Of a stretch of 64,000 bases of DNA, positions 1 through 64,000 are shown piece by piece. The DNA lies in the NCBI GenBank assembly GCA_029964075.1, contig CM057145.1, positions 248,001-312,000 of the forward strand. Direction: 5' to 3'. Numbering within the stretch: the stretch's first letter is position 1; each line of letters begins with the position of its first letter. The translations under genes were made by a program, and so were the position numbers. Under the pieces are notes generated by a model. The model saw only the letters and a program-made list of their open reading frames with translations. It was not told the DNA's origin and did not search any database. This stretch comes from Patiria pectinifera (Eukaryota; Echinodermata; Asteroidea; Valvatida; Asterinidae).

Positions 1-1814
1 AGATTCCTTTGCGTCAAAATGCCAAAACAAGTAGGAAAAAAGAAAGAAGATATTTCCAACGATTTGTGTACTAAGTGTGAATAGCTTTCAGTAAATAGGG
101 GTCATATGTGGGGGTGGGAGGGAGGGGTTCAAAGAAGGCAAAGGCACGCCTTGCAATTTCCACCCCTGTTTAATCTGCCACCTTAAAGTGTGTCCCACAA
201 AAAGTGTCCGTATGACTATTTTTGAAATAACTACAAAATCATAACGTCAATTTTGAAAACTTTCGACTGTGCAGATATTCCTTATCTTCAATCTAAATAC
301 CAATAAGTTAATTTAGTTTCAGTCAATCAAAGCTGCACAAAGGCCAATAGATCTCAACGAAATGTTGGACAATATGCACAAATTCATTGCCTTAACCAAT
401 TTCGGTGATGTGTTATGTAATAGCTGTTTAAAACCCTTCATGTTGTGAAAAAAAAAACATTGTGGTTTGGAATTAAACTCAGTTGCCCTTGAGCATTATA
501 TTGAGGTTTTGCCATGATGACTGATAGCCAGATTTAATTATTCCAATCCCAACCGCAGCTCTTGTTCACAACATGCACGGGTTTAGACCAAGGATAAGGA
601 GTATCTGCACACTAAAAACATTCAAAATGGACTTCATGGTTTTTAGTTATTTCAAAATAGCCAGGTAGACACTTATTTGTGCACATACTGCAGAGCGGCC
701 GACTGGCGCTCTAAACTCCAACTCACCTTATTTCGTGAGACGTCCTAGTCAATTTCCAATCATTGGCTGTTGGCCATCATATAGCTAGTAGTCATCAAGC
801 AGAAAACAGGAATCAGGAAATCAGTCGACCAGTAAAAGGGCACACCTGATGAGAATAATCGATGGTCAGGTGTTTCTGTTTAATCCCATGGTCATTCACC
901 GATTGTCTATGTGGTTAATCTTTAACATCTAAGTGTCGCATGGACAGTGTGTAATGTAAACGTCATCAGTGAGGGTTAACCGTGTCCACGTTATAGCGGG
1001 TATCTGTGGAGGAATTTTGTTGACTGTTATATACATGTGGTAGGTCCTCCCACATTCAGTAACAGAGAGTAGACGCGAAACTGTAGATTCGTGCAAGTCT
1101 TACACGAATCTACAGTCTATTTTCCGAGTCTATTGTCTGACTTAATATGGTACACGAATAAAGATGATAAAAAGGTGGTTATTTCAGGAAGTATTAGCGA
1201 TTTTAGGACAGGAGATTGAGTGGCCTTTGATGCTTCGTTTCAATCTATCAAACTTGTTAGCGTTTTTTTTAATATCATTGCATTCGTTGTGACGTTTATC
1301 TATTTGCAACCTCGGCCCCGCAGTGTGACTTGGGGGAGGGGCGGGGTCATCAAGGCTGACAATAATTGTCTTCACACATGTCTTTTTTTCAAATACAGGC
1401 TTTCAGAACACACAATTCCTATTGCCACCTATACGTGCATTCGTAGCCCATACTACCATTGTATGCATAGCAGCTGAAGTTATCCTACAGGTCAAGGTTG
1501 TGTATCATTAACCACAAGTAGGTTAGCATGCAGCAGGTCTCGCATCCCTACTTCCATTATGTTAATGAGTTGAATTAAAGCTAAGTTTGTCTGCTAAGTG
1601 TTGTTGACACTGGTATGAACGTCCATCGTAACGCTATGTCAAAGGAGTCCTGCAATGGTGCTTCGTATAGCAGGCCTCAGCTTGTGCGCCGGGCCTTTGT
1701 ACGCAAACCCACAGCGTTCAACAGAAAATCGTATTTCGCAATGGTATTAGGCAGTGGAAGAAGCTTCGTATATACCTCACGTCACTTAACAATTTCTGCT
1801 GCCTTAATCTCATC
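1..1814. other. gene-free stretch
   Basis: I see no supportable exon here; the open frames are short and low in complexity. Bases around 105-175 resemble 15,815-15,870 and 61,740-61,800 (a G-rich run followed by 'gaaggcaaaggcacgcc'). Bases about 1,430-1,640 resemble 5,860-6,030. This is therefore repeat-derived DNA shared with other parts of the window. Confidence 0.6.
1080..1116. repeat. 14-bp-arm inverted repeat
   Basis: Arms ACTGTAGATTCGTG and CACGAATCTACAGT are separated by 9 nt. The half-motif CTGTAGATTCGTAC recurs near 56,743-56,760, and a related 'tactgtaatttcgttacg' lies near 10,470-10,490. The hairpin is therefore probably a fragment of a dispersed repeat rather than a local regulatory site. 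Confidence 0.6.
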
Positions 1815-2060
1815 GTCACCGACACCACGAAGTAACACCCATCTACATACCAGTAAAAAATAGCAATCGGAGAAAACGGCAACTAAAGTTGAACGCCTTC
1901 TAAAACAACACTTTGCGTCAAAACGACAGAGTATTTTCAGTAGGGTTTCTCGTTGTGGACACTTGATGAATTGAATTTATTAAATCTGCTGTTTTCCACT
2001 CGTTTGTGTATTAAATAAACAAGAAATAAGAGAAAAAAGATGAGTGAAAAAAAGTAAGAC
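1815..2060 (-). mobile_element. partial copy of the TIR element seen whole at 62,635-63,276
   Basis: Starts with the same terminal motif (GTCACCGACACCACGAAG) and continues in inverted orientation relative to 63,276 back to about 63,050. Both carry the 'tttgacgcaaag', 'agaaggcgttcaac' and 'ttgaattgaatttatt'-type stretches. Similarity fades near 2,060, shortly before the 3' end of the Penelope-like element, so the other terminus appears to be lost. Confidence 0.55.
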
Positions 2061-2536
2061 TGCTGCAAACTGCTTACTGACTGGATGGACCTGAAATATA
2101 AAAATCTAAAAATTAGTGTGGCCTGACGTTGCGAACTTAGCAAGTTCTTCTTCACAGGCTAAAACAGAAATGACAGAGGTACATACATTAACATGGGGGT
2201 GCACACAAACATGCAGGGCTGAAAGAAGAAACACAAAAGGAGGATTAGCTGGGAAAGGTGTGGAAAGATGCAGGGGAGGGTGGATGAGAGAACAAAGAGA
2301 GATGGCAAACCACAAGGGGTCTGGTGTAAACAGGGGAGGGACCAGAAAGGGGAAGGATCAAAGGTCACAGGGAGTGGGAACGGACAAAAGAGTGTGAGAG
2401 TGAATGGGGGTGATGTGGGGGGGGGGGGAACAGTATGGAGGTGGAAAGGGATGAAAGATGGGGGAAGGTGGGTAAACACAAACAAGGAAGACCAGGTGGA
2501 TTATCTGTAACAGAAGACAATGGAGGAAGAAAAGGA

Positions 2537-3760
2537 TTAATCATTTCCAAGTTGGATGTTGAGACCATGTGGTTGAATAGGTCGAAGACGATTCATCCAC
2601 ATTTTCTCTCTGCTGAGGCGAACTGAGTCCTTGCGATGGCCAAGAGCTTCAATGCCCTGCAAAATCATATCAGAAATGGAGTGGTTAGGCAGGTTGAAGT
2701 GATGACCAACAGGGGTGTCTAGTTTCTTGGTGTTGACCGTTGACCGGTGGGCATAGAAACGCTTCTTGAGCGTATTCCTAATCTCACCTACATACTGCAC
2801 TCCACAGACCCTGCAATAAATGAGATATATGACATTAGAGGTGTTACAAGTGATGTTACCAATGGTTCTGTGGGTAGTGACAGAAGAGTGGCCAGAAAAG
2901 GAGTCAGACTCCTGGATATGAATCTGGCAGACAACACATCTGGAACTGCACTTGAAAGTACCATGCTGGGTGGGAGGGGATGCATCTAAGGATGGGACTT
3001 CAGCTCGAACAATCAGGTCCCGTAGATTTCGAGGACGCCTGTTAGCCAATGTGGGGCCGTTGGGGATGGCGCGGGCAAGGCGATCTGAAGTATGGAGGAT
3101 ATGATGATTGTCATTAGTGATTTTGCGAAGGGGAGGGAGACTGGGGTGAAACGTGGTAACCAAGGGAATCATGGGTTTGGCCATGGCATCAGGGGCCTTT
3201 CCCGTGAGAGCTAGATTTCTGGGGATAGCTTTAGCTCTTGCAATGGCACGATGAACTTGGCGAGAGCTGTGACCCCTGGCCACTAAGTTGTTCCTCAGTA
3301 TCTGTGTATGGCGGGAGAAATCGGAATCATTAGAACAAATTCTTCTGAGTCTGAGTGCCTGGCTAAACGCTATGCCAGTTTTGCAGTGCCTGGGGTGACA
3401 GCTGGAGGAGTGGAGGTACTGGTGGGTGTCTGTGGGTTTGGAATACAGGTCAGTGGTTAGTGAGTTGCCTTGCTTGCGGACGGTGACATCCAGAAAGTGG
3501 GTTTGGTGAGCCGAGAACTCCGATGTGAATTTGATGGTTCTGTGGAAGGAATTGATGTGGTTAGTGAAGGTGAAGAGACTGTCCTCATCACTGGTCCAGA
3601 TAAAAAAAAAAATCATCAATATATCTCCACCAGATCCAAGGGCGACATGGGGCCGAGGCAAGAATGCGTTCTTCGAGGTCACCCATGAAGAGGCAAGCCA
3701 TGGAGGGGGCCATGCGGGTGCCCATTGCAGTGCCGTGTACCTGTAGATAGTGTTCACCAA
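2537..3760 (-). pseudogene. Penelope-like element, C-terminal part with GIY-YIG endonuclease domain
   Basis: This 407-aa open frame begins out of phase with the RT frame upstream. Real element sequence in this frame starts just after the RT YIDD motif near 3,615. It holds the end of the RT thumb region, then a Cys-rich linker (FKCSSRCVVC), then from about residue 310 the GIY-YIG module: 'VIYLIYCRVCGVQYVGEI', with the downstream Arg/His (KKRFYAHR) and the Glu/Asn-containing C-terminal part. In Penelope-like elements this nuclease nicks the target DNA for target-primed reverse transcription. The domain itself looks uninterrupted. The break lies in a T-run on the coding strand (A-run at about 3,602-3,612), so replication slippage is the simplest explanation. 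Confidence 0.85.
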
Positions 3761-4502
3761 GGAAGGAAAAATTGTTCTTCGTTAGTATAAGTCTCATGAG
3801 GGTGCCAACATCACTGATGGGAGGAGTCGTGTGTCCTGCCTTGGCCAGAGCCAAGGAGCAAGCACGAACACCCTCCTCATGTGGGATGTTGGTGTACAGA
3901 GATGAGACGTCGAAAGTCCCAATGATGGCTGTGCTAGGAATCTGGTCCTTGATTCCTGCAAGCTTGCGTAGGAAGTCTGGGGTGTCGTGAATGTATGACG
4001 AAATCTGTGGGACAAGGTGTTTGAGAAAACTGTCAATAAACAGGGAGATGCGTTCCGTGGGTGAGCCATTACCGGAGATGATGGGTCTACCGGGGTTGCC
4101 AGCCTTGTGAATCTTGGGTAGAAGGTAAAATCTGGCAGTCCTACAATCACAGGGAGAAAGAAATGTGTGAGCTTTCTTGGACAACTGGTCACGTGATCGC
4201 ATATCGTCAAGTACCTGTTGTATATCTCGACAGAAAGTGCCTGTGGGGTCAGAGTCAAGGCGGGTATAGTTAGTGCGATTATCCAACTGGCGGTGGGCCT
4301 CATCAATGTACTGCTGACGATCCATGATGACCACAGCTGAACCTTTATCTGCTGGCTTGATGATGATGTCGGTGCGAGAGCGCAAGGAGTTGAGAGCCAG
4401 GCGCTCCTCTCTGGGGAGATTATCATGAGTCCTGTGGGGGAAGTTGTCTGGGTTAGTGACTTGGGAATTGATAACTTGAACGTATGTCTCTATGGCTGGC
4501 AC
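3588..4502 (-). pseudogene. Penelope-like element reverse transcriptase segment
   Basis: This 304-aa open frame contains the RT signature blocks in order: 'IIKPADKGSAVVIMD' (about residues 46-60), 'FYLLPKIHKAGNPGRPII' , 'FDVSSLYTNIPHEEG', 'GTAMGTRMAPSMACLFMG', and finally 'WWRYIDDFFF' with the catalytic YIDD. It terminates directly after YIDD because of a frame change in a homopolymer; the rest of the protein continues in another frame (see 2,537-3,760). Upstream, another frame change near 4,550 separates it from the N-terminal part. Penelope-like RTs are related to telomerase RT and use target-primed reverse transcription. Confidence 0.87.
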
Positions 4503-4544
4503 ACGATTCTTGGGGGGTACCCATGAACTCTTGACTCCAAAAGG

Positions 4545-5372
4545 CTATGGCTCACACGGTTCACTGTCCAGGAAAAACTCACGCAGACGGATTCTACGGT
4601 AGTATTCCGTGAGATCTTGGCTGAGCTGAACCTGGTTCACAGAACGGGGAGCGGGACAAAAATTGAGACCCTTGGAGAGAAGTTTGTGCTCTGCGTCCAA
4701 GGGCGGATCCAGAACACAATTTTGGGGAGGGGCCAAAAAAAATTTTGGTGCCCCAAAAAAGTGGCTCAAAAAAATTACGGCGTGGGGTTCGGGGCCCGCT
4801 TAAGGGCCCCGAAAATTTTTTGGATTCTAGATGCTCTGTGGTGCGATCTGAGGCAATTTCTGACCACTTTAACCAATGTTTTTTTGAGGAAAAGATGGTG
4901 GTGTACTCATTGCCTGCCTTTATTGCGATGTCACATAAAAAAAAAAATTGGTTTCGTTTTGGGGGGGGGGGGGCATGGCCCCCTTTGGCCCCCCCCTGGA
5001 TCCGCCCTTGTCTGCGTCAGATATTGATGAGGAAGAAAGATTAACTACAGTGTTGACAGGGGGTTCTGGCGGTGGCGTGGTAGATGGGGACCTAGGACGT
5101 CTGAAACGTCTGTGTCTGCGTTGCTGTTGCTTGGCAAGCAAGCCACCAATCTTCTTGTTTCTCCTGTTGAGTAGGACAGAGTCAAGGTTAGACAAACCCC
5201 TTTCAATCTCATCATGGACATTCCTGTACGTGGAATCAGAACAACTGGATTTGAGTTGGGAGTCAAGGTGGGAAATATTCTGATGGAGGTCCTCACGTGT
5301 AAATTGACACTGCTGAGAGAGAATATTGATGAGTTTAATAGACTCATCAATATTCTCTCTCAGCAGTGTCAA
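4545..5372 (-). pseudogene. Penelope-like element N-terminal region, split by a MITE
   Basis: Two pieces are recognisable. Bases 5,019-5,372 encode a helical, Leu- and charge-rich segment with basic and Pro-rich stretches ('LLNRRNKKIGGLLAKQQQRR'). Bases 4,545-4,697 encode 'HKLLSKGLNFCPAP', a conserved block just upstream of the RT in this superfamily. Between them sits the hAT MITE at 4,698-5,010, flanked by an 8-bp target duplication. The second piece ends at a stop codon at 4,545, before the RT frame begins. Confidence 0.75.
4698..5010. mobile_element. hAT-type MITE inserted in the Penelope-like element
   Basis: A 313-bp non-coding element with perfect 15-bp terminal inverted repeats, CAAGGGCGGATCCAG and CTGGATCCGCCCTTG. 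It is flanked by an exact 8-bp target duplication, TCTGCGTC (4,690-4,697 and 5,011-5,018). Eight-base duplications and CAxGGGCGGATCCAG-type ends are characteristic of hAT-derived MITEs. G- and C-runs lie just inside both ends. It inserted after the Penelope-like element, which it splits. Confidence 0.92.
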
Positions 5373-5378
5373 TTTACA
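5298..5378. repeat. perfect 37-bp-arm palindrome at the 5' end of the Penelope-like element
   Basis: Bases 5,298-5,334 and 5,342-5,378 are exact reverse complements with a 7-nt loop (TTAATAG). The left arm lies in the N-terminal coding part of the element, so the right arm is an inverted copy of element sequence. Recognisable element sequence stops where the right arm stops. Inverted 5' extensions are a known feature of Penelope-like insertions. Confidence 0.85.
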
Positions 5379-8061
5379 TTTTGTGGCAATACTTGAAATG
5401 TAACTTTATGTTCCAGTTAACTTTATATTTAAAGTTGAAATTGCCAGTTTAGGGGCTTGTTGCATTATGGTTTTTATACAAATACAAATTACCATATTCA
5501 TGAGCAAAATTGTGACGTCAAGGCAGACATTTCAGTTTAACATCTGCTTCAGCCTAAAATGTCACCAGAATGCTCGGGATAAGCTGTGAATACGTTGACT
5601 GCTTGCAGTGGTTTATTGTTGTTTCAGACTGAATATGACGGTAAGAATTAACCCGCCTTTCAGCCACTGACTAATGTCATGATACCAGTAAAATGGGGTC
5701 ACAACGATTAAACTGAATGCTAAAAGTCCTATAAATAATTATCACTGCCTTAAAATGCAGGAGAGAGCATCACATATTTCAAACCTTTCTGGGTCATGCC
5801 CCCTATAGCAGGGCGTGCCTTCGGCACGCGTCATATCAACCACTGTTTCCTAAAACTTCATTCATCGCTCATACAGACTACAATTGCATGCTATAGCTGC
5901 TGAGGTTATCTTACATGTCCAAGCGTGCTTGAATCAGGTATCGCTTCTTACATGTCCAGCTAGGTGTGTCTGCTAAGCGTTGTTGACACTGGTTTGAAAG
6001 TCCATTGGAGTCGAATATTATATGACTCCTGCAATATGGTGCTTGTACACGTACGCGTAGATATACAGTATCCAGAGTATTATGAAAACAGATCATGAAT
6101 CGCTAATATATTCAGACGCGGGCAGGGTTGCAAAAATTCATTAAAACAAACCATGTTTCGCTGTTGGTGATATACAGAAGTTTTGAGTCCAAATGTGGGC
6201 AGATGGATGACAGTTTACGATCGAAGGACCACTTTAAGTCCTTAGACTTTGTAGGTATTCCCCTTCATAAAAAACAATGTGTAGCATATATAATGCTCTT
6301 ATGTGCTGAAAATGAGTCGGGGCTGAAAAAGAACATTTTGAAATAAACCAATCTTCCAAGACTCAGTGGTTTGAATCTTACGCGTTGCAAATAACTCAGA
6401 GGATGACCTTTGCTATTTTAATTTACATGCAGTAACAATTAGTGCACAAAAGGTTCACTCATGCCTATGCACGCAATACAAAACCATGGCCCTCTATGGC
6501 TTAAGGTCTATTTCAAAATCGTTATAAGCAGTGTAAAGATGTCCTAGTCGTATGGTTGTATTGAACGCGAATGACGTGATTTTATGCAATCCTCGGGCGG
6601 AGATTCATGTTGCGTATAAATCTCATCTTTGCAAAAAGGAACACACGTATACACGAACACAGGTTTAACGAAGTCAAATACCGCCATATGAATGTCATAA
6701 ATATTATGATATTACGGTTCGTGAGTAATATTCAACATTTAGTGTTTCCTATAAAAACACAATATCAACATTTAGAAACCCACATAAAATAACTGTTCCA
6801 GACAACGGAAAAATATAGCTCAGTCTAAATCTGGTCGATAATATTACATATCAATCTGTTACCCCTTTCCTTCCGCTTACAATGACAGTATATCGAAATG
6901 GCAGTGGTAATCAATATTTTGGAAAATAACAAGTTGTTTCTTTTACTCTTTATTGAAATCAAACTAGAACAGTTCCTACCTTTGTTTGCTTGACTGCTAT
7001 ACTGACGGGCTGTGTGTTGCAAACAGCTACCGAGACTGTGGCATCACAGTCTCAAAATGAACGGGTCGGTTCACTGCGTTCTGGGCCTTGGTTCTGGGTA
7101 CGAATTCAGACACAAATCGACCGATGTTCATTAAAGAATGAGGTTCAGTTTCGTTGGGTGTACAGCCAGTATGACAAGGAAAGCAACATGTGAGGTTGTT
7201 GCAATGCAGAAAAATTGTAAGGGTGTGCCTTGCCAGTGACGCAGGCGATAAACAATGTGTGCCGATAGACTTGACAAAAGTCGTCACTTGCATACAGTAC
7301 AGGTACCGGTACATTAAACACTGATCCACAGCAAGCACCATGTGAAAATGACCAATTATCACAGTCTGGAATTGCAGTCTACGGAACGTAGTAAGAATTT
7401 ATAATGTCCGCCGCATACGTAGACTTGAACAATACACTGCTCAATACAGTGTCCTGCGCTATGACCACATGAAATCATTGTATTTCTTGGCAAATTCTCC
7501 ATATAGTCGCGTGCGTTGACACGCTTGTTGCCCAGCTGTGATATCGGTCCCCATGTATTTTGGTCGCCCAGACGTGAAGTACGCATAGTACATGTATAAT
7601 TATGTTCTCTTTTGGAATTTCAGAAACTAAATGCAGATAAAATTGTATGGGGTGGACATATCTGACTAATGACGATTGGGAAACTGTGCCGTACCCTTAA
7701 TTACGCTTATATTCACTCACCTAGCACAATTTGCTTTGTCTCAGAAAATTGGGTCGGTCGGGTGATCCGAGCCGAAGGTATGTTTTCTTGGCCTTAATTT
7801 TCATGGAATTTTCAGATTCGTTTGCACACGTTTGCGTATCAATATTTCAACTTGAAATTTCACGAAAATTAGACATTTGAAAAAGGCAGCACTTTCTGAT
7901 TAGCCTATGAAGAGTATGCTTCTAAAGCAAAGACAAACTACAAACTAAGCCTAAATGTGAACATAAAAATTTGACAAAGTTCGACATTTTTTTGTACAAG
8001 GTGGAAGAGTGGCCTTTATTAATGGAGGTAGTCCAGTAAATTGGCCACATTTATGGGGCTA
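5379..8061. other. gene-free stretch with dispersed repeats
   Basis: No exon with convincing splice sites was found on either strand. About 5,860-6,030 resembles 1,430-1,640 (shared 'gctaagtgttgttgacactggt'-like core). A short GC-rich hairpin, GCGTGCCTTCGGCACGC, lies near 5,814-5,830. Bases 7,220-7,610 have a diverged copy at 33,455-33,815. The rest is AT-rich and unremarkable. Confidence 0.5.
7220..7610 (+). repeat. diverged repeat, second copy at 33,455-33,815
   Basis: Both copies contain 'aatgtgtgccgatagacttgac', then 'acatacagtaca.gtacc', 'tctacggaac', 'agtaagaattta', 'catttcttggcaaattctcca' and 'gaagtacgca' in the same order and orientation. Neither holds a conserved open frame. They look like two old copies of one dispersed repeat. 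Confidence 0.65.
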
Positions 8062-9139
8062 TGTACCGGGTTGAAGGCCTATACAATAAAGATAATAATG
8101 ATAGAAATTTCGGCGTAAACTAAAATACATGTATCCATGATTACCGAGCCAGACACTAGTAGTATAGCATACGGATGAATGCTTACGGTGAATTAAATGT
8201 CCAGAAATCAACATAAAATCAATTAAAGTAAATATACTTACACATATTTGGCTACAGAAATGTGTAGTGAGTTGATCGGGAAGGTGGAGGCAACTGATTC
8301 GAATCTCCCGCACGCCGGGGTGGCGCGAGCAAAGATATTACGTAATTGCATACCAGAGATGCCTAAGCGGGGTTGGTCGGGGGACTGACTAGATTAGACT
8401 GATGTAATAAGGGCTCTATTTCAAATAAGGGAAATAGTTACTCGAAGGGAGAAAATAAATAACGGAATAAACACATAGCGGTCACGACAACAGGCCGATA
8501 TTGCATGCTTCCGTCCGAGCAAGGTCGCGTGTACATAATCCATATCGTTTACAATCCTTAAATAATGCTTCGAAATTTGGTGAGAATGCCATGCCCTTTT
8601 TTATTCATTTTTTTTTACAGGTTTTCCCGTATGATTTAGTTCATTTTGCAGCCTACTTTCACAAATTTAACGCCCAATTAAGTTATATGCGGGCTGGACG
8701 CAGTAAAAAAATGACCCTGGAGGAGGGGCAAGAAATTGCAAGATGAATGACGAGATGAGAAGTCAGCCCTTCAAGGAATTCTTGCAACGAATCTTCTCCT
8801 GACACTTCAGCAGGTGGGTCAACTGCAAACAGCTCCTTATAGTTAAACGCCTGATTGTTCCTAGCCCGCGAAATATTTCGAATCGACCTCACGCGTAGCG
8901 GCTATCTTAGAGGGCGTCTTTTGTTATGTAATCTAGTAGCAATGAATGCACGGAAGGTTACTGACTTAAGACCCGAGGATGAGCGATGACATTCATTCGG
9001 AATGCGCTTTTTTAGGTTTGATGCACTAAATTCTTTCGCTCACAATTGTATTTTTTTTTTTAAATCTCGTAAAATAAACTTTCCGAACGTGACACATCAT
9101 TAAAAATTACTGAACGAAGTTTCAGTATAGTACATTTGA

Positions 9140-9400
9140 TATTTATTATTATTTATTCGGCCAAATTACAAAATACCAATCAAACAAAAATAAACAAAAA
9201 CAGCCCAATCCCAGCGGGCCAGGATTGACAAAAGTATAATAAAACACTGTGACTCGAAAGCCTGTCAATCTTAACTTGAATGGTAACAAGAATACATTAA
9301 AAAATAGATACAAAGTTGAATGAAAAATATGACCAATTGAGTAAGTTATTGATCTAAACAACGAGTGGTTTGTGCAAAAGAGGGCGCACTTCATAAACAC
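9140..9400 (-). repeat. possible LINE 3' end with AATAAT tail (also at 55,190-55,430)
   Basis: Read on the minus strand, the segment ends in 'ttggccgaataaataataataaata'-type sequence, the short tandem A/T-rich tail common at the 3' ends of non-LTR retrotransposons. The same tail and body occur in copy 2, so it predates the duplication. No RT domain is present; the open frame through it is AT-rich and not conserved as protein. Confidence 0.4.
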
Positions 9401-9668
9401 TGCTCACCGCGCGCCAACTTCTATCCATTCGTGATGTAAACACAGTTATTGTAACGACCAAACCTCAAAATAAACAAATTTTATTAAAAGTGAATTTCGT
9501 CCAATATTTTGCAATGATATTAAGACACAAGAATCTAGCAATTGACAGGAACAAGTATTTTCTGCACTCTTTTTAGTTTCAGTATGTGGTAATAGTTTGT
9601 CCTTGTCATTGAAAACATGAATCGTAAAAATAAAATGTATCTTATTCATACATGATGAACAACACTGC

Positions 9669-9716
9669 TTCACGTGTAACGGGGACACCAAATTCGGTGT
9701 CCTGGTCACACGTGAA
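9669..9716. repeat. E-box-containing inverted repeat
   Basis: Arms of 21 bp (9,669-9,689 and 9,696-9,716, three mismatches) are built on TTCACGTGT...GGACACC. Related half-sites with CACGTG or a one-base variant followed by 'taacggggacacc' recur near 9,850, 10,040-10,090, 10,170-10,190 and in copy 2 at about 55,808-55,850 and 56,395-56,440. Confidence 0.6.
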
Positions 9717-11929
9717 ATCACTGTCTTTTTTGTCATAAATATCCTGAAATTCATTTATTTCATAAACTAATCGGTATGAGTATACATACTAAACAAATTG
9801 AGACATTTTGAATGAAATACTTAAGATTATGGTGCATACAAGTTACTGGTTTCACGTGTAATGGGGAAACCAACCTATAAATAAGGAAAGAATCACTATT
9901 TTGTGCAAAATATCCATCTGTTTTTGTCTGAATGTTATAGAGTTATAAGTGTCATTTACATTAAGTTATGGATTTATAAAAATCAGAAATTTTCAAATAA
10001 AGCTAACAGATATATGGCACAAAAGGTATTTTGCTTCACATTGTAACATTTGGGGGACACCATGGTTTACCCTGTTACGCGTGAAACCAACAAAAGTATC
10101 TTCAATGCTTTATATAATATATGAATTTTTGATGAAAACCAACAGAAATATGGCACACATAAGTGACCCGTTTCACTCACGTGTTACATATGAACGGATG
10201 TTTTTTTGTCATGTAAGAAGATATTCAAGTCCGAAAATTAAAAAAAATGTATGTTTAAAGTACTAAATCAACCAGTTCTACAAATGTACACTGCAAAGTT
10301 TTAAGAAAACATATATAACAATGTCAAACTTTGGTACCCTTATCTATGCAAAGACCCATATACATCAATTAAACATAATGTACGACTTCTCTTTCAGATT
10401 GAACTTTTTTGTGACATGACACAATTGTTAAACAGTGTAGATTATTAGAGGTGTTACTGTAGGAATCTAGGGTTTACTGTAATTTCGTTACGAATTCACA
10501 GTAAACTGAAGATTTGTACTTAATCACAGATACCATGGTTTCCAGATTATTGTAAAAAAATCGATTAATGTACTGCGGAAATGAGGTAAAATGGGAAACA
10601 AACTGAAAGCGATAATGATGCGAAATAGTACAATATTGTACTTTGGTAAGATTTTGGACCGGAAATAATTTAGAATGTCAACTTAATTGACACTTGTCAA
10701 ATTGATTTTCGAGACAATGGAATTAATAAATCTTGCCATCGTATAACTGGGAATGAACAGTCAACAGATAAAACGGGATGATGTTTAGTCTTGAAGATGT
10801 TTTATGGAAAAGGATACCACACTACATTGTTATTCTATTTTATTCAAAGACTCAATCACCTAATATATAACAAACTATTATGTACAATAATTATCATCTG
10901 CTCTACACACACTACTAATTTTACACACAACAAAACACATAAATCCGTTTAATTATTATGTCGAAGCTGGAGTTCCTGCTCAAAAAGAACAACAAGGTTA
11001 GAGCACTGGCCATATTTACAACGACTTACTGTCTGTTTACCAATATTTATTAGAGTTTTAAAAAACCGATAGCTATTATGTGCTTCATCCATCCCAAAAA
11101 GAGTGATCGATTATCCTTTTTTTTTCAAGGCAGCAATCTTTTCGATTTCGTTCCAAATGGGCTTAACCGTTTTACATGACCAGAAAAAGTGCTCAATGTA
11201 ATCTATTGTATCATGGCAAAATGTAAATATCTGTATCGCTTTTCTTCCTTTTGTAAAGCCAGACTAGCGTGGGGTAACAAATATGAATGATTTTCCAAAT
11301 AATTGAAAAGGACTTACTATCAGGACAGCAATAATTGAGCCTTTTCAATATTACTTCCCAGACAAAGTTATGCCTTTTCCCATAAAGTCTCTGCAATAAA
11401 CCATACTACATACACATTTATTTTATGTTCTGTACATACATGTCACATGACATGTCACATTGAGAGCTCAAGAAAACTCTTCTTTTTTCAATTGATTAAT
11501 TATTCTTTCAGGAGAAGCATAGATTAACCTCTGACAATTGTGTTTCACAATACATGTAGTGGATCTTTACGCAAGATTTTATTAATTTGACATAAAGTTT
11601 CACTTGCTCAGAACAGCACTGTGTGAGTCATTATAATTATGACCGCGGCAATTCAAGGTCTGATCGAAAAATGCAAATGACGAGTTGTTGAGCTGTACGC
11701 TGGAATTTTGAACAGATTCTTTGAACTAAGCCAAAAAATGTTGAAATCTTCATGATATGTATTCCTATGGTTGCCTTGTTTGTGTTCAGGAATGTTCAGC
11801 GTTTTGTCTCTGGCAATCCTCGGGTTACTAGTTAGAGTTGAGAGAAAATAAGGAAGGAAATTCAAGTCTCAGAGGCAAGAAAGGGATGAGAGAGAACAGT
11901 TCTTGGCAGAAACCACGCGATGCAGCTGT

Positions 11930-12180
11930 GGCATTTGCCCTTGACGGGAATCGAACCGAATGGTTATGCAATGGGAGAACTCAGCCACCACCTCAAATGT
12001 CCAGACATATACATCTAATACAAACAGCCACGATTCAGAGTCAATAAGCCTCAAAGAAACCCTAGTTGGATGTGAACCTCGCCAAAACAGACAAGAAACA
12101 AGAAGAGGTCAAGCGGATTGAGCAAAACGAGCATCCAAGGAAAACAACAAAGTAGCCATGGTTGGATTCGAACCATGGAG
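11930..12180 (-). repeat. tRNA-related (SINE-like) fragments
   Basis: On the minus strand, an A-box-like GTGGCTGAGTTC (11,988-11,977) is followed by a perfect B box, GGTTCGATTCC (11,957-11,947). A second B box, GGTTCGAATCC, lies at 12,174-12,164. The A-to-B spacing is shorter than in a real tRNA and no cloverleaf can be closed, so this is a tRNA-derived SINE or pseudo-tRNA rather than a tRNA gene. The first fragment is retained in copy 2 near 57,990-58,040. Confidence 0.45.
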
Positions 12181-12601
12181 AAGATGGAAGGCAAGGGAAG
12201 TACGTAGCACTTTAAATCTGAGTCATTCCACATTGTCAAGATGTGAACCGGTTACCGACTGTGTAGAGGCAAGCAAGCACTGCAATGCCAAGCTACGTTC
12301 GTAGACATGCTGAGGTTGAAGGCAAGGGGCGTGAATTCACGAAGTCCTGGGATATGAACAAGGTACAAGAGGACAGAGGCAGACCATGAACCAATTTACT
12401 AAGCTTACAGTAAATCTTGGATGACATACGTATTTTATCTTCCCTCTGTAATTTTGTTTGGGTATTTTTTGCTCTGTATTTTTTGTTAGTGTTCTATCGT
12501 ACTTAACACCAATACATTCAATATTACGCCAAATCCGCTAAACAATCTGTCTGATACGTGATGTACTTTACTTAATAATGTGAGTTTGTAATACTAGTCA
12601 A

Positions 12602-12791
12602 CAGGGGCGGATCCAGGAATATTTGCGGGGGGGGGGGAGGTTATGCCCTTTACAGTTTTTGTATGTCCGATTGTCGTGGACAGGCAGACATACATGTACA
12701 TGTAATTATATTACTATATTTGTTATATTTTTCTGTTTGTGTGTCAGAGCAGGGAGGGGGTTTCAACCTCCACCCCCGGGATCTGCGCCTA
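12602..12791. mobile_element. hAT-type MITE remnant
   Basis: The left end is CAGGGGCGGATCCAGG and the right end is a diverged inverted counterpart (CCCGGGATCTGCGCCT). A G-run lies just inside the left end and a C-rich stretch inside the right. A more decayed version remains in copy 2, ending near 58,938 with CCCGGGATCCGCGCCT, so the insertion predates the segmental duplication. I could not find a clean 8-bp target duplication. Confidence 0.7.
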
Positions 12792-12991
12792 TCTCATTGT
12801 GTATTTGTACGGAATGTGTGTCTTATTGTGATTTACATAGAAACATAATGATGATGACGGCATGTAATGATGACGGCAACAATACTAGTTTGGAGATTCG
12901 AGCGAAATAGTCCAAAGGCCCAATTGGCAATGTTGGTGAAGTAACTGTTACAAAAATCAAAAAGTAAATTTAAGTTGTTTGTATCATTTAA

Positions 12992-15264
12992 TTACAATAT
13001 GTCGACATTTGGAAGATTTTGCTCGGCCATCCGCATCATCTTGACACGCTCTGCATAGGGACCTTTGTGTACAAGCTTAAACACGTGTAGTAGAGGCAGA
13101 TTCCTGAGATGAGCAACAAGAGTCTTCACTCCAACCAGACTGAATGCATTGAAAGAAACATCAAGCCGCACCAAACCATGCCCGGTAGGGAGGATGCTGA
13201 TCAGGTCAGGGACGTCATCATCATTCAGTCCACATGAGTGTAATTCCAACCACCCCAGGGATGGGGGAACAAGAGGGGCTACATCAGCCAGATGGCCGTG
13301 AAGGTTGGTATTTAACACATTTACGCGTTGCAACCTATCACAACCAGCCAGTGCCTTCGCTAGTCTAATGGCGTCATCAACGTGAGATTTCTTACCAATA
13401 TGCAGTGTAAGCTCTATTCGATCACGAAACCTTTCAAACATCTCTGCATTTGCCTCTATCTTCTCGTCCGCTTTTTCCGACAGGATGTAATTGACAGACA
13501 CGTGAAATCTGCTGATTGACCTGATGTTATCTATCGGTAGTATCTCCCCCAGCAGCTTCAGCCATTCATGCAATCTACCGGTGATCCATAAACAAAGGCG
13601 TACTGTAGTGTTACTATGCAGTAGTCTATCAATACCCCTAAATGACGTCAATACTTCATGCGATGAGCAGGTGACTGTTAAGTCCTTAAGTTGTACTAGT
13701 GGCTGGGGGAGACACTGCAAGTAATAGCGCATTGCTAACAGATCCTCCTGACTATAACATACCGCTTTATCTGGTCGCTCTAACTTTTCAGCCAGCTCGT
13801 CACATCCAGACTCAAAAAACATGAGGCGAGTCCGGTTCTGCTCAGTCTCACGTAATCCTTCATCATATGAGCTGACAACCCATCGTAAAACTTTACTTTG
13901 TTTTTGAACGTGATCAAGAATGAGGGCAGTAGCCGGAGACCCTGATGATATGCCGCATGCAAACCGAAGCAGATATTCCATTGCATCAACATTGTCTGCA
14001 TTGATCTGCTGCAACCTCTCATGAAACTCATCTTCGTTTGCGTGATACAAACTGGCAAAGTAGTATGCTGCGAAGTACTCTTGCATAGACTTGTGTAGGA
14101 AAGCTACTACCTTCATCTTCTTCAAGCCACTCGTCAAACTTTCTTCTTGTAGGAAACCAAATCGACACCCATCCTCCAAGGCTTTGGCATCAAATTCCTC
14201 TGAGGAGAATACGAGCCTTTCCCCCTTGGGGTCTAGTAACCCATCAAGAGCGACTCGCCCCAGCTCACTCGCGACTGAATTCATCAACGCCTCCGGATCC
14301 TCGCCGTCATTACAACGGCGACTGACTAGAACGTCAGCAAACTGTTTGTAAAGTGCCGTTAATTGATCAGGCAATTTCGATAAATTATCCCAAACTATGC
14401 ACATGAAGAGTACAAGGATTGGAATCCCGGCCAGTATGCGCAGCAATGATCTGGATGTCACGTGTGAAATTAATGATTCCCGTTTTTTGGCAGCAGCCTT
14501 TGTAGCAAAGTAGGATGTTATGTATTTCTTTGTAGTGTCGAGTGTGAAACCCAATGTTTTAACGTGGGTGTAGCGTGGGTATCCCTTGATGGCAAAGTCA
14601 ACCATGTGTGGCCGAGTTGATACTAAGACAGTACTGCGTCTTAACACCTTGTTACACAAAATGTCCTTGACCCCATAACCACCTTCCGGGGCCGGAGAAT
14701 TGAGAACATCGAATGAAATCTCATCCAATCCGTCCAATAGGAAAGCTGTATTTGCTTCGTGTTCCTCAATAACTTTCGTCAAAACTGCCTTCTCAATATT
14801 GGGTAAAATCTGGTCGCGTATGGCCTCAAGAACGCAACTTGTATTTTGCATTGTGCTCAACTTTACAGGGAACACAAGTTTGAACTTTGCCATCACGGAA
14901 TTTGGATCAGTGCTCGCATTTGCAACTCTCAATAAAAGAGTGGACTTGCCAAATCCCGCCCTTCCTGAAAGAAGGACCCTGAGCTTTCTGTCTAAAACGC
15001 CAAGCATATCTTTAAAGACTATGGTCTTTGTTCTAGCTTTATCTAAATTATGTTTCCCCTCCAGCAAACGAATGGGTTCTTGTGTAGTCTCATTACCTTC
15101 TACGTTCTGAGTGAGTTCTAGTTCAGAAAACTGGTCAATATCCAAGGTCCTGGAAGGATCCAAGGGATGTGCAGGGATGGTGCGTGTTTGGTCCTTGATG
15201 TACTCCATAACAAGCTGGTGGATATTCGTCAGATCAGTGTGGGGTGCAAATCCACCAGTAGGCC
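12992..15264 (-). CDS. exon 10: NACHT domain and LRRs of the 13-26 kb NLR
   Basis: A single large exon entered at TTCGTTTCAG|GG (phase 1) and ending at TAA. It encodes about 756 aa. Counting from Met at 15,208: Walker A GRAGFGKST at 82-90, Walker B FLLDGLDE at 156-163, the NACHT sensor-like STRPH at 197-201, and the hallmark FLHKSMQEYFAAYYF at 370-384 at the end of the winged-helix/superhelical region. Ribonuclease-inhibitor-like leucine-rich repeats occupy about 610-725 ('LGWLELHSCGLNDDDV', 'LVRLDVSFNAFSLVGV'). All key ATP-binding residues are present, so it should be a functional NTPase. ATTAAA, a poly(A)-signal variant, follows the stop within about 10 nt in both this copy and its paralogue at 59,156. 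Confidence 0.93.
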
Positions 15265-18200
15265 CTGAAACGAATTCAGAATTAGTAGCAAATGTAATGA
15301 GTTCATATCACCGGGACAAATTTCTCAATGTAGCAGTCATTCTTAAAACAACGTTAATTAATTTATCTCGAATTTGGATGACGATAAGTTAAAAAGTTGA
15401 ACGGTACCTGCTAGTTGGAGATTTTTCCAACACTATTCTATTCCTTTTGTTACCTTTTGAGCTACTTTTTAGCAATACAAAAATGTTACTATTCTATGCC
15501 CCCCCCAAAAAAAAAAAACCGAAAAAAAACCGGCTAAGTTTTGTTTCGGATTGCGTGAAAACTTTGGAATTATTTTCAGCCCGACTTTATATATAGTTCT
15601 CAGGAGGAAGACCGATTCTCGCCACCCTTTCACAATAGTAACATGGGGTTTGTGAAGTAAATTGACCGACTGACATCCGACCCGCATTACGATCTGTGTT
15701 TGAAGCAGAAGGGACAAATGGACATTTCATACTAGGTTGCGCTATTTCCCTCAAAAAAGGGGAATTTCCCAAGAAATATTATTTCCCACGAAATATATTT
15801 AACGGTTAGTTAAGGGCTCAGATGGGAGGGGGTATTGAAGGCGAAGACACGCCTTGCTGGGGATCTACCATCATTTTCCAAGACAATTTGAGAACAAATT
15901 CATACGTATTTATTAGTCGTTTAATTATCCATCCTATCATAACTTTAGTCGGCGGCTGAGCGGGGGAGTTGCAACCTCCGCCCTCTATTTATAAGCAACT
16001 GTACAGTAGCCGACAGACGCTCGAAATTCCGACTAAAACATATTGGTGGGGGTGCAAATCTCATGATCATGCACTATTTTTTTCGTAAAAATGAATCGTA
16101 CTTTTTGAAAAATCGTTAGTAGAGAAAAGGTCGATTACATTGAAAAACACGGATGATACATCTTTCAAATCATCACTCTATGAAGATGTTGCTTATTGAT
16201 TTATTGTGACCTTCAAGGAGGGTAGTCCATTTCAGTTACACAACTGCTTTTCAAAGGAGCAGTTTTTGTTTGTCGAAAATCAGGTGAATTTTGTCTTGGA
16301 GCACTTAAAAAAGTCTTCTTTTTTTTCTGTTTTTTGCAAAAGTTTAACAAAAACGGTGCATCAAACTAAGACAAGAAGCTTTGTGATATTATTGTGTAGT
16401 GAATTTACACATTTCTGTGAATTACATTTCTATTTGCTCTACGTATACAAATGTATAATAAACAATTACAGTTTTGATGGAACGCGGAAAGAATACATGA
16501 TTGGCAATCAAACAACAATGCGGCAAAGAATGTCGTTATCATGAAAAAGAAAATAAAAACCTGCTGATAAAGAAAAGGTTAAATAATAAACAAGATCTAT
16601 GTCTGGTCGAGGAACAGAACATAGATTTTCCGCATGACTAGTTATTCCCGAGCGAGAGTGTGATCAAAAATAATGATGTACACGCTATATAGTGAGTGTA
16701 TGTCCCACAAAGGCCATCAGCCTCGGTCCAAAATTTTGGCACCCGGTATCAAATGAGGGGAGTAATCGTCACAGCGATTTTTGGCAAGGTATACACCTCC
16801 AGAGTTGGAAAATATGTGATAGCATTGCAGCGGTGGCAGCTTTTTAGGTGTTATCACCTTTTTTTTTCCAAAATGGCCATCAAAATGCTTGTTGCCACTC
16901 TAGGGGTGGTATACCTTGTGTTTGCGCACTATAATCATTTATGCCCTGATTTGATACCGACCAAATCCCAAGCTGATGGCCTAACATACCACAAGGCCGA
17001 ATGCTCTAAACGCACTGCATTATTCCATGTTCCCGAGCGCGATAACGAATGTATCGTTAGGAAAACTCGACACACAATATTATAGTTGAAACTATAGAGG
17101 ATAAAAATTATCTTCTTGCGGTAAGGCCCAAAAAATAGTCGGTCTTTGGTCAGCGCACGAGACGATTTTAATCATGCGCGTCAACCTTTGTTTTTTCTTC
17201 AAATTGAACGCGGTAGCTACAACAGCGCCCTCTATTGCCGCACCTCCTCAAAGGTTTTGTTCCAAGGAATGGGGAAATTGCAAATTAATGGAGGGTACCA
17301 AGGCAAATTATGGAGGACACCAATGTATAGGAGGACACAAAAAGCAAAACAAAAATAGTACCCACCTTGTCTGTGCAATCCAAGCTTGAAAAAAAAAGGC
17401 CAAAAAGAGAAGAAAAAAACGCGTCGCCGCATCAACTCCTGAACTTTGGTCTGACCTGAGACCGATTTTTGTTTTTGGCCTACCCAATACAAAAACTCAA
17501 AATAAGTTAAATTTGGTATCTTCTATTCGAATTGAAAAAAAATTAATCGGCTTTGCCCTAGAGATCACTTTGAGGATTATTCAATTTTCCCCAACAGCCC
17601 ATTACTCCATTCACTAATGCATCGATGCAAACTAATACGAGTGACGTAGCTTTTGTTTCAGATGAGGTATACATAGGGAGCGCTATTTTGAATGGGTACA
17701 CAAACTGGGATTACTGACCTGTAAATCGACACCCATAGAGCTCAGTGATATTTACGCGCACTTCCAATTTCGTTTTATACCTACAACTCTCCAAGAGTTA
17801 GGACACCCATCAAATTAAAGAATTTCAAGTTTATTTCATCATCTGTAAAAATCTGAAAATTTCATCCAAAGATTATCACCTCTTAAGTAATTACGCGGCC
17901 CATCGCCAATTTGAAAAACTATGCCTTCGCTCTATTACAGAAAGAAAACCCAACAAACCACAATTATTATAGGACCCCATGTCATGATCCGAATTTCACG
18001 GAGATACGAGCTCGCAGTTTATGCACTGCATGCACCCATATTGCTTACACAACCTCAAGTTCATCCATATTAGAACAAATTACAAGACTTTAACCTCTAT
18101 AAATAGCCCCCCCCATATTGTGTCCACAATATACTGCAATGCAGTGGCCCACAGTTGTACCAAAAGAAAATTGGTGATTCTCTAGCTCGCGAAACTGGAA

Positions 18201-21200
18201 ATAAGTAAATGTTAACACCACTCCCATGTCCCTTCCGCCTAAAAGGTACATTAACACTTGATATAAGATATCAAACTACTTTATTGTGTCGAACAGGCGC
18301 GGTTCTAAGCAGGGGGGCGGGGAGGGCTGTAACCCCCAAAAAAAATTGTGTCTAGCCCCCCCCCAAAAAAAAAATTCCGTAAAAAAAATTGTATTAGCAA
18401 AAAGAAGGATTGTGATGTACATGCGAACGGTCACCCCCTATAGAAATAGTCGTGCATTAGTTAATATAGTGTGAATGATTTTAGGATTTTATTGGCGCTC
18501 CGGCATTGAAAATATGGCATGAGCCCCCCCCCCCCCCCCCCCCCCTTCCCCCCACCTATTGATTTTTGTAGGCCTTAAAGTGTCTGGAAAAAAATAACCG
18601 GTCTACATTTCAGCACGCCTCCCTGATAAAAAAAATTCTTGATCCACCGTGCTAGCCCCCCCAAAATATTGGTTCTAAAACCGCGCCTGGTGTCGAACAA
18701 GAATATATTTACTAGGTCCCTCCGACGGCGAGTTGTAAGTGACATTAACTCCTCTTGAACCAACAAAAATAGGGCTCTGGCTACTGCTGATCGTGCCGAT
18801 GCGTACTATGCTGGCTCTACCTCCTAGTTGGTAATCTACAATCAAAAGCAATAATAAAAGTATCCTTCAATCCAATTCAATTCAATTCAATAATGGTTTA
18901 TTAAAAGCACAAAACTGAATTGTAAATGCGCACGTCATACCTCAGTAAAACATAAACATAATGTTTTACCTTTTAAAGCGAGATTTCACTATGAAGGTTA
19001 ACGAAGATGACCCGTTTAACAAAGGCCAAGAAAAAAATGCTATAATGAGAACAGTGAAGAACAATTACTTTGTACGTACAAATTGATGCGTCCTCTGGTG
19101 CTCCAACGCCATGACTTGTAGATGGCCTGGTGGAAGTACCAGCATCATCAGCAAGCTGAGTGCCAACCTCCTCCCTTGATGTAACACCTGATGTTTGGGC
19201 GATCGGACTTGTAGATGGCCTGGTGGAAGTACCAGCATCATCAGCAGGCTGAGAGCCAACCTCCTCCCTTGATGTAACTCCAGATGTTTGGGGGATCTGA
19301 CTTGTAGACGGCCTGGTGGAAGTACCAGCATCATCAGCAGGCTGAGAGCCAACCTCCTCTCTTGATGTAACTCCAGATGTTTGGGGGATCTGACTTGTAG
19401 ACGGCCTGGTGGAAGTACCAGCATCATCAGCAGGCTGGGTGCCAACCTCCTCCCTTGGTGTAACTCCAGATGTTTGGGGGATCAGACTTGTAGACGGCCC
19501 GGTGGCAGCACTAGCATCATCAGCGGCCTGTCGTGATGTCTTGATGGTCCTGTCAGAATCTTGTTGATGTGAAGACTTTCGCTTCATTGTGACATTCTGC
19601 TCTTTATAACGAGTGCCAACGGGCTGTCTTGATTTCTTGTGACGTCCTAGTAAATTGTAGTACACAATATCTTTATTAACAACCATGGCTAGGCAAACAA
19701 TATGATTTATTGATCCCCTTTTTTTTTAATACGGGCTTTCAAAAGGACTTTGCCTGATTGTGTTTTTTCTTTTTACTTTTTAACTGAGGTTTGCTCGCTA
19801 GTGATGTTTGAAGACAATTCGTCACCAGTTTCACGAAGAGACTGGCATGTGGATTTTGAAGAAAAACCGTTTTCGAGATAATCGCAAGAGAAGTTTCTCC
19901 GTTTTTAAAACTGCAAAAACTACTAATTTTCAACAACTTTATGCAATAAGAAAACCTTGACGTAATTCTTTGATAGGTAAACGTTAATTTGAACCCAGTG
20001 ATTATATTTCATATAGTGGTAAAAAAAAAGCAAAAATTAATTACTAAAGACGCGAGTCCCTTCGTGAAAACGAAAATGTCACCTGTTCAATGTATTTTTC
20101 CCAAAGGAATAAAAAAACGACTAGATCGGCAGTGCGTACAGACGCGCGTTCTACCATGGGCGGCGCCATTTTTCAGCGCGTGGGGAAAAGGTTGCGTTAT
20201 GCGCATCTTTAACTTCGTAGGCTTGCATGGAAAGATACGTTTTTATGTCCGTAAAAGTAATATTTTTGACCTGTAGTAGTTATTTCCTCAACCATATTCA
20301 AAATGGGTAATCAAGCTGCATAATCATTTCGAAGTTTGGTCCATTTTATTTCTCGTATTTATTTCCCTTTTTAAAATGCTGGTGCGTGTTGCTAAAAAAC
20401 ACATTGCATCTAGTTGTTTAAGTGCTATTTTCTTCATTTTTAAGGGACAACACCCAGAACATTATTTTCTCCATTGTCCCTCCTCAGGACATTTCATCCG
20501 CCGTTATCAGATACACTTTTTACTGTTGGATAATGGGGGACTCACGCACCTCCCCAGCCCTTCACCAAAAAAATGGAACAAAAACATTTGTGTTATTGTG
20601 CACTCCTCTAGTGGAGTATCCAGCATCTCAAAATCTTCAAGAAGGCGCAAGAATCTCACAACGTTGAAAAAAAGTAATGGGTAGGGCACATGAAATAAAC
20701 TTGAGGAGTTAATTAGATTTTTTTTTAATTGTTCGTACGGTTTACCCATCTCGTTTGCCTATGAGTAGTAGTGGTTTTGTTTATTGCTCGTTGCAACTTT
20801 TACCGTCCCGATTTCGCTTCTATCAACTTTCGCGATTTCGCTTTTAAGATCGTCATGATGTTGCAATCTTCCAATGCCCCCCTCCCAGCCTGGTCACGCC
20901 ACCACTCTTAGCGTCAAATTGAGGTCAAATATCCCTGACGCTTTTTCGAAATATGTACAACAACACACCCATCATCCGTACCCCTCAACACATCCTCCAA
21001 AAAAGGTTCGAATCCGCCAATGCATTGATAAGACTGGAACATTATAAGGTCCGCTCATAAGTCCAACGCCTCATAGGTCCGACGCCTCATTATTCCGACG
21101 CCTCCTAGGTCCGACGCCTCATAGCTCCGACGCATTGTAGGTCCGACAAATTTAACGCCTCGTTTTTCTGACGTCGGACTTATGAGGCTTCGGACTAATG

Positions 21201-24200
21201 AGGTGTGGCACCTGGTCGGAATAAAACAATCTTATGCCTCATAAATCCGACGCCTCATAAGTCCGAATTTGCGGAAGCAAAATAGTGAAAAAATCGAAAT
21301 CGAAAAAAAAAAAAAAAAAAAAAATTCTAACATGCCCGTCCCTTCGTGAAACCAGTGATGAATTGTTGCGACGCTTCTTGAAATCGCTTTTTTGGACGAA
21401 AGAGGTTCCAGGGTCATTGTGTTTCAAAGGTGATATATTCTTTGAACGGATTAAGCAGTTTTTTTCTTTATTTCGAAATAGCTTATGCAATTGGCTTTCC
21501 AATCATTGTTATTTGTGGTGCTACATATTTGTTTTAAATATGAAATATCATATTGGGGGGTTTGGTTCCGTGAACATTGATTAACATTGTGTACATGCAG
21601 CTTGAGGTGTCATACTATGTGAACTTGATTGCAATAAACGAAGATGAAAAGCAAAGTGCACGAACCGCACGATAGACCGGATTTGAAAATCGCTAAATAC
21701 AGATTTCTGCGTTTGATATAGACACACTTGACTGTCATTTTGTGTGGGAAAACATAATTTATGTACCAGTTATATGTACATTTAGTAGTCATATGGAAAT
21801 TGAATTAGAATTTTCAATCACTTCGGTTTATCACGCAACACGTATGGTTCATTAAAACATTGCGCATTGATGGTTACAACACTTAAACAGACTTACCTTG
21901 AAGGAACGTGACGATGTCATTTCTGTCGATCCTGGCCAATGCTCCACACAACACGTCCATCTGACCTCCAATGGTGGGCTGCCGTCGTCGCCATGCTACG
22001 AGCATCTGAAATGTCTGATTGTAAACATTGCTTGGGCTGTCGGCCTCGAAGGTTGAGATGTCTGCGGATGTGAAGCCAAGGTGTATAGCAAGATCCTTCC
22101 AATCGTGACCAAGCCTCCTAGCGACATCGGAGAGAGTCGGCTCTGATATTTCCGCTACAAGAACAAAAAAAATATATTACTCCAAACTGTATTCATAAAT
22201 GCGTGGTAAGAGTCCAAAATACAACGTAGCTTACCCTAGACCTATTTCTCGGGTAAAAAAAACCCGACACTTTCCGGGTCATATGGCCAGGCAAAACGGC
22301 ATTTTTACCCAGAAAATGGTCAGTCCAATTAGGACCCGGAGAATGGGTCTGTCCAGCCAGGAAGTTTCAATAGTTTCAATAGTGTGAAAACAAGGATGAC
22401 GAAGCATCTGTTATAACATGAGAATAGTGAAGAACTAAGACTCTGTACGTACAACTTGAGGCGTAATATTAACCTAAAACTTGGTCTTTTTGTTAATCTG
22501 GGGATCTTCCTGAAACCTGTCACCTGTTGGACGCCTTAAGGCAAAATGTCAAGGTTGTAATGATTAAAAAAAACAGAAATAATTTTGAGCATACACATGC
22601 ACTCATGAACAAATTGGCATCAAGTTGAGACTGTTGGTACATGTATGGGCAGCTAGGTGGGTTGTTCTTATGATTGTTAGTCACTTTCGGACCCCATACG
22701 CTAAATGTCAAACAGAACATCACTCCATCCAAGTTACATTAAACTCCATCAAATTTAGTTGACAATAAAAGTTTGAAATATATATAAACAATGACCTCTA
22801 ATGACTAATACATGACTTTTGAGCTCAGTAATTCGATGGAGAATTGTGTCTTCCCACCCAAGTGTCACTGCATCCAAGTTTCATCCAAATCAAACTTAAC
22901 TTACACTGTATCGTACATATGGGTCCTAAATTCTGTATGACCGTAGGGTCATACAGAATTTAGACTGGTTAGTGTCTCCCAAAACTTCGTCCAGGCGACA
23001 AAAAAACGTATGCTCAAGCATGATTATAGTTTGATAGGCGGATGTGGCATCCCAAGATATATTATTTTACTTTACCTTTTGGTCCACCGCCCAGTAGGCC
23101 ATCAGTACACAGGCGGAGTGAGATATTCTCGTCCTGTTGTATTCCACAGTCAGAAAGTGTCAGCAAGTTACAAAGCTGAAACAAATCAATTTTTTAATGT
23201 AAGATCTTCATAAAATACTCTCTTAAACAGAGTTTTTTTTTAAAGACGAAAGTCTGGTGGTTAGGATTTAAAAATATTTAAGGAAACCTTTTTTTTTCAT
23301 TGGTGAATTTTAAAATTGAGGCTATTTTAAATCGGTGGGTCTTAAAGCAACCATTTCCCCCAGTAATCATTTATTTATTATTTCCTTAACTTTAGTGCAA
23401 AGACATAATTGTACCGATATCAGAGCAGCGTCTGTACGCAAATGATAGTGCTGCTTCTGATCCACGGACTCTTTTATAATGAAATATTGATTGATACTTT
23501 ACAACATGGCAACTTTGAAAACTGTAGAGCCATTTTTACCTCAAAGTTACGAAAGTTTCTTCGGATAAACAATCGTTGTTGTTGAGGATGGACACTGATT
23601 ATCTCGCTTAATATCTCTTTTAAGCACCAGACGGATGCCACTGGATCCAATTGGAAACAAAGCGTTCTGGGCTTATGTGTCAGGTGTAACCCGATGAAGA
23701 CTTGCACATGACTGAAACTGTCAGAAAAAAGTTCGGCATGTTAATGCACTTTTTTAGGTTGAATTGGCAATTACAATATAGTAATGAAGGTAAAGACCAT
23801 GGACCATTATTGTAGCCATTTTTGTACACAATTATTTAAGTGAGGAAATATTGGGTTTTTTTTTCCAAACAAAAAGTTTAGCTCTTTACAAAATAAAATG
23901 TGATGCCTAGGTAATTCTTCAAACACAATGTGCAGTACAAATAGCAGCATTTAATCACGTTTTACCAGATGCGCCGAGGTTTGTCTAGATCACAAATGTC
24001 TTACTTTTTCTGTGTCTTTTCCTTGGTTGATGCCGCCTTGCTTTCTATGTTCTCCTTGTCAACTCCTGCATCTTGACGCCTGTCTGGTTCGGGTCCAGCT
24101 GCTTCGTCTCTTGATTCATTTGTTACTAATACAAGTAGGAAAACAGAGTGCATCATTATATTTCTAATTTCTTTTTTTTTAGTAGCAGGTTTCGTAATGG

Positions 24201-25803
24201 CCTATTTGCTGTCAAATGCGTGAGGTGTGATTTAAAAAATTGGTCCTCTCTTCTAGCGCACCTGGTACATTTTGGGCCAAATCAGTCAGCCCGATGGCCT
24301 CCAATGCTCGTCTCAGCTGCTGAGCTGCTTCGTTGCGATCTGTCGTCTTTTCCCACCAAGTGAGTAGCATGTGACGGCCAGCTTCATTGTTGCCTTCGTT
24401 GCTGGATTGGATGTCTGCAATTTCCGCTTCCTCATATCCTAGATGTTCAGCTAGTTCCTTCCATGATGATTCACTTTTCGAAGACAAGTCCTTGAGGTAC
24501 TCATCATCAATGTTGGCTTTGTCTACCAAAAAATGATTAACTTTAGTGAAACATTCTCAAATGCGTCCACCACCGTATAAGTTACCAACTTAAAGAAATT
24601 ATATCATTACCTAAAGCTAAAACCAAAAAAATACACCTTTTATCTTAATTAATATATCTAATCAAGATTCAGTTTATTTACTTGAAAATTCTATTCCCAC
24701 ATTCTGTAGTTTACCTTTCGTTACACTGTCATCATTTGGACCATCTACTGAAAGATGGAGAGAGATGATTTCTTCCTTGCCGACACCATTCTCCTCAAGT
24801 GTCAGTAGGTCACAGAGCTACCAAAGTGAATAGTGTTTGAAAATAAGTTAAACGATCAGAGGGAAACACAGTGGATTTTCGTTATTTGTGAATTGAAATT
24901 ATGTTCGTTTAACATTTAGTATGGAGAGATTACTTATAATATGTTTGTGTATTTAACGTGTGTTTATCATCAATAAAAAATAAATTGATTAAAACATGAA
25001 AATGCGCGATTTTAAGTTTTATATTACCATTTGGAAAATCGCATAACACCAATATCTAAGATGGGATATTTCAAATTATCTGTATTGATATTAAAGTATA
25101 CCAACCTGGACGTTTCTCCTGATGTACAGACGCTGATATCGTGCCTCAACGCCAATTCTCTTCTGGATTGTTTCCTTGAGAGATGTGACTGATGTCTCGG
25201 GATGGAGTTCAAAGTAAAGTGTCTTGGGGTTTTTTTTGAGAGGAGTCCGGACAAAGAGATGCAGTTTCTGTTTTACGTCTTTGGTAATACTGTGAAAATA
25301 TGGGGAAAACACTGTGTAGTTTTAGAAATAAGTTATTAAACAATATAACGAGATCAATGAAAAGTTCATTTTGAAGCTATAATCAGAGTGCCGCCCATTG
25401 TCACTGTCATTATTCTAATAAAAGTGCATTTTATCGTTAAAATCGTTTAAACTTTTAAACAAATTGGAAATAATCAAACATCAAACAATCCTTCAAATAC
25501 AGCTACAATGCCCATATAGCAATCATTTGTCTTAATGTATAAACGTATATATGTCATAGCTGTTTACCTCTGACTTTCTTGTTTATACCTCCAATGATTT
25601 TGAATCCATCGTTTCGATGGTCTCCTCTGTGCACATCTATCATCAGAAGATGTTTTCCTGTAATGCAGTCCAGACAAGAAAGCTTGTTTCCTCCTTGGTT
25701 TGACTTTAGTCTTCCTGCTGATGAGTTTGGTGTTGGAGTGATTGTACACGACGGCTGTTGCCTTAATGTAGGCATCCAACTGCTGAACTGTCTTTTGCGG
25801 CAT
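12992..25803 (-). CDS. NLR-type receptor gene: [ubiquitin-like + Death] x2 - NACHT - LRR (10 coding exons)
   Basis: Gene model built from the sequence: exons 25,803-25,568; 25,289-25,106; 24,817-24,715; 24,522-24,262; 24,125-24,005; 23,711-23,540; 23,175-23,076; 22,154-21,897; 19,646 (or 19,688)-19,080; 15,264-12,992. Every junction has AG/GT borders and the phases agree across all nine introns; the total is divisible by three and has no internal stop (about 1,424 aa, or 1,438 with the longer exon 9). Domains in order: basic N-terminus, UBL1, Death1, hydrophilic linker, UBL2, Death2, Thr/Ser/Pro-rich repeat linker, NACHT, LRR. By family knowledge this is an intracellular pattern-recognition or cell-death receptor: LRRs sense, NACHT oligomerises with ATP, and Death domains recruit adaptors. 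The job of the UBLs is unknown. Exon 1 and the exon 9 acceptor are the weak points; separate genes cannot be fully excluded without RNA data. Confidence 0.75.
15265..17121. other. intron 9, proximal part: no gene seen
   Basis: AT-rich intronic DNA between the NACHT exon and exon 9. It contains short homopolymers (15,499-15,530), the G-rich 'gaaggcgaagacacgcc' motif shared with 105-175 and 61,750, and, from 16,706 on, DNA missing from copy 2. No further exon with correct phase was found. Confidence 0.5.
17124..17480. mobile_element. MITE with AGGCC...GGCCT ends and TA duplication
   Basis: The left end AGGCCCAAAAAATAGTCGG is followed by 'tctttggtcagcgcac'; the right end, inverted, gives AGGCCAAAAACAAAAATCGG followed by 'tctcaggtcaga'. 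It is flanked by TA at 17,122-17,123 and 17,481-17,482. It is the same family as 38,467-38,827, with matching interior ('tttaatcatgcgcgtcaa', 'cagcgccctctatt', 'aatagtacccaccttgtctg'). It is absent from copy 2 of the segmental duplication, as part of a larger indel. Confidence 0.85.
18294..18689. mobile_element. hAT-type MITE with 8-bp target duplication
   Basis: A 396-bp element with ends CAGGCGCGGTTCTAA and TTCTAAAACCGCGCCTG, flanked by GTGTCGAA at 18,286-18,293 and 18,690-18,697. The corresponding place in copy 2 (about 63,900-63,920) has a single 'tgtatcgaa' and no insert, a natural empty site. The insertion is therefore younger than the segmental duplication. The interior is rich in G-, C- and A-runs and does not encode protein. 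Confidence 0.93.
19080..19646 (-). CDS. exon 9: Thr/Ser/Pro-rich linker with 31-residue repeats
   Basis: Encodes a basic start (RHKKSRQP..., MKRKSSHQQ) followed by about five repeats of a roughly 31-residue unit of the type ADDAGTSTRPSTS-QIPQTSG-VTSREEVG. This is a hydrophilic, probably disordered spacer between Death2 and NACHT. The donor ATTT|GTACGT is phase 1 and matches the phase-1 NACHT exon. Two acceptors fit the phase: TTTACTAG at 19,647 (567-bp exon) or the more pyrimidine-rich TTTGCCTAG at 19,689 (609-bp exon). The in-frame ATG at 19,587 has a fair context, so a separate shorter transcript starting here is also possible. Low sequence complexity makes family assignment impossible. Confidence 0.65.
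19130..19520 (-). repeat. 93-bp coding minisatellite in exon 9
   Basis: About four and a half tandem units of 93 bp, each containing 'cttgtagacggcctggtgg' and 'agtaccagcatcatcagc' on the plus strand. The central units are nearly identical and the edge units more diverged, the pattern expected of ongoing unequal exchange. 93 is divisible by three, so copy-number change keeps the reading frame. Confidence 0.9.
21046..21265. repeat. foldback cluster of the TCCGACGCCTCATA motif
   Basis: At least six plus-orientation copies of a roughly 14-15 bp motif (GTCCGACGCCTCATA, with variants) occupy 21,055-21,130. Inverted copies follow around 21,170-21,205 (CGTCGGACTTATGAGG), then two more direct copies at 21,235-21,265. 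Direct and inverted arms could pair into a long imperfect stem. It lies in intron 8 of the NLR gene. Confidence 0.8.
21897..22154 (-). CDS. exon 8: Death domain 2
   Basis: A 258-bp exon, phase 1 on both sides, with acceptor TGTTCTTGTAG and donor CAAG|GTAAGT. It encodes 86 residues that form one complete Death domain: 'LSDVARRLGHDWKDLAIHLG', 'FTSADISTFEAD', 'YNQTFQMLVAWRRRQP', 'MDVLCGALARIDRNDIVTFL'. The six-helix pattern and the conserved W in helix 2 (HDWKDLA) and in helix 4 (MLVAWRRR) are visible. Death domains mediate homotypic assembly with adaptors and kinases or caspase platforms. Its symmetric phase makes it a self-contained, shufflable module. Confidence 0.92.
22405..22475 (-). pseudogene. 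relic of a linker-exon 3' end plus intron start
   Basis: This stretch resembles 19,027-19,095, the end of exon 9 and the start of its intron: both share, on the plus strand, 'agtgaagaac', 'gtacgtaca' and a following 'ttga.gcgt'. The donor GTACGT is intact but the frame upstream is closed by stops. It lies between UBL2 and Death2, where a linker occurs in module 1, so it is probably a decayed linker copy. Confidence 0.5.
22926..22963. repeat. 17-bp-arm perfect hairpin
   Basis: CTAAATTCTGTATGACC and GGTCATACAGAATTTAG flank a 4-nt loop (GTAG) inside the intron between exons 7 and 8. I found no second copy in the window. On RNA it would form a stable stem within the pre-mRNA; whether it has a function is unknown. 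Confidence 0.8.
23076..23175 (-). CDS. exon 7: ubiquitin-like domain 2, C-terminal half
   Basis: A 100-bp exon with acceptor TTTGTTTCAG (phase 0) and donor AAAAG|GTAAAG (phase 1). It encodes LCNLLTLSDCGIQQDENISL and then RLCTDG, which match the last helix-turn and final beta strand of the ubiquitin fold (compare the DYNIQKESTLHLVLRL region of ubiquitin). The tail after the last strand is Gly-rich (LLGGGPK) but in-frame with the Death2 exon, so it is not a free diGly terminus. The layout is identical to UBL1b (exon 3). Confidence 0.82.
23540..23711 (-). CDS. exon 6: ubiquitin-like domain 2, N-terminal half
   Basis: A 172-bp exon entering with one base (phase 2) after TGACAGTTTCAG and leaving at phase 0 (TTTGAG|GTAAAA). 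It encodes 'VQVFIGLHLTHKPRTLCFQL', a helix 'SVWCLKEILSEIISVHP' and 'QQQRLFIRRNF', lining up with the beta-hairpin, helix 1 and the QQRL-I strand of ubiquitin. It is diverged from UBL1a, but the exon borders fall at the same structural positions. Confidence 0.82.
24005..24125 (-). CDS. exon 5: hydrophilic linker between Death1 and UBL2
   Basis: A 121-bp exon (phase 1 in, phase 2 out), acceptor TTGTATTAG, donor AAAAA|GTAAGA. It encodes about 40 highly charged residues (TNESRDEAAGPEPDRRQDAG, then a Lys/Glu/Ser-rich part), probably disordered. It is not recognisable as a domain. Both phases fit its neighbours exactly, which is the main support. Confidence 0.72.
24262..24522 (-). CDS. exon 4: Death domain 1
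   Basis: A 261-bp exon, phase 1 on both sides, acceptor TTTTTTGGTAG, donor ACCAG|GTGCGC. It encodes a full Death domain of 87 residues: 'YLKDLSSKSESSWKELAEHL', 'GYEEAEIADIQSSN', 'AGRHMLLTWWEKT', 'EAAQQLRRALEAIGLTDLAQ'. The conserved Trp of helix 2 (SSWKELA) and of helix 4 (LLTWWEK) are present. It is more diverged from Death2 than a recent duplicate would be, so the module duplication is old. Confidence 0.93.
24715..24817 (-). CDS. exon 3: ubiquitin-like domain 1, C-terminal half
   Basis: A 103-bp exon (phase 0 in, phase 1 out), acceptor CTTTGGTAG, donor GAAAG|GTAAAC. It encodes LCDLLTLEENGVGKEEIISL and then HLSVDG, the counterpart of the last helix-turn and beta strand of ubiquitin. There is no terminal Gly-Gly and the chain continues into Death1, so it is an integral (non-conjugated) ubiquitin-like domain. 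Confidence 0.83.
25106..25289 (-). CDS. exon 2: ubiquitin-like domain 1, N-terminal half
   Basis: A 184-bp exon (phase 2 in, phase 0 out), acceptor ATATTTTCACAG, donor TCCAG|GTTGGT. It encodes 'QKLHLFVRTPL', 'KTLYFELHPETSVTSLKETI' and 'QKRIGVEARYQRLYIRRN', which follow ubiquitin's strand 1-strand 2-helix 1-strand 3 order (compare MQIFVKTL...ENVKAKIQ...QQRLIF). The Lys positions used for ubiquitin chains are not all kept. Confidence 0.87.
25568..25803 (-). CDS. exon 1: putative start and basic N-terminal region
   Basis: ATG at 25,803 in an adequate context (ACCAAGATGCC), open to a donor AGAG|GTAAAC at 25,568, leaving phase 2 as required by exon 2. It encodes about 78 residues rich in Lys, Arg and Gln (MPQKTVQQLDAYIKATAVV...), with no domain I recognise. 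A TATA/initiator pair lies just upstream, giving a 5' leader of about 32 nt. Another frame (ATG at 25,775) is also open across the exon but leaves the wrong phase for exon 2. The start is the least certain part of the gene. Confidence 0.5.
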
Positions 25804-25834
25804 CTTGGTAGTAAGCAGGTAGAAGTAATCTCAC

Positions 25835-25864
25835 TGAACGAATATGCAGGAAACGTTTGTTATA
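25835..25864 (-). promoter_or_regulatory. TATA box and initiator of the NLR gene
   Basis: On the minus strand, CTATAAC has its first T at 25,864, and GTTCAGTGAG, an initiator match (TCAGT), has its A at 25,835, 29 nt downstream. This is close to the canonical TATA-to-start spacing. The predicted start lies 32 nt before the ATG of exon 1. Confidence 0.45.
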
Positions 25865-26211
25865 GAGTGCAAGACTGCACATTGACCACATGTGGGCGTT
25901 GTATTGCAATCATAGGAACCCGCGTCCCTTAAAGGGCATGTCAAATTGTATGCAATCTCATAGGAGACCTTACGGCGACCAAAACTATTTCGATCTCAAG
26001 TGGCCAGAAAGCAGCTCAAGCTACGCTCATGCTGCGCTCATCCTGCGCTTACGATGCGTTCAACTCGCTCTCTATGCGCCCATATCAAGCCCAACTACTC
26101 GATCTAGTCGCTGCCGCTGCGCTGTCTCTGCGCTCACACTACGCTCTGCTCGCTGTTGATATGTCCTAGTAGCTCGCGTGGCGCTCTCTATCCGACCAAA
26201 ATACGCTCATG

Positions 26212-26292
26212 TGACGTCACTTGCGCTGTATAAATACCACGACAAAACGGTCAGTCCGCAGTCCAGTTTCAAATGTATTCGACAAGTTTATC
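26212..26292 (+). promoter_or_regulatory. CRE + TATA promoter-like module, copy A
   Basis: The palindromic CRE TGACGTCA (26,212-26,219) is followed 9 nt later by TATAAATA (26,229-26,236), and then 'cggtcagtccgcagtcc', which offers initiator-like sites 24-31 nt downstream of the TATA. An almost identical module is at 28,618-28,697. It points away from the NLR gene, whose own start is about 380 bp to the left and divergent. No conserved coding sequence follows. Confidence 0.5.
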
Positions 26293-26639
26293 GCAGTCAA
26301 GTTACTTTCTGCTTTGCGCCAAGGCTGCGTCAATGCCAGGTCAATGTCGCACGATTCACGCTCGCACAGCGCCCGAGTTGCGTCATTACGGCGCCCTGCC
26401 AAAGCGCAGAGGTGTTGCGATTGTCTTGAGCATGTTCAAAAACTTTGGCGCTCATCGGAGACCATTAAGACCCTCCGGCGCCCATCAGGCGACCTATGTA
26501 GTTCTCGTTGCGATCTTGTAGTTGTTGTTGCACCACAGCATTTTTTCAAGGACGAAGTGAGAGCACATACATGATCGCAGACAGTCTGACATTGCACTAA
26601 AGGTGCAATAAATCAGCCTCGATAGGCCTACATTTTGCC

Positions 26640-27045
26640 TGCTTGCGCATAGTTTGGCCCTTGCTGAATTCCCTTGACCTCGTGCGCACGAGACGAAATA
26701 AAACTTGCCAGCTAGCTCTATCTTCCTGCACGATTCAATGAAACGTTACGACTAAACTTGTTTATAGCAAGGTGGTAAACAAATGAGAAGATGTATCATT
26801 TAAACGTCTGGCATGTTAATTAATAAAACGATGAAATGCAGTTCAAGGGATTATAATTTGTTGACATATTCCTAGCCTTTTGAGCTATGTCACACCAAGT
26901 TTGTAGTTATCTCACACAAGTTGGCAAACTTCCAAACTTCAATCTGCAGTCATTATGTTGGCCATTGACTACCCAATTCCTCAATTGTTGCTATCGTGAA
27001 CACGATTAAGCAATGAATAAAATGTTGATTAAGACAAACATGGCC
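26640..27045 (+). repeat. dispersed repeat family (other copies 28,740-29,045, 32,575-33,125, 35,870-35,950)
   Basis: Shared landmarks in fixed order: 'gcgcat.g.ttggccc.tgctga.ttcccttgacctcg.gcgcacg', 'agctagct..atcttcct', 'cacgattcaatgaaacgt.acgact', 'aaggtggtaaacaaa', then 'aagttggcaaacttc.aaacttca' and 'gaacacgatta'. The 28.7 kb and 32.6 kb copies also share an upstream part, 'gtactgtaccgggttcctac.ccgat'. No conserved frame was found. Confidence 0.7.
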
Positions 27046-27149
27046 ACATATTACACTGGCTACATGGACTTTGCCCTTAAAGAATTTCATTCCTTAGAAA
27101 ATGTATCGAGGGGTAAGACAGTTCAGTTTTCTGGACAAGGTTTTTTTTT

Positions 27150-27985
27150 CCTTGAAAAAGTCGCTTATTTTAAAGAAATCCATCTTTGGATGTGTTTTAC
27201 ATACAGTGACTATTATAGTAATTTCCTTTCGTCAAGGCTTTTAAAAATATGTATGGTCTGAGACTTCCATTTCGTATCAGAATTATAAACTACAGACTTA
27301 TACCAGTTCGGTTTGAATGGCGAGCTTGTGCATGAAATAGCACACACATAATTATATAGACACACACACAAAAACAGTTTTTATTGAAGAAAAATAATCT
27401 AAAAAGCTCAAGCCCAAAGGCATTGCAATGAAATTGAGTCAAGGCCTGGTGGGACCTTAATGATTCTTTTCTTACGTTTAAAGCCCAACATAGAAAATCA
27501 TTGGTACATGTCAAACAACAATTTCCATGCGGTAAGACAATGGTACCGTCAGGATTTGCCGTGAAGCCGCCATTTTGAAAGCTAGGCCATATTTTAAACT
27601 ACATTAGGCCCACGAGTGGTGTACACCAGTAATTAAATAGGCCCAAAATTGCATATGCCGTCCAAATCACGATTTCAGGGTTGGTGGAAATGAAGGGCCC
27701 TAGCTCTGAAATGGTCTTGGAACTTGTATTTCTGGAAAATTAGGGATGAACACAAAGTATCTCTAATTTGCACTAGAGTGGCAGGATATTTTTTTTTTCT
27801 TCAAAATGGCGATATGGGCTTCAGGACTGCTTATCCGCAAGGCGACATTTTTTCGTGAAGTCAGCCCAAATTAAGTCACTGTTCATCCCAAAGGGGAAAA
27901 TAGAGAGGGTAAACAAGCTTTGATTTGATTTACATGTTTGTGTCTCAAACAGCAGTTGGAGCCATGAGCATTTCCGCGATCTATT
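27150..27985 (+). repeat. about 835-bp direct repeat, partner 30,030-30,865
   Basis: Collinear similarity runs from 'aaaagtcgcttattttaaag' through 'gtttgaatggc.ag', 'gcaatggtac.gtcaggatttgccgtga', 'gccattttgaaag' and 'gatatgggcttcaggactgc' to 'cagcagttggag'. Both copies are full of small indels and no open reading frame is shared. The pair lies between members of the 26,640 repeat family, so the whole 26-36 kb region seems built from a few repeated blocks. Confidence 0.8.
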
Positions 27986-28617
27986 TAGTGCGCATGCGTG
28001 ACTGAGCAGACGTACATTTTGTTTCGCGGGATATCTGACAATTTCTTGCCATAACTATCTCTTTTTTTGACATTTTAACCTTTTTAAATTGTTTTTAATG
28101 ATTCTTATTGCGATTTTAGCTAAGCGATTTTTTCAATTTTGACGACGATTTTGGATGTTTTTAAAGACTTTTCTTGTTTGTGATATTGAAGACTTGTGAC
28201 GCAGTACTTTTTTAACTACATGCTAGCATAGTACTGTCGCGGCGCACGGCCGCATAGTGGCGTATTCACCAAGCTGGAAATTAGGGGTGAAGCCACTTTC
28301 CGCGCGCGCCCTATCTGAGTACCTGGGAATCCAGGCACGACAGTGCACGCGCGCGTATTATAGTCGTACATGGGCCAAAAATAAGCAGAAATCGCGCTCT
28401 TTTCAGTTAAGTTCTGATCTGAAGCTGGTTGAGGTAAAACGTACGAAAACACTAGAGAAACAACCTTTGTTAGATAAAACGATTATAATAATTTAGCGGA
28501 ACTTTGAAGAGAATCAGAAAAGACAGAAAGAGAAAAGTTCATTCTACTTACGTTAATTTTAGCCTAATAATCCCCACGAAAATAACACTCTTACCGTTTC
28601 CTCACTTAAACATACCG

Positions 28618-28697
28618 TGACGTCACTTGCGCCGTATAAATACCACGACAAAACGGTCAGTCCGCAGTCCAGTTTCAAATGTATTCGACAAGTTTGC
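28618..28697 (+). promoter_or_regulatory. CRE + TATA promoter-like module, copy B
   Basis: Same order and spacing as copy A: CRE at 28,618-28,625, TATAAATA at 28,635-28,642, then 'cggtcagtccgcagtcc' and 'tttcaaatgtattcgacaa'. Sequences left and right of the module differ from those of copy A, so only about 80 bp is shared at this level of identity. Confidence 0.5.
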
Positions 28698-28739
28698 GTG
28701 TACTGTACCGGGTTCCTACGCCGATATCCTTCAATTAAT

Positions 28740-29045
28740 AAGGTTCCGTTTCGTTGGTATCGCCAGTATGAATCAACATGCAACACTGGCCTGAGTTTGG
28801 CAGGCTAGGAAAGCAACATATGTGACCGTGCACCAACGCCCAGCGGCCCACGCATTCGCAATTCACCAGTTCACTAGAGAGTCAACATCATACACGCATG
28901 CGCATTGATTGGCCCATGCTGATTTCCCTTGACCTCGAGCGCACGGCACGAAATCAGACTTGTTTCCGCTAGATAGCTTCATCTTCCTTCACGATTCAAT
29001 GAAACGTGACGACTGAACTTTTTTATAACAAGGTGGTAAACAAAA
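28740..29045 (+). repeat. dispersed repeat family, second copy
   Basis: Matches 32,575-32,890 ('ccagtatgaa.caa.atgcaacactggcctgag', 'acgcccagcggcc') and, in its right half, 26,640-26,790. No gene was seen between 29,045 and 30,030 apart from a short GC-rich hairpin (AGTTCCGGC / GCCGGAACT, 29,497-29,517). Confidence 0.65.
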
Positions 29046-30029
29046 TTGGAAGATGTCGTAACCAGGTCGGAATTCAGTTCTTTTACCCGACAGGTTCCTT
29101 ACTCCAGCATTCATTTCATAACTTTTGTAACTCGGTGGTTGTGTCCTTTCACATGTGAACAGCCCTTGCGATCATGCTTTTTGCCTAGCGCCCTCTCGCG
29201 TCCAACCAAACTTTTTTTAGCACAGCGCGCGCCACCTAGAATTTTGCCCGCTACTTTTTAAACTATGCAAGGGGCGTAGCGGGCAGGCGAGTTTAACATC
29301 CCACGCGCTTTGTTTAAATTAGATAGCTGACATTCTGGGCGTTTCGGTATAGTTTTCTTGTAGGGCTAGCTGCGAAATAACTTTGATTTCGATCCAACAC
29401 CTCGTTGCAGCCAGAACACAATTTTCAGCACTTACACTCTCGACTAACTACACATTTTGGGTGCGGCTCCCCGTCATAGCAGCACAATAATTTTATAGTT
29501 CCGGCGTTGCCGGAACTGCAGTTTTCTGCACTGTTTTTGCCTATTTTTTGCCGATCTTTGATGTTTACATCGAGCACGGAGAGGAAGGCATGAACGTAGA
29601 TCATCCCAAGTGGTGAGTAAATCCCTTGTCTGATATTTAACTTTTTTTATGCCGGAATTTTGTTATGCCTGAATCTTTTTATGCCATCATTTTTATGCAA
29701 CATTCTGGCTTTTGTATGTTTCATTTATTGCCAGAACTTATGGCCGACAAAACAGAAACGGCCGGAAATTTGCCTTGTGATCACGACTGATTAATAACTT
29801 TTGAAATAAATCTGTTTGTCGTGATTTGCAAGTATTTTTGAGAATCAGCTTTTTTTTCATATGATTCTCTATTAAATTTTTGCATGGGTGACATGGCAAA
29901 AATGATTTCCCATTGGCTTCGAAGATTTCGTGTAAACACCGTCAATTTATTTAAACACATTACTTCCTAATAATTTACTATTTTTTTCGGCAATTCCGGA
30001 AAAAAAAGGTTTCTTGAATTATTTCCCCC

Positions 30030-30865
30030 TGAAAAAAAGTCGCTTATTTTAAAGAAAACCATCTTTGGCAGTGTATTACATCCAGTATGCATTAGTACTT
30101 TCGTTTCTCTACACACTTTAACAAATATGTACGGTCTGTGACTTTCATTTCGTTTCAGAAGTGTACACTAGAGATTTAGCAGTTCGGTTTGAATGGCAAG
30201 GTTTGTGCATAAAATAGCCACCTAGACAGATTTACACAAAACTATTGTTTGTCGAGGGAACATAATTTCTAAAGCTCAAGCCCGAAGGCATTGCCACACT
30301 ATTGAGTCAAGGCCTAGTGCGGCAACAATGATTCTTTTCTTATGTTAAGAACCTGCATAGGAAATCATTGATACGTGGCAAACAACAACTTCCATACGGT
30401 TAAGGCAATGGTACAGTCAGGATTTGCCGTGACGAAGCCGCCATTTTGAAAGATTGGCCATATTTTAAACTACATTAGGCCTACAAGTGGTGTACACCAG
30501 TAATTAAATAGGCCCAAAATGGCATATGCCGGCCAAATTACGATTTGAGGGTTGGTGGAAATGAAGGGCCTTAGCTCTAAAATGGTCTTGGAACTTGTAT
30601 TTCTGGAAAACTTGCCACGAATTTTGACACAATTAAAGTATCTCTAATTTTGAAGAAAGTGTCTGGATAGTTTTTTTCTTTTCAGATGGCGATATGGGCT
30701 TCAGGACTGCTTATCCGCGAGGCGACATTTTTGTAGTGAAAAGTCAGCCCATATTAAGTCATTGTTTAACCCCGAATGGAAAAGTAAGTAAAAGATTACC
30801 CTAATCAAGCTTTCATTTGATTTACATGTAAGTGTCTCGATCAGCAGTTGGAGTAATGGGCATTT
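30030..30865 (+). repeat. about 835-bp direct repeat, partner 27,150-27,985
   Basis: Second member of the pair described at 27,150. The stretch from 30,870 to 32,570 holds no supportable gene; it contains two G-runs (31,809-31,820 and 31,915-31,927) and an hAT-like fragment beginning near 31,708 ('gggtgtcgccaggatttttt') without a clear right end. Confidence 0.75.
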
Positions 30866-32574
30866 TCTTGATTTATTTTTTAGGTTGCGCATTTCTCATT
30901 GATGCCTATAGTCTGCACCTATACAAACACGCGTACAGGGTATGGAATCTGTGCTTTGGTTGCGCGGCCACCCTACAAGCCTTAAATAAATGATACTTTT
31001 AGGGGGTGTGGATTAAATAATTTCTTTGAACTTATTTAAGCACGAGAACACCAGGCGCGTAGAAAGCTCAAAATCATTGGCCAGACTCATCGGAGTATTT
31101 GGCCAAATCTCTCCCATATGAAACGGTCCTTCAGCCACTATCTCAGGGGCAACCTAGTCCGAAAATGTTGGACTCAAGTGTATGAGAGTCCCAAAACTAA
31201 GGTACTGACAACATGCAATACAAGAAAATACACTGGCATCTGAAACAGCCAGTCCAATAACTCTTCAGTACTACATCACTCAACTGTGCCAAACAAATAT
31301 ATAGGATGTGAGGTACTAGTCTCTATTTCTACACATTACACCATAGTCAGCCACCAGACTTTATATGACAATGAATGAAGAAGTCAGTCTTTTCGAACAG
31401 TTAGACCATGGATGGACATGGATACGTCTAGTTTGTGGCCTCCTTTTGAAATCCCTTGACTTCCCTCTCATGTGTAAAATATTGAAGAAAATCATCTTTC
31501 AAAATTGAGTTCAGTTTTCAAACTTGGTTGGTGAGATGCTGAGGACCTTGTCTTTGCCTAATGACAATTTTGAAGAATGTTGCATTTCTAAAGAGCAGAT
31601 GAAGACCGTGAAGTTGGCCTGATTTTGTTTTGTATGTTTTTGAGCAATCCAAATTCCAGTCTGGGTGCACCCCTTGAACATTACACTTACTCGTACAAAA
31701 GACCATGGGTGTCGCCAGGATTTTTTCTAGAGGGGGGCAAAACATATTTTTACCAAATAATTCCTATATTTCACAACACATTCTCGATTTATCAGGTTTT
31801 TTTTTTTGGGGGGGGGGGGGCGGGACATTTTAACCCCCAACCAATTAATTTACACCACTATGACTTCGTGCCTCTTTTTCTGTTCTTTTTTTTCTCTTTT
31901 TTTGTTGCTTATCCGGGGGGGGGGGGGAAAGACATACACTACCTTAGGGAAAGATTTCCATATACGAAGTTCACTCAACACTCTGTGTACAAACCCTATG
32001 AGAGTGGACTGAAAAATTCCAAGTGTTTTCAAAGAAAATGCTTGTATTGTCTCACTGCTTAAGATGACTTTGATGACATGAAATTGCTATCTGGGGGATT
32101 GTTAGTCAATACAGAGGAAAATTAGTAACCTTCGCATATGGTAATCTTGCCCTACCTTACTAGGCAAGACAAGATCGAGGAAGACACCATTTTTAAAAAG
32201 TAGGGGTTCACAATTCAATATTAACAAAATGAAGAGTTATTCATACAGTGCAAGAGATTCAAACACGGTGAACCAGAATTCATGTTGAAAACCCAAATCC
32301 ACCGAGCACGGATGTCACAGAGGCCAAGGGAACTGATCACGGATCCAAGAACGTTCACTTTCACTCCCGACACAGTGCCTGCATTATACGTACCTGTTTG
32401 ACTCTGGCCTTGTCTTTGATTTGGCTGACTTCCGGACGTGTACCTGGCGGATTTCAGGAACTTTCTCTCCAGATTACAATATTCGTGCTAAGAAGTGATG
32501 TGCTAGATCTTGAATCGGGATCAGGGTAGATACAAAAAGAAAACATCTGTGACATGGTCCGGCTTGCAGATTGT

Positions 32575-33125
32575 TTGTGAGTACTGTACCGGGTTCCTAC
32601 TCCGATTATTCCGTTCCGTTGTTATAGCCAGTATGAACCAATATGCAACACTGGCCTGAGTTTGGCAGGCAGGCAAGCAACTTGTGACGGTGTGACAACG
32701 CCCAGCGGCCCAGGCTTGCGCAATACACCAGTTCACAATGAAGTCAAATTCATACACGCATGCGCATTGATTGGCCCATGCTGATTTCCCTTGACCTCGT
32801 GCGCACGGCACGAAACCAAACTTGATTCAGCTAGCTTCATCTACCTTCTACGTGACGACTGAGCTTGTTTTATAGCCAGGTGATAAACAAATTGGAAGAT
32901 GTGTCATTACAACTTCCGACATGTTAATCAAACAATGAAATACAGTGCAAAGAATTATAATCTGTGAAGATACCCAAGCCTTTTGAGTTTTCACATACCA
33001 AGTTGGCAAACTTCTAAACTTCAAACTGCAGTCAATAAGTTGGCAACAACTACCAAATCCTCACTCTTTACCATCATGAACACGATTATTAAGCAATGGC
33101 TGAAACGTTGATTAAGACAAACAAA
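32575..33125 (+). repeat. dispersed repeat family, third copy
   Basis: Contains both the 'gtactgtaccgggttcctac' part shared with 28,700 and the 'aagttggcaaacttctaaactt' part shared with 26,920, so it is the most complete member. There is no conserved coding frame. Confidence 0.65.
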
Positions 33126-33299
33126 TGTTGTTTTGTAAAAGGTCAACATAATTATTATACTGATAAAAACGTTTTTTTTTTTTCACTGATAAATTTGTTC
33201 TTGTCTCATTTCTTGAAAAAAAATGAATTTTATAAATTTTATCCTGTACAATAAAACCACTTAGACCAAAAAAGTGATACTCAAGACGATTTCATTTTT

Positions 33300-33815
33300 T
33301 TTCCGAAGACAGATGGCACAAATCCTGGAGAAATTGAAAGAAAATTGCAAAACTGTTTGGACCCAAGTTTGCATTTTCAATGGACCGCTTCGCTCTTTCT
33401 CTTTGGGCAAATTGATACGCATGCGTGCATAAATTTGAATTTATGAGGAAGTGTTCTTAAACAATAATGTGTGCCGATAGACTTGACAAGGAGTCGTCAC
33501 CTACATACAGTACAAGTACCGAAATTGAACACTGATGGACAACAAGCATCGTGCGACTACCACCATAAATCACAGACTGGAATTCAGTCTACGGAACACA
33601 TGTAGTAAGAATTTATATGTCCGCTGCATACGTATACTTGCAGAGTACACTGCTAAATACAGCGCCCCACGCTATGTGTAAATCGAATCACTGCATTTCT
33701 TAGCAAATTCTCCATAGTCGTGTACTTTGACATATGCTTGCTTTTGAACTCGGATATCGGTCCCAATCAATGTTTCGTTGCTCAGTCAGTGAAGTACGCA
33801 CAGTATATCGCGCAA
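33300..33815 (+). repeat. two adjoining diverged repeats (partners 36,025-36,170 and 7,220-7,610)
   Basis: 33,300-33,445 matches 36,025-36,170 ('gacagatgg.acaaatcctggagaaattga', 'ccgcttcgct', 'caattgatacgcatgc'). 33,455-33,815 matches 7,220-7,610. The junction between the two lies near 33,450. Confidence 0.6.
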
Positions 33816-34106
33816 TTTTTTGAAACAGAAAATACTACATTTTGCTAAAATTATATTAACCGTTGGCTTGCATTTAAGCTTTACATCATGCATAGGCCTG
33901 TCCTGCCGTTTGCGTCATTGGATTAGTTTCACTAAGATTCCTGTAAATTGCCTGGTCTGACAAAATCCTCCAAATAATAGGACGAAATAGTTTCTTAACC
34001 CATACAGATTCTATATATATAGAGTTTGTACCCAAAATACGTCACAATACTTACAGGGCAGAGGAGATATTTTTGAAATATGCCCCTGTGCAAAGTACGC
34101 ATAGCA

Positions 34107-34611
34107 TGAAGCCCGGGAAGGGACAGGGTGGAATTTTTTTTTGGAGTTTGCTCATTCGTTCGCACGAATTACTATTTCGTTCCCACGAATTCCTATTTCG
34201 TTCCCACGAATTACTATTTCGTTCCCACGAATTCCTAATTCGTTCGCACGAATTGCTATTTCGTTCCCACGAATTCCTAATTCGTTCGCACGAATTACTA
34301 ATTCGTGCGAACGAATTAGCAATTCGTGGGAACGAATTAGTAATTCGTGCCCGCGAATTAGTAATTCGTGGGAACGAATTAGGCCTAGTAATTCGTGCGA
34401 ACGAATTACTAATTCGTGCGAACGAATTACTGGAGTTTGTTAATTCGTTCCCACAAATTAGTAATTCGTTCGCACGAATTAGTAATTCGTTCGCACGAAT
34501 TACTAATTCGTGCGAACGAATTAGTAATTCGTGCGAACGAATTAGTGATTCGTGCGAACGAATTAGTAAACTCCAAAAAAAAAAATCCACCCTGTCCCTT
34601 CCCGGGCTTCA
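34107..34611. mobile_element. foldback element with palindromic 21-bp tandem units
   Basis: A 505-bp element with near-perfect terminal inverted repeats of about 40 bp: it begins TGAAGCCCGGGAAGGGACAG and ends with the reverse complement. It is flanked by a 5-bp duplication TAGCA (34,102-34,106 and 34,612-34,616). The interior is an array of 21-bp units, each itself a near-palindrome (AATTCGTTCGCACGAATT type), switching orientation several times. A second internal copy of the 'tggagttt' terminal segment lies near 34,432. Because 21 is a multiple of three, long spurious frames run through it on both strands. Confidence 0.9.
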
Positions 34612-34637
34612 TAGCATAGCGCTACATATGTAGGATA

Positions 34638-35018
34638 AGGCCAACAAAAAATTCTCCGGTTTCTGGTATGCGCGCGCGTTGCCGTAGCCATGTGCATCGG
34701 CAAAATGAAAAGGTTTTTTTTTTATTTTTTTTTTTATGAAAGATGATGTCTCAAAACCGCCAAACTCACTGGTTGGACTGGAATCCTGCTGCTGCACAAT
34801 TTTAACGTGTTTTTAGATGGGGTTATGATCGAGAATAAGCTTTATGTGGCCTCTCTGGACTCCCATATATATGCACTAAGTTTAGTCGGGCACCATTTGC
34901 AGTCATCAGCCGACATCATTTGAAGCAAAAAAGTCAGGTAAAACAAAAAAAAAGCCGCGTCGCCGCACCACTTTTGGGGCAAGCTCCATACCAGAAACCG
35001 ACGACTTTTTTGGGGGCC
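34638..35018. mobile_element. MITE, AGGCC-end family, variant
   Basis: The left end AGGCCAACAAAAAATTC continues as 'ccggtttctggtatg'; the right end, inverted, is AGGCCCCCAAAAAAGTCG continuing as 'tcggtttctggtatg'. TA lies on both sides (34,636-34,637 and 35,019-35,020). It is related to 17,124 and 38,467 through the ends and the 'aaaaaaaaagccgcgtcgccgc' interior, but the subterminal arms differ. It starts 27 bp after the foldback element. Confidence 0.82.
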
Positions 35019-35020
35019 TA

Positions 35021-38000
35021 AGGTTGATTATAGCCTTTATTGAGTAGAGCACAGTGAGATACCATAATCCATTATAGCAAACGATAGCCGTGCAAAACTC
35101 CCAGCTTTTGATGCTGGCCCATCGCCAAAGGTAAATGTAATTGTACTTCTCAGTAACGAGAATAGCTTCTCATATTTAAAAAGTAATCAGCATATGCATT
35201 TGCAGTAATGTTTACACAGACGTGGTTAAGGTTGTGTATTTGGGGGAAAAACTGAGAAAGAAAACAATTCCGTCCTTGTATTCTGGTTCCCTGAACCTTC
35301 TTCAACCGAAACGGATCAGTATACGGGAAATGTCAGGCCAGGGAACCAGACTATAGCTGGCTTGCACCCTGTGTTAATAGGTGTGTTAGGTTTAGGGATG
35401 TGTAACCGATTGCAAACAAAATGTGGAATGACTATTATTGAGGGCAGTATTTTGAGGGGGGAAAAATTCATCGATGGTCGCATGACCATCGTGGGAAATC
35501 GATTCCAAAAATTTACTTTTCTTGAAAATGACAGCACACCAAGGCGCCATGATTTCACAGGATGCTAGAGACTTTTTTTTCACTTACATATTTTTTTTTG
35601 ATGTTTGCAAATGTCTTTAAAAGGCACAAAGCACCATTTGATCTTTGTACACCCGTTTGAAGATTTCTTAAAGCACATTTTTAGCAGTATGCGTAACAAC
35701 TAAAGTGTTGAAGTTTGAGCTCATTGGCTTCACATTCAGCCCCCTCCCCAATTTTGATTATAAAGGCCTCATTGTGATTTGGGTTTAGATTTGGCAAAAC
35801 CAACGCTGAAGTCATGGACTGGAATTACGTGTGGATACCAGGGAACATCCAGACTGGTATCCTAGGATTCAATTTCATACACGCATGCGCATTGATTGGC
35901 TCATGCTGATTTCCCCTGACCTCATGCGCACGGGACGAAATCAATTTTATAAGTGTTTATTGTTTGCCCCCCCCCCTTCCCAATATATATACACCACAAA
36001 ATGATACATATCACGAATTCAGGGACTTTCCAAAAGACAGATGGTACAAATCCTGGAGAAATTGAGGGAAAATGTTGGGACCCAGTGCATTTTCAAGGGG
36101 CCGCTTCGCTTTTTCCCTCGGGCCAATTGATGCGCATGCATGTGTGAATTTGGTGAATTTGAATTGGTGGAAAAACTAATCTTTAAACAGTGTAGTACTC
36201 ATACTCGTACTCGTACTGAGCTCATGCGCTAGTTGCTTGAGGCAATAACCCAAGAAAGACCAGTATGAATTAACATTTGTTATGTAGACTCAATTTGGTG
36301 AGAAATCCCCAAACGTTTAAACAGCAATGACAAAAACAACATCGTGTTTAAAACGCAAAAAAAAAAAAAATCCTAATGAAATTCAATTTTCCAGGACAAA
36401 AAGCAACACACTCCTCTTGCAAAGAAAGAAATGTGGTTTTACTGAATGAAAGTTCGTTTGTTACAGTACTTTGCAAGAGCGTTTCACCCGCATATATACT
36501 GCTTTCATCGAAAATGGGCGCGTCGGACCAAAATATTGGTGGCGCACTGCCGGAGACAAACCGGCCTAACGGTCTTAAATTTTCTGTCAATAGAGGGCGC
36601 CCCATATCAATAGTGTTGCAAACAACAGTACTGACGAAACATCATTTCCGATGCCTCTCTCATGGGAGTCTTTAAGTGTGTGTGGGGGGGCTGTTACTAC
36701 CCCCACCCCCCCACCGAAAAAGGGGGGGGGGGGGAAGGGGCGCAGAAGAAACGAGAACAAAATTGTTGTGAAGTCAAATTTGCTATTTTGAATACACATT
36801 TAACAAAATGTCAAAAAGGGGTGGGGTGGCAAATGTCCACCGCACATCGTTAAAAAAATGATAAATTGAGAATATGCTAGAGAAAGAATTAGGGGGGAAA
36901 TGTGCTTTGTGCCCCACCCCCCCCCTCCCAAAAAACAGAAAAATACTGTCGTCACCATTGGCCTTACTATTGAACAGAAAGAACACGTTTGTTTGGGCAA
37001 TAACTCAACAAATAGCAAATGTATTGAAATTGAGAATTCGTCCATTGATGTGGCATGATGTGTTACATTGGGATTCAACCTGAATGAAAGTTAACGTTCA
37101 GGGAACAATAACACATTCGTTTTGGCAAAAACCCGATATACACCAGTTGTATTAAATTAAAATATCTTGCAGTGATCGGTCTTGATGTGTTAAGTTTGGA
37201 GATTATTTTGTGAGAAAAGCAATGACTGAAAACATGTTTGTTGTTTTTATCCCATTACAAGGGGAGGGTTCCTATTTCCAACCTGGAAGTGCAATGACCG
37301 ATGCTATCCCTATGCCATGCTAGTATAGGAATATTCATACAAAGTTCGTATGTAAAATTTGAGCAAAAAAAAAGCATTTTGTAATTATGGTCATTTAGTT
37401 ATTAGGCCTTGTCACTGTAAGCATCTCTGGATGCATTCACACATAAAAATGGATTTATTCGTTATTGAAGATTACTACTAAAACCGAAGGCAATACAAAA
37501 AATATATAAGCACCAAAATAAATAGTTAAACAATTACATAAATCGATTTAGAGGGAACATTAGACCAATTAAGAATGGGCAGACCTTGTCGACAATATCA
37601 TCGGTAGTGGAGGAGTCAACAATTCCTTCAATGCAATTAATCCAATGAATTATTTAAATAAAGAAACCCACTGGTATTACAAAAACTTACAATTGTTCCC
37701 GGGGTAAGGAATCGTCAGCACACACAGTGAGGTATCAGGTTGAAACAATTGGGTGTACAGGGGTTTACGGCGGTATTCTGGGGTGCTGATGAAAAAATAT
37801 GAATAGCAAATAAATATGCATAGGACATTGATTCACAGTTCGGGAAAATTCAGCCAACCGATCACCACTTACCTGCCGCCAAACATCCAAATTTTTACCT
37901 CACCTTGTGATTTCAACCAAGAGGAATCCAGGAAAGAGTAGACATGCGAAAACAAATTGGTACAAATGTGTTTTTGGAGCACATTTTGCATGCACATGTA

Positions 38001-38218
38001 GTGCAGATCTGAGTTGAAGCAGCCGGTCAAAACTGATTGAAGTGTCTGGAACAGCGGTACGTTATACGCATGACATCAATAACCATGACGTCGCATGAGA
38101 CGTCGCATTAGCCGGCCAATGATAGTGCAATACGTCATTATGAATATATATTTTTCATTAATATTTAGTGTATTTCAATGGATACTTCAAATACGTCCAA
38201 AGATTGATCATTGCAACA
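35021..38218. other. gene-free stretch
   Basis: I see no exon with supportable splice sites or domain. Contents: a repeat copy at 35,870-35,950, another at 36,025-36,170, C- and G-runs around 36,695-36,740 and 36,915-36,930 that produce false reading frames, and otherwise AT-rich DNA. Confidence 0.5.
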
Positions 38219-38220
38219 GC

Positions 38221-38290
38221 GATCGTGGGCGGCTAGCGGTTAAGAGACTCGTGTTATCAAGCAAGCGTCCGAGGTTCGAATCTCGATGAA
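38221..38290 (+). repeat. tRNA-derived SINE head
   Basis: A-box-like TAGCGGTTAAGA (38,234-38,245) and B box GGTTCGAATCT (38,273-38,283) have tRNA-like spacing, preceded by 'gtgggcggc'. No acceptor stem closes and no anticodon arm is convincing, so this is a SINE head or pseudo-tRNA rather than a functional tRNA. Confidence 0.5.
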
Positions 38291-38466
38291 GTGAGCAACT
38301 GATTGATAAATAGAAATTAAGGAAAGGAGGAAGTGAGAGTAGAGGAGGCAAAGTGGAGGAAATAACCATAAAAGAGGTAACTTTTGGCGCTAGAAAATTA
38401 ATTGAAAAAAGTGGTGATCGGATAGCCGAATTTTTCCCACAGTTCAACGATATAAATAACACCATA

Positions 38467-38827
38467 AGGCCAAAAAAAATAAGTTGGTCTCTGGTCAGCG
38501 CGCGCGTCGATTTTAAGCATGCGCGTCGATCTTTTTTTTTTCCAAAATGTTCCGCGGTAGCTCCAACAGCGCCCTCTATTTCCGCACCTCCTCAATTTTT
38601 TTTTTTACCAAAGAGCACCAAGGAATGGGAAATTTCACAAAGGCAAATGATTGAAAGCACCAAGGCTAATTTTAGAGGCCACCAATGTACATGAGGACAC
38701 CAAAAAAGCAAAATAGTACCCACCTTGTCTGTACAATCCAAGCTGAAGAAAAAAAAAAAAAAAAAGCCGCGTGGCCGCGTCAATTCCGGAAATGTGGTCT
38801 GACCAGAGACCGATTTTTTTTTTGGCC
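38467..38827. mobile_element. MITE with AGGCC...GGCCT ends and TA duplication
   Basis: A 361-bp element. Ends AGGCCAAAAAAAATAAGTTG followed by 'gtctctggtcagcgcg', and, inverted, AGGCCAAAAAAAAAATCGG followed by 'tctctggtcagac'. TA lies on each side (38,465-38,466 and 38,828-38,829). It shares its interior with 17,124-17,480. It sits about 50 bp from the left edge of duplicated segment copy 2. Confidence 0.88.
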
Positions 38828-38875
38828 TAATATTACTATAACTGTATCCCTTAGGGAAGCCAAACTTTGTATTTC

Positions 38876-38957
38876 CATGTACCGGGGTGAAGGCCTGTAA
38901 AATAAGGGCGTTGGCTCTAAGGAATGATAGACATTTCGGCGTAAACTAAAATACATG
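38876..38957 (+). repeat. segmental duplication copy 2, piece left of the Gypsy array
   Basis: 'atgtaccgggGtgaaggcct' to 'cggcgtaaactaaaatacatg' matches 8,062-8,143. Similarity to copy 1 resumes at 54,145 after the Gypsy array, with CATG (38,954-38,957 and 54,145-54,148) present on both sides. This shows the array is one insertion event in a pre-existing copy. Confidence 0.9.
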
Positions 38958-40499
38958 TGTAAAGGATGGTGACTCTTGTTCTTTATAACCGACTGAAATG
39001 GAGAGGGAACAGAGGAAACAGCGGCTTAGTTGGTGGGAAAAATAGCACTAATTTATTAAACCAAACATATCAAAAGAGTTTACATTAACTACATGGTTAA
39101 TATAATCCTGATAAAGCAAAACTAAAGGATAAACTTAGGTGTCATGGAAGAACTAAAAGAAGTAAATCCCTAACAATTGAAACTTATTCCTGATCGAGCC
39201 GACGACATAAAGCAAAAACTAAAAACTCAGTGTTGATGCGAAACACAAACTACTACCAAATGACCAGTCTCAATAAAAGCGAGAAATGAAACTTTACATT
39301 CATAAAGAAACACTTAACAAGATAAATCCAAGGCATTTGCTAAAGCCATTACTCTACATCAAATAGGCCTATAAACAAGATAATATTTATTAGCTCTTTT
39401 CGACTCAGAGCTGGACAGTCCGTTATCAAGTCAGAACTTGGCTAAATAACCAAAACAAACTATTATAATGACAAGAAGGGGGGGGGGCAAATGTGGCACT
39501 CTCTCTAGCCACTTTATCTACACTTAAACCAAAATAAAGAAAAACATAACAATCTAACAAGACAGTTTCAGCCTAGCTCAGGAGACTAATATAAACAATA
39601 GTCTTTCCTATGAAACAAGAAGTCTGGACTCTAGAACCTCTCATAGCCTGGCACTTGCCTCTGATAACGAAATAAAAGGGGTTTGTTATGTTGGGAGACA
39701 TAAACAAAGGCTAGCCTAGTCCTCAGCTTCTACTGACCAGCCCCCAGGGCATGGAGTTAATTACCCTACCATATGGCTAAAGGAATGTCCACCCAGGGCT
39801 CGGACCATGCTGTCTGAGTATACCCTTCACTGTACAGTGAAAAGGCACTGTCTCAGAGAACTAAAATATAAAGGTGACTTTTCTCCTAAAAATACTGTAC
39901 AGGTTGGAAAAGTCAAATCAAACTACAATGTCAATCAAATCTATGAAGTATGAACTTTCATTAACTCTAACTACTTGATCACAGTTGACTTCAGTAAAAC
40001 GAAAAATAAAGAATAAAAAGTCTACTCTGATCCAGAATAAGGCCAATTTTGGACCAGTGCAACCATTGTTTCACATAGTGGAAATATCTATGAAAGTCAC
40101 TAACTTTCTCCAAGTTAAACTACAATAAAAAAATACTTCCTGAAATCAAAGTCAAACAAAATAACATCTATATTAATCTATACAATTTCCACTTCTGTTT
40201 GTATGTGAAAACTAAGGATTAGATGTAAATAAAAGTAACTTTTCCTACCTGAAATGGAGAGGGAACAGAGGAAACAGCGGCTTAGTTGGTGGGAAAAATA
40301 GCACTAAGGCATATTAGGCCACACCATCCCAAACCACTGCACCCTCTGGGCTCAGGGGTCAGTCCACTTTCAAGTAGGGGTTACCAGGGTAGAGCAAAGA
40401 TGTAACTTTAAGTGTGAAGGAGACCTGTCGGTTAACTTTGTTTAATGTACAAAAAGAGAATGGGGGGGGGGAAGTTTGTGATCTATAAATGAGGGGGCC
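38958..40499 (-). repeat. LTR1 (3' LTR of copy A)
   Basis: About 1.54 kb, beginning TGTAAAGGATGG at the genome junction. It contains two direct copies of a 59-bp segment (38,993-39,051 and 40,249-40,307). Near-identical to LTR2 and LTR3; it shares with LTR3, against LTR2, 'ggagacctgtcggttaac' and the long G-run near 40,472. Its inner edge (…gagggggcc|aatatcc) lacks the terminal 'tcatttaca' seen at the outer end of LTR3. Confidence 0.9.
38993..40248 (-). other. possible intron inside the LTR (also 45,812-47,069 and 52,623-53,880)
   Basis: On the coding strand, the first 59-bp repeat ends CATTTCAG and is followed directly by GTAGGAAAAG, a donor. About 1.26 kb later the second repeat ends CATTTCAG after a long pyrimidine tract (TGTTTCCTCTGTTCCCTCTCC), a strong acceptor. 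Removal would leave a single 59-bp segment and a short leader before gag. All three LTRs keep both sites. Confidence 0.45.
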
Positions 40500-40566
40500 A
40501 ATATCCGAACGACATCAGAAAAATCGAAAAACATCTCCTAAGTGTCCAATAATCTACTTAAAGTTC

Positions 40567-41346
40567 TCAAAAAAACAAACGTTCCGGACGCTTCCCTCGC
40601 GTACTCCTGCTTGAGCAACGTCTTGGCACTGGTTTTGGGATGGGAGAGTCTGGTCTCGGTGTTATGGCTGGGCTTGGAACTTCAGGTTGAGATGGGTGGA
40701 GACTCGTCTCCATGGGGGGACGTTCCGGGACAGGGGACACTGGTTGAATCGGTGGGGAAGGAAGTCTCCTCCGAGGTTGCTCTCCTGGCGCTTCTGCCAA
40801 TACTGCCTGCGGTGGTGTTGGCAATATTCTGCATCCTGTTTGCTTGGAGGCGGGTGTTGTCACTAGCCAACCTCTCGCACGAAAGACCGGGGCTTCTGGA
40901 CTCAGGGTGTTGGCACATGAGGGATCCGATGAGTCTGGGTTGGGAGGTGGGTCTGCTGAAGGAGAACTTGCTGGTACTGGGGCTTGTTTGAAATGACACA
41001 CAGACAATGCATTCCGATGAAGAACCTTCTGCTTCTTTGTCCCTTCCTGCTCTACTTCATAGACGGGGACGTCTGAATTAGGTTGCCGCAAGACTACATA
41101 TGGGGTTGATTCCCAACGGTCCTGTATTTTCGACCTCCCCTTCAGACCTCTCAGCCGGACAAGGACTCTTTCTCCTGGAAGTAAGGGCAGATGTTTTGCC
41201 TTCTTATCAAAAGCCTTCTTCTGGGCAGCAGTGGCTGAATCAAGGGTCTTTCTGGCGATGCGATGAGAGAACTGTAGGCGATGGTGATGTTTGGACACCC
41301 AGTCGTCCGAGGTCACACTGCCTTCAGTTTCAGAGGGGCCAATCAT
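40567..41346 (-). pseudogene. Gypsy copy A: integrase C-terminal module and Pro-rich tail
   Basis: A 259-aa frame with a GPY/F-like integrase C-terminal block ('LLPGERVLVRLRGLKGRSKI', then 'DRWESTPYVVLRQ') followed by about 130 residues rich in Pro and Ser. It is cut off from the rest of Pol by one missing base near 41,357 (copy B has GGG where A has GG) and by a shared frame change near 41,395. There is no chromodomain. The proline-rich tail has no function I can name. Confidence 0.85.
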
Positions 41347-41380
41347 CGAGTCAACAGGAGTCTCCCATGCCTACCAAACA

Positions 41381-43993
41381 TTAGATAGTGTGGAGTGTAC
41401 CCAGTGTGTGACAGGTGTTGTTATAACTAAAGCAGAGTTCTGGGAGGTAGTCTGCCCACTGTCGCTTTTTCTCAACCTCCATAGTACCTATGAGATTAAG
41501 CAGGGTCCGGTTGAACCTCTCACACAACCCATTGCCCTCTGGATGATACGGGGTTGTATGGCTTCTCGTAGTACCGTATAACTTGCACAGCTCCTTGATT
41601 GTGTTTGATTCAAAGTTGGCACCTTGATCCGAATGTATTCTGGTGGGCATCCCATAATGAACTATAAACTTTCCCCACAGAGCCTTCGCTGTGGTTGTCG
41701 CAGTCTGGTCACAGGTGGGTACGGCTACAGTCATCTTGGTAAAATGGTCAGTGATGACCAACACGTGCTCGTAGCCACCTGACGATCGCTCTAAGGTCAA
41801 GAAATCCAGGGCCACTAGCTCTAGAGGGGCAGTGGTCTTGATGGAGACAAGAGGGGCCCTGGCTTTCTCTCCTTGCTTCCTCAAAGAACATCTTTGACAG
41901 GCAGCACACCAATCCTGGACTTGAGCAGACATCTTCGGCCAAAAATACCTCTGCCGAATTGCCTCCTGAGTGCGGTCAGCTCCCATGTGACCGGCACGAT
42001 CATGCAGCTCCCGCAAGACATCCTCATGTAGACTGTAAGGAAGAACAACTTGTCTCCTCTCCTCGAGCTGCTTCGGATCTTGTACCACCCGGTAGAGAAT
42101 GCCATTGGAAACTTGAAGCTTCTTCCACTCACTCAGGATCTGCTTGGACACTGGACTAAGACTTACACGTTCCCCTGTACTCGGACGTCTGTCTTGTACT
42201 ATGTACTGCAGTACCGGGCCAATATTGGGGTCGCCATGTTGCAATGCGGACAACTCATCTGAACTTAAACCCGGCATAGCTTCAATGACATGCAAACTCA
42301 GTGGAGAGGTAGGGACACTATTAGGGCTGAGACCATTGAAGCAAGCCTTCACAACTGCAACCGTAACTTGACCTTCCCACTCGTCAGTCTCATGGTCTTC
42401 CTCTATCTCAGGGTGTGGAAGTCTAGAAAGGGCATCAGCATTATCGTTATTCTTCCCAGGACGGTACTTGATGTCGAACTGAAAGTTTGCCAGCTGGGCA
42501 ATCCAACGCTGTTCTACTGCTCGTAGTTGGGCTGTATTCAAGTGTACTAGTGGATTGTGGTCTGTGAACACTGTAAATTTCCCTCCCATCAGATACTCCT
42601 TGAACTTATCTGTTATAGCCCACTTCAAGGCAAGGAGCTCCAACTTGAATGCACTGTAGTAGGCGTCATTGCGTTCGGTCTTGCGCAGCCCTCTGCTGGC
42701 ATAGGCAATGACCCTTTCCTTCCCATCCTGACTCTGAGATAGGACGGCTCCAAGGCCTTGGTTGCTTGCATCGGTGTACAACAGGAACGGTTTTGTGTAG
42801 TCGGGGTAGGCAAGTACTGGTGGGGACATCAGGCATTGCCGGAGCTTGTCAAATGCCTGTTGGCATTCTGGGGTCCATTGGAAGGGGAGACGTTGTTGGG
42901 GTTTCTTGCCCTTCTTAGGTTGACCAGTCAGGGCAAATAGTGGTTGTGCAATTTTGGAGAAATCCTTTACAAAACGCCTGTAGTATCCGACAAAGCCAAG
43001 GAACTGTCTCACTTCCTTTGGGGTTGACGGAGTTGGCCAGGTCTCCAACGCGAGACATTTCTCCGGGTCGGTTTGGATACCATTTTCTGATGCCACATGA
43101 CCAAGAAAACTGATGGACTTCTTCAGTAGATGACATTTCGATGGTTTGGCTTTCAGTCCATGTTTGGCGAGTCGTGATAAAACCATATCGAGCCTCTGTA
43201 GATGTGATGTAAAATCGGGGGAGAAGACAATAATGTCATCAAGATAGAACATCAGGGTTTCGCAGGATTGGTCTCCAAAGCATCGCTCCATGAACCGTTG
43301 AAATGTTGCTGGTGCATTAGTGAGGCCAAAGGGCATTCTATTGAATTCAAATAGACCCATCGGTGTGGTGAACGCCGTCTTAGACTGATCATCTGGGTCC
43401 ATAGCTATCTGCCAATAGCCACTCACAAGATCGATAGTGGAGAAATACTTTGCACCATGCAGGGCATCAAGGGACTCGTCAATTCTGGGAAGGGGGTATG
43501 CATCGGGGATAGTGACCAAATTGAGCCGTCGGTAATCCACGCATAGGCGAAGTCCACCGCACTTTTTCCGAACTAGCACTATTGGGGACGCCCATGGACT
43601 TGTACTTTCCTGTATCACCCCTTTCCCTAGCAGTGTTGTCAGGTGGTCCTTCACTTCTTGATAGAGATGTGGGGGAATTCTGCGATAACGGTCCTTGATG
43701 GGTCTATCCGTTGTGGTGGGGATGGTGTGTTTGACAGTCGTTGTCTTACCGAAGTCATCATCACTTTTAGAGAAGACCTCTCTATGCTGATGAAGAAGAG
43801 AGCTGAGTTGCTCAAACTCAGCTGTGGATAACGTTTCTCTGTCAACATTCACTGGTATCGGGAGTTCCTCGACAGGGGTTATCCTGGGGTATGCATCTGG
43901 CTCCCCTTCAAGACGCACCTCTACTTCATGAAGTCCAAGTTCTATTAACTCCAGTGGTGGATGGCTGATCTTGGAGGACTTCAGTGACATCAC
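41381..43993 (-). pseudogene. Gypsy copy A: reverse transcriptase - RNase H - integrase
   Basis: An 870-aa open frame. RT core: 'PLPRIDESLDAL', 'FSTIDLVSGYWQIAMDPDD', 'FNRMPFGLTNAPATFQRFM', 'FYLDDIIVFS' (catalytic YLDD). RNase H: 'LLYTDASNQGLGAVLS', 'KLELLALKWAI', 'VFTDHNPL'. Integrase: HHCC finger ('LHDRAGHMGADRTQ ... CAACQRC') and the D, D, E residues in 'ALDFL', 'HSDQGANFE' and 'HPEGNGLCERFN'. It is separated from the protease part by one extra base near 43,956. It ends prematurely (…HTLGTLHTI) at a frame change also present in copy B. Confidence 0.93.
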
Positions 43994-44906
43994 TCAATTG
44001 GGCTAGTCGCATTCCGTGGTGCACTTTTACGTCCCACTGGTTAGGGTTGGCAACTCTCACTGGAACGCGACCATCACGGATCATGCAAACTGCACGGGCC
44101 ACCATCAAGTGCTTTGGTAGGAACTTTGCAGCTGTTGGTTCAACTAGGACTGGACCTTCTCTTGATGGGGACTGACGGAAACTCCCAGGGATTACGACTT
44201 CAGTACCACCTGGTATTACAATGGATCGGGGGTTAGCAGCATACACAAAGCTAACTGGGTCGTCACTGTCTTTGGCACGGGGAATGGGAATACATGTATC
44301 TGCTTCCTCTGTCTTCAGGAGTCGCTGCCACGTCTGTATCGGCCGTGATTGTGGCTTGGACTGGAAATGGGTTGAGTGAGGGTTCTTGAAAAGGACATCT
44401 TGGCACCTGCGGAGTATATTCATGCCAATGATACATGTACTTGTTGCAGTTGACTCTCTAAGAACAAAGAACACTGCTTTCTCAATGTCACATCCCATCA
44501 GGCTGATGTTAAGCTCAACTACTCCTTGATATGGGATGTCTAGGCCGTTAGCTGCCACAAGACGGATGAATGGGTTAGCCAGGCTGTTAGAGTTGAGGTT
44601 GTTATGGAAGTGTTCTTTGAATAGCTCATCTGAAATAGTGGAGACCTGTGATCCTGTGTCCAACAGGCTGGGAACAATAACTCCTTCCATATCAACGTCA
44701 ATATATAAACAGTCTCCAACGGCCTCATCCGGTGCAACGGACCTCTGTTGAGATATGTTAGGGTGTTCCAGTGTCTGGCCCTCGACACTGGAACATCCTA
44801 GTTTAAAGGTGCTTGCTTCTGGGGGCTCTGGCTCTGGAAAGGTTGGGTCACATACTGCCTTCTGTTCTCTGGACACTCCCGAGCCATGTGACCTGGTTTG
44901 TTGCAA
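43926..44906 (-). pseudogene. Gypsy copy A: protease region (start of Pol)
   Basis: The frame is entered by -1 slippage at 44,801-44,807, not at the Met at 44,906. The aspartic protease motif LLDTGSQVSTI is at residues 81-91 of the open frame. The end of the frame runs into the one-base insertion near 43,956, which detaches it from the RT. In copy B the same region is continuous with the RT. Confidence 0.88.
44764..44807 (-). promoter_or_regulatory. -1 ribosomal frameshift signal, Gypsy copy A
   Basis: On the coding strand, TTTAAAC sits in the gag frame as T-TTA-AAC immediately before the gag stop TAG (44,801-44,807). A 5-nt spacer follows (44,796-44,800), then a perfect 12-bp stem TGTTCCAGTGTC / GACACTGGAACA with an 8-nt loop (44,764-44,795). 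Slippage gives the -1 frame that encodes the protease. Heptamer, spacer and stem match the classical signal layout. Confidence 0.9.
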
Positions 44907-45745
44907 TTCAAACAGATTGGGTTCCCCTGGTCATCCCATCTGGGTTGTCGTCTTGGCCTGCTCTGGTAGTTTCCACTGGGTGGACTTACGCGTAACTGGT
45001 TCAACTCTTTCCTCATGGCAGCCACCATTTCTGCCATTTCTCTTTGCTGCTCGACGGTCCTCTGTACAGCCTCTTGTAAGGTCTTCAAAAGCGCTGGAGG
45101 CTGAGGATTCTCCAAGCGTGACGCCACAGTGTGCACACTGACACTCTCCTCATGGTCAGCCATCAGTTGAAGCGCTTCAGCCAGTACGTCCTTGAATTTG
45201 AGGGTTGGCTTCCGCCGAAGATCTGACTTGAGGGACCTCAGAACTTCCTGATTCTGAAGACCTTGGATGAATCGGTCTCTCAGCATCTCATCCTGCTTGG
45301 CCAGGGCCTCGGGGTCACGTTTTTTTATCCGGCTGGCGATCTCTAGGAGAGCGAGGGAGAACTCCCTCACAGTCTCCTCTCTTCTCTGCTTCCTACTGTG
45401 AAAGGTCTGAAGAAGCGCCGAAATTGGTGTTTTATCACCGTAGACTTCTAGGAGTCGCTCCAAGATCACCTGGCTGTCCTCTCGCTCGTCTGGCTCCATG
45501 ACCAACACAACTCTCTTCGCTTCGCCCGACAGATATTTCAACAGGAGTTGAGACTGCTGGTCAGCTGGGGTCTGCCATGACTGGAAGAGGGACTTCATAT
45601 CTCTAACCCACTCTTCCACATGGGGGTCATTTGGGCTTTGAGGGCGCCCGACGAAGACTCCCACTCTGAAGTCAAATGGCACATACGCCACTTGATTGAG
45701 CACTGGGGCCGCCCCAGCTCCTCCCGCTGCCTTCTCTCCATTCAT
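44798..45745 (-). CDS. Gypsy copy A: Gag with CCHC zinc knuckle
   Basis: 315 aa, complete. The N-terminal and central part is helical capsid-like ('VEEWVRDMKSLFQ', 'LLLKYLSGEAKRVV', 'LERLLEVYGDK', 'FHSRKQRREETVREFSLALL'), typical of Ty3/Gypsy Gag. The C-terminal part is basic with one zinc knuckle, CLNCNKPGHMAREC (C-x2-C-x4-H-x4-C). It packages element RNA into particles. The ATG at 45,745 lies only 31 nt from the LTR2 edge; the frame ends at the slippery site. Confidence 0.93.
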   Translation of the reverse strand: MNGEKAAGGAGAAPVLNQVAYVPFDFRVGVFVGRPQSPNDPHVEEWVRDMKSLFQSWQTPADQQSQLLLKYLSGEAKRVVLVMEPDEREDSQVILERLLEVYGDKTPISALLQTFHSRKQRREETVREFSLALLEIASRIKKRDPEALAKQDEMLRDRFIQGLQNQEVLRSLKSDLRRKPTLKFKDVLAEALQLMADHEESVSVHTVASRLENPQPPALLKTLQEAVQRTVEQQREMAEMVAAMRKELNQLRVSPPSGNYQSRPRRQPRWDDQGNPICLNCNKPGHMARECPENRRQYVTQPFQSQSPQKQAPLN

Positions 45746-45776
45746 TGTGGTGTCGGTTATCCCACTTCTGACACGT
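45746..45776 (-). other. primer binding site, copy A (tRNA-Leu-like)
   Basis: Between the 5' LTR edge and gag, the plus strand reads ATCCCACTTCTGACAC then GT. This is the 3' part of metazoan tRNA-Leu (CAG-type, ...ATCCCACTTCTGACA-CCA), with the last two residues mismatched. On the coding strand the PBS is therefore complementary to about 16 nt of tRNA-Leu. The same sequence flanks LTR3 (52,557-52,587). Confidence 0.65.
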
Positions 45777-47313
45777 TGTAAAGGATGGTGACTCTTGTTC
45801 TTTATAACCGACTGAAATGGAGAGGGAACAGAGGAAACAGCGGCTTAGTTGGTGGGAAAAATAGCACTAATTTATTAAACCAAACATATCAAAAGAGTTT
45901 ACATTAACTACATGGTTAATATAATCCTGATAAAGCAAAACTAAAGGATAAACTTAGGTGTCATGGAAGAACTAAAAGAAGTAAATCCCTAACAATTGAA
46001 ACTTATTCCTGATCGAGCCGACGACATAAAGCAAAAACTAAAAACTCAGTGTTGATGCGAAACACAAACTACTACCAAATGACCAGTCTCAATAAAAGCG
46101 AGAAATGAAACTTTACATTCATAAAGAAACACTTAACAAGATAAATCCAAGGCATTTGCTAAAGCCATTACTCTACATCAAATAGGCCTATAAACAAGAT
46201 AATATTTATTAGCTCTTTTCGACTCAGAGCTGGACAGTCCGTTATCAAGTCAGAACTTGGCTAAATAACCAAAACAAACTATTATAATGACAAGAAGGGG
46301 GGGGGGCAAATGTGGCACTCTCTCTAGCCACTTTATCTACACTTAAACCAAAATAAAGAAAAACATAACAATCTAACAAGACAGTTTCAGCCTAGCTCAG
46401 GAGACTAATATAAACAATAGTCTTTCCTATGAAACAAGAAGTCTGGACTCTAGAACCTCTCATAGCCTGGCACTTGCCTCTGATAACGAAATAAAAGGGG
46501 TTTGTTATGTTGGGAGACATAAACAAAGGCTAGCCTAGTCCTCAGCTTCTACTGACCAGCCCCCAGGGCATGGAGTTAATTACCCTACCATATGGCTAAA
46601 GGAATGTCCACCCAGGGCTCGGACCATGCTGTCTGAGTATACCCTTCACTGTACAGTGAAAAGGCACTGTCTCAGAGAACTAAAATATAAAGGTGACTTT
46701 TCTCCCTAAAAAATACTGTACAGGTTGGAAAAGTCAAATCAAACTACAATGTCAATCAAATCTATGAAGTATGAACTTTCATTAACTCTAACTACTTGAT
46801 CACAGTTGACTTCAGTAAAACGAAAAATAAAGAATAAAAAGTCTACTCTGATCCAGAATAAGGCCAATTTTGGACCAGTGCAACCATTGTTTCACATAGT
46901 GGAAATATCTATGAAAGTCACTAACTTTCTCCAAGTTAAACTACAATAAAACAATACTTCCTGAAATCAAAGTCAAACAAAATAACATCTATATTAATCT
47001 ATACAATTTCCACTTCTGTTTGTATGTGAAAACTAAGGATTAGATGTAAATAAAAGTAACTTTTCCTACCTGAAATGGAGAGGGAACAGAGGAAACAGCG
47101 GCTTAGTTGGTGGGAAAAATAGCACTAAGGCATATTAGGCCACACCATCCCAAACCACTGCACCCTCTGGGCTCAGGGGTCAGTCCACTTTCAAGTAGGG
47201 GTTACCAGGGTAGAGCAAAGATGTAACTTTAAGTGTGAAGGACACTTGTCCGTTAACTTGGTTTAATGTACAAAAAGAGAATGGGGGAAGTTTGTGATCT
47301 ATAAATGAGGGCC
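45777..47313 (-). repeat. LTR2, central and shared by both copies
   Basis: 5' LTR for copy A and 3' LTR for copy B. It begins TGTAAAGGATGG after the PBS. Compared with LTR1 and LTR3 it has a shorter G-run (GGGGG near 47,283) and private changes ('ggacacttgtccgttaacttgg'), so it is not simply a mosaic of the two outer ones. It has the same internal 59-bp repeats. Confidence 0.9.
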
Positions 47314-47366
47314 AATATCCGAACGACATCAGAAAAATCGAAAACATCTCCTAAGTGTCCAATAAT

Positions 47367-48194
47367 CTACTTAAAGTTCTCAAAAAAACAAACGTTCCGG
47401 ACGCTTCCTCGCGTACTCCTGCTTGAGCAACGTCTTGGCACTGGTTTTGGGATGGGAGAGTCTGGTCTCGGTGTTATGGCTGGGCTTGGAACTTCAGGTT
47501 GAGATGGGTGGAGACTCGTCTCCATGGGGGGACGTTCCGGGACAGGGGACACTGGTTGAATCGGTGGGGAAGGAAGTCTCCTCCGAGGTTGCTCTCCTGG
47601 CGCTTCTGCCAATACTGCCTGCGGTGGTGTTGGCAATATTCTGCATCCTGTTTGCTTGGAGGCGGGTGTTGTCACTAGCCAACCTCTCGCACGAAAGACC
47701 GGGGCTTCTGGACTCAGGGTGTTGGCACATGAGGGATCCGATGAGTCTGGGTTGGGAGGTGGGTCTGCTGAAGGAGAACTTGCTGGTACTGGGGCTTGTT
47801 TGAAATGACACACAGACAATGCATTCCGATGAAGAACCTTCTGCTTCTTTGTCCCTTCCTGCTCTACTTCATAGACGGGGACGTCTGAATTAGGTTGCCG
47901 CAAGACTACATATGGGGTTGATTCCCAACGGTCCTGTATTTTCGACCTCCCCTTCAGACCTCTCAGCCGGACAAGGACTCTTTCTCCTGGAAGTAAGGGC
48001 AGATGTTTTGCCTTCTTATCAAAAGCCTTCTTCTGGGCAGCAGTGGCTGAATCAAGGGTCTTTCTGGCGATGCGATGAGAGAACTGTAGGCGATGGTGAT
48101 GTTTGGACACCCAGTCGTCCGAGGTCACACTGCCTTCAGTTTCAGAGGGGCCAATCATCGAGTCAACAGGGAGTCTCCCATGCCTACCAAACAT
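47367..48194 (-). pseudogene. Gypsy copy B: integrase C-terminal part
   Basis: 275 aa, running from 'MFGRHGRLPVDS' through the GPY/F-like block to the Pro-rich tail. It lacks the one-base deletion of copy A, so the frame is longer on the N-side. A missing C near 47,408 gives it a different C-terminus (…SVRNVCFFENFK). It is still detached from the integrase core by the shared frame change near 48,208. Confidence 0.85.
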
Positions 48195-48940
48195 TAGATA
48201 GTGTGGAGTGTACCCAGTGTGTGACAGGTGTTGTTATAACTAAAGCAGAGTTCTGGGAGGTAGTCTGCCCACTGTCGCTTTTTCTCAACCTCCATAGTAC
48301 CTATGAGATTAAGCAGGGTCCGGTTGAACCTCTCACACAACCCATTGCCCTCTGGATGATACGGGGTTGTATGGCTTCTCGTAGTACCGTATAACTTGCA
48401 CAGCTCCTTGATTGTGTTTGATTCAAAGTTGGCACCTTGATCCGAATGTATTCTGGTGGGCATCCCATAATGAACTATAAACTTTCCCCACAGAGCCTTC
48501 GCTGTGGTTGTCGCAGTCTGGTCACAGGTGGGTACGGCTACAGTCATCTTGGTAAAATGGTCAGTGATGACCAACACGTGCTCGTAGCCACCTGACGATC
48601 GCTCTAAGGTCAAGAAATCCAGGGCCACTAGCTCTAGAGGGGCAGTGGTCTTGATGGAGACAAGAGGGGCCCTGGCTTTCTCTCCTTGCTTCCTCAAAGA
48701 ACATCTTTGACAGGCAGCACACCAATCCTGGACTTGAGCAGACATCTTCGGCCAAAAATACCTCTGCCGAATTGCCTCCTGAGTGCGGTCAGCTCCCATG
48801 TGACCGGCACGATCATGCAGCTCCTGCAAGACATCCTCATGTAGACTGTAAGGAAGAACAACTTGTCTCCTCTCCTCGAGCTGCTTCGGATCTTGTACCA
48901 CCCGGTAGAGAATGCCATTGAAACTTGAAGCTTCTTCCAC
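48194..48940 (-). pseudogene. Gypsy copy B: integrase core
   Basis: Holds the HHCC finger and D-D-E core as in copy A. It starts after a one-base deletion near 48,920 ('ccattgaaac' against 'ccattggaaac' in copy A) that separates it from RNase H, and ends at the shared frame change. Confidence 0.87.
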
Positions 48941-49617
48941 TCACTCAGGATCTGCTTGGACACTGGACTAAGACTTACACGTTCCCCTGTACTCGGACGT
49001 CTGTCTTGTACTATGTACTGCAGTACCGGGCCAATATTGGGGTCGCCATGTTGCAATGCGGACAACTCATCTGAACTTAAACCCGGCATAGCTTCAATGA
49101 CATGCAAACTCAGTGGAGAGGTAGGGACACTATTAGGGCTGAGACCATTGAAGCAAGCCTTCACAACTGCAACCGTAACTTGACCTTCCCACTCGTCAGT
49201 CTCATGGTCTTCCTCTATCTCAGGGTGTGGAAGTCTAGAAAGGGCATCAGCATTATCGTTATTCTTCCCAGGACGGTACTTAATGTCGAACTGAAAGTTT
49301 GCCAGCTGGGCAATCCAACGCTGTTCTACTGCTCGTAGTTGGGCTGTATTCAAGTGTACTAGTGGATTGTGGTCTGTGAACACTGTAAATTTCCCTCCCA
49401 TCAGATACTCCTTGAACTTATCTGTTATAGCCCACTTCAAGGCAAGGAGCTCCAACTTGAATGCACTGTAGTAGGCGTCATTGCGTTCGGTCTTGCGCAG
49501 CCCTCTGCTGGCATAGGCAATGACCCTTTCCTTCCCATCCTGACTCTGAGATAGGACGGCTCCAAGGCCTTGGTTGCTTGCATCGGTGTACAACAGGAAC
49601 GGTTTTGTGTAGTCGGG
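48694..49617 (-). pseudogene. Gypsy copy B: RNase H segment
   Basis: 'YTDASNQGLGAVLSQ', 'LLALKWAITD' and 'FTDHNPLVH' mark RNase H, followed by the connecting region. It is preceded by an in-frame stop at 49,618-49,620 (single G-to-C change on the plus strand relative to copy A, turning a Tyr codon into TAG) and followed by the one-base deletion near 48,920. Confidence 0.87.
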
Positions 49618-51717
49618 CTAGGCAAGTACTGGTGGGGACATCAGGCATTGCCGGAGCTTGTCAAATGCCTGTTGGCATTCTGGGGTCCATTGGAAGGGGA
49701 GACGTTGTTGGGGTTTCTTGCCCTTCTTAGGTTGACCAGTCAGGGCAAATAGTGGTTGTGCAATTTTGGAGAAATCCTTTACAAAACGCCTGTAGTATCC
49801 GACAAAGCCAAGGAACTGTCTCACTTCCTTTGGGGTTGACGGAGTTGGCCAGGTCTCCAACGCGAGACATTTCTCCGGGTCGGTTTGGATACCATTTTCT
49901 GATGCCACATGACCAAGAAAACTGATGGACTTCTTCAGTAGATGACATTTCGATGGTTTGGCTTTCAGTCCATGTTTGGCGAGTCGTGATAAAACCATAT
50001 CGAGCCTCTGTAGATGTGATGTAAAATCGGGGGAGAAGACAATAATGTCATCAAGATAGAACATCAGGGTTTCGCAGGATTGGTCTCCAAAGCATCGCTC
50101 CATGAACCGTTGAAATGTTGCTGGTGCATTAGTGAGGCCAAAGGGCATTCTATTGAATTCAAATAGACCCATCGGTGTGGTGAACGCCGTCTTAGACTGA
50201 TCATCTGGGTCCATAGCTATCTGCCAATAGCCACTCACAAGATCGATAGTGGAGAAATACTTTGCACCATGCAGGGCATCAAGGGACTCGTCAATTCTGG
50301 GAAGGGGGTATGCATCGGGGATAGTGACCAAATTGAGCCGTCGGTAATCCACGCATAGGCGAAGTCCACCGCACTTTTTCCGAACTAGCACTATTGGGGA
50401 CGCCCATGGACTTGTACTTTCCTGTATCACCCCTTTCCCTAGCAGTGTTGTCAGGTGGTCCTTCACTTCTTGATAGAGATGTGGGGGAATTCTGCGATAA
50501 CGGTCCTTGATGGGTCTATCCGTTGTGGTGGGGATGGTGTGTTTGACAGTCGTTGTCTTACCGAAGTCATCATCACTTTTAGAGAAGACCTCTCTATGCT
50601 GATGAAGAAGAGAGCTGAGTTGCTCAAACTCAGCTGTGGATAACGTTTCTCTGTCAACATTCACTGGTATCGGGAGTTCCTCGACAGGGGTTATCCTGGG
50701 GTATGCATCTGGCTCCCCTTCAAGACGCACCTCTACTTCATGAAGTCCAAGTTCTATTAACTCCAGTGAGGATGGCTGATCTTGGAGGACTTCAGTGACA
50801 TCACTCAATTGGGCTAGTCGCATTCCGTGGTGCACTTTTACGTCCCACTGGTTAGGGTTGGCAACTCTCACTGGAACGCGACCATCACGGATCATGCAAA
50901 CTGCACGGGCCACCATCAAGTGCTTTGGTAGGAACTTTGCAGCTGTTGGTTCAAATAGGACTGGACCTTCTCTTGATGGGGACTGACGGAAACTCCCAGG
51001 GATTACGACTTCAGTACCACCTGGTATTACAATGGATCGGGGGTTAGCAGCATACACAAAGCTAACTGGGTCGTCACTGTCTTTGGCACGGGGAATGGGA
51101 ATACATGTATCTGCTTCCTCTGTCTTCAGGAGTCGCTGCCACGTCTGTATCGGCCGTGATTGTGGCTTGGACTGGAAATGGGTTGAGTGAGGGTTCTTGA
51201 AAAGGACATCTTGGCACCTGCGGAGTATAGTCATGCCAATGATACATGTACTTGTTGCAGTTGACTCTCTAAGAACAAAGAACACTGCTTTCTCAATGTC
51301 ACATCCCATCAGGCTGATGTTAAGCTCAACTACTCCTTGATATGGGATGTCTAGGCCGTTAGCTGCCACAAGACGGATGAATGGGTTAGCCAGGCTGTTA
51401 GAGTTGAGGTTGTTATGGAAGTGTTCTTTGAATAGCTCATCTGAAATAGTGGAGACCTGTGATCCTGTGTCCAACAGGCTGGGAACAATAACTCCTTCCA
51501 TATCAACGTCAATATATAAACAGTCTCCAACGGCCTCATCCGGTGCAACGGACCTCTGTTGAGATATGTTAGGGTGTTCCAGTGTCTGGCCCTCGACACT
51601 GGAACATCCTAGTTTAAAGGTGCTGGCTTCTGGGGGCTCTGGCTCTGGAAAGGTTGGGTCACATACTGCCTTCTGTTCTCTGGACACTCCCGAGCCATGT
51701 GACCTGGTTTGTTGCAA
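49618..51717 (-). pseudogene. Gypsy copy B: protease - reverse transcriptase
   Basis: A 699-aa open frame in which protease (LLDTGSQVSTI) and RT (FYLDDIIVFS) are continuous; copy A carries an extra base here. It ends at the nonsense change at 49,618. Real Pol translation would enter at the slippery site 51,612-51,618. Confidence 0.92.
51575..51618 (-). promoter_or_regulatory. -1 ribosomal frameshift signal, Gypsy copy B
   Basis: Identical to copy A: TTTAAAC at 51,612-51,618 directly before the gag stop, a 5-nt spacer, and a 12-bp perfect stem with 8-nt loop at 51,575-51,606. Confidence 0.9.
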
Positions 51718-52556
51718 TTCAAACAGATTGGGTTCCCCTGGTCATCCCATCTGGGTTGTCGTCTTGGCCTGCTCTGGTAGTTTCCACTGGGTGGACTTAC
51801 GCGTAACTGGTTCAACTCTTTCCTCATGGCAGCCACCATTTCTGCCATTTCTCTTTGCTGCTCGACGGTCCTCTGTACAGCCTCTTGTAAGGTCTTCAAA
51901 AGCGCTGGAGGCTGAGGATTCTCCAAGCGTGACGCCACAGTGTGCACACTGACACTCTCCTCATGGTCAGCCATCAGTTGAAGCGCTTCAGCCAGTACGT
52001 CCTTGAATTTGAGGGTTGGCTTCCGCCGAAGATCTGACTTGAGGGACCTCAGAACTTCCTGATTCTGAAGACCTTGGATGAATCGGTCTCTCAGCATCTC
52101 ATCCTGCTTGGCCAGGGCCTCGGGGTCACGTTTTTTTATCCGGCTGGCGATCTCTAGAAGAGCGAGGGAGAACTCCCTCACAGTCTCCTCTCTTCTCTGC
52201 TTCCTACTGTGAAAGGTCTGAAGAAGCGCCGACATTGGTGTTTTATCACCGTAGACTTCTAGGAGTCGCTCCAAGATCACCTGGCTGTCCTCTCGCTCGT
52301 CTGGCTCCATGACCAACACAACTCTCTTCGCTTCGCCCGACAGATATTTCAACAGGAGTTGAGACTGCTGGTCAGCTGGGGTCTGCCGTGACTGGAAGAG
52401 GGACTTCATATCTCTAACCCACTCTTCCACATGGGGGTCATTTGGGCTTTGAGGGCGCCCGACGAAGACTCCCACTCTGAAGTCAAATGGCACATACGCC
52501 ACTTGATTGAGCACTGGGGCCGCCCCAGCTCCTCCCGCTGCCTTCTCTCCATTCAT
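51609..52556 (-). CDS. Gypsy copy B: Gag with CCHC zinc knuckle
   Basis: 315 aa, complete, differing from copy A at only a few residues (for example SRQTP for SWQTP, KTPMSA for KTPISA, QKPAP for QKQAP). The zinc knuckle CLNCNKPGHMAREC is intact. Gag stays open in both copies while Pol is broken in both. Confidence 0.93.
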   Translation of the reverse strand: MNGEKAAGGAGAAPVLNQVAYVPFDFRVGVFVGRPQSPNDPHVEEWVRDMKSLFQSRQTPADQQSQLLLKYLSGEAKRVVLVMEPDEREDSQVILERLLEVYGDKTPMSALLQTFHSRKQRREETVREFSLALLEIASRIKKRDPEALAKQDEMLRDRFIQGLQNQEVLRSLKSDLRRKPTLKFKDVLAEALQLMADHEESVSVHTVASRLENPQPPALLKTLQEAVQRTVEQQREMAEMVAAMRKELNQLRVSPPSGNYQSRPRRQPRWDDQGNPICLNCNKPGHMARECPENRRQYVTQPFQSQSPQKPAPLN

Positions 52557-52587
52557 TGTGGTGTCGGTTATCCCACTTCTGACACGT

Positions 52588-54144
52588 TGTAAAGGATGGT
52601 GACTCTTGTTCTTTATAACCGACTGAAATGGAGAGGGAACAGAGGAAACAGCGGCTTAGTTGGTGGGAAAAATAGCACTAATTTATTAAACCAAACATAT
52701 CAAAAGAGTTTACATTAACTACATGGTTAATATAATCCTGATAAAGCAAAACTAAAGGATAAACTTAGGTGTCATGGAAGAACTAAAAGAAGTAAATCCC
52801 TAACAATTGAAACTTATTCCTGATCGAGCCGACGACATAAAGCAAAAACTAAAAACTCAGTGTTGATGCGAAACACAAACTACTACCAAATGACCAGTCT
52901 CAATAAAAGCGAGAAATGAAACTTTACATTCATAAAGAAACACTTAACAAGATAAATCCAAGGCATTTGCTAAAGCCATTACTCTACATCAAATAGGCCT
53001 ATAAACAAGATAATATTTATTAGCTCTTTTCGACTCAGAGCTGGACAGTCCGTTATCAAGTCAGAACTTGGCTAAATAACCAAAACAAACTATTATAATG
53101 ACAAGAAGGGGGGGGGGCAAATGTGGCACTCTCTCTAGCCACTTTATCTACACTTAAACCAAAATAAAGAAAAACATAACAATCTAACAAGACAGTTTCA
53201 GCCTAGCTCAGGAGACTAATATAAACAATAGTCTTTCCTATGAAACAAGAAGTCTGGACTCTAGAACCTCTCAGAGCCTGGCACTTGCCTCTGATAACGA
53301 AATAAAAGGGGTTTGTTATGTTGGGAGACATAAACAAAGGCTAGCCTAGTCCTCAGCTTCTACTGACCAGCCCCCAGGGCATGGAGTTAATTACCCTACC
53401 ATATGGCTAAAGGAATGTCCACCCAGGGCTCGGACCATGCTGTCTGAGTATACCCTTCTCTGTACAGTGAAAAGGCACTGTCTCAGAGAACTAAAATATA
53501 AAGGTGACTTTTCTCCCTAAAAAATACTGTACAGGTTGGAAAAGTCAAATCAAACTACAATGTCAATCAAATCTATGAAGTATGAACTTTCATTAACTCT
53601 AACTACTTGATCACAGTTGACTTCAGTAAAACGAAAAATAAAGAATAAAAAGTCTACTCTGATCCAGAAAGAGGCCAATTTTGGACCAGTGCAACCATTG
53701 TTTCACATAGTGGAAATATCTATGAAAGTCACTAACTTTCTCCAAGTTAAACTACAATAAAACAATACTTCCTGAAATCAAAGTCAAACAAAATAACATC
53801 TATATTAATCTATACAATTTCCACTTCTGTTTGTATGTGAAAACTAAGGATTAGATGTAAATAAAAGTAACTTTTCCTACCTGAAATGGAGAGGGAACAG
53901 AGGAAACAGCGGCTTAGTTGGTGGGAAAAATAGCACTAAGGCATATTAGGCCACACCATCCCAAACCACTGCACCCTCTGGGCTCAGGGGTCAGTCCACT
54001 TTCAAGTAGGGGTTACCAGGGTAGAGCAAAGATGTAACTTTAAGTGTGAAGGAGACCTGTCGGTTAACTTTGTTTAATGTACAAAAAGAGAATGGGGGGG
54101 GGGGGGGAAGTTTGTGATCTATAAATGAGGGGGCCTCATTTACA
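52588..54144 (-). repeat. LTR3 (5' LTR of copy B)
   Basis: About 1.56 kb. Its outer end reads …gagggggcctCATTTACA, giving TGTAAA/TTTACA inverted ends with the other side, and is followed by CATG. The last nine bases (tcatttaca) are absent from the inner edges of LTR1 and LTR2, where 'aatatccg' follows 'gggcc' directly. It has the longest G-run (near 54,095-54,107). Internal 59-bp repeats and splice-like sites are kept. Confidence 0.9.
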
Positions 54145-57100
54145 CATGTTTCCATGATTATCGAGCCAGACACTAGTAGAATAGAATACGGATGAATACT
54201 TACTGTGAATCAAATGTTCAGAAATAAACATGATATCAATAAAAGTAAAAACAAATACTTACAAATAGTCGGCAACAGAAATGTGTAGTGAGTTGATCGG
54301 GAGCATGGAGGCAACTGATTCGAATCTCCCGCAGCCGGGGTGGCGCGAGCAAAGATATTACGTAATTGCATAACAGAGATGCCTAAGCGGGTTTGGTCGG
54401 GGGACTAGAATACACTTATGTAATCAGGGCTCTGTTTAACATAAGGGAAATAGTTACTCGAAGGGAGAAAATAAATAACGGAAGAAATACATAAGCGGTG
54501 ACGATAACAGGCTTATATTGCATGCTTCCGTCCGAGCAAGGTCGCGTGTACATATCCATATTGTTTACAATCCTTAAACAATGTTTCGAAATTTGGTGAG
54601 AATGCCATGCCCTTTTTGTATTCAATTTTGTTTACAGGTTTTCCCGTATGATTTAGTACATTTTGCAGCCTACTTTCAAAAATTTAACGCCTAAGTTATA
54701 TGCGGGCTGGAGTCGCTGGACGCAGTAAAAAACAAATGACCCGGCAGGAGGGGCAAGAAATTGCAAGATGAATGACGAGATGAGAAGTCAGCCCTTCAAG
54801 AAATTCTCGCCACGAATCTTCTCCTGACACTTCAGCAGGTGGGTCAACTGCAAACAGCTCCTTGTAGTTCAACGCCTGATTGTTTCTAGCCCCCAAAATA
54901 TATTGAATCGACCTCACGCGTAGCGGCCATCTTAGAGGGCGTCTTTTGTTCTGTAATCTAGTAGCAATGAATGCACGGAAGGTTGACTGACTTAAGACCC
55001 GAACCATGGAATATGTTTGTTATGTACGATGATCGATGACATTCATTCGGAATGCGTTTTTTAGGTTTGATGCACTAAATTATGTTGCTCACAATTGTAT
55101 TGTTTTGTAAAATCTCGTAAAATGAAATTTCCGAACGTGACACATCGTTAAAAATAACTGAATGAAGTTTCAGTACAGTACGTTTGGTATTTATTTTTAT
55201 TATTATTTATTCGGCCAAATTACAAAATACAACAAGCAATCCACTAGAATAAACAAAAATAAACAAAAACAGCCCAATCCAAGCTGGCCAGGATTGACAA
55301 AAGTATAATACAACACTGTTATTTGAAAGCCTGTCAATCTTAACTTGAATGGTAACAAAAATACATTAAAAAAAAGATACAAAGTTGAATGAAAAATATG
55401 ACCAATTAAGTAAGTTATTGAGGGGTTTATTGTATTGGACGTTGACTCATTCGGATTGTTGTTCACGATTAATTAGAGTATAAAAACTATCCGTATACTT
55501 GCAAGTTCCTGCAAAAGAGGGCGCACTTCATAAACACTGCTCACCGCGCGCCAACTTCTATCCATTCGTGATGTAAACACAGTTATTGTAATGACGCAAG
55601 CTCAAAATAAACAAATTTTATTGAACGTGAATTTCGTCCAATATTATGCAATGATATTAAGACACAAGAATCTTGAAAATTGACAGGAACAAGTATTTTC
55701 TGCACTCTTTTAAGTTTCAGTATGTGGTAATAGTTGGTCCTTGTCACTCAAAACATGAATCGTAAAAATCAAATTTATCTTCTTCATACATGATAAAAAA
55801 GCATTGTTTCGCGCGTAACGGGGACAGCAACTTCGGTGTCCTGTTTACATGTGAAGTCCCTGTTTTGTTTGTTATAAATATCCTGCATGATTACACTAAA
55901 ACAGTTTGAAATTCATTAATTTCATAAACAAATCAGTATGAGTACACACTAAAGAAACTGTGACATTTTGAATGAAATACTTAAGATTATGGTGCATACA
56001 AGTTACTGTTTTCAGGTGTAATGGGGAAACCAACCTCTAAATAAGGAAAGAATCACTATTTTGTGCAAAATATCCATTTGTTTTTGTCTAAATGTTACAG
56101 GATAATAAGTACATTAAGTTATTGATTTATAGAAATCAGAAATTTTCAAAGAAAGCTAACAGATATATGGCACAAAAATGTATTTTGCTTCACAATGTAA
56201 CGTGACATTTGGGGGACACCATGGTTTACCATGTTACGCGTGAAACTAGAAACTTATTTGCGCTATATTTCTTAAGCCTGCCATTGAACATTCAAATGTT
56301 CATAACAGACAAAAGTTTCTTCACTGCTTTACATAATATATGATTTTTTTGATGAAAACCAAGAGAAATATGGCACAAATAAGTGACCAGTTTCACTCAC
56401 GTGTTACATACGAACGGTGTCCGTGTTACACGTGAAAAGATGTTTTTTTGGTCATGTAAGAAGAAAATCAAGTCCAAAAAAAAATGTAGTTTTAAAGTAC
56501 TAAATCAACCAGTCCTACAAATTCACACTGCAAAGTTTTAAGAAAATATATATAACAATGTCACACTTTGGTACCCTTATCTATGGAATGACCCATATAC
56601 ATGAATTAAACATAATGTACGACTGCTCTTTCAGATAGAACTTTTTTTGTGACATGACACTATTGTTAAAAAAGTGAAGATTATTAGAGGTATCATTGTA
56701 GGAATCTAGAGTGTACTGTAGATTCGTTACGAATTCACAGTAAACTGTAGATTCGTACTAATGGAATTGATACATCTTGCCATCGTATAACTGGGAATGA
56801 ACAGTCAATAGATAAAACGGGATGATACTTAGTCTTGAAGATGTTTTATGGAAAAGGATATTATACTACATTGTTATTCTTTTTTACTCAAAGACTAAAT
56901 CACCTAATATATAACCAAAATTATGTACAATAATTATCATCTGCTCTACACACACTACTAATTTTACACACAACAAAACACATAAATCCGTTTAAATCAT
57001 TATGTCGAAGCTGGAGTTCCTGCTCAAAAAGAACAACAAGGTTAGAGCACTAGCCATATTTACAACGACTTACTGTCTGTTTACCTATATTTATTAGAGT

Positions 57101-59155
57101 ATTGAAAAACCGATAGCTATTATGTGCTTCATCCATCCCAAAAAGAGTGATCGATTATCCATTTTTTTTTCAAGGCAGCAATCTTTTCGATTTCGTTCCA
57201 AATGGGCTTAACCGTTTTACATGACCAGAAAAAGTGCTCAATGTAATCTATTGTATCATGGCAAAATGTAAATATCTGTATCGCTTTTCTTCCTTTTGTA
57301 AAGCCAGACTAGCGTGGGGTAACACATATGAATGATTTTCCAAATAATTGAAAAGGACTTACTATCAGGACAGCAATAATTGAGGCTTTTCAATATTACT
57401 TCCCAGACAAAGTTATGCCTTTTCCCATTAAGTCTCTGCAATAAACCATACTACATACACATTTATTTTATGTTCTGTACATACATGTCACATGACATGT
57501 CACATTGAGAGCTCAAGAAAACTCTTCTTGTTTCAATTGATTAATTATTCTTTCAGGCGGAGCATAGATTAATCTCTGACAATTGTGTTTCACAATACAT
57601 GTAGTGGATATTTACGCAAGATTTTATTAATTTGTCATAAAGTTTCACTTGCTCAGAACAGCGCTGTGTGAGTCATTATAATTATGACAGCGGCAATTCA
57701 AGGTCTGATCGAAAAATGCAAATGACGAGTTGTTGAGCTGTACGCTGGAATTTTGAACAGATTCTTAGGACTAAGCCAAAAAATGTTGAAATCTTCATGA
57801 TATGTATTTCACATGGTTGCCTTGGATGTGTTTAGGAATATTCAGAGTTTTGTCTCCGGCAATCCTCAGGTGACTCGTTAGAGTCGAGAGAAAATATGGA
57901 TGGAAATTCAAGTCTAAGAAGCAAGAAAAGGATGAGAGAGAACAGTTCTTGACAGCAACCACGTGATGCAGCTGTGGCATTTGCCCTTGACGGGAATCGA
58001 ACCGAATGGTTGTGCAATGGGAGTACCCGGCCACCACCTCCAATGTCCAGACAACACATCTAATACAAACAGCCACGATTCAGAGTCATTAAGCCTCAAA
58101 GAAACCTATAGTTGGATGTGAACCTCGCCAATACAGACAAGAAACAAGAAAAGATCAAGCGGATAGCCAGATTGAGTAAAAAGAGCATCCACAGAAAAGA
58201 ACAAAGTAGTCTTTGTTGGATTCAAGATAGTATCGAAGGCAAGTTAAGTACGTAGCACTACATAAATTTCTAGTCATTCCACATTGTCAAGATTTGAACT
58301 GGGTGCCGATTGTGTAGAGGCAACCAAGCACTGTAATGCCAAGCTACCTTCGTAGACATGCTGAGGTGGAATGCAAGGGGCGTGAATTTGTTTTGCTGCA
58401 ATTTTCAGAAATAAATGAATTTGGAGGATTAGTACGTTATATAAAATATTGTTAAACTAACTTGTTTCATGTTGTGGGCTTGTAGATGTTCGAAAAACCA
58501 AGAAAACCTATCATGTTCTTGTAGTCTGGTTCCCTGATCCCACTTAAGATAAAACGAAGCAATTAATAGGCTTTGGGGAATTGTAAGGTCAGAGAATCAG
58601 TTTACCAGGCTTTTACCCCTTCACAGGTGTGTGATCAATTATAAGGGAAAAAAATAACTAAATATAAAAAAATAAGAACAGTTGTTAAAAAAAGCCAGTT
58701 TTCTCCAATGCGTTGGAAAAATACAATTTTCTTGAAAATGTCAGCCCACCATGAGCTTCGATTTTAGAGGATGCTTTAGACTGTCAGTCCCTAACGTGAT
58801 CCATTTTTTTTTGCGGGGAGTCATGCCCATAATAGGCGGACATACAAGTAATTATTAATATTATAATTTGTTATATATTGCTTTTGGGTTACAGGGCAGG
58901 GAGGCGGTTCCGACCTCCACCCCCGGGATCCGCGCCTGTCTCAACGTGTATTTTCACGGAATATGTGTCTTTTTATGCTTACCAATGTTGTGATTTACAC
59001 ATAAATAATTATAATAGGAATATGACATTGTATTCTGTAATGCTGACGACAACAATACTAATTTGCAGATTCGAGCGAAATAGCCGAAAGGTCTTATTTG
59101 AAATTTGATGAAGTAATTGTTGAGAAAATCAACAAATTAATGTTTTATCTTTTAA

Positions 59156-61482
59156 TTAGTAAACGAGGACATTTGGAAGTTTTCGTTTGACCATCTGCGC
59201 GACGAGCTTTGCATCGAGACCTTCGTAATCAAGACTAAACTCGCGTAGTTTAGGCAGATTCCTGAGATGAGCAGTAAGATTCTTTACTCCAACCACACTG
59301 AATGCATTGCCACGAACATTAAGCCACTCCAAACCATGGCCGGCAGGGAGAATGCTGATCAGGTTACGGACGTCACCATCATTCAGTCCACATGAGCGTA
59401 ATGTCAACGACACCAGGGATGGACGAACAAGAGGGGCTACACCAGCAAGATGGCCGTGAAGGTCGGTATCGGACACATTTACGTGTGTCAACCTATCACA
59501 ACCATCCAGTGCATTCGCTAGTCTGATGACGTCATCATACGTTCTCTTATGCAGTCTGACTTCCTTAATGATCCGCTTGCATACATGAGACTGGGATCCT
59601 AACACACGCTCAAAGTGAGACATCTCATCAATCTCCAGTGTAAGCTTTATGTGATCCCTATGCCTCTCATCCACCTCCTTGGCTGTCTGTATCTCGACCT
59701 TGTCCGTTTTTTCCGACACCTTGTAAGTGACAGACACCTGAAATCTCCTGATTGACGTGATGTTATCAATCGGTAGTATCTCCCCCAGCAGCTCCAGGCA
59801 TTCATGCAATCTACCGGTGATACTTAAATCAATGCTTACTGTAGTGTCATCATGCAGTGATCTATCAATTCCCTTCAACAGCTTCAATTCTTCATGCGAT
59901 CTGCAGTTGACTGTGAAGTCCTTAAGTTCTACTAGTGGCTGGGGGAGACACTGCAAGTAATAGCGCATTGCTAACAGACCCTCCTGACCTTCACATTCCG
60001 CGTCAGTTGGTCGATCAAGCTTATCAGCCAAGTTGTCGCAGCCTGACTCATACAACAACAGGCGCACCTGTGTCTGAAGTGTATTCTCACTAAACCAACT
60101 TTCTTCGTCACGTTGTTTTTGTACGTGCTCGAGGATAAGCGCAGTAGCCGGAGACCGCGATGATATGCCGCATGCAAACCGAAGCAGATATTCCATTGCA
60201 TCAACATTGTTTGGATTGATCTGCTTCAACCTTTCATGAAACGCCTCTTCGTTTGCGTGATGCAAATTGGCAAAATAGTATGCTGCGAAGTATTCTTGCA
60301 TAGACTTGTGTAGGAAAGCTACTACCTTCATCTTCTTCAAGCCACTCGTGAAACTTTCTTGTTGAAGGAAACCCAATCGAAGCCCATCCTTCAAGGCCTT
60401 CTCTTCAAATTCCTCTGAGGAGAACATCAGCCTTTCCCCCTTGGGATCTAGTAACCCATCAAGAGCGACTCGCCCCAGTCCATGCACGACTGATATCATC
60501 AGCGCCACCTGTTCCTCACCTTCATTGCAACGGCGACTGACTAGAACATCACCAAACTCCATGTAAAGTGCCGTTAATTTCTCAGGCAATTTTGACAGAT
60601 TATCCCAAACTATGCACAGGAAGAGTACAAGGATTGGAATCTGGGCAAGTGTGCGCAACAATGAGCTGGATGTCACGTTGGAAATGAATTTTTGACCTTT
60701 TTTGGCGGCACCTTTTGTAGCAAAGTAGGATGTTATGTATTTCTTTGCAGTGTCGAGTGTGAAACCCAATGTTTTAACATGGGTGTAGAATGGGTATCCC
60801 ATGATGGCAAAGTCAACCATGTGTGGCCGAGTTGATACCAAGACTGCACTTTGCCTCAACACCTTGTTATGCAAGATGTCTTTAATCCCATAGCCACCTT
60901 CCGGGCCCGGAGAATGGAGAACATAGGATGGAATCTCATCCAATCCGTCCAATAGGAAAGCTGTATCCGCTTCGTGTTCTTCAATAACTTTCTTCAAAAC
61001 TGCCTTCTCAATATTAGGTAAAATCTGGTCGCGTATGGCCTCAATGACGCAACTTGTCTCTTGCATTTGGCTCAACTTTAACGGGAACACAAGTTTGAAC
61101 TTTGCCATCACTGAGTTTGGATAAGTACTTGCATTTGCAACTCTTAATAAGAGAGTAGACTTGCCAAATCCCGCTCTTCCTGAGAGGATGATCCTGAGCT
61201 TTTTGACTAAAACGTCGAGCATGTCTTCAAAAGAGTCTAGGGGCTTTGTTCTAGCTTTATCTAAATTCCGTGTCCCCTGCGGTAAATGAATGGCTTCTTG
61301 TGTCGTCTCATTACCTTTTACATTCTGAGTGAGTTCCAGATCAGAAAACTGGTCCATATGCAAGGTCCTGGAAGGATCCAAGGGGTGTGCAGGGATGGTG
61401 CGTGTTTGGTCCTTGTTGTACTCCATAACAAGCTGCTGGATATTCGTCAGTTCAGTACGGGGTGCGAATCCACCAGTAGGCC
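59156..61482 (-). CDS. NACHT-LRR exon of a second NLR gene (5' exons outside the window)
   Basis: Paralogue of exon 10 at 12,992. The acceptor GACTTTGTTTCAG|GG (phase 1) sits at the same place; open reading further right to 61,639 is intron sequence. About 774 aa: Walker A GRAGFGKST, Walker B FLLDGLDE, STRPH and FLHKSMQEYFAAYYF are all kept. The C-terminal LRR part ('LVSLTLRSCGLNDGDV', 'LEWLNVRGNAFSVVGV') has an extra segment of about 20 residues before it (HFERVLGSQSHVCKRIIKEV) relative to copy 1. Conservation is much higher than in flanking DNA, which suggests it is functional. By analogy its upstream exons should encode UBL and Death domains beyond 64,000. Confidence 0.9.
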
Positions 61483-62634
61483 CTGAAACAAAGTCAGAAT
61501 AACCAGAAAATGAAACATTTACCCTGGCCAAATTTCTCACTTTAGAAGTCACTCTTTTCAAAACAGTGCACATCAATTTAGCTGTAATTTGGATGATGAA
61601 CAGTGCTGTACATGCTATTTTGAAATGTTTGCGAAACAATACATTTTTTTTGACCTTTTGGACTACTTTTTAGCAATACAAAAACAGTATTTACCATTCA
61701 GTTCTCGTGGGTAGTTAAGGGGCGTATAATACGAGGGTTGATATGGGGGGGGGGGAGTAATGAAGGCAAAGGCACGCCATGCTGGGGGATCTACATTCTT
61801 TTCCCTGCATTTTATGACAATTTGAGAACAAATTCAAACATTTTATCCTTCCCAGGGGGTGATTGGGAGTCAACCCCCCCCAGCTCTGTCAAAAAATTAA
61901 CAAACAAATTCCTAAAAAATAAGCTGACCCCCGTCTGCTGTGACACCCCTCACAAATTACACTGGTATAATGACCGCCTGTTTGGCTGATGACCGACCCC
62001 CCGCCCCCCGCGAAAATTTCTGGATCCGCCCCAGCTTCCTTTAATCATTTATCCTTCATCATATCAACTTTAGTCGGCAGCTGAACGTGGGAGTTGCAAC
62101 CTATACCCTGTCTTTATCCGCCGCTGTACAGTGGCCTACAGACGCTCTAAATTCCGACTTAAAAAATATTGGCGGTGGGGGAGGGGAGTAGATGCCATTC
62201 TGTTTGTTCACAAACACTTTTGGGATAACATATGGCACAAATACAAAAATATCTCTTTCGTACAAAAAATGAATCATACTTGTTGAAAAATCTATAGGAG
62301 AGGAAAAAAATCGATTACATTGAAAAACACGGATATTACATCTTTCAAATCATCACTCTATAACAATGTATTTATTTATTGTGACCTTTAAGGAGAGTAG
62401 TCCATTTCAGTTACACAACTGCTTTTCAAAAAGCAATTTTTGTTTATCGAACATCAGATGATTTTGTCTTGGAGCATTTTAACACGCCTTTTGTTTTTTT
62501 GGCACAATTTTAACAGAAACGGTGCATCTAACTCAGACAACAGGCTTTGTGATATTATTTTGTAGTAAATTTACACATTTCTGTGAATTACCTTTCTATC
62601 TGTTCGACAAATACAAATGCATAATAAACAATTA

Positions 62635-63276
62635 GTGACCGACACCACGAACTAACACTCTACGTGTTAAACCAATTATATTTTTCGATTTTTAGTTTTT
62701 TACATTTGTAAACATTATTCATCAAGGCCTACCATTGAACGAAGTGTCAAAGCTTCAAGAGCTTTACTTTAATAAATTACGCTAATTATCCATGACTACT
62801 TTTGCGCTAAAGTCACAATTTTCGTTTTCACGAAGTAACGCTCAAGTTCTGTTTACCAATGCAATGCATGGCGAGCACTCTGCCCAAATGTGAGCAAAAA
62901 TGTTTTCACAAGGTAACACCCTCCTTGTATGACCCCGCGCGCTGACCTGAAGTTGCACTTTCCTCATGTCGTATACATTGAAGAGTGTTACTTCGTGAAA
63001 ACAAAAATGTACAGTTTTGCAGCCTTTTCGGTTTCACGAACTAATACTCACCATTTATCTCTTATTTTTTATTGATTCAATACATAAACGGGTTAAAAAC
63101 AGCAGATTTAATAAATTCAATTCATCAAGTGTCCATAACGAGAAATCCAACTGAAATTACTTTGCAGTTTTGACGCAAAGGGTTGTTTTAGAAGGCGTTC
63201 AACTTAAAATGCCGTTTCCTCCGATTGCTAGTTTTACTGGTATGCACATGGGTGTTACTTCTTGGTGTTGCTGACG
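62635..63276. mobile_element. 642-bp TIR element with 5-bp target duplication
   Basis: Present in copy 2 but not copy 1, where 'aaacaattacagtttt' is uninterrupted. AATTA is duplicated on both sides (62,630-62,634 and 63,277-63,281). The ends are imperfect inverted repeats of about 25 bp around GACACCACGAACTAACAC. The interior repeats the motif CACGAAGTAACRCYC in both orientations (about 62,830, 62,910, 62,990, 63,035). It is non-coding. A partial inverted relative is at 1,815-2,060. Confidence 0.85.
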
Positions 63277-64000
63277 AATTACAGTTTAGACGATCGCGGA
63301 AAGAAGGAAAGGAATGTCGACATCATGCAAAGGACAAAATAACATGCTGACAAAAAAAAGGTTGAATAAACTAAATCTTTGCCTGTTCGATGAACAGAAC
63401 ATAGGGCTTCCCGCATTATTAGTTATCCCGCGAGCGTGAGTGGAACACAGAATAATGTAGTCCGACTCAGGCCGAGTGGTATGTGGGACACACGCAAGAA
63501 AACTTGACGTACTGTATAGTTGAACTATGATCCGAATTTTACAGAAATACGAGATTTCAGTCTTCACACCCTCAAGCTCGTGGCCCACAAAATGTTCTAA
63601 TAGCAACGATTGAGGGCATACAAATTGTGTTTGGCCTTCGTAAGTAATTTTGGGCATATTTACAGGTCTGCATCCATAGAGGAAAAAATTACAAGACTTT
63701 AACGACTACAAATAGCGCCCTCGTATTATTTGCCCCATATACTGCAAAGCAATGGAATACAGTTGTACCAAAGAAATTGGTGGCTCTCTAATTGGCGGAA
63801 CTGGAAGTTCTTCCATATTAATACCAGCCTCCACCTGTCCTTTCCTCCTCTAAAAACTACATTCACACTTTATCTAAGATATCAAACTTCTTTAGGCTAC
63901 TGTATCGAAAAAAAATATATTTACCTTGTCCTTCCGACGGCGAGGGGTAAGTGACATGAACTCCACTTGTACCAACAATGATTGGGATCTGGCTACCGCT

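What the first reader, a model, noticed from the sequence alone, without database searches (positions are those of the whole stretch)
12992..25803. Receptor with two ubiquitin-like/Death modules ahead of NACHT-LRR
Seen: ten minus-strand exons with correct AG/GT borders, nine phase-compatible junctions, total length divisible by three, and no internal stops, coding UBL-Death-linker-UBL-Death-repeat linker-NACHT-LRR. Known: Death-NACHT-LRR receptors are expanded in several marine invertebrates; I do not recall a described receptor with this duplicated UBL-Death arrangement. Inference: the integral UBLs could bring ubiquitin-reading or proteasomal partners, or act as oligomerisation surfaces next to the Death domains, giving an NLR with built-in ubiquitin-type signalling.
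Basis: partly seen in the sequence, partly recalled or inferred. Interest (0 to 1): 0.88.

Follow-up and report, generated by a model that had tools for sequence, protein, structure and literature searches.

The report
Sea-star immune receptor with ubiquitin-like domains
This stretch of sea-star DNA carries one of a cluster of repeated immune-receptor genes whose front end holds two ubiquitin-like and two death domains, and the second ubiquitin-like domain keeps a ubiquitin-style glycine tail of unknown purpose.

Summary
Ten minus-strand exons splice in frame into UBL-Death-UBL-Death-linker-NACHT-LRR. An eleventh exon was missed (18713-18835; present in 5 of 6 units, splice sites intact in those 5). 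The DNA is from a sea star, Patiria or close. The unit recurs in the same order and strand; a P. miniata model matches junctions 1-8 without indels. Of 17 chosen sea-star homologues, 13 carry UBL, Death and NACHT, from Patiria, Acanthaster and Asterias, so databases already hold this layout, unnamed or as 'NLRC5-like'. A homologue's NACHT-LRR folds like NLRC4/NOD2. Pooled pN/pS over 10 copies is 0.43-0.57 in NACHT and 1.5-1.9 in the last LRR windows, as in a diversifying sensor. New here: the NACHT-proximal UBL ends in L-x-G-G in 28 of 29 proteins, the first UBL in 0 of 22 (many are paralogues). Ubiquitin's I44/V70 face is not conserved, which weakens the ubiquitin-reading idea; a cleavable or conjugable ubiquitin-type module is possible but untested. 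No transcript evidence was available.

The parts
25568..25803 (-). Exon 1: start codon and conserved basic N-terminal motif (YDHS..K...RK.K....R..AF), low-confidence (disordered-looking) in the model of P0001
   Evidence: similar N-termini in Acanthaster and Asterias proteins
25106..25289 (-). Exon 2: first part of UBL1
   Evidence: (PF00240 3.1e-7 with exon 3)
24715..24817 (-). Exon 3: end of UBL1; no Gly-Gly tail
24262..24522 (-). Exon 4: Death domain 1
   Evidence: PF00531 1.5e-13
24005..24125 (-). Exon 5: acidic linker
23540..23717 (-). Exon 6: first part of UBL2
   Evidence: fold in homologue P0001
23076..23175 (-). Exon 7: end of UBL2; lowest pN/pS of the seven small exons tested (0.23)
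23086..23097 (-). L-L-G-G tail of UBL2 (in TDGLLGGGPK), aligned with LRGG of ubiquitin
21897..22154 (-). Exon 8: Death domain 2
   Evidence: PF00531 6e-14; ankyrin, PIDD, CRADD, RIPK1 death domains
19080..19646 (-). Exon 9: linker with repeats (..TSTRPSTSQIPQTSGVTSREEVGSQPADDAG..)
   Evidence: P0009 joins exon 8 to it
18713..18835 (-).
   Evidence: units U1-U5 with AG..GT and no stop; none found in U6; similar stretch before NACHT in P0022
12992..15264 (-). Exon 10: NACHT, helical domains, short LRR, stop
   Evidence: fold in homologue P0013
59168..61482 (-). NACHT-LRR exon of the next unit (U4); its open frame runs to 59156
63925..64000 (-). Exon 9b of unit U4, cut by the window end; its exons 1-8 lie at C17:317834-321739

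Best explanation
This is most likely one gene of a tandemly repeated NLR family found here only in sea stars. Shown by computation: exon structure, domain order, recurrence of the unit, database models of the same kind in three sea-star genera, NLR-type fold of a close homologue, purifying pressure on most N-terminal exons, amino-acid diversification in the LRRs. Inferred: a ligand bound by the variable LRRs releases the NACHT, which oligomerises; the clustered Death domains (nearest solved relatives of Death 2: ankyrin, PIDD, CRADD, RIPK1) nucleate a death-fold platform; the UBL before each Death domain is a built-in ubiquitin-type module that sets which partners or enzymes join. UBL2, with its L-x-G-G tail directly before Death 2, is more likely to meet enzymes of the ubiquitin type (proteases or E1) than ubiquitin-reading domains.
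For: Gene model and domains. Junctions 1-8 in P0014; exon 8 to 9 in P0009; a 9b-like stretch before NACHT in P0022. Repeated units. UBL, Death and NACHT in one predicted protein in 13 of 17 scanned, best UBL and Death stretches N-terminal to NACHT in 13 of 13. Folds of homologues. Selection. Tail.
Against: No transcript seen. The 17 were chosen by me, mostly for carrying NACHT; in 5 of the 13 the ubiquitin score is under Pfam's cut-off (P0018, P0022, P0025, P0035, P0037). Other sea-star rows lack NACHT in their precomputed domains (P0017, P0023, P0024, P0033, P0036). At least six of the 13 have another NACHT subfamily: P0016, P0018, P0019, P0021, P0022 and P0025 are 21-27% identical to P0013. 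The only model found that joins UBL-Death to the window's own NACHT subfamily is P0014, which skips the middle of NACHT and has a third Death domain in place of 9b. Some P. miniata models stop after UBL-Death, and P0013 starts inside a Death exon. U2 has lost exon 8 and part of NACHT. pN/pS values are pooled counts without a test. Ligand, oligomerisation and partners are inferred.
Confidence: 0.6

Rival explanations
1. Two neighbouring genes that duplicate together: a UBL-Death-UBL-Death adaptor and a NACHT-LRR receptor.
For: Introns of 2.2 kb (8 to 9) and 3.4 kb (9b to 10); P. miniata models with UBL-Death only (P0002-P0004, P0006, P0007) and with a Death fragment plus NACHT only (P0013); a stand-alone NACHT reading from the Met about 19 residues into exon 10 is not excluded, and in U4 the open frame has a Met further upstream.
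Against: The NACHT exon follows an AG in 12 of 12 aligned copies, and 4 of 12 carry a 1-nt indel just before it that would break a frame; compatible phases through all junctions; 13 of 17 scanned homologues join the parts in one predicted protein, though several with another NACHT subfamily.
Confidence: 0.15
2. One gene, several products: short UBL-Death transcripts act as adaptors or decoys beside the full-length receptor (not exclusive with the best explanation).
For: P0002 ends RTNFLNHTSRI, the same residues that the window encodes when its exon 4 donor is read through; P0003, P0006 and P0007 end at about exon 5.
Against: These are models of other paralogues, taken to be automated; no expression data seen.
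Confidence: 0.3
3. The GLLGGG tail is only a flexible linker after UBL2; the UBLs are ordinary protein-binding domains (not exclusive with the best explanation).
For: Glycine runs suit linkers; the tail is internal and, by my count on the alignment, 1 to 3 residues longer than in ubiquitin; a Pro follows within two residues in many copies.
Against: 28 of 29 NACHT-proximal UBLs have L-x-G-G and 0 of 22 first UBLs; the residue between Leu and Gly varies (L, R, P); exon 7 has the lowest pN/pS of those tested.
Confidence: 0.5
4. A decaying or non-functional copy.
For: Neighbour U2 is damaged.
Against: The window copy has no internal stop and canonical splice sites and Walker-like motifs GRAGFGKST and LLDGLDE; pooled over 10 copies, pN/pS is under 1 in NACHT.
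Confidence: 0.05

Closest known systems
Animal NLRs (NLRC4, NOD2, NLRP3)
   Same: NACHT, helical domains and LRR fold (Foldseek E 9.8e-26 to NLRC4 with homologue P0013); death-fold N-terminus
   Different: UBL-Death twice in place of CARD or PYD; short LRR in this subfamily
Acanthaster planci 'NLRC5-like' P0021 and P0027, Asterias amurensis P0034 and P0035 (database models)
   Same: UBL and Death ahead of NACHT-LRR, L-x-G-G tail, similar N-terminal motif in P0021, P0027 and P0034
   Different: P0021 belongs to another NACHT subfamily (23% to P0013); Asterias has one UBL and three Death stretches; longer LRRs
OASL tandem ubiquitin-like domains (chicken OASL, 7sbi)
   Different: UBLs at the C-terminus of an OAS-type protein; NACHT, Death and LRR are not part of it (recalled)
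FUBI/FAU and polyubiquitin precursors
   Same: UBL followed by L-R-G-G or M-L-G-G and, in precursors, a downstream part (sequences recalled, aligned)
   Different: Precursors release a free modifier (recalled); release is not shown here and the tail is longer
TRADD-N/Death-like proteins of marine animals (PMC8195603; passages and section 11 read)
   Same: Lineage-specific expansions joining death-fold, polyubiquitin and other immune domains
   Different: No UBL-Death-NACHT-LRR in the parts read; figures and supplements not seen

Membership tests
NLR (NACHT-LRR receptor) | NACHT domain with Walker A and B | tested here: met
   PF05729 9e-17; GRAGFGKST and LLDGLDE in exon 10 by eye
NLR (NACHT-LRR receptor) | C-terminal LRRs | tested here: met
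   No Pfam LRR match in the window protein; beta/alpha repeats in the model of P0013 (76% identical to the window over 746 residues) and matches to NLRC4/NOD2
NLR (NACHT-LRR receptor) | N-terminal death-fold domain in the same polypeptide | tested here: inconclusive
   Two Death domains, joined to NACHT by gene structure and by homologous models; no transcript
Ubiquitin-like domain | Beta-grasp fold | tested here: met
Ubiquitin-like domain | Hydrophobic I44/V70 face used by many ubiquitin readers | tested here: not met
   By eye: F, Y, I, H or L at I44; mostly Arg, also Cys, His, Thr at V70
Conjugable (type I) UBL | L-x-G-G at the end of the fold | tested here: met
   UBL2 type 28 of 29; UBL1 type 0 of 22
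Conjugable (type I) UBL | Exposure of the Gly-Gly by a protease and transfer by E1 | not testable with these tools
   Needs biochemistry
FIIND NLRs (NLRP1, CARD8) | FIIND domain | tested here: not met
   No FIIND among Pfam matches of the window protein pieces at E up to 1; one sub-threshold match within the LRRs of P0034, read as chance

The most novel reading that the evidence does not exclude
UBL2 is an integrated ubiquitin-type decoy or fuse: a deubiquitinase-type protease (host or invader) cuts after the conserved L-x-G-G, freeing Death-NACHT-LRR from the UBL-Death-UBL front end (or producing a conjugable front end), so that the receptor senses ubiquitin-protease activity as NLRP1 and CARD8 sense viral proteases (recalled), while the LRRs sense other ligands.
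Probability: 0.17. Interest if true: 0.88.

Novelty: new variant of a known kind. Interest (0 to 1): 0.62.

Why it matters
Echinoderms have large NLR repertoires whose signalling is little known (recalled). A receptor class that fuses ubiquitin-type and Death modules to NACHT-LRR gives a direct handle on how sea-star NLRs signal, and the L-x-G-G tail makes a sharp yes/no test of whether an NLR is controlled by ubiquitin-type cleavage or conjugation. The class is seen in two sea-star orders (Valvatida and Forcipulatida) and its LRRs appear to diversify, which suggests a real role in immunity.

Tried and rejected
Rejected: a chance string of open frames (repeated units, homologues). Rejected: that the window's gene stands alone of its kind. 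Demoted: UBLs read through the I44 face. Considered for exon 9b: a RHIM-like or other amyloid signalling motif. In 5 of 5 copies a G-T-I/V stretch is followed by P-I/V and a hydrophobic run ending in G, but the RHIM tetrad I/V-Q-I/V-G (recalled) is in none of the 5, and pN/pS is 1.2; left open. Papers listed on that topic were not opened.

The alignment kept only rows with L.GG, so its invariant Leu and Gly columns arise by construction; only the unfiltered count is used. Left out there: P0008 and P0024 (partial UBL), P0010 and the five UBL1-only models. pN/pS of exon 6 includes U2, whose first 17 bases do not match; that of exon 8 includes both U6 copies. In one search, three of ten loci (L012, L016, L017) gave no match on the strand searched; L012 and L017 are U6 and U4 themselves.

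Literature: searches listed seven different papers in all; I opened only PMC8195603 of these. Titles and abstract starts of the others did not describe a UBL-Death-NACHT receptor. Open-access papers only. Not searched: PADLOC, PHROGs, NCBIfam, Rfam, phage, plasmid, viral and prokaryote collections (animal DNA). The whole-genome count of UBL loci could not be made (searches unanswered). In one search the listed rows cover UBL2 only; UBL1 and Death were not tested there.

On re-checking I changed three things: the species is no longer called 'not P. miniata' (see report), the other NACHT subfamily of several homologues is told, and for that reason the best explanation went from 0.62 to 0.60 and the two-gene rival from 0.13 to 0.15.

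Full report
What was checked. The ten exons lie at 12992-25803 on the minus strand with AG/GT borders; phases agree at nine junctions, the sum is 4281 nt and the only stop is the last codon. The exon 9 donor must be placed at 19080 for the frame to hold (a first attempt four bases off broke it). Between exons 9 and 10 a further exon of 123 nt (18713-18835) has AG and GT borders and phase 1-1; with it the product has 1467 residues. Pfam finds two ubiquitin stretches, two Death stretches and a NACHT domain.

Source. Relatives of the UBL-Death part are sea-star proteins, 13 of 13 rows, 13 of 14 rows are, the last being unnamed. The window is C17:248001-312000 of an unnamed 613.5 Mb genome. The species is not settled. 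Among the scored matches of P. miniata protein P0014 the identity reaches 83% (40 of 1222 candidates scored), and C17 is 16.39 Mb where the P. miniata record with this cluster is 17.54 Mb, so it is another assembly; but one exon of P0009 matches at 99%. It is Patiria or a near relative.

Is it one gene? P0014 (P. miniata LOC119725418) aligns without an indel at junctions 1-8; left of junction 1 only 3 of 10 residues are identical. It has a third Death domain where the window has 9b, and lacks the middle of NACHT. P0009 joins exon 8 to the exon 9 linker; P0022 carries a 9b-like stretch between linker and NACHT; P0013 joins a Death exon to the NACHT exon. In 234 kb of C17 around the window plus 30 kb near 2.6 Mb the order exon 1-UBL1-Death1-exon 5-UBL2-Death2-linker-9b-NACHT recurs on one strand: U1, the window (U3) and U4 with the full order, U2 without Death 2 and with a damaged NACHT, U5 from the linker on, U6 with an extra Death exon and no 9b found. 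Outside the window, 36 of 36 acceptors and 35 of 35 donors that could be called are canonical; sites where the match stopped short are not counted, and an acceptor extrapolated for U2 exon 6 is not AG. The NACHT exon follows an AG in 12 of 12 aligned copies; in 4 of 12 a 1-nt indel lies just upstream. Mean identity per 15-base bin is 0.71-0.88 upstream and 0.76-0.94 downstream, a modest step. No transcript evidence was within reach; the protein models are taken to be automated.

How wide is it? A profile search returned 40 proteins at E up to 1e-10 among 7984 scored candidates. By precomputed domains, the rows with both UBL and NACHT are from Patiria, Acanthaster and Asterias; the vertebrate and unnamed rows have NACHT without UBL. 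I scanned 17 sea-star proteins with Pfam, chosen mostly because they carry NACHT: 13 have ubiquitin, Death and NACHT at E up to 1e-3, five of them with a ubiquitin score under the curated cut-off (P0018, P0022, P0025, P0035, P0037); P0014 lacks NACHT; P0029, P0031 and P0032 lack Death. In 13 of 13 the best UBL and Death stretches are N-terminal to NACHT. P0021 and P0027 of Acanthaster have two ubiquitin and two Death stretches; P0034 and P0035 of Asterias one and three. Sea-star rows not scanned include some without NACHT (P0017, P0023, P0024, P0033, P0036). Six of the 13 were compared with the window-type NACHT protein P0013 and are 21-27% identical: the N-terminal module is shared by more than one NACHT subfamily, and for the window's own subfamily P0014 is the only joined model found. 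Word-based searching limits reach, so absence elsewhere is not shown. Patiria and Acanthaster are Valvatida, Asterias is Forcipulatida.

Selection. Pooled pairwise pN/pS among units: exon 2 0.63, exon 3 0.31, exon 4 0.39, exon 6 0.59, exon 7 0.23, exon 8 0.61, exon 9b 1.2. In 10 NACHT-LRR copies (of 12 looked at; L009 and L014 dropped; U2 and U5 not put in) it is 0.43-0.57 over residues 1-441, 0.77-1.01 over 442-630, and 1.46 and 1.92 in the last two windows, the LRR part. These are counts without a test and with possible gene conversion; the trend is that of a receptor whose sensing end diversifies.

The tail. In one search, 37 sea-star proteins were searched with a small UBL profile; 34 have a UBL. 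In 17 with two, the last has L-x-G-G in 17 of 17 and the first in 0 of 17. In 17 with one, 11 have it; the six without are five short models whose single UBL follows exon 1 and which I class as UBL1 (P0002, P0003, P0004, P0006, P0007), and P0010, whose residues there read like the same codons in another frame (inferred, DNA not seen). So the NACHT-proximal type has it in 28 of 29 and the first type in 0 of 22. Many are paralogues, so these are not independent events; but Asterias (GLLGGAP) and the single-UBL forms P0037 and P0038 share it. In the window's genome 5 of 5 units with exon 7 keep GLLGGGPK. Aligned with recalled human ubiquitin and FUBI, the motif falls on LRGG, with by my count one to three extra residues before it, while the I44 and V70 positions are not conserved. 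This favours enzymes acting on a UBL tail over readers of the UBL face; it does not show cleavage or conjugation.

Precedent. PMC8764230 (parts of abstract and passages) reports that the tandem UBLs of chicken OASL carry LRLRGG, conjugate to themselves and are cut to some degree by 7 of 14 nairovirus OTUs tested. PMC8195603 (passages and section 11) describes marine-animal expansions that fuse death-like and TRADD-N domains with polyubiquitin and others. Seven term searches listed no description of a UBL-Death-NACHT-LRR receptor; of the seven papers listed I opened one. That NLRP1 and CARD8 are cut by viral proteases is recalled.

Verdict. The object is a member of a sea-star NLR family that databases hold without a function: a new variant of a known kind. 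The most interesting open point is the ubiquitin-style tail in front of the Death-NACHT core.

Noticed in passing
window 40567-45844 and 47367-52655 (-): Two very similar (by eye) Ty3/gypsy-type retroelement copies in tandem; Pfam on the first finds gag-type PNMA and zinc knuckle, aspartyl protease, RT, RNase H and integrase. The second is split over more frames. LTRs were not looked for.
   Followed up: partly
window 2537-4544 (-): Reverse transcriptase frame followed by a frame with a sub-threshold GIY-YIG match, suggestive of a Penelope-like element.
   Followed up: partly
window 25568-25803; N-termini of P0021, P0034, P0037, P0038: A conserved basic N-terminal motif (YDHS..K...RK.K....R..AF), low-confidence in the model of P0001, shared by Patiria, Acanthaster and Asterias proteins; no Pfam match in the window copy.
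   Followed up: partly
C17:194541-198917 (unit U1): The linker lies in a 1567-residue open frame of repeats.
   Followed up: no
window 18713-18835: Exon 9b encodes a short motif kept in five units but fast-evolving; a loosely similar stretch precedes NACHT in Acanthaster P0025 (by eye).
   Followed up: partly
window 24212-24261: Reading through the exon 4 donor gives a tail whose last 11 residues equal the annotated end of P. miniata model P0002.
   Followed up: no
own genome (G000): 101 NACHT matches from 439 candidates, 101 scored, many on C17, C16, C10, C21 and C5.
   Followed up: no
P0012 (Acanthaster): Double-UBL protein whose second L-x-G-G tail is followed by what looks like a transmembrane segment (by eye).
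   Followed up: no
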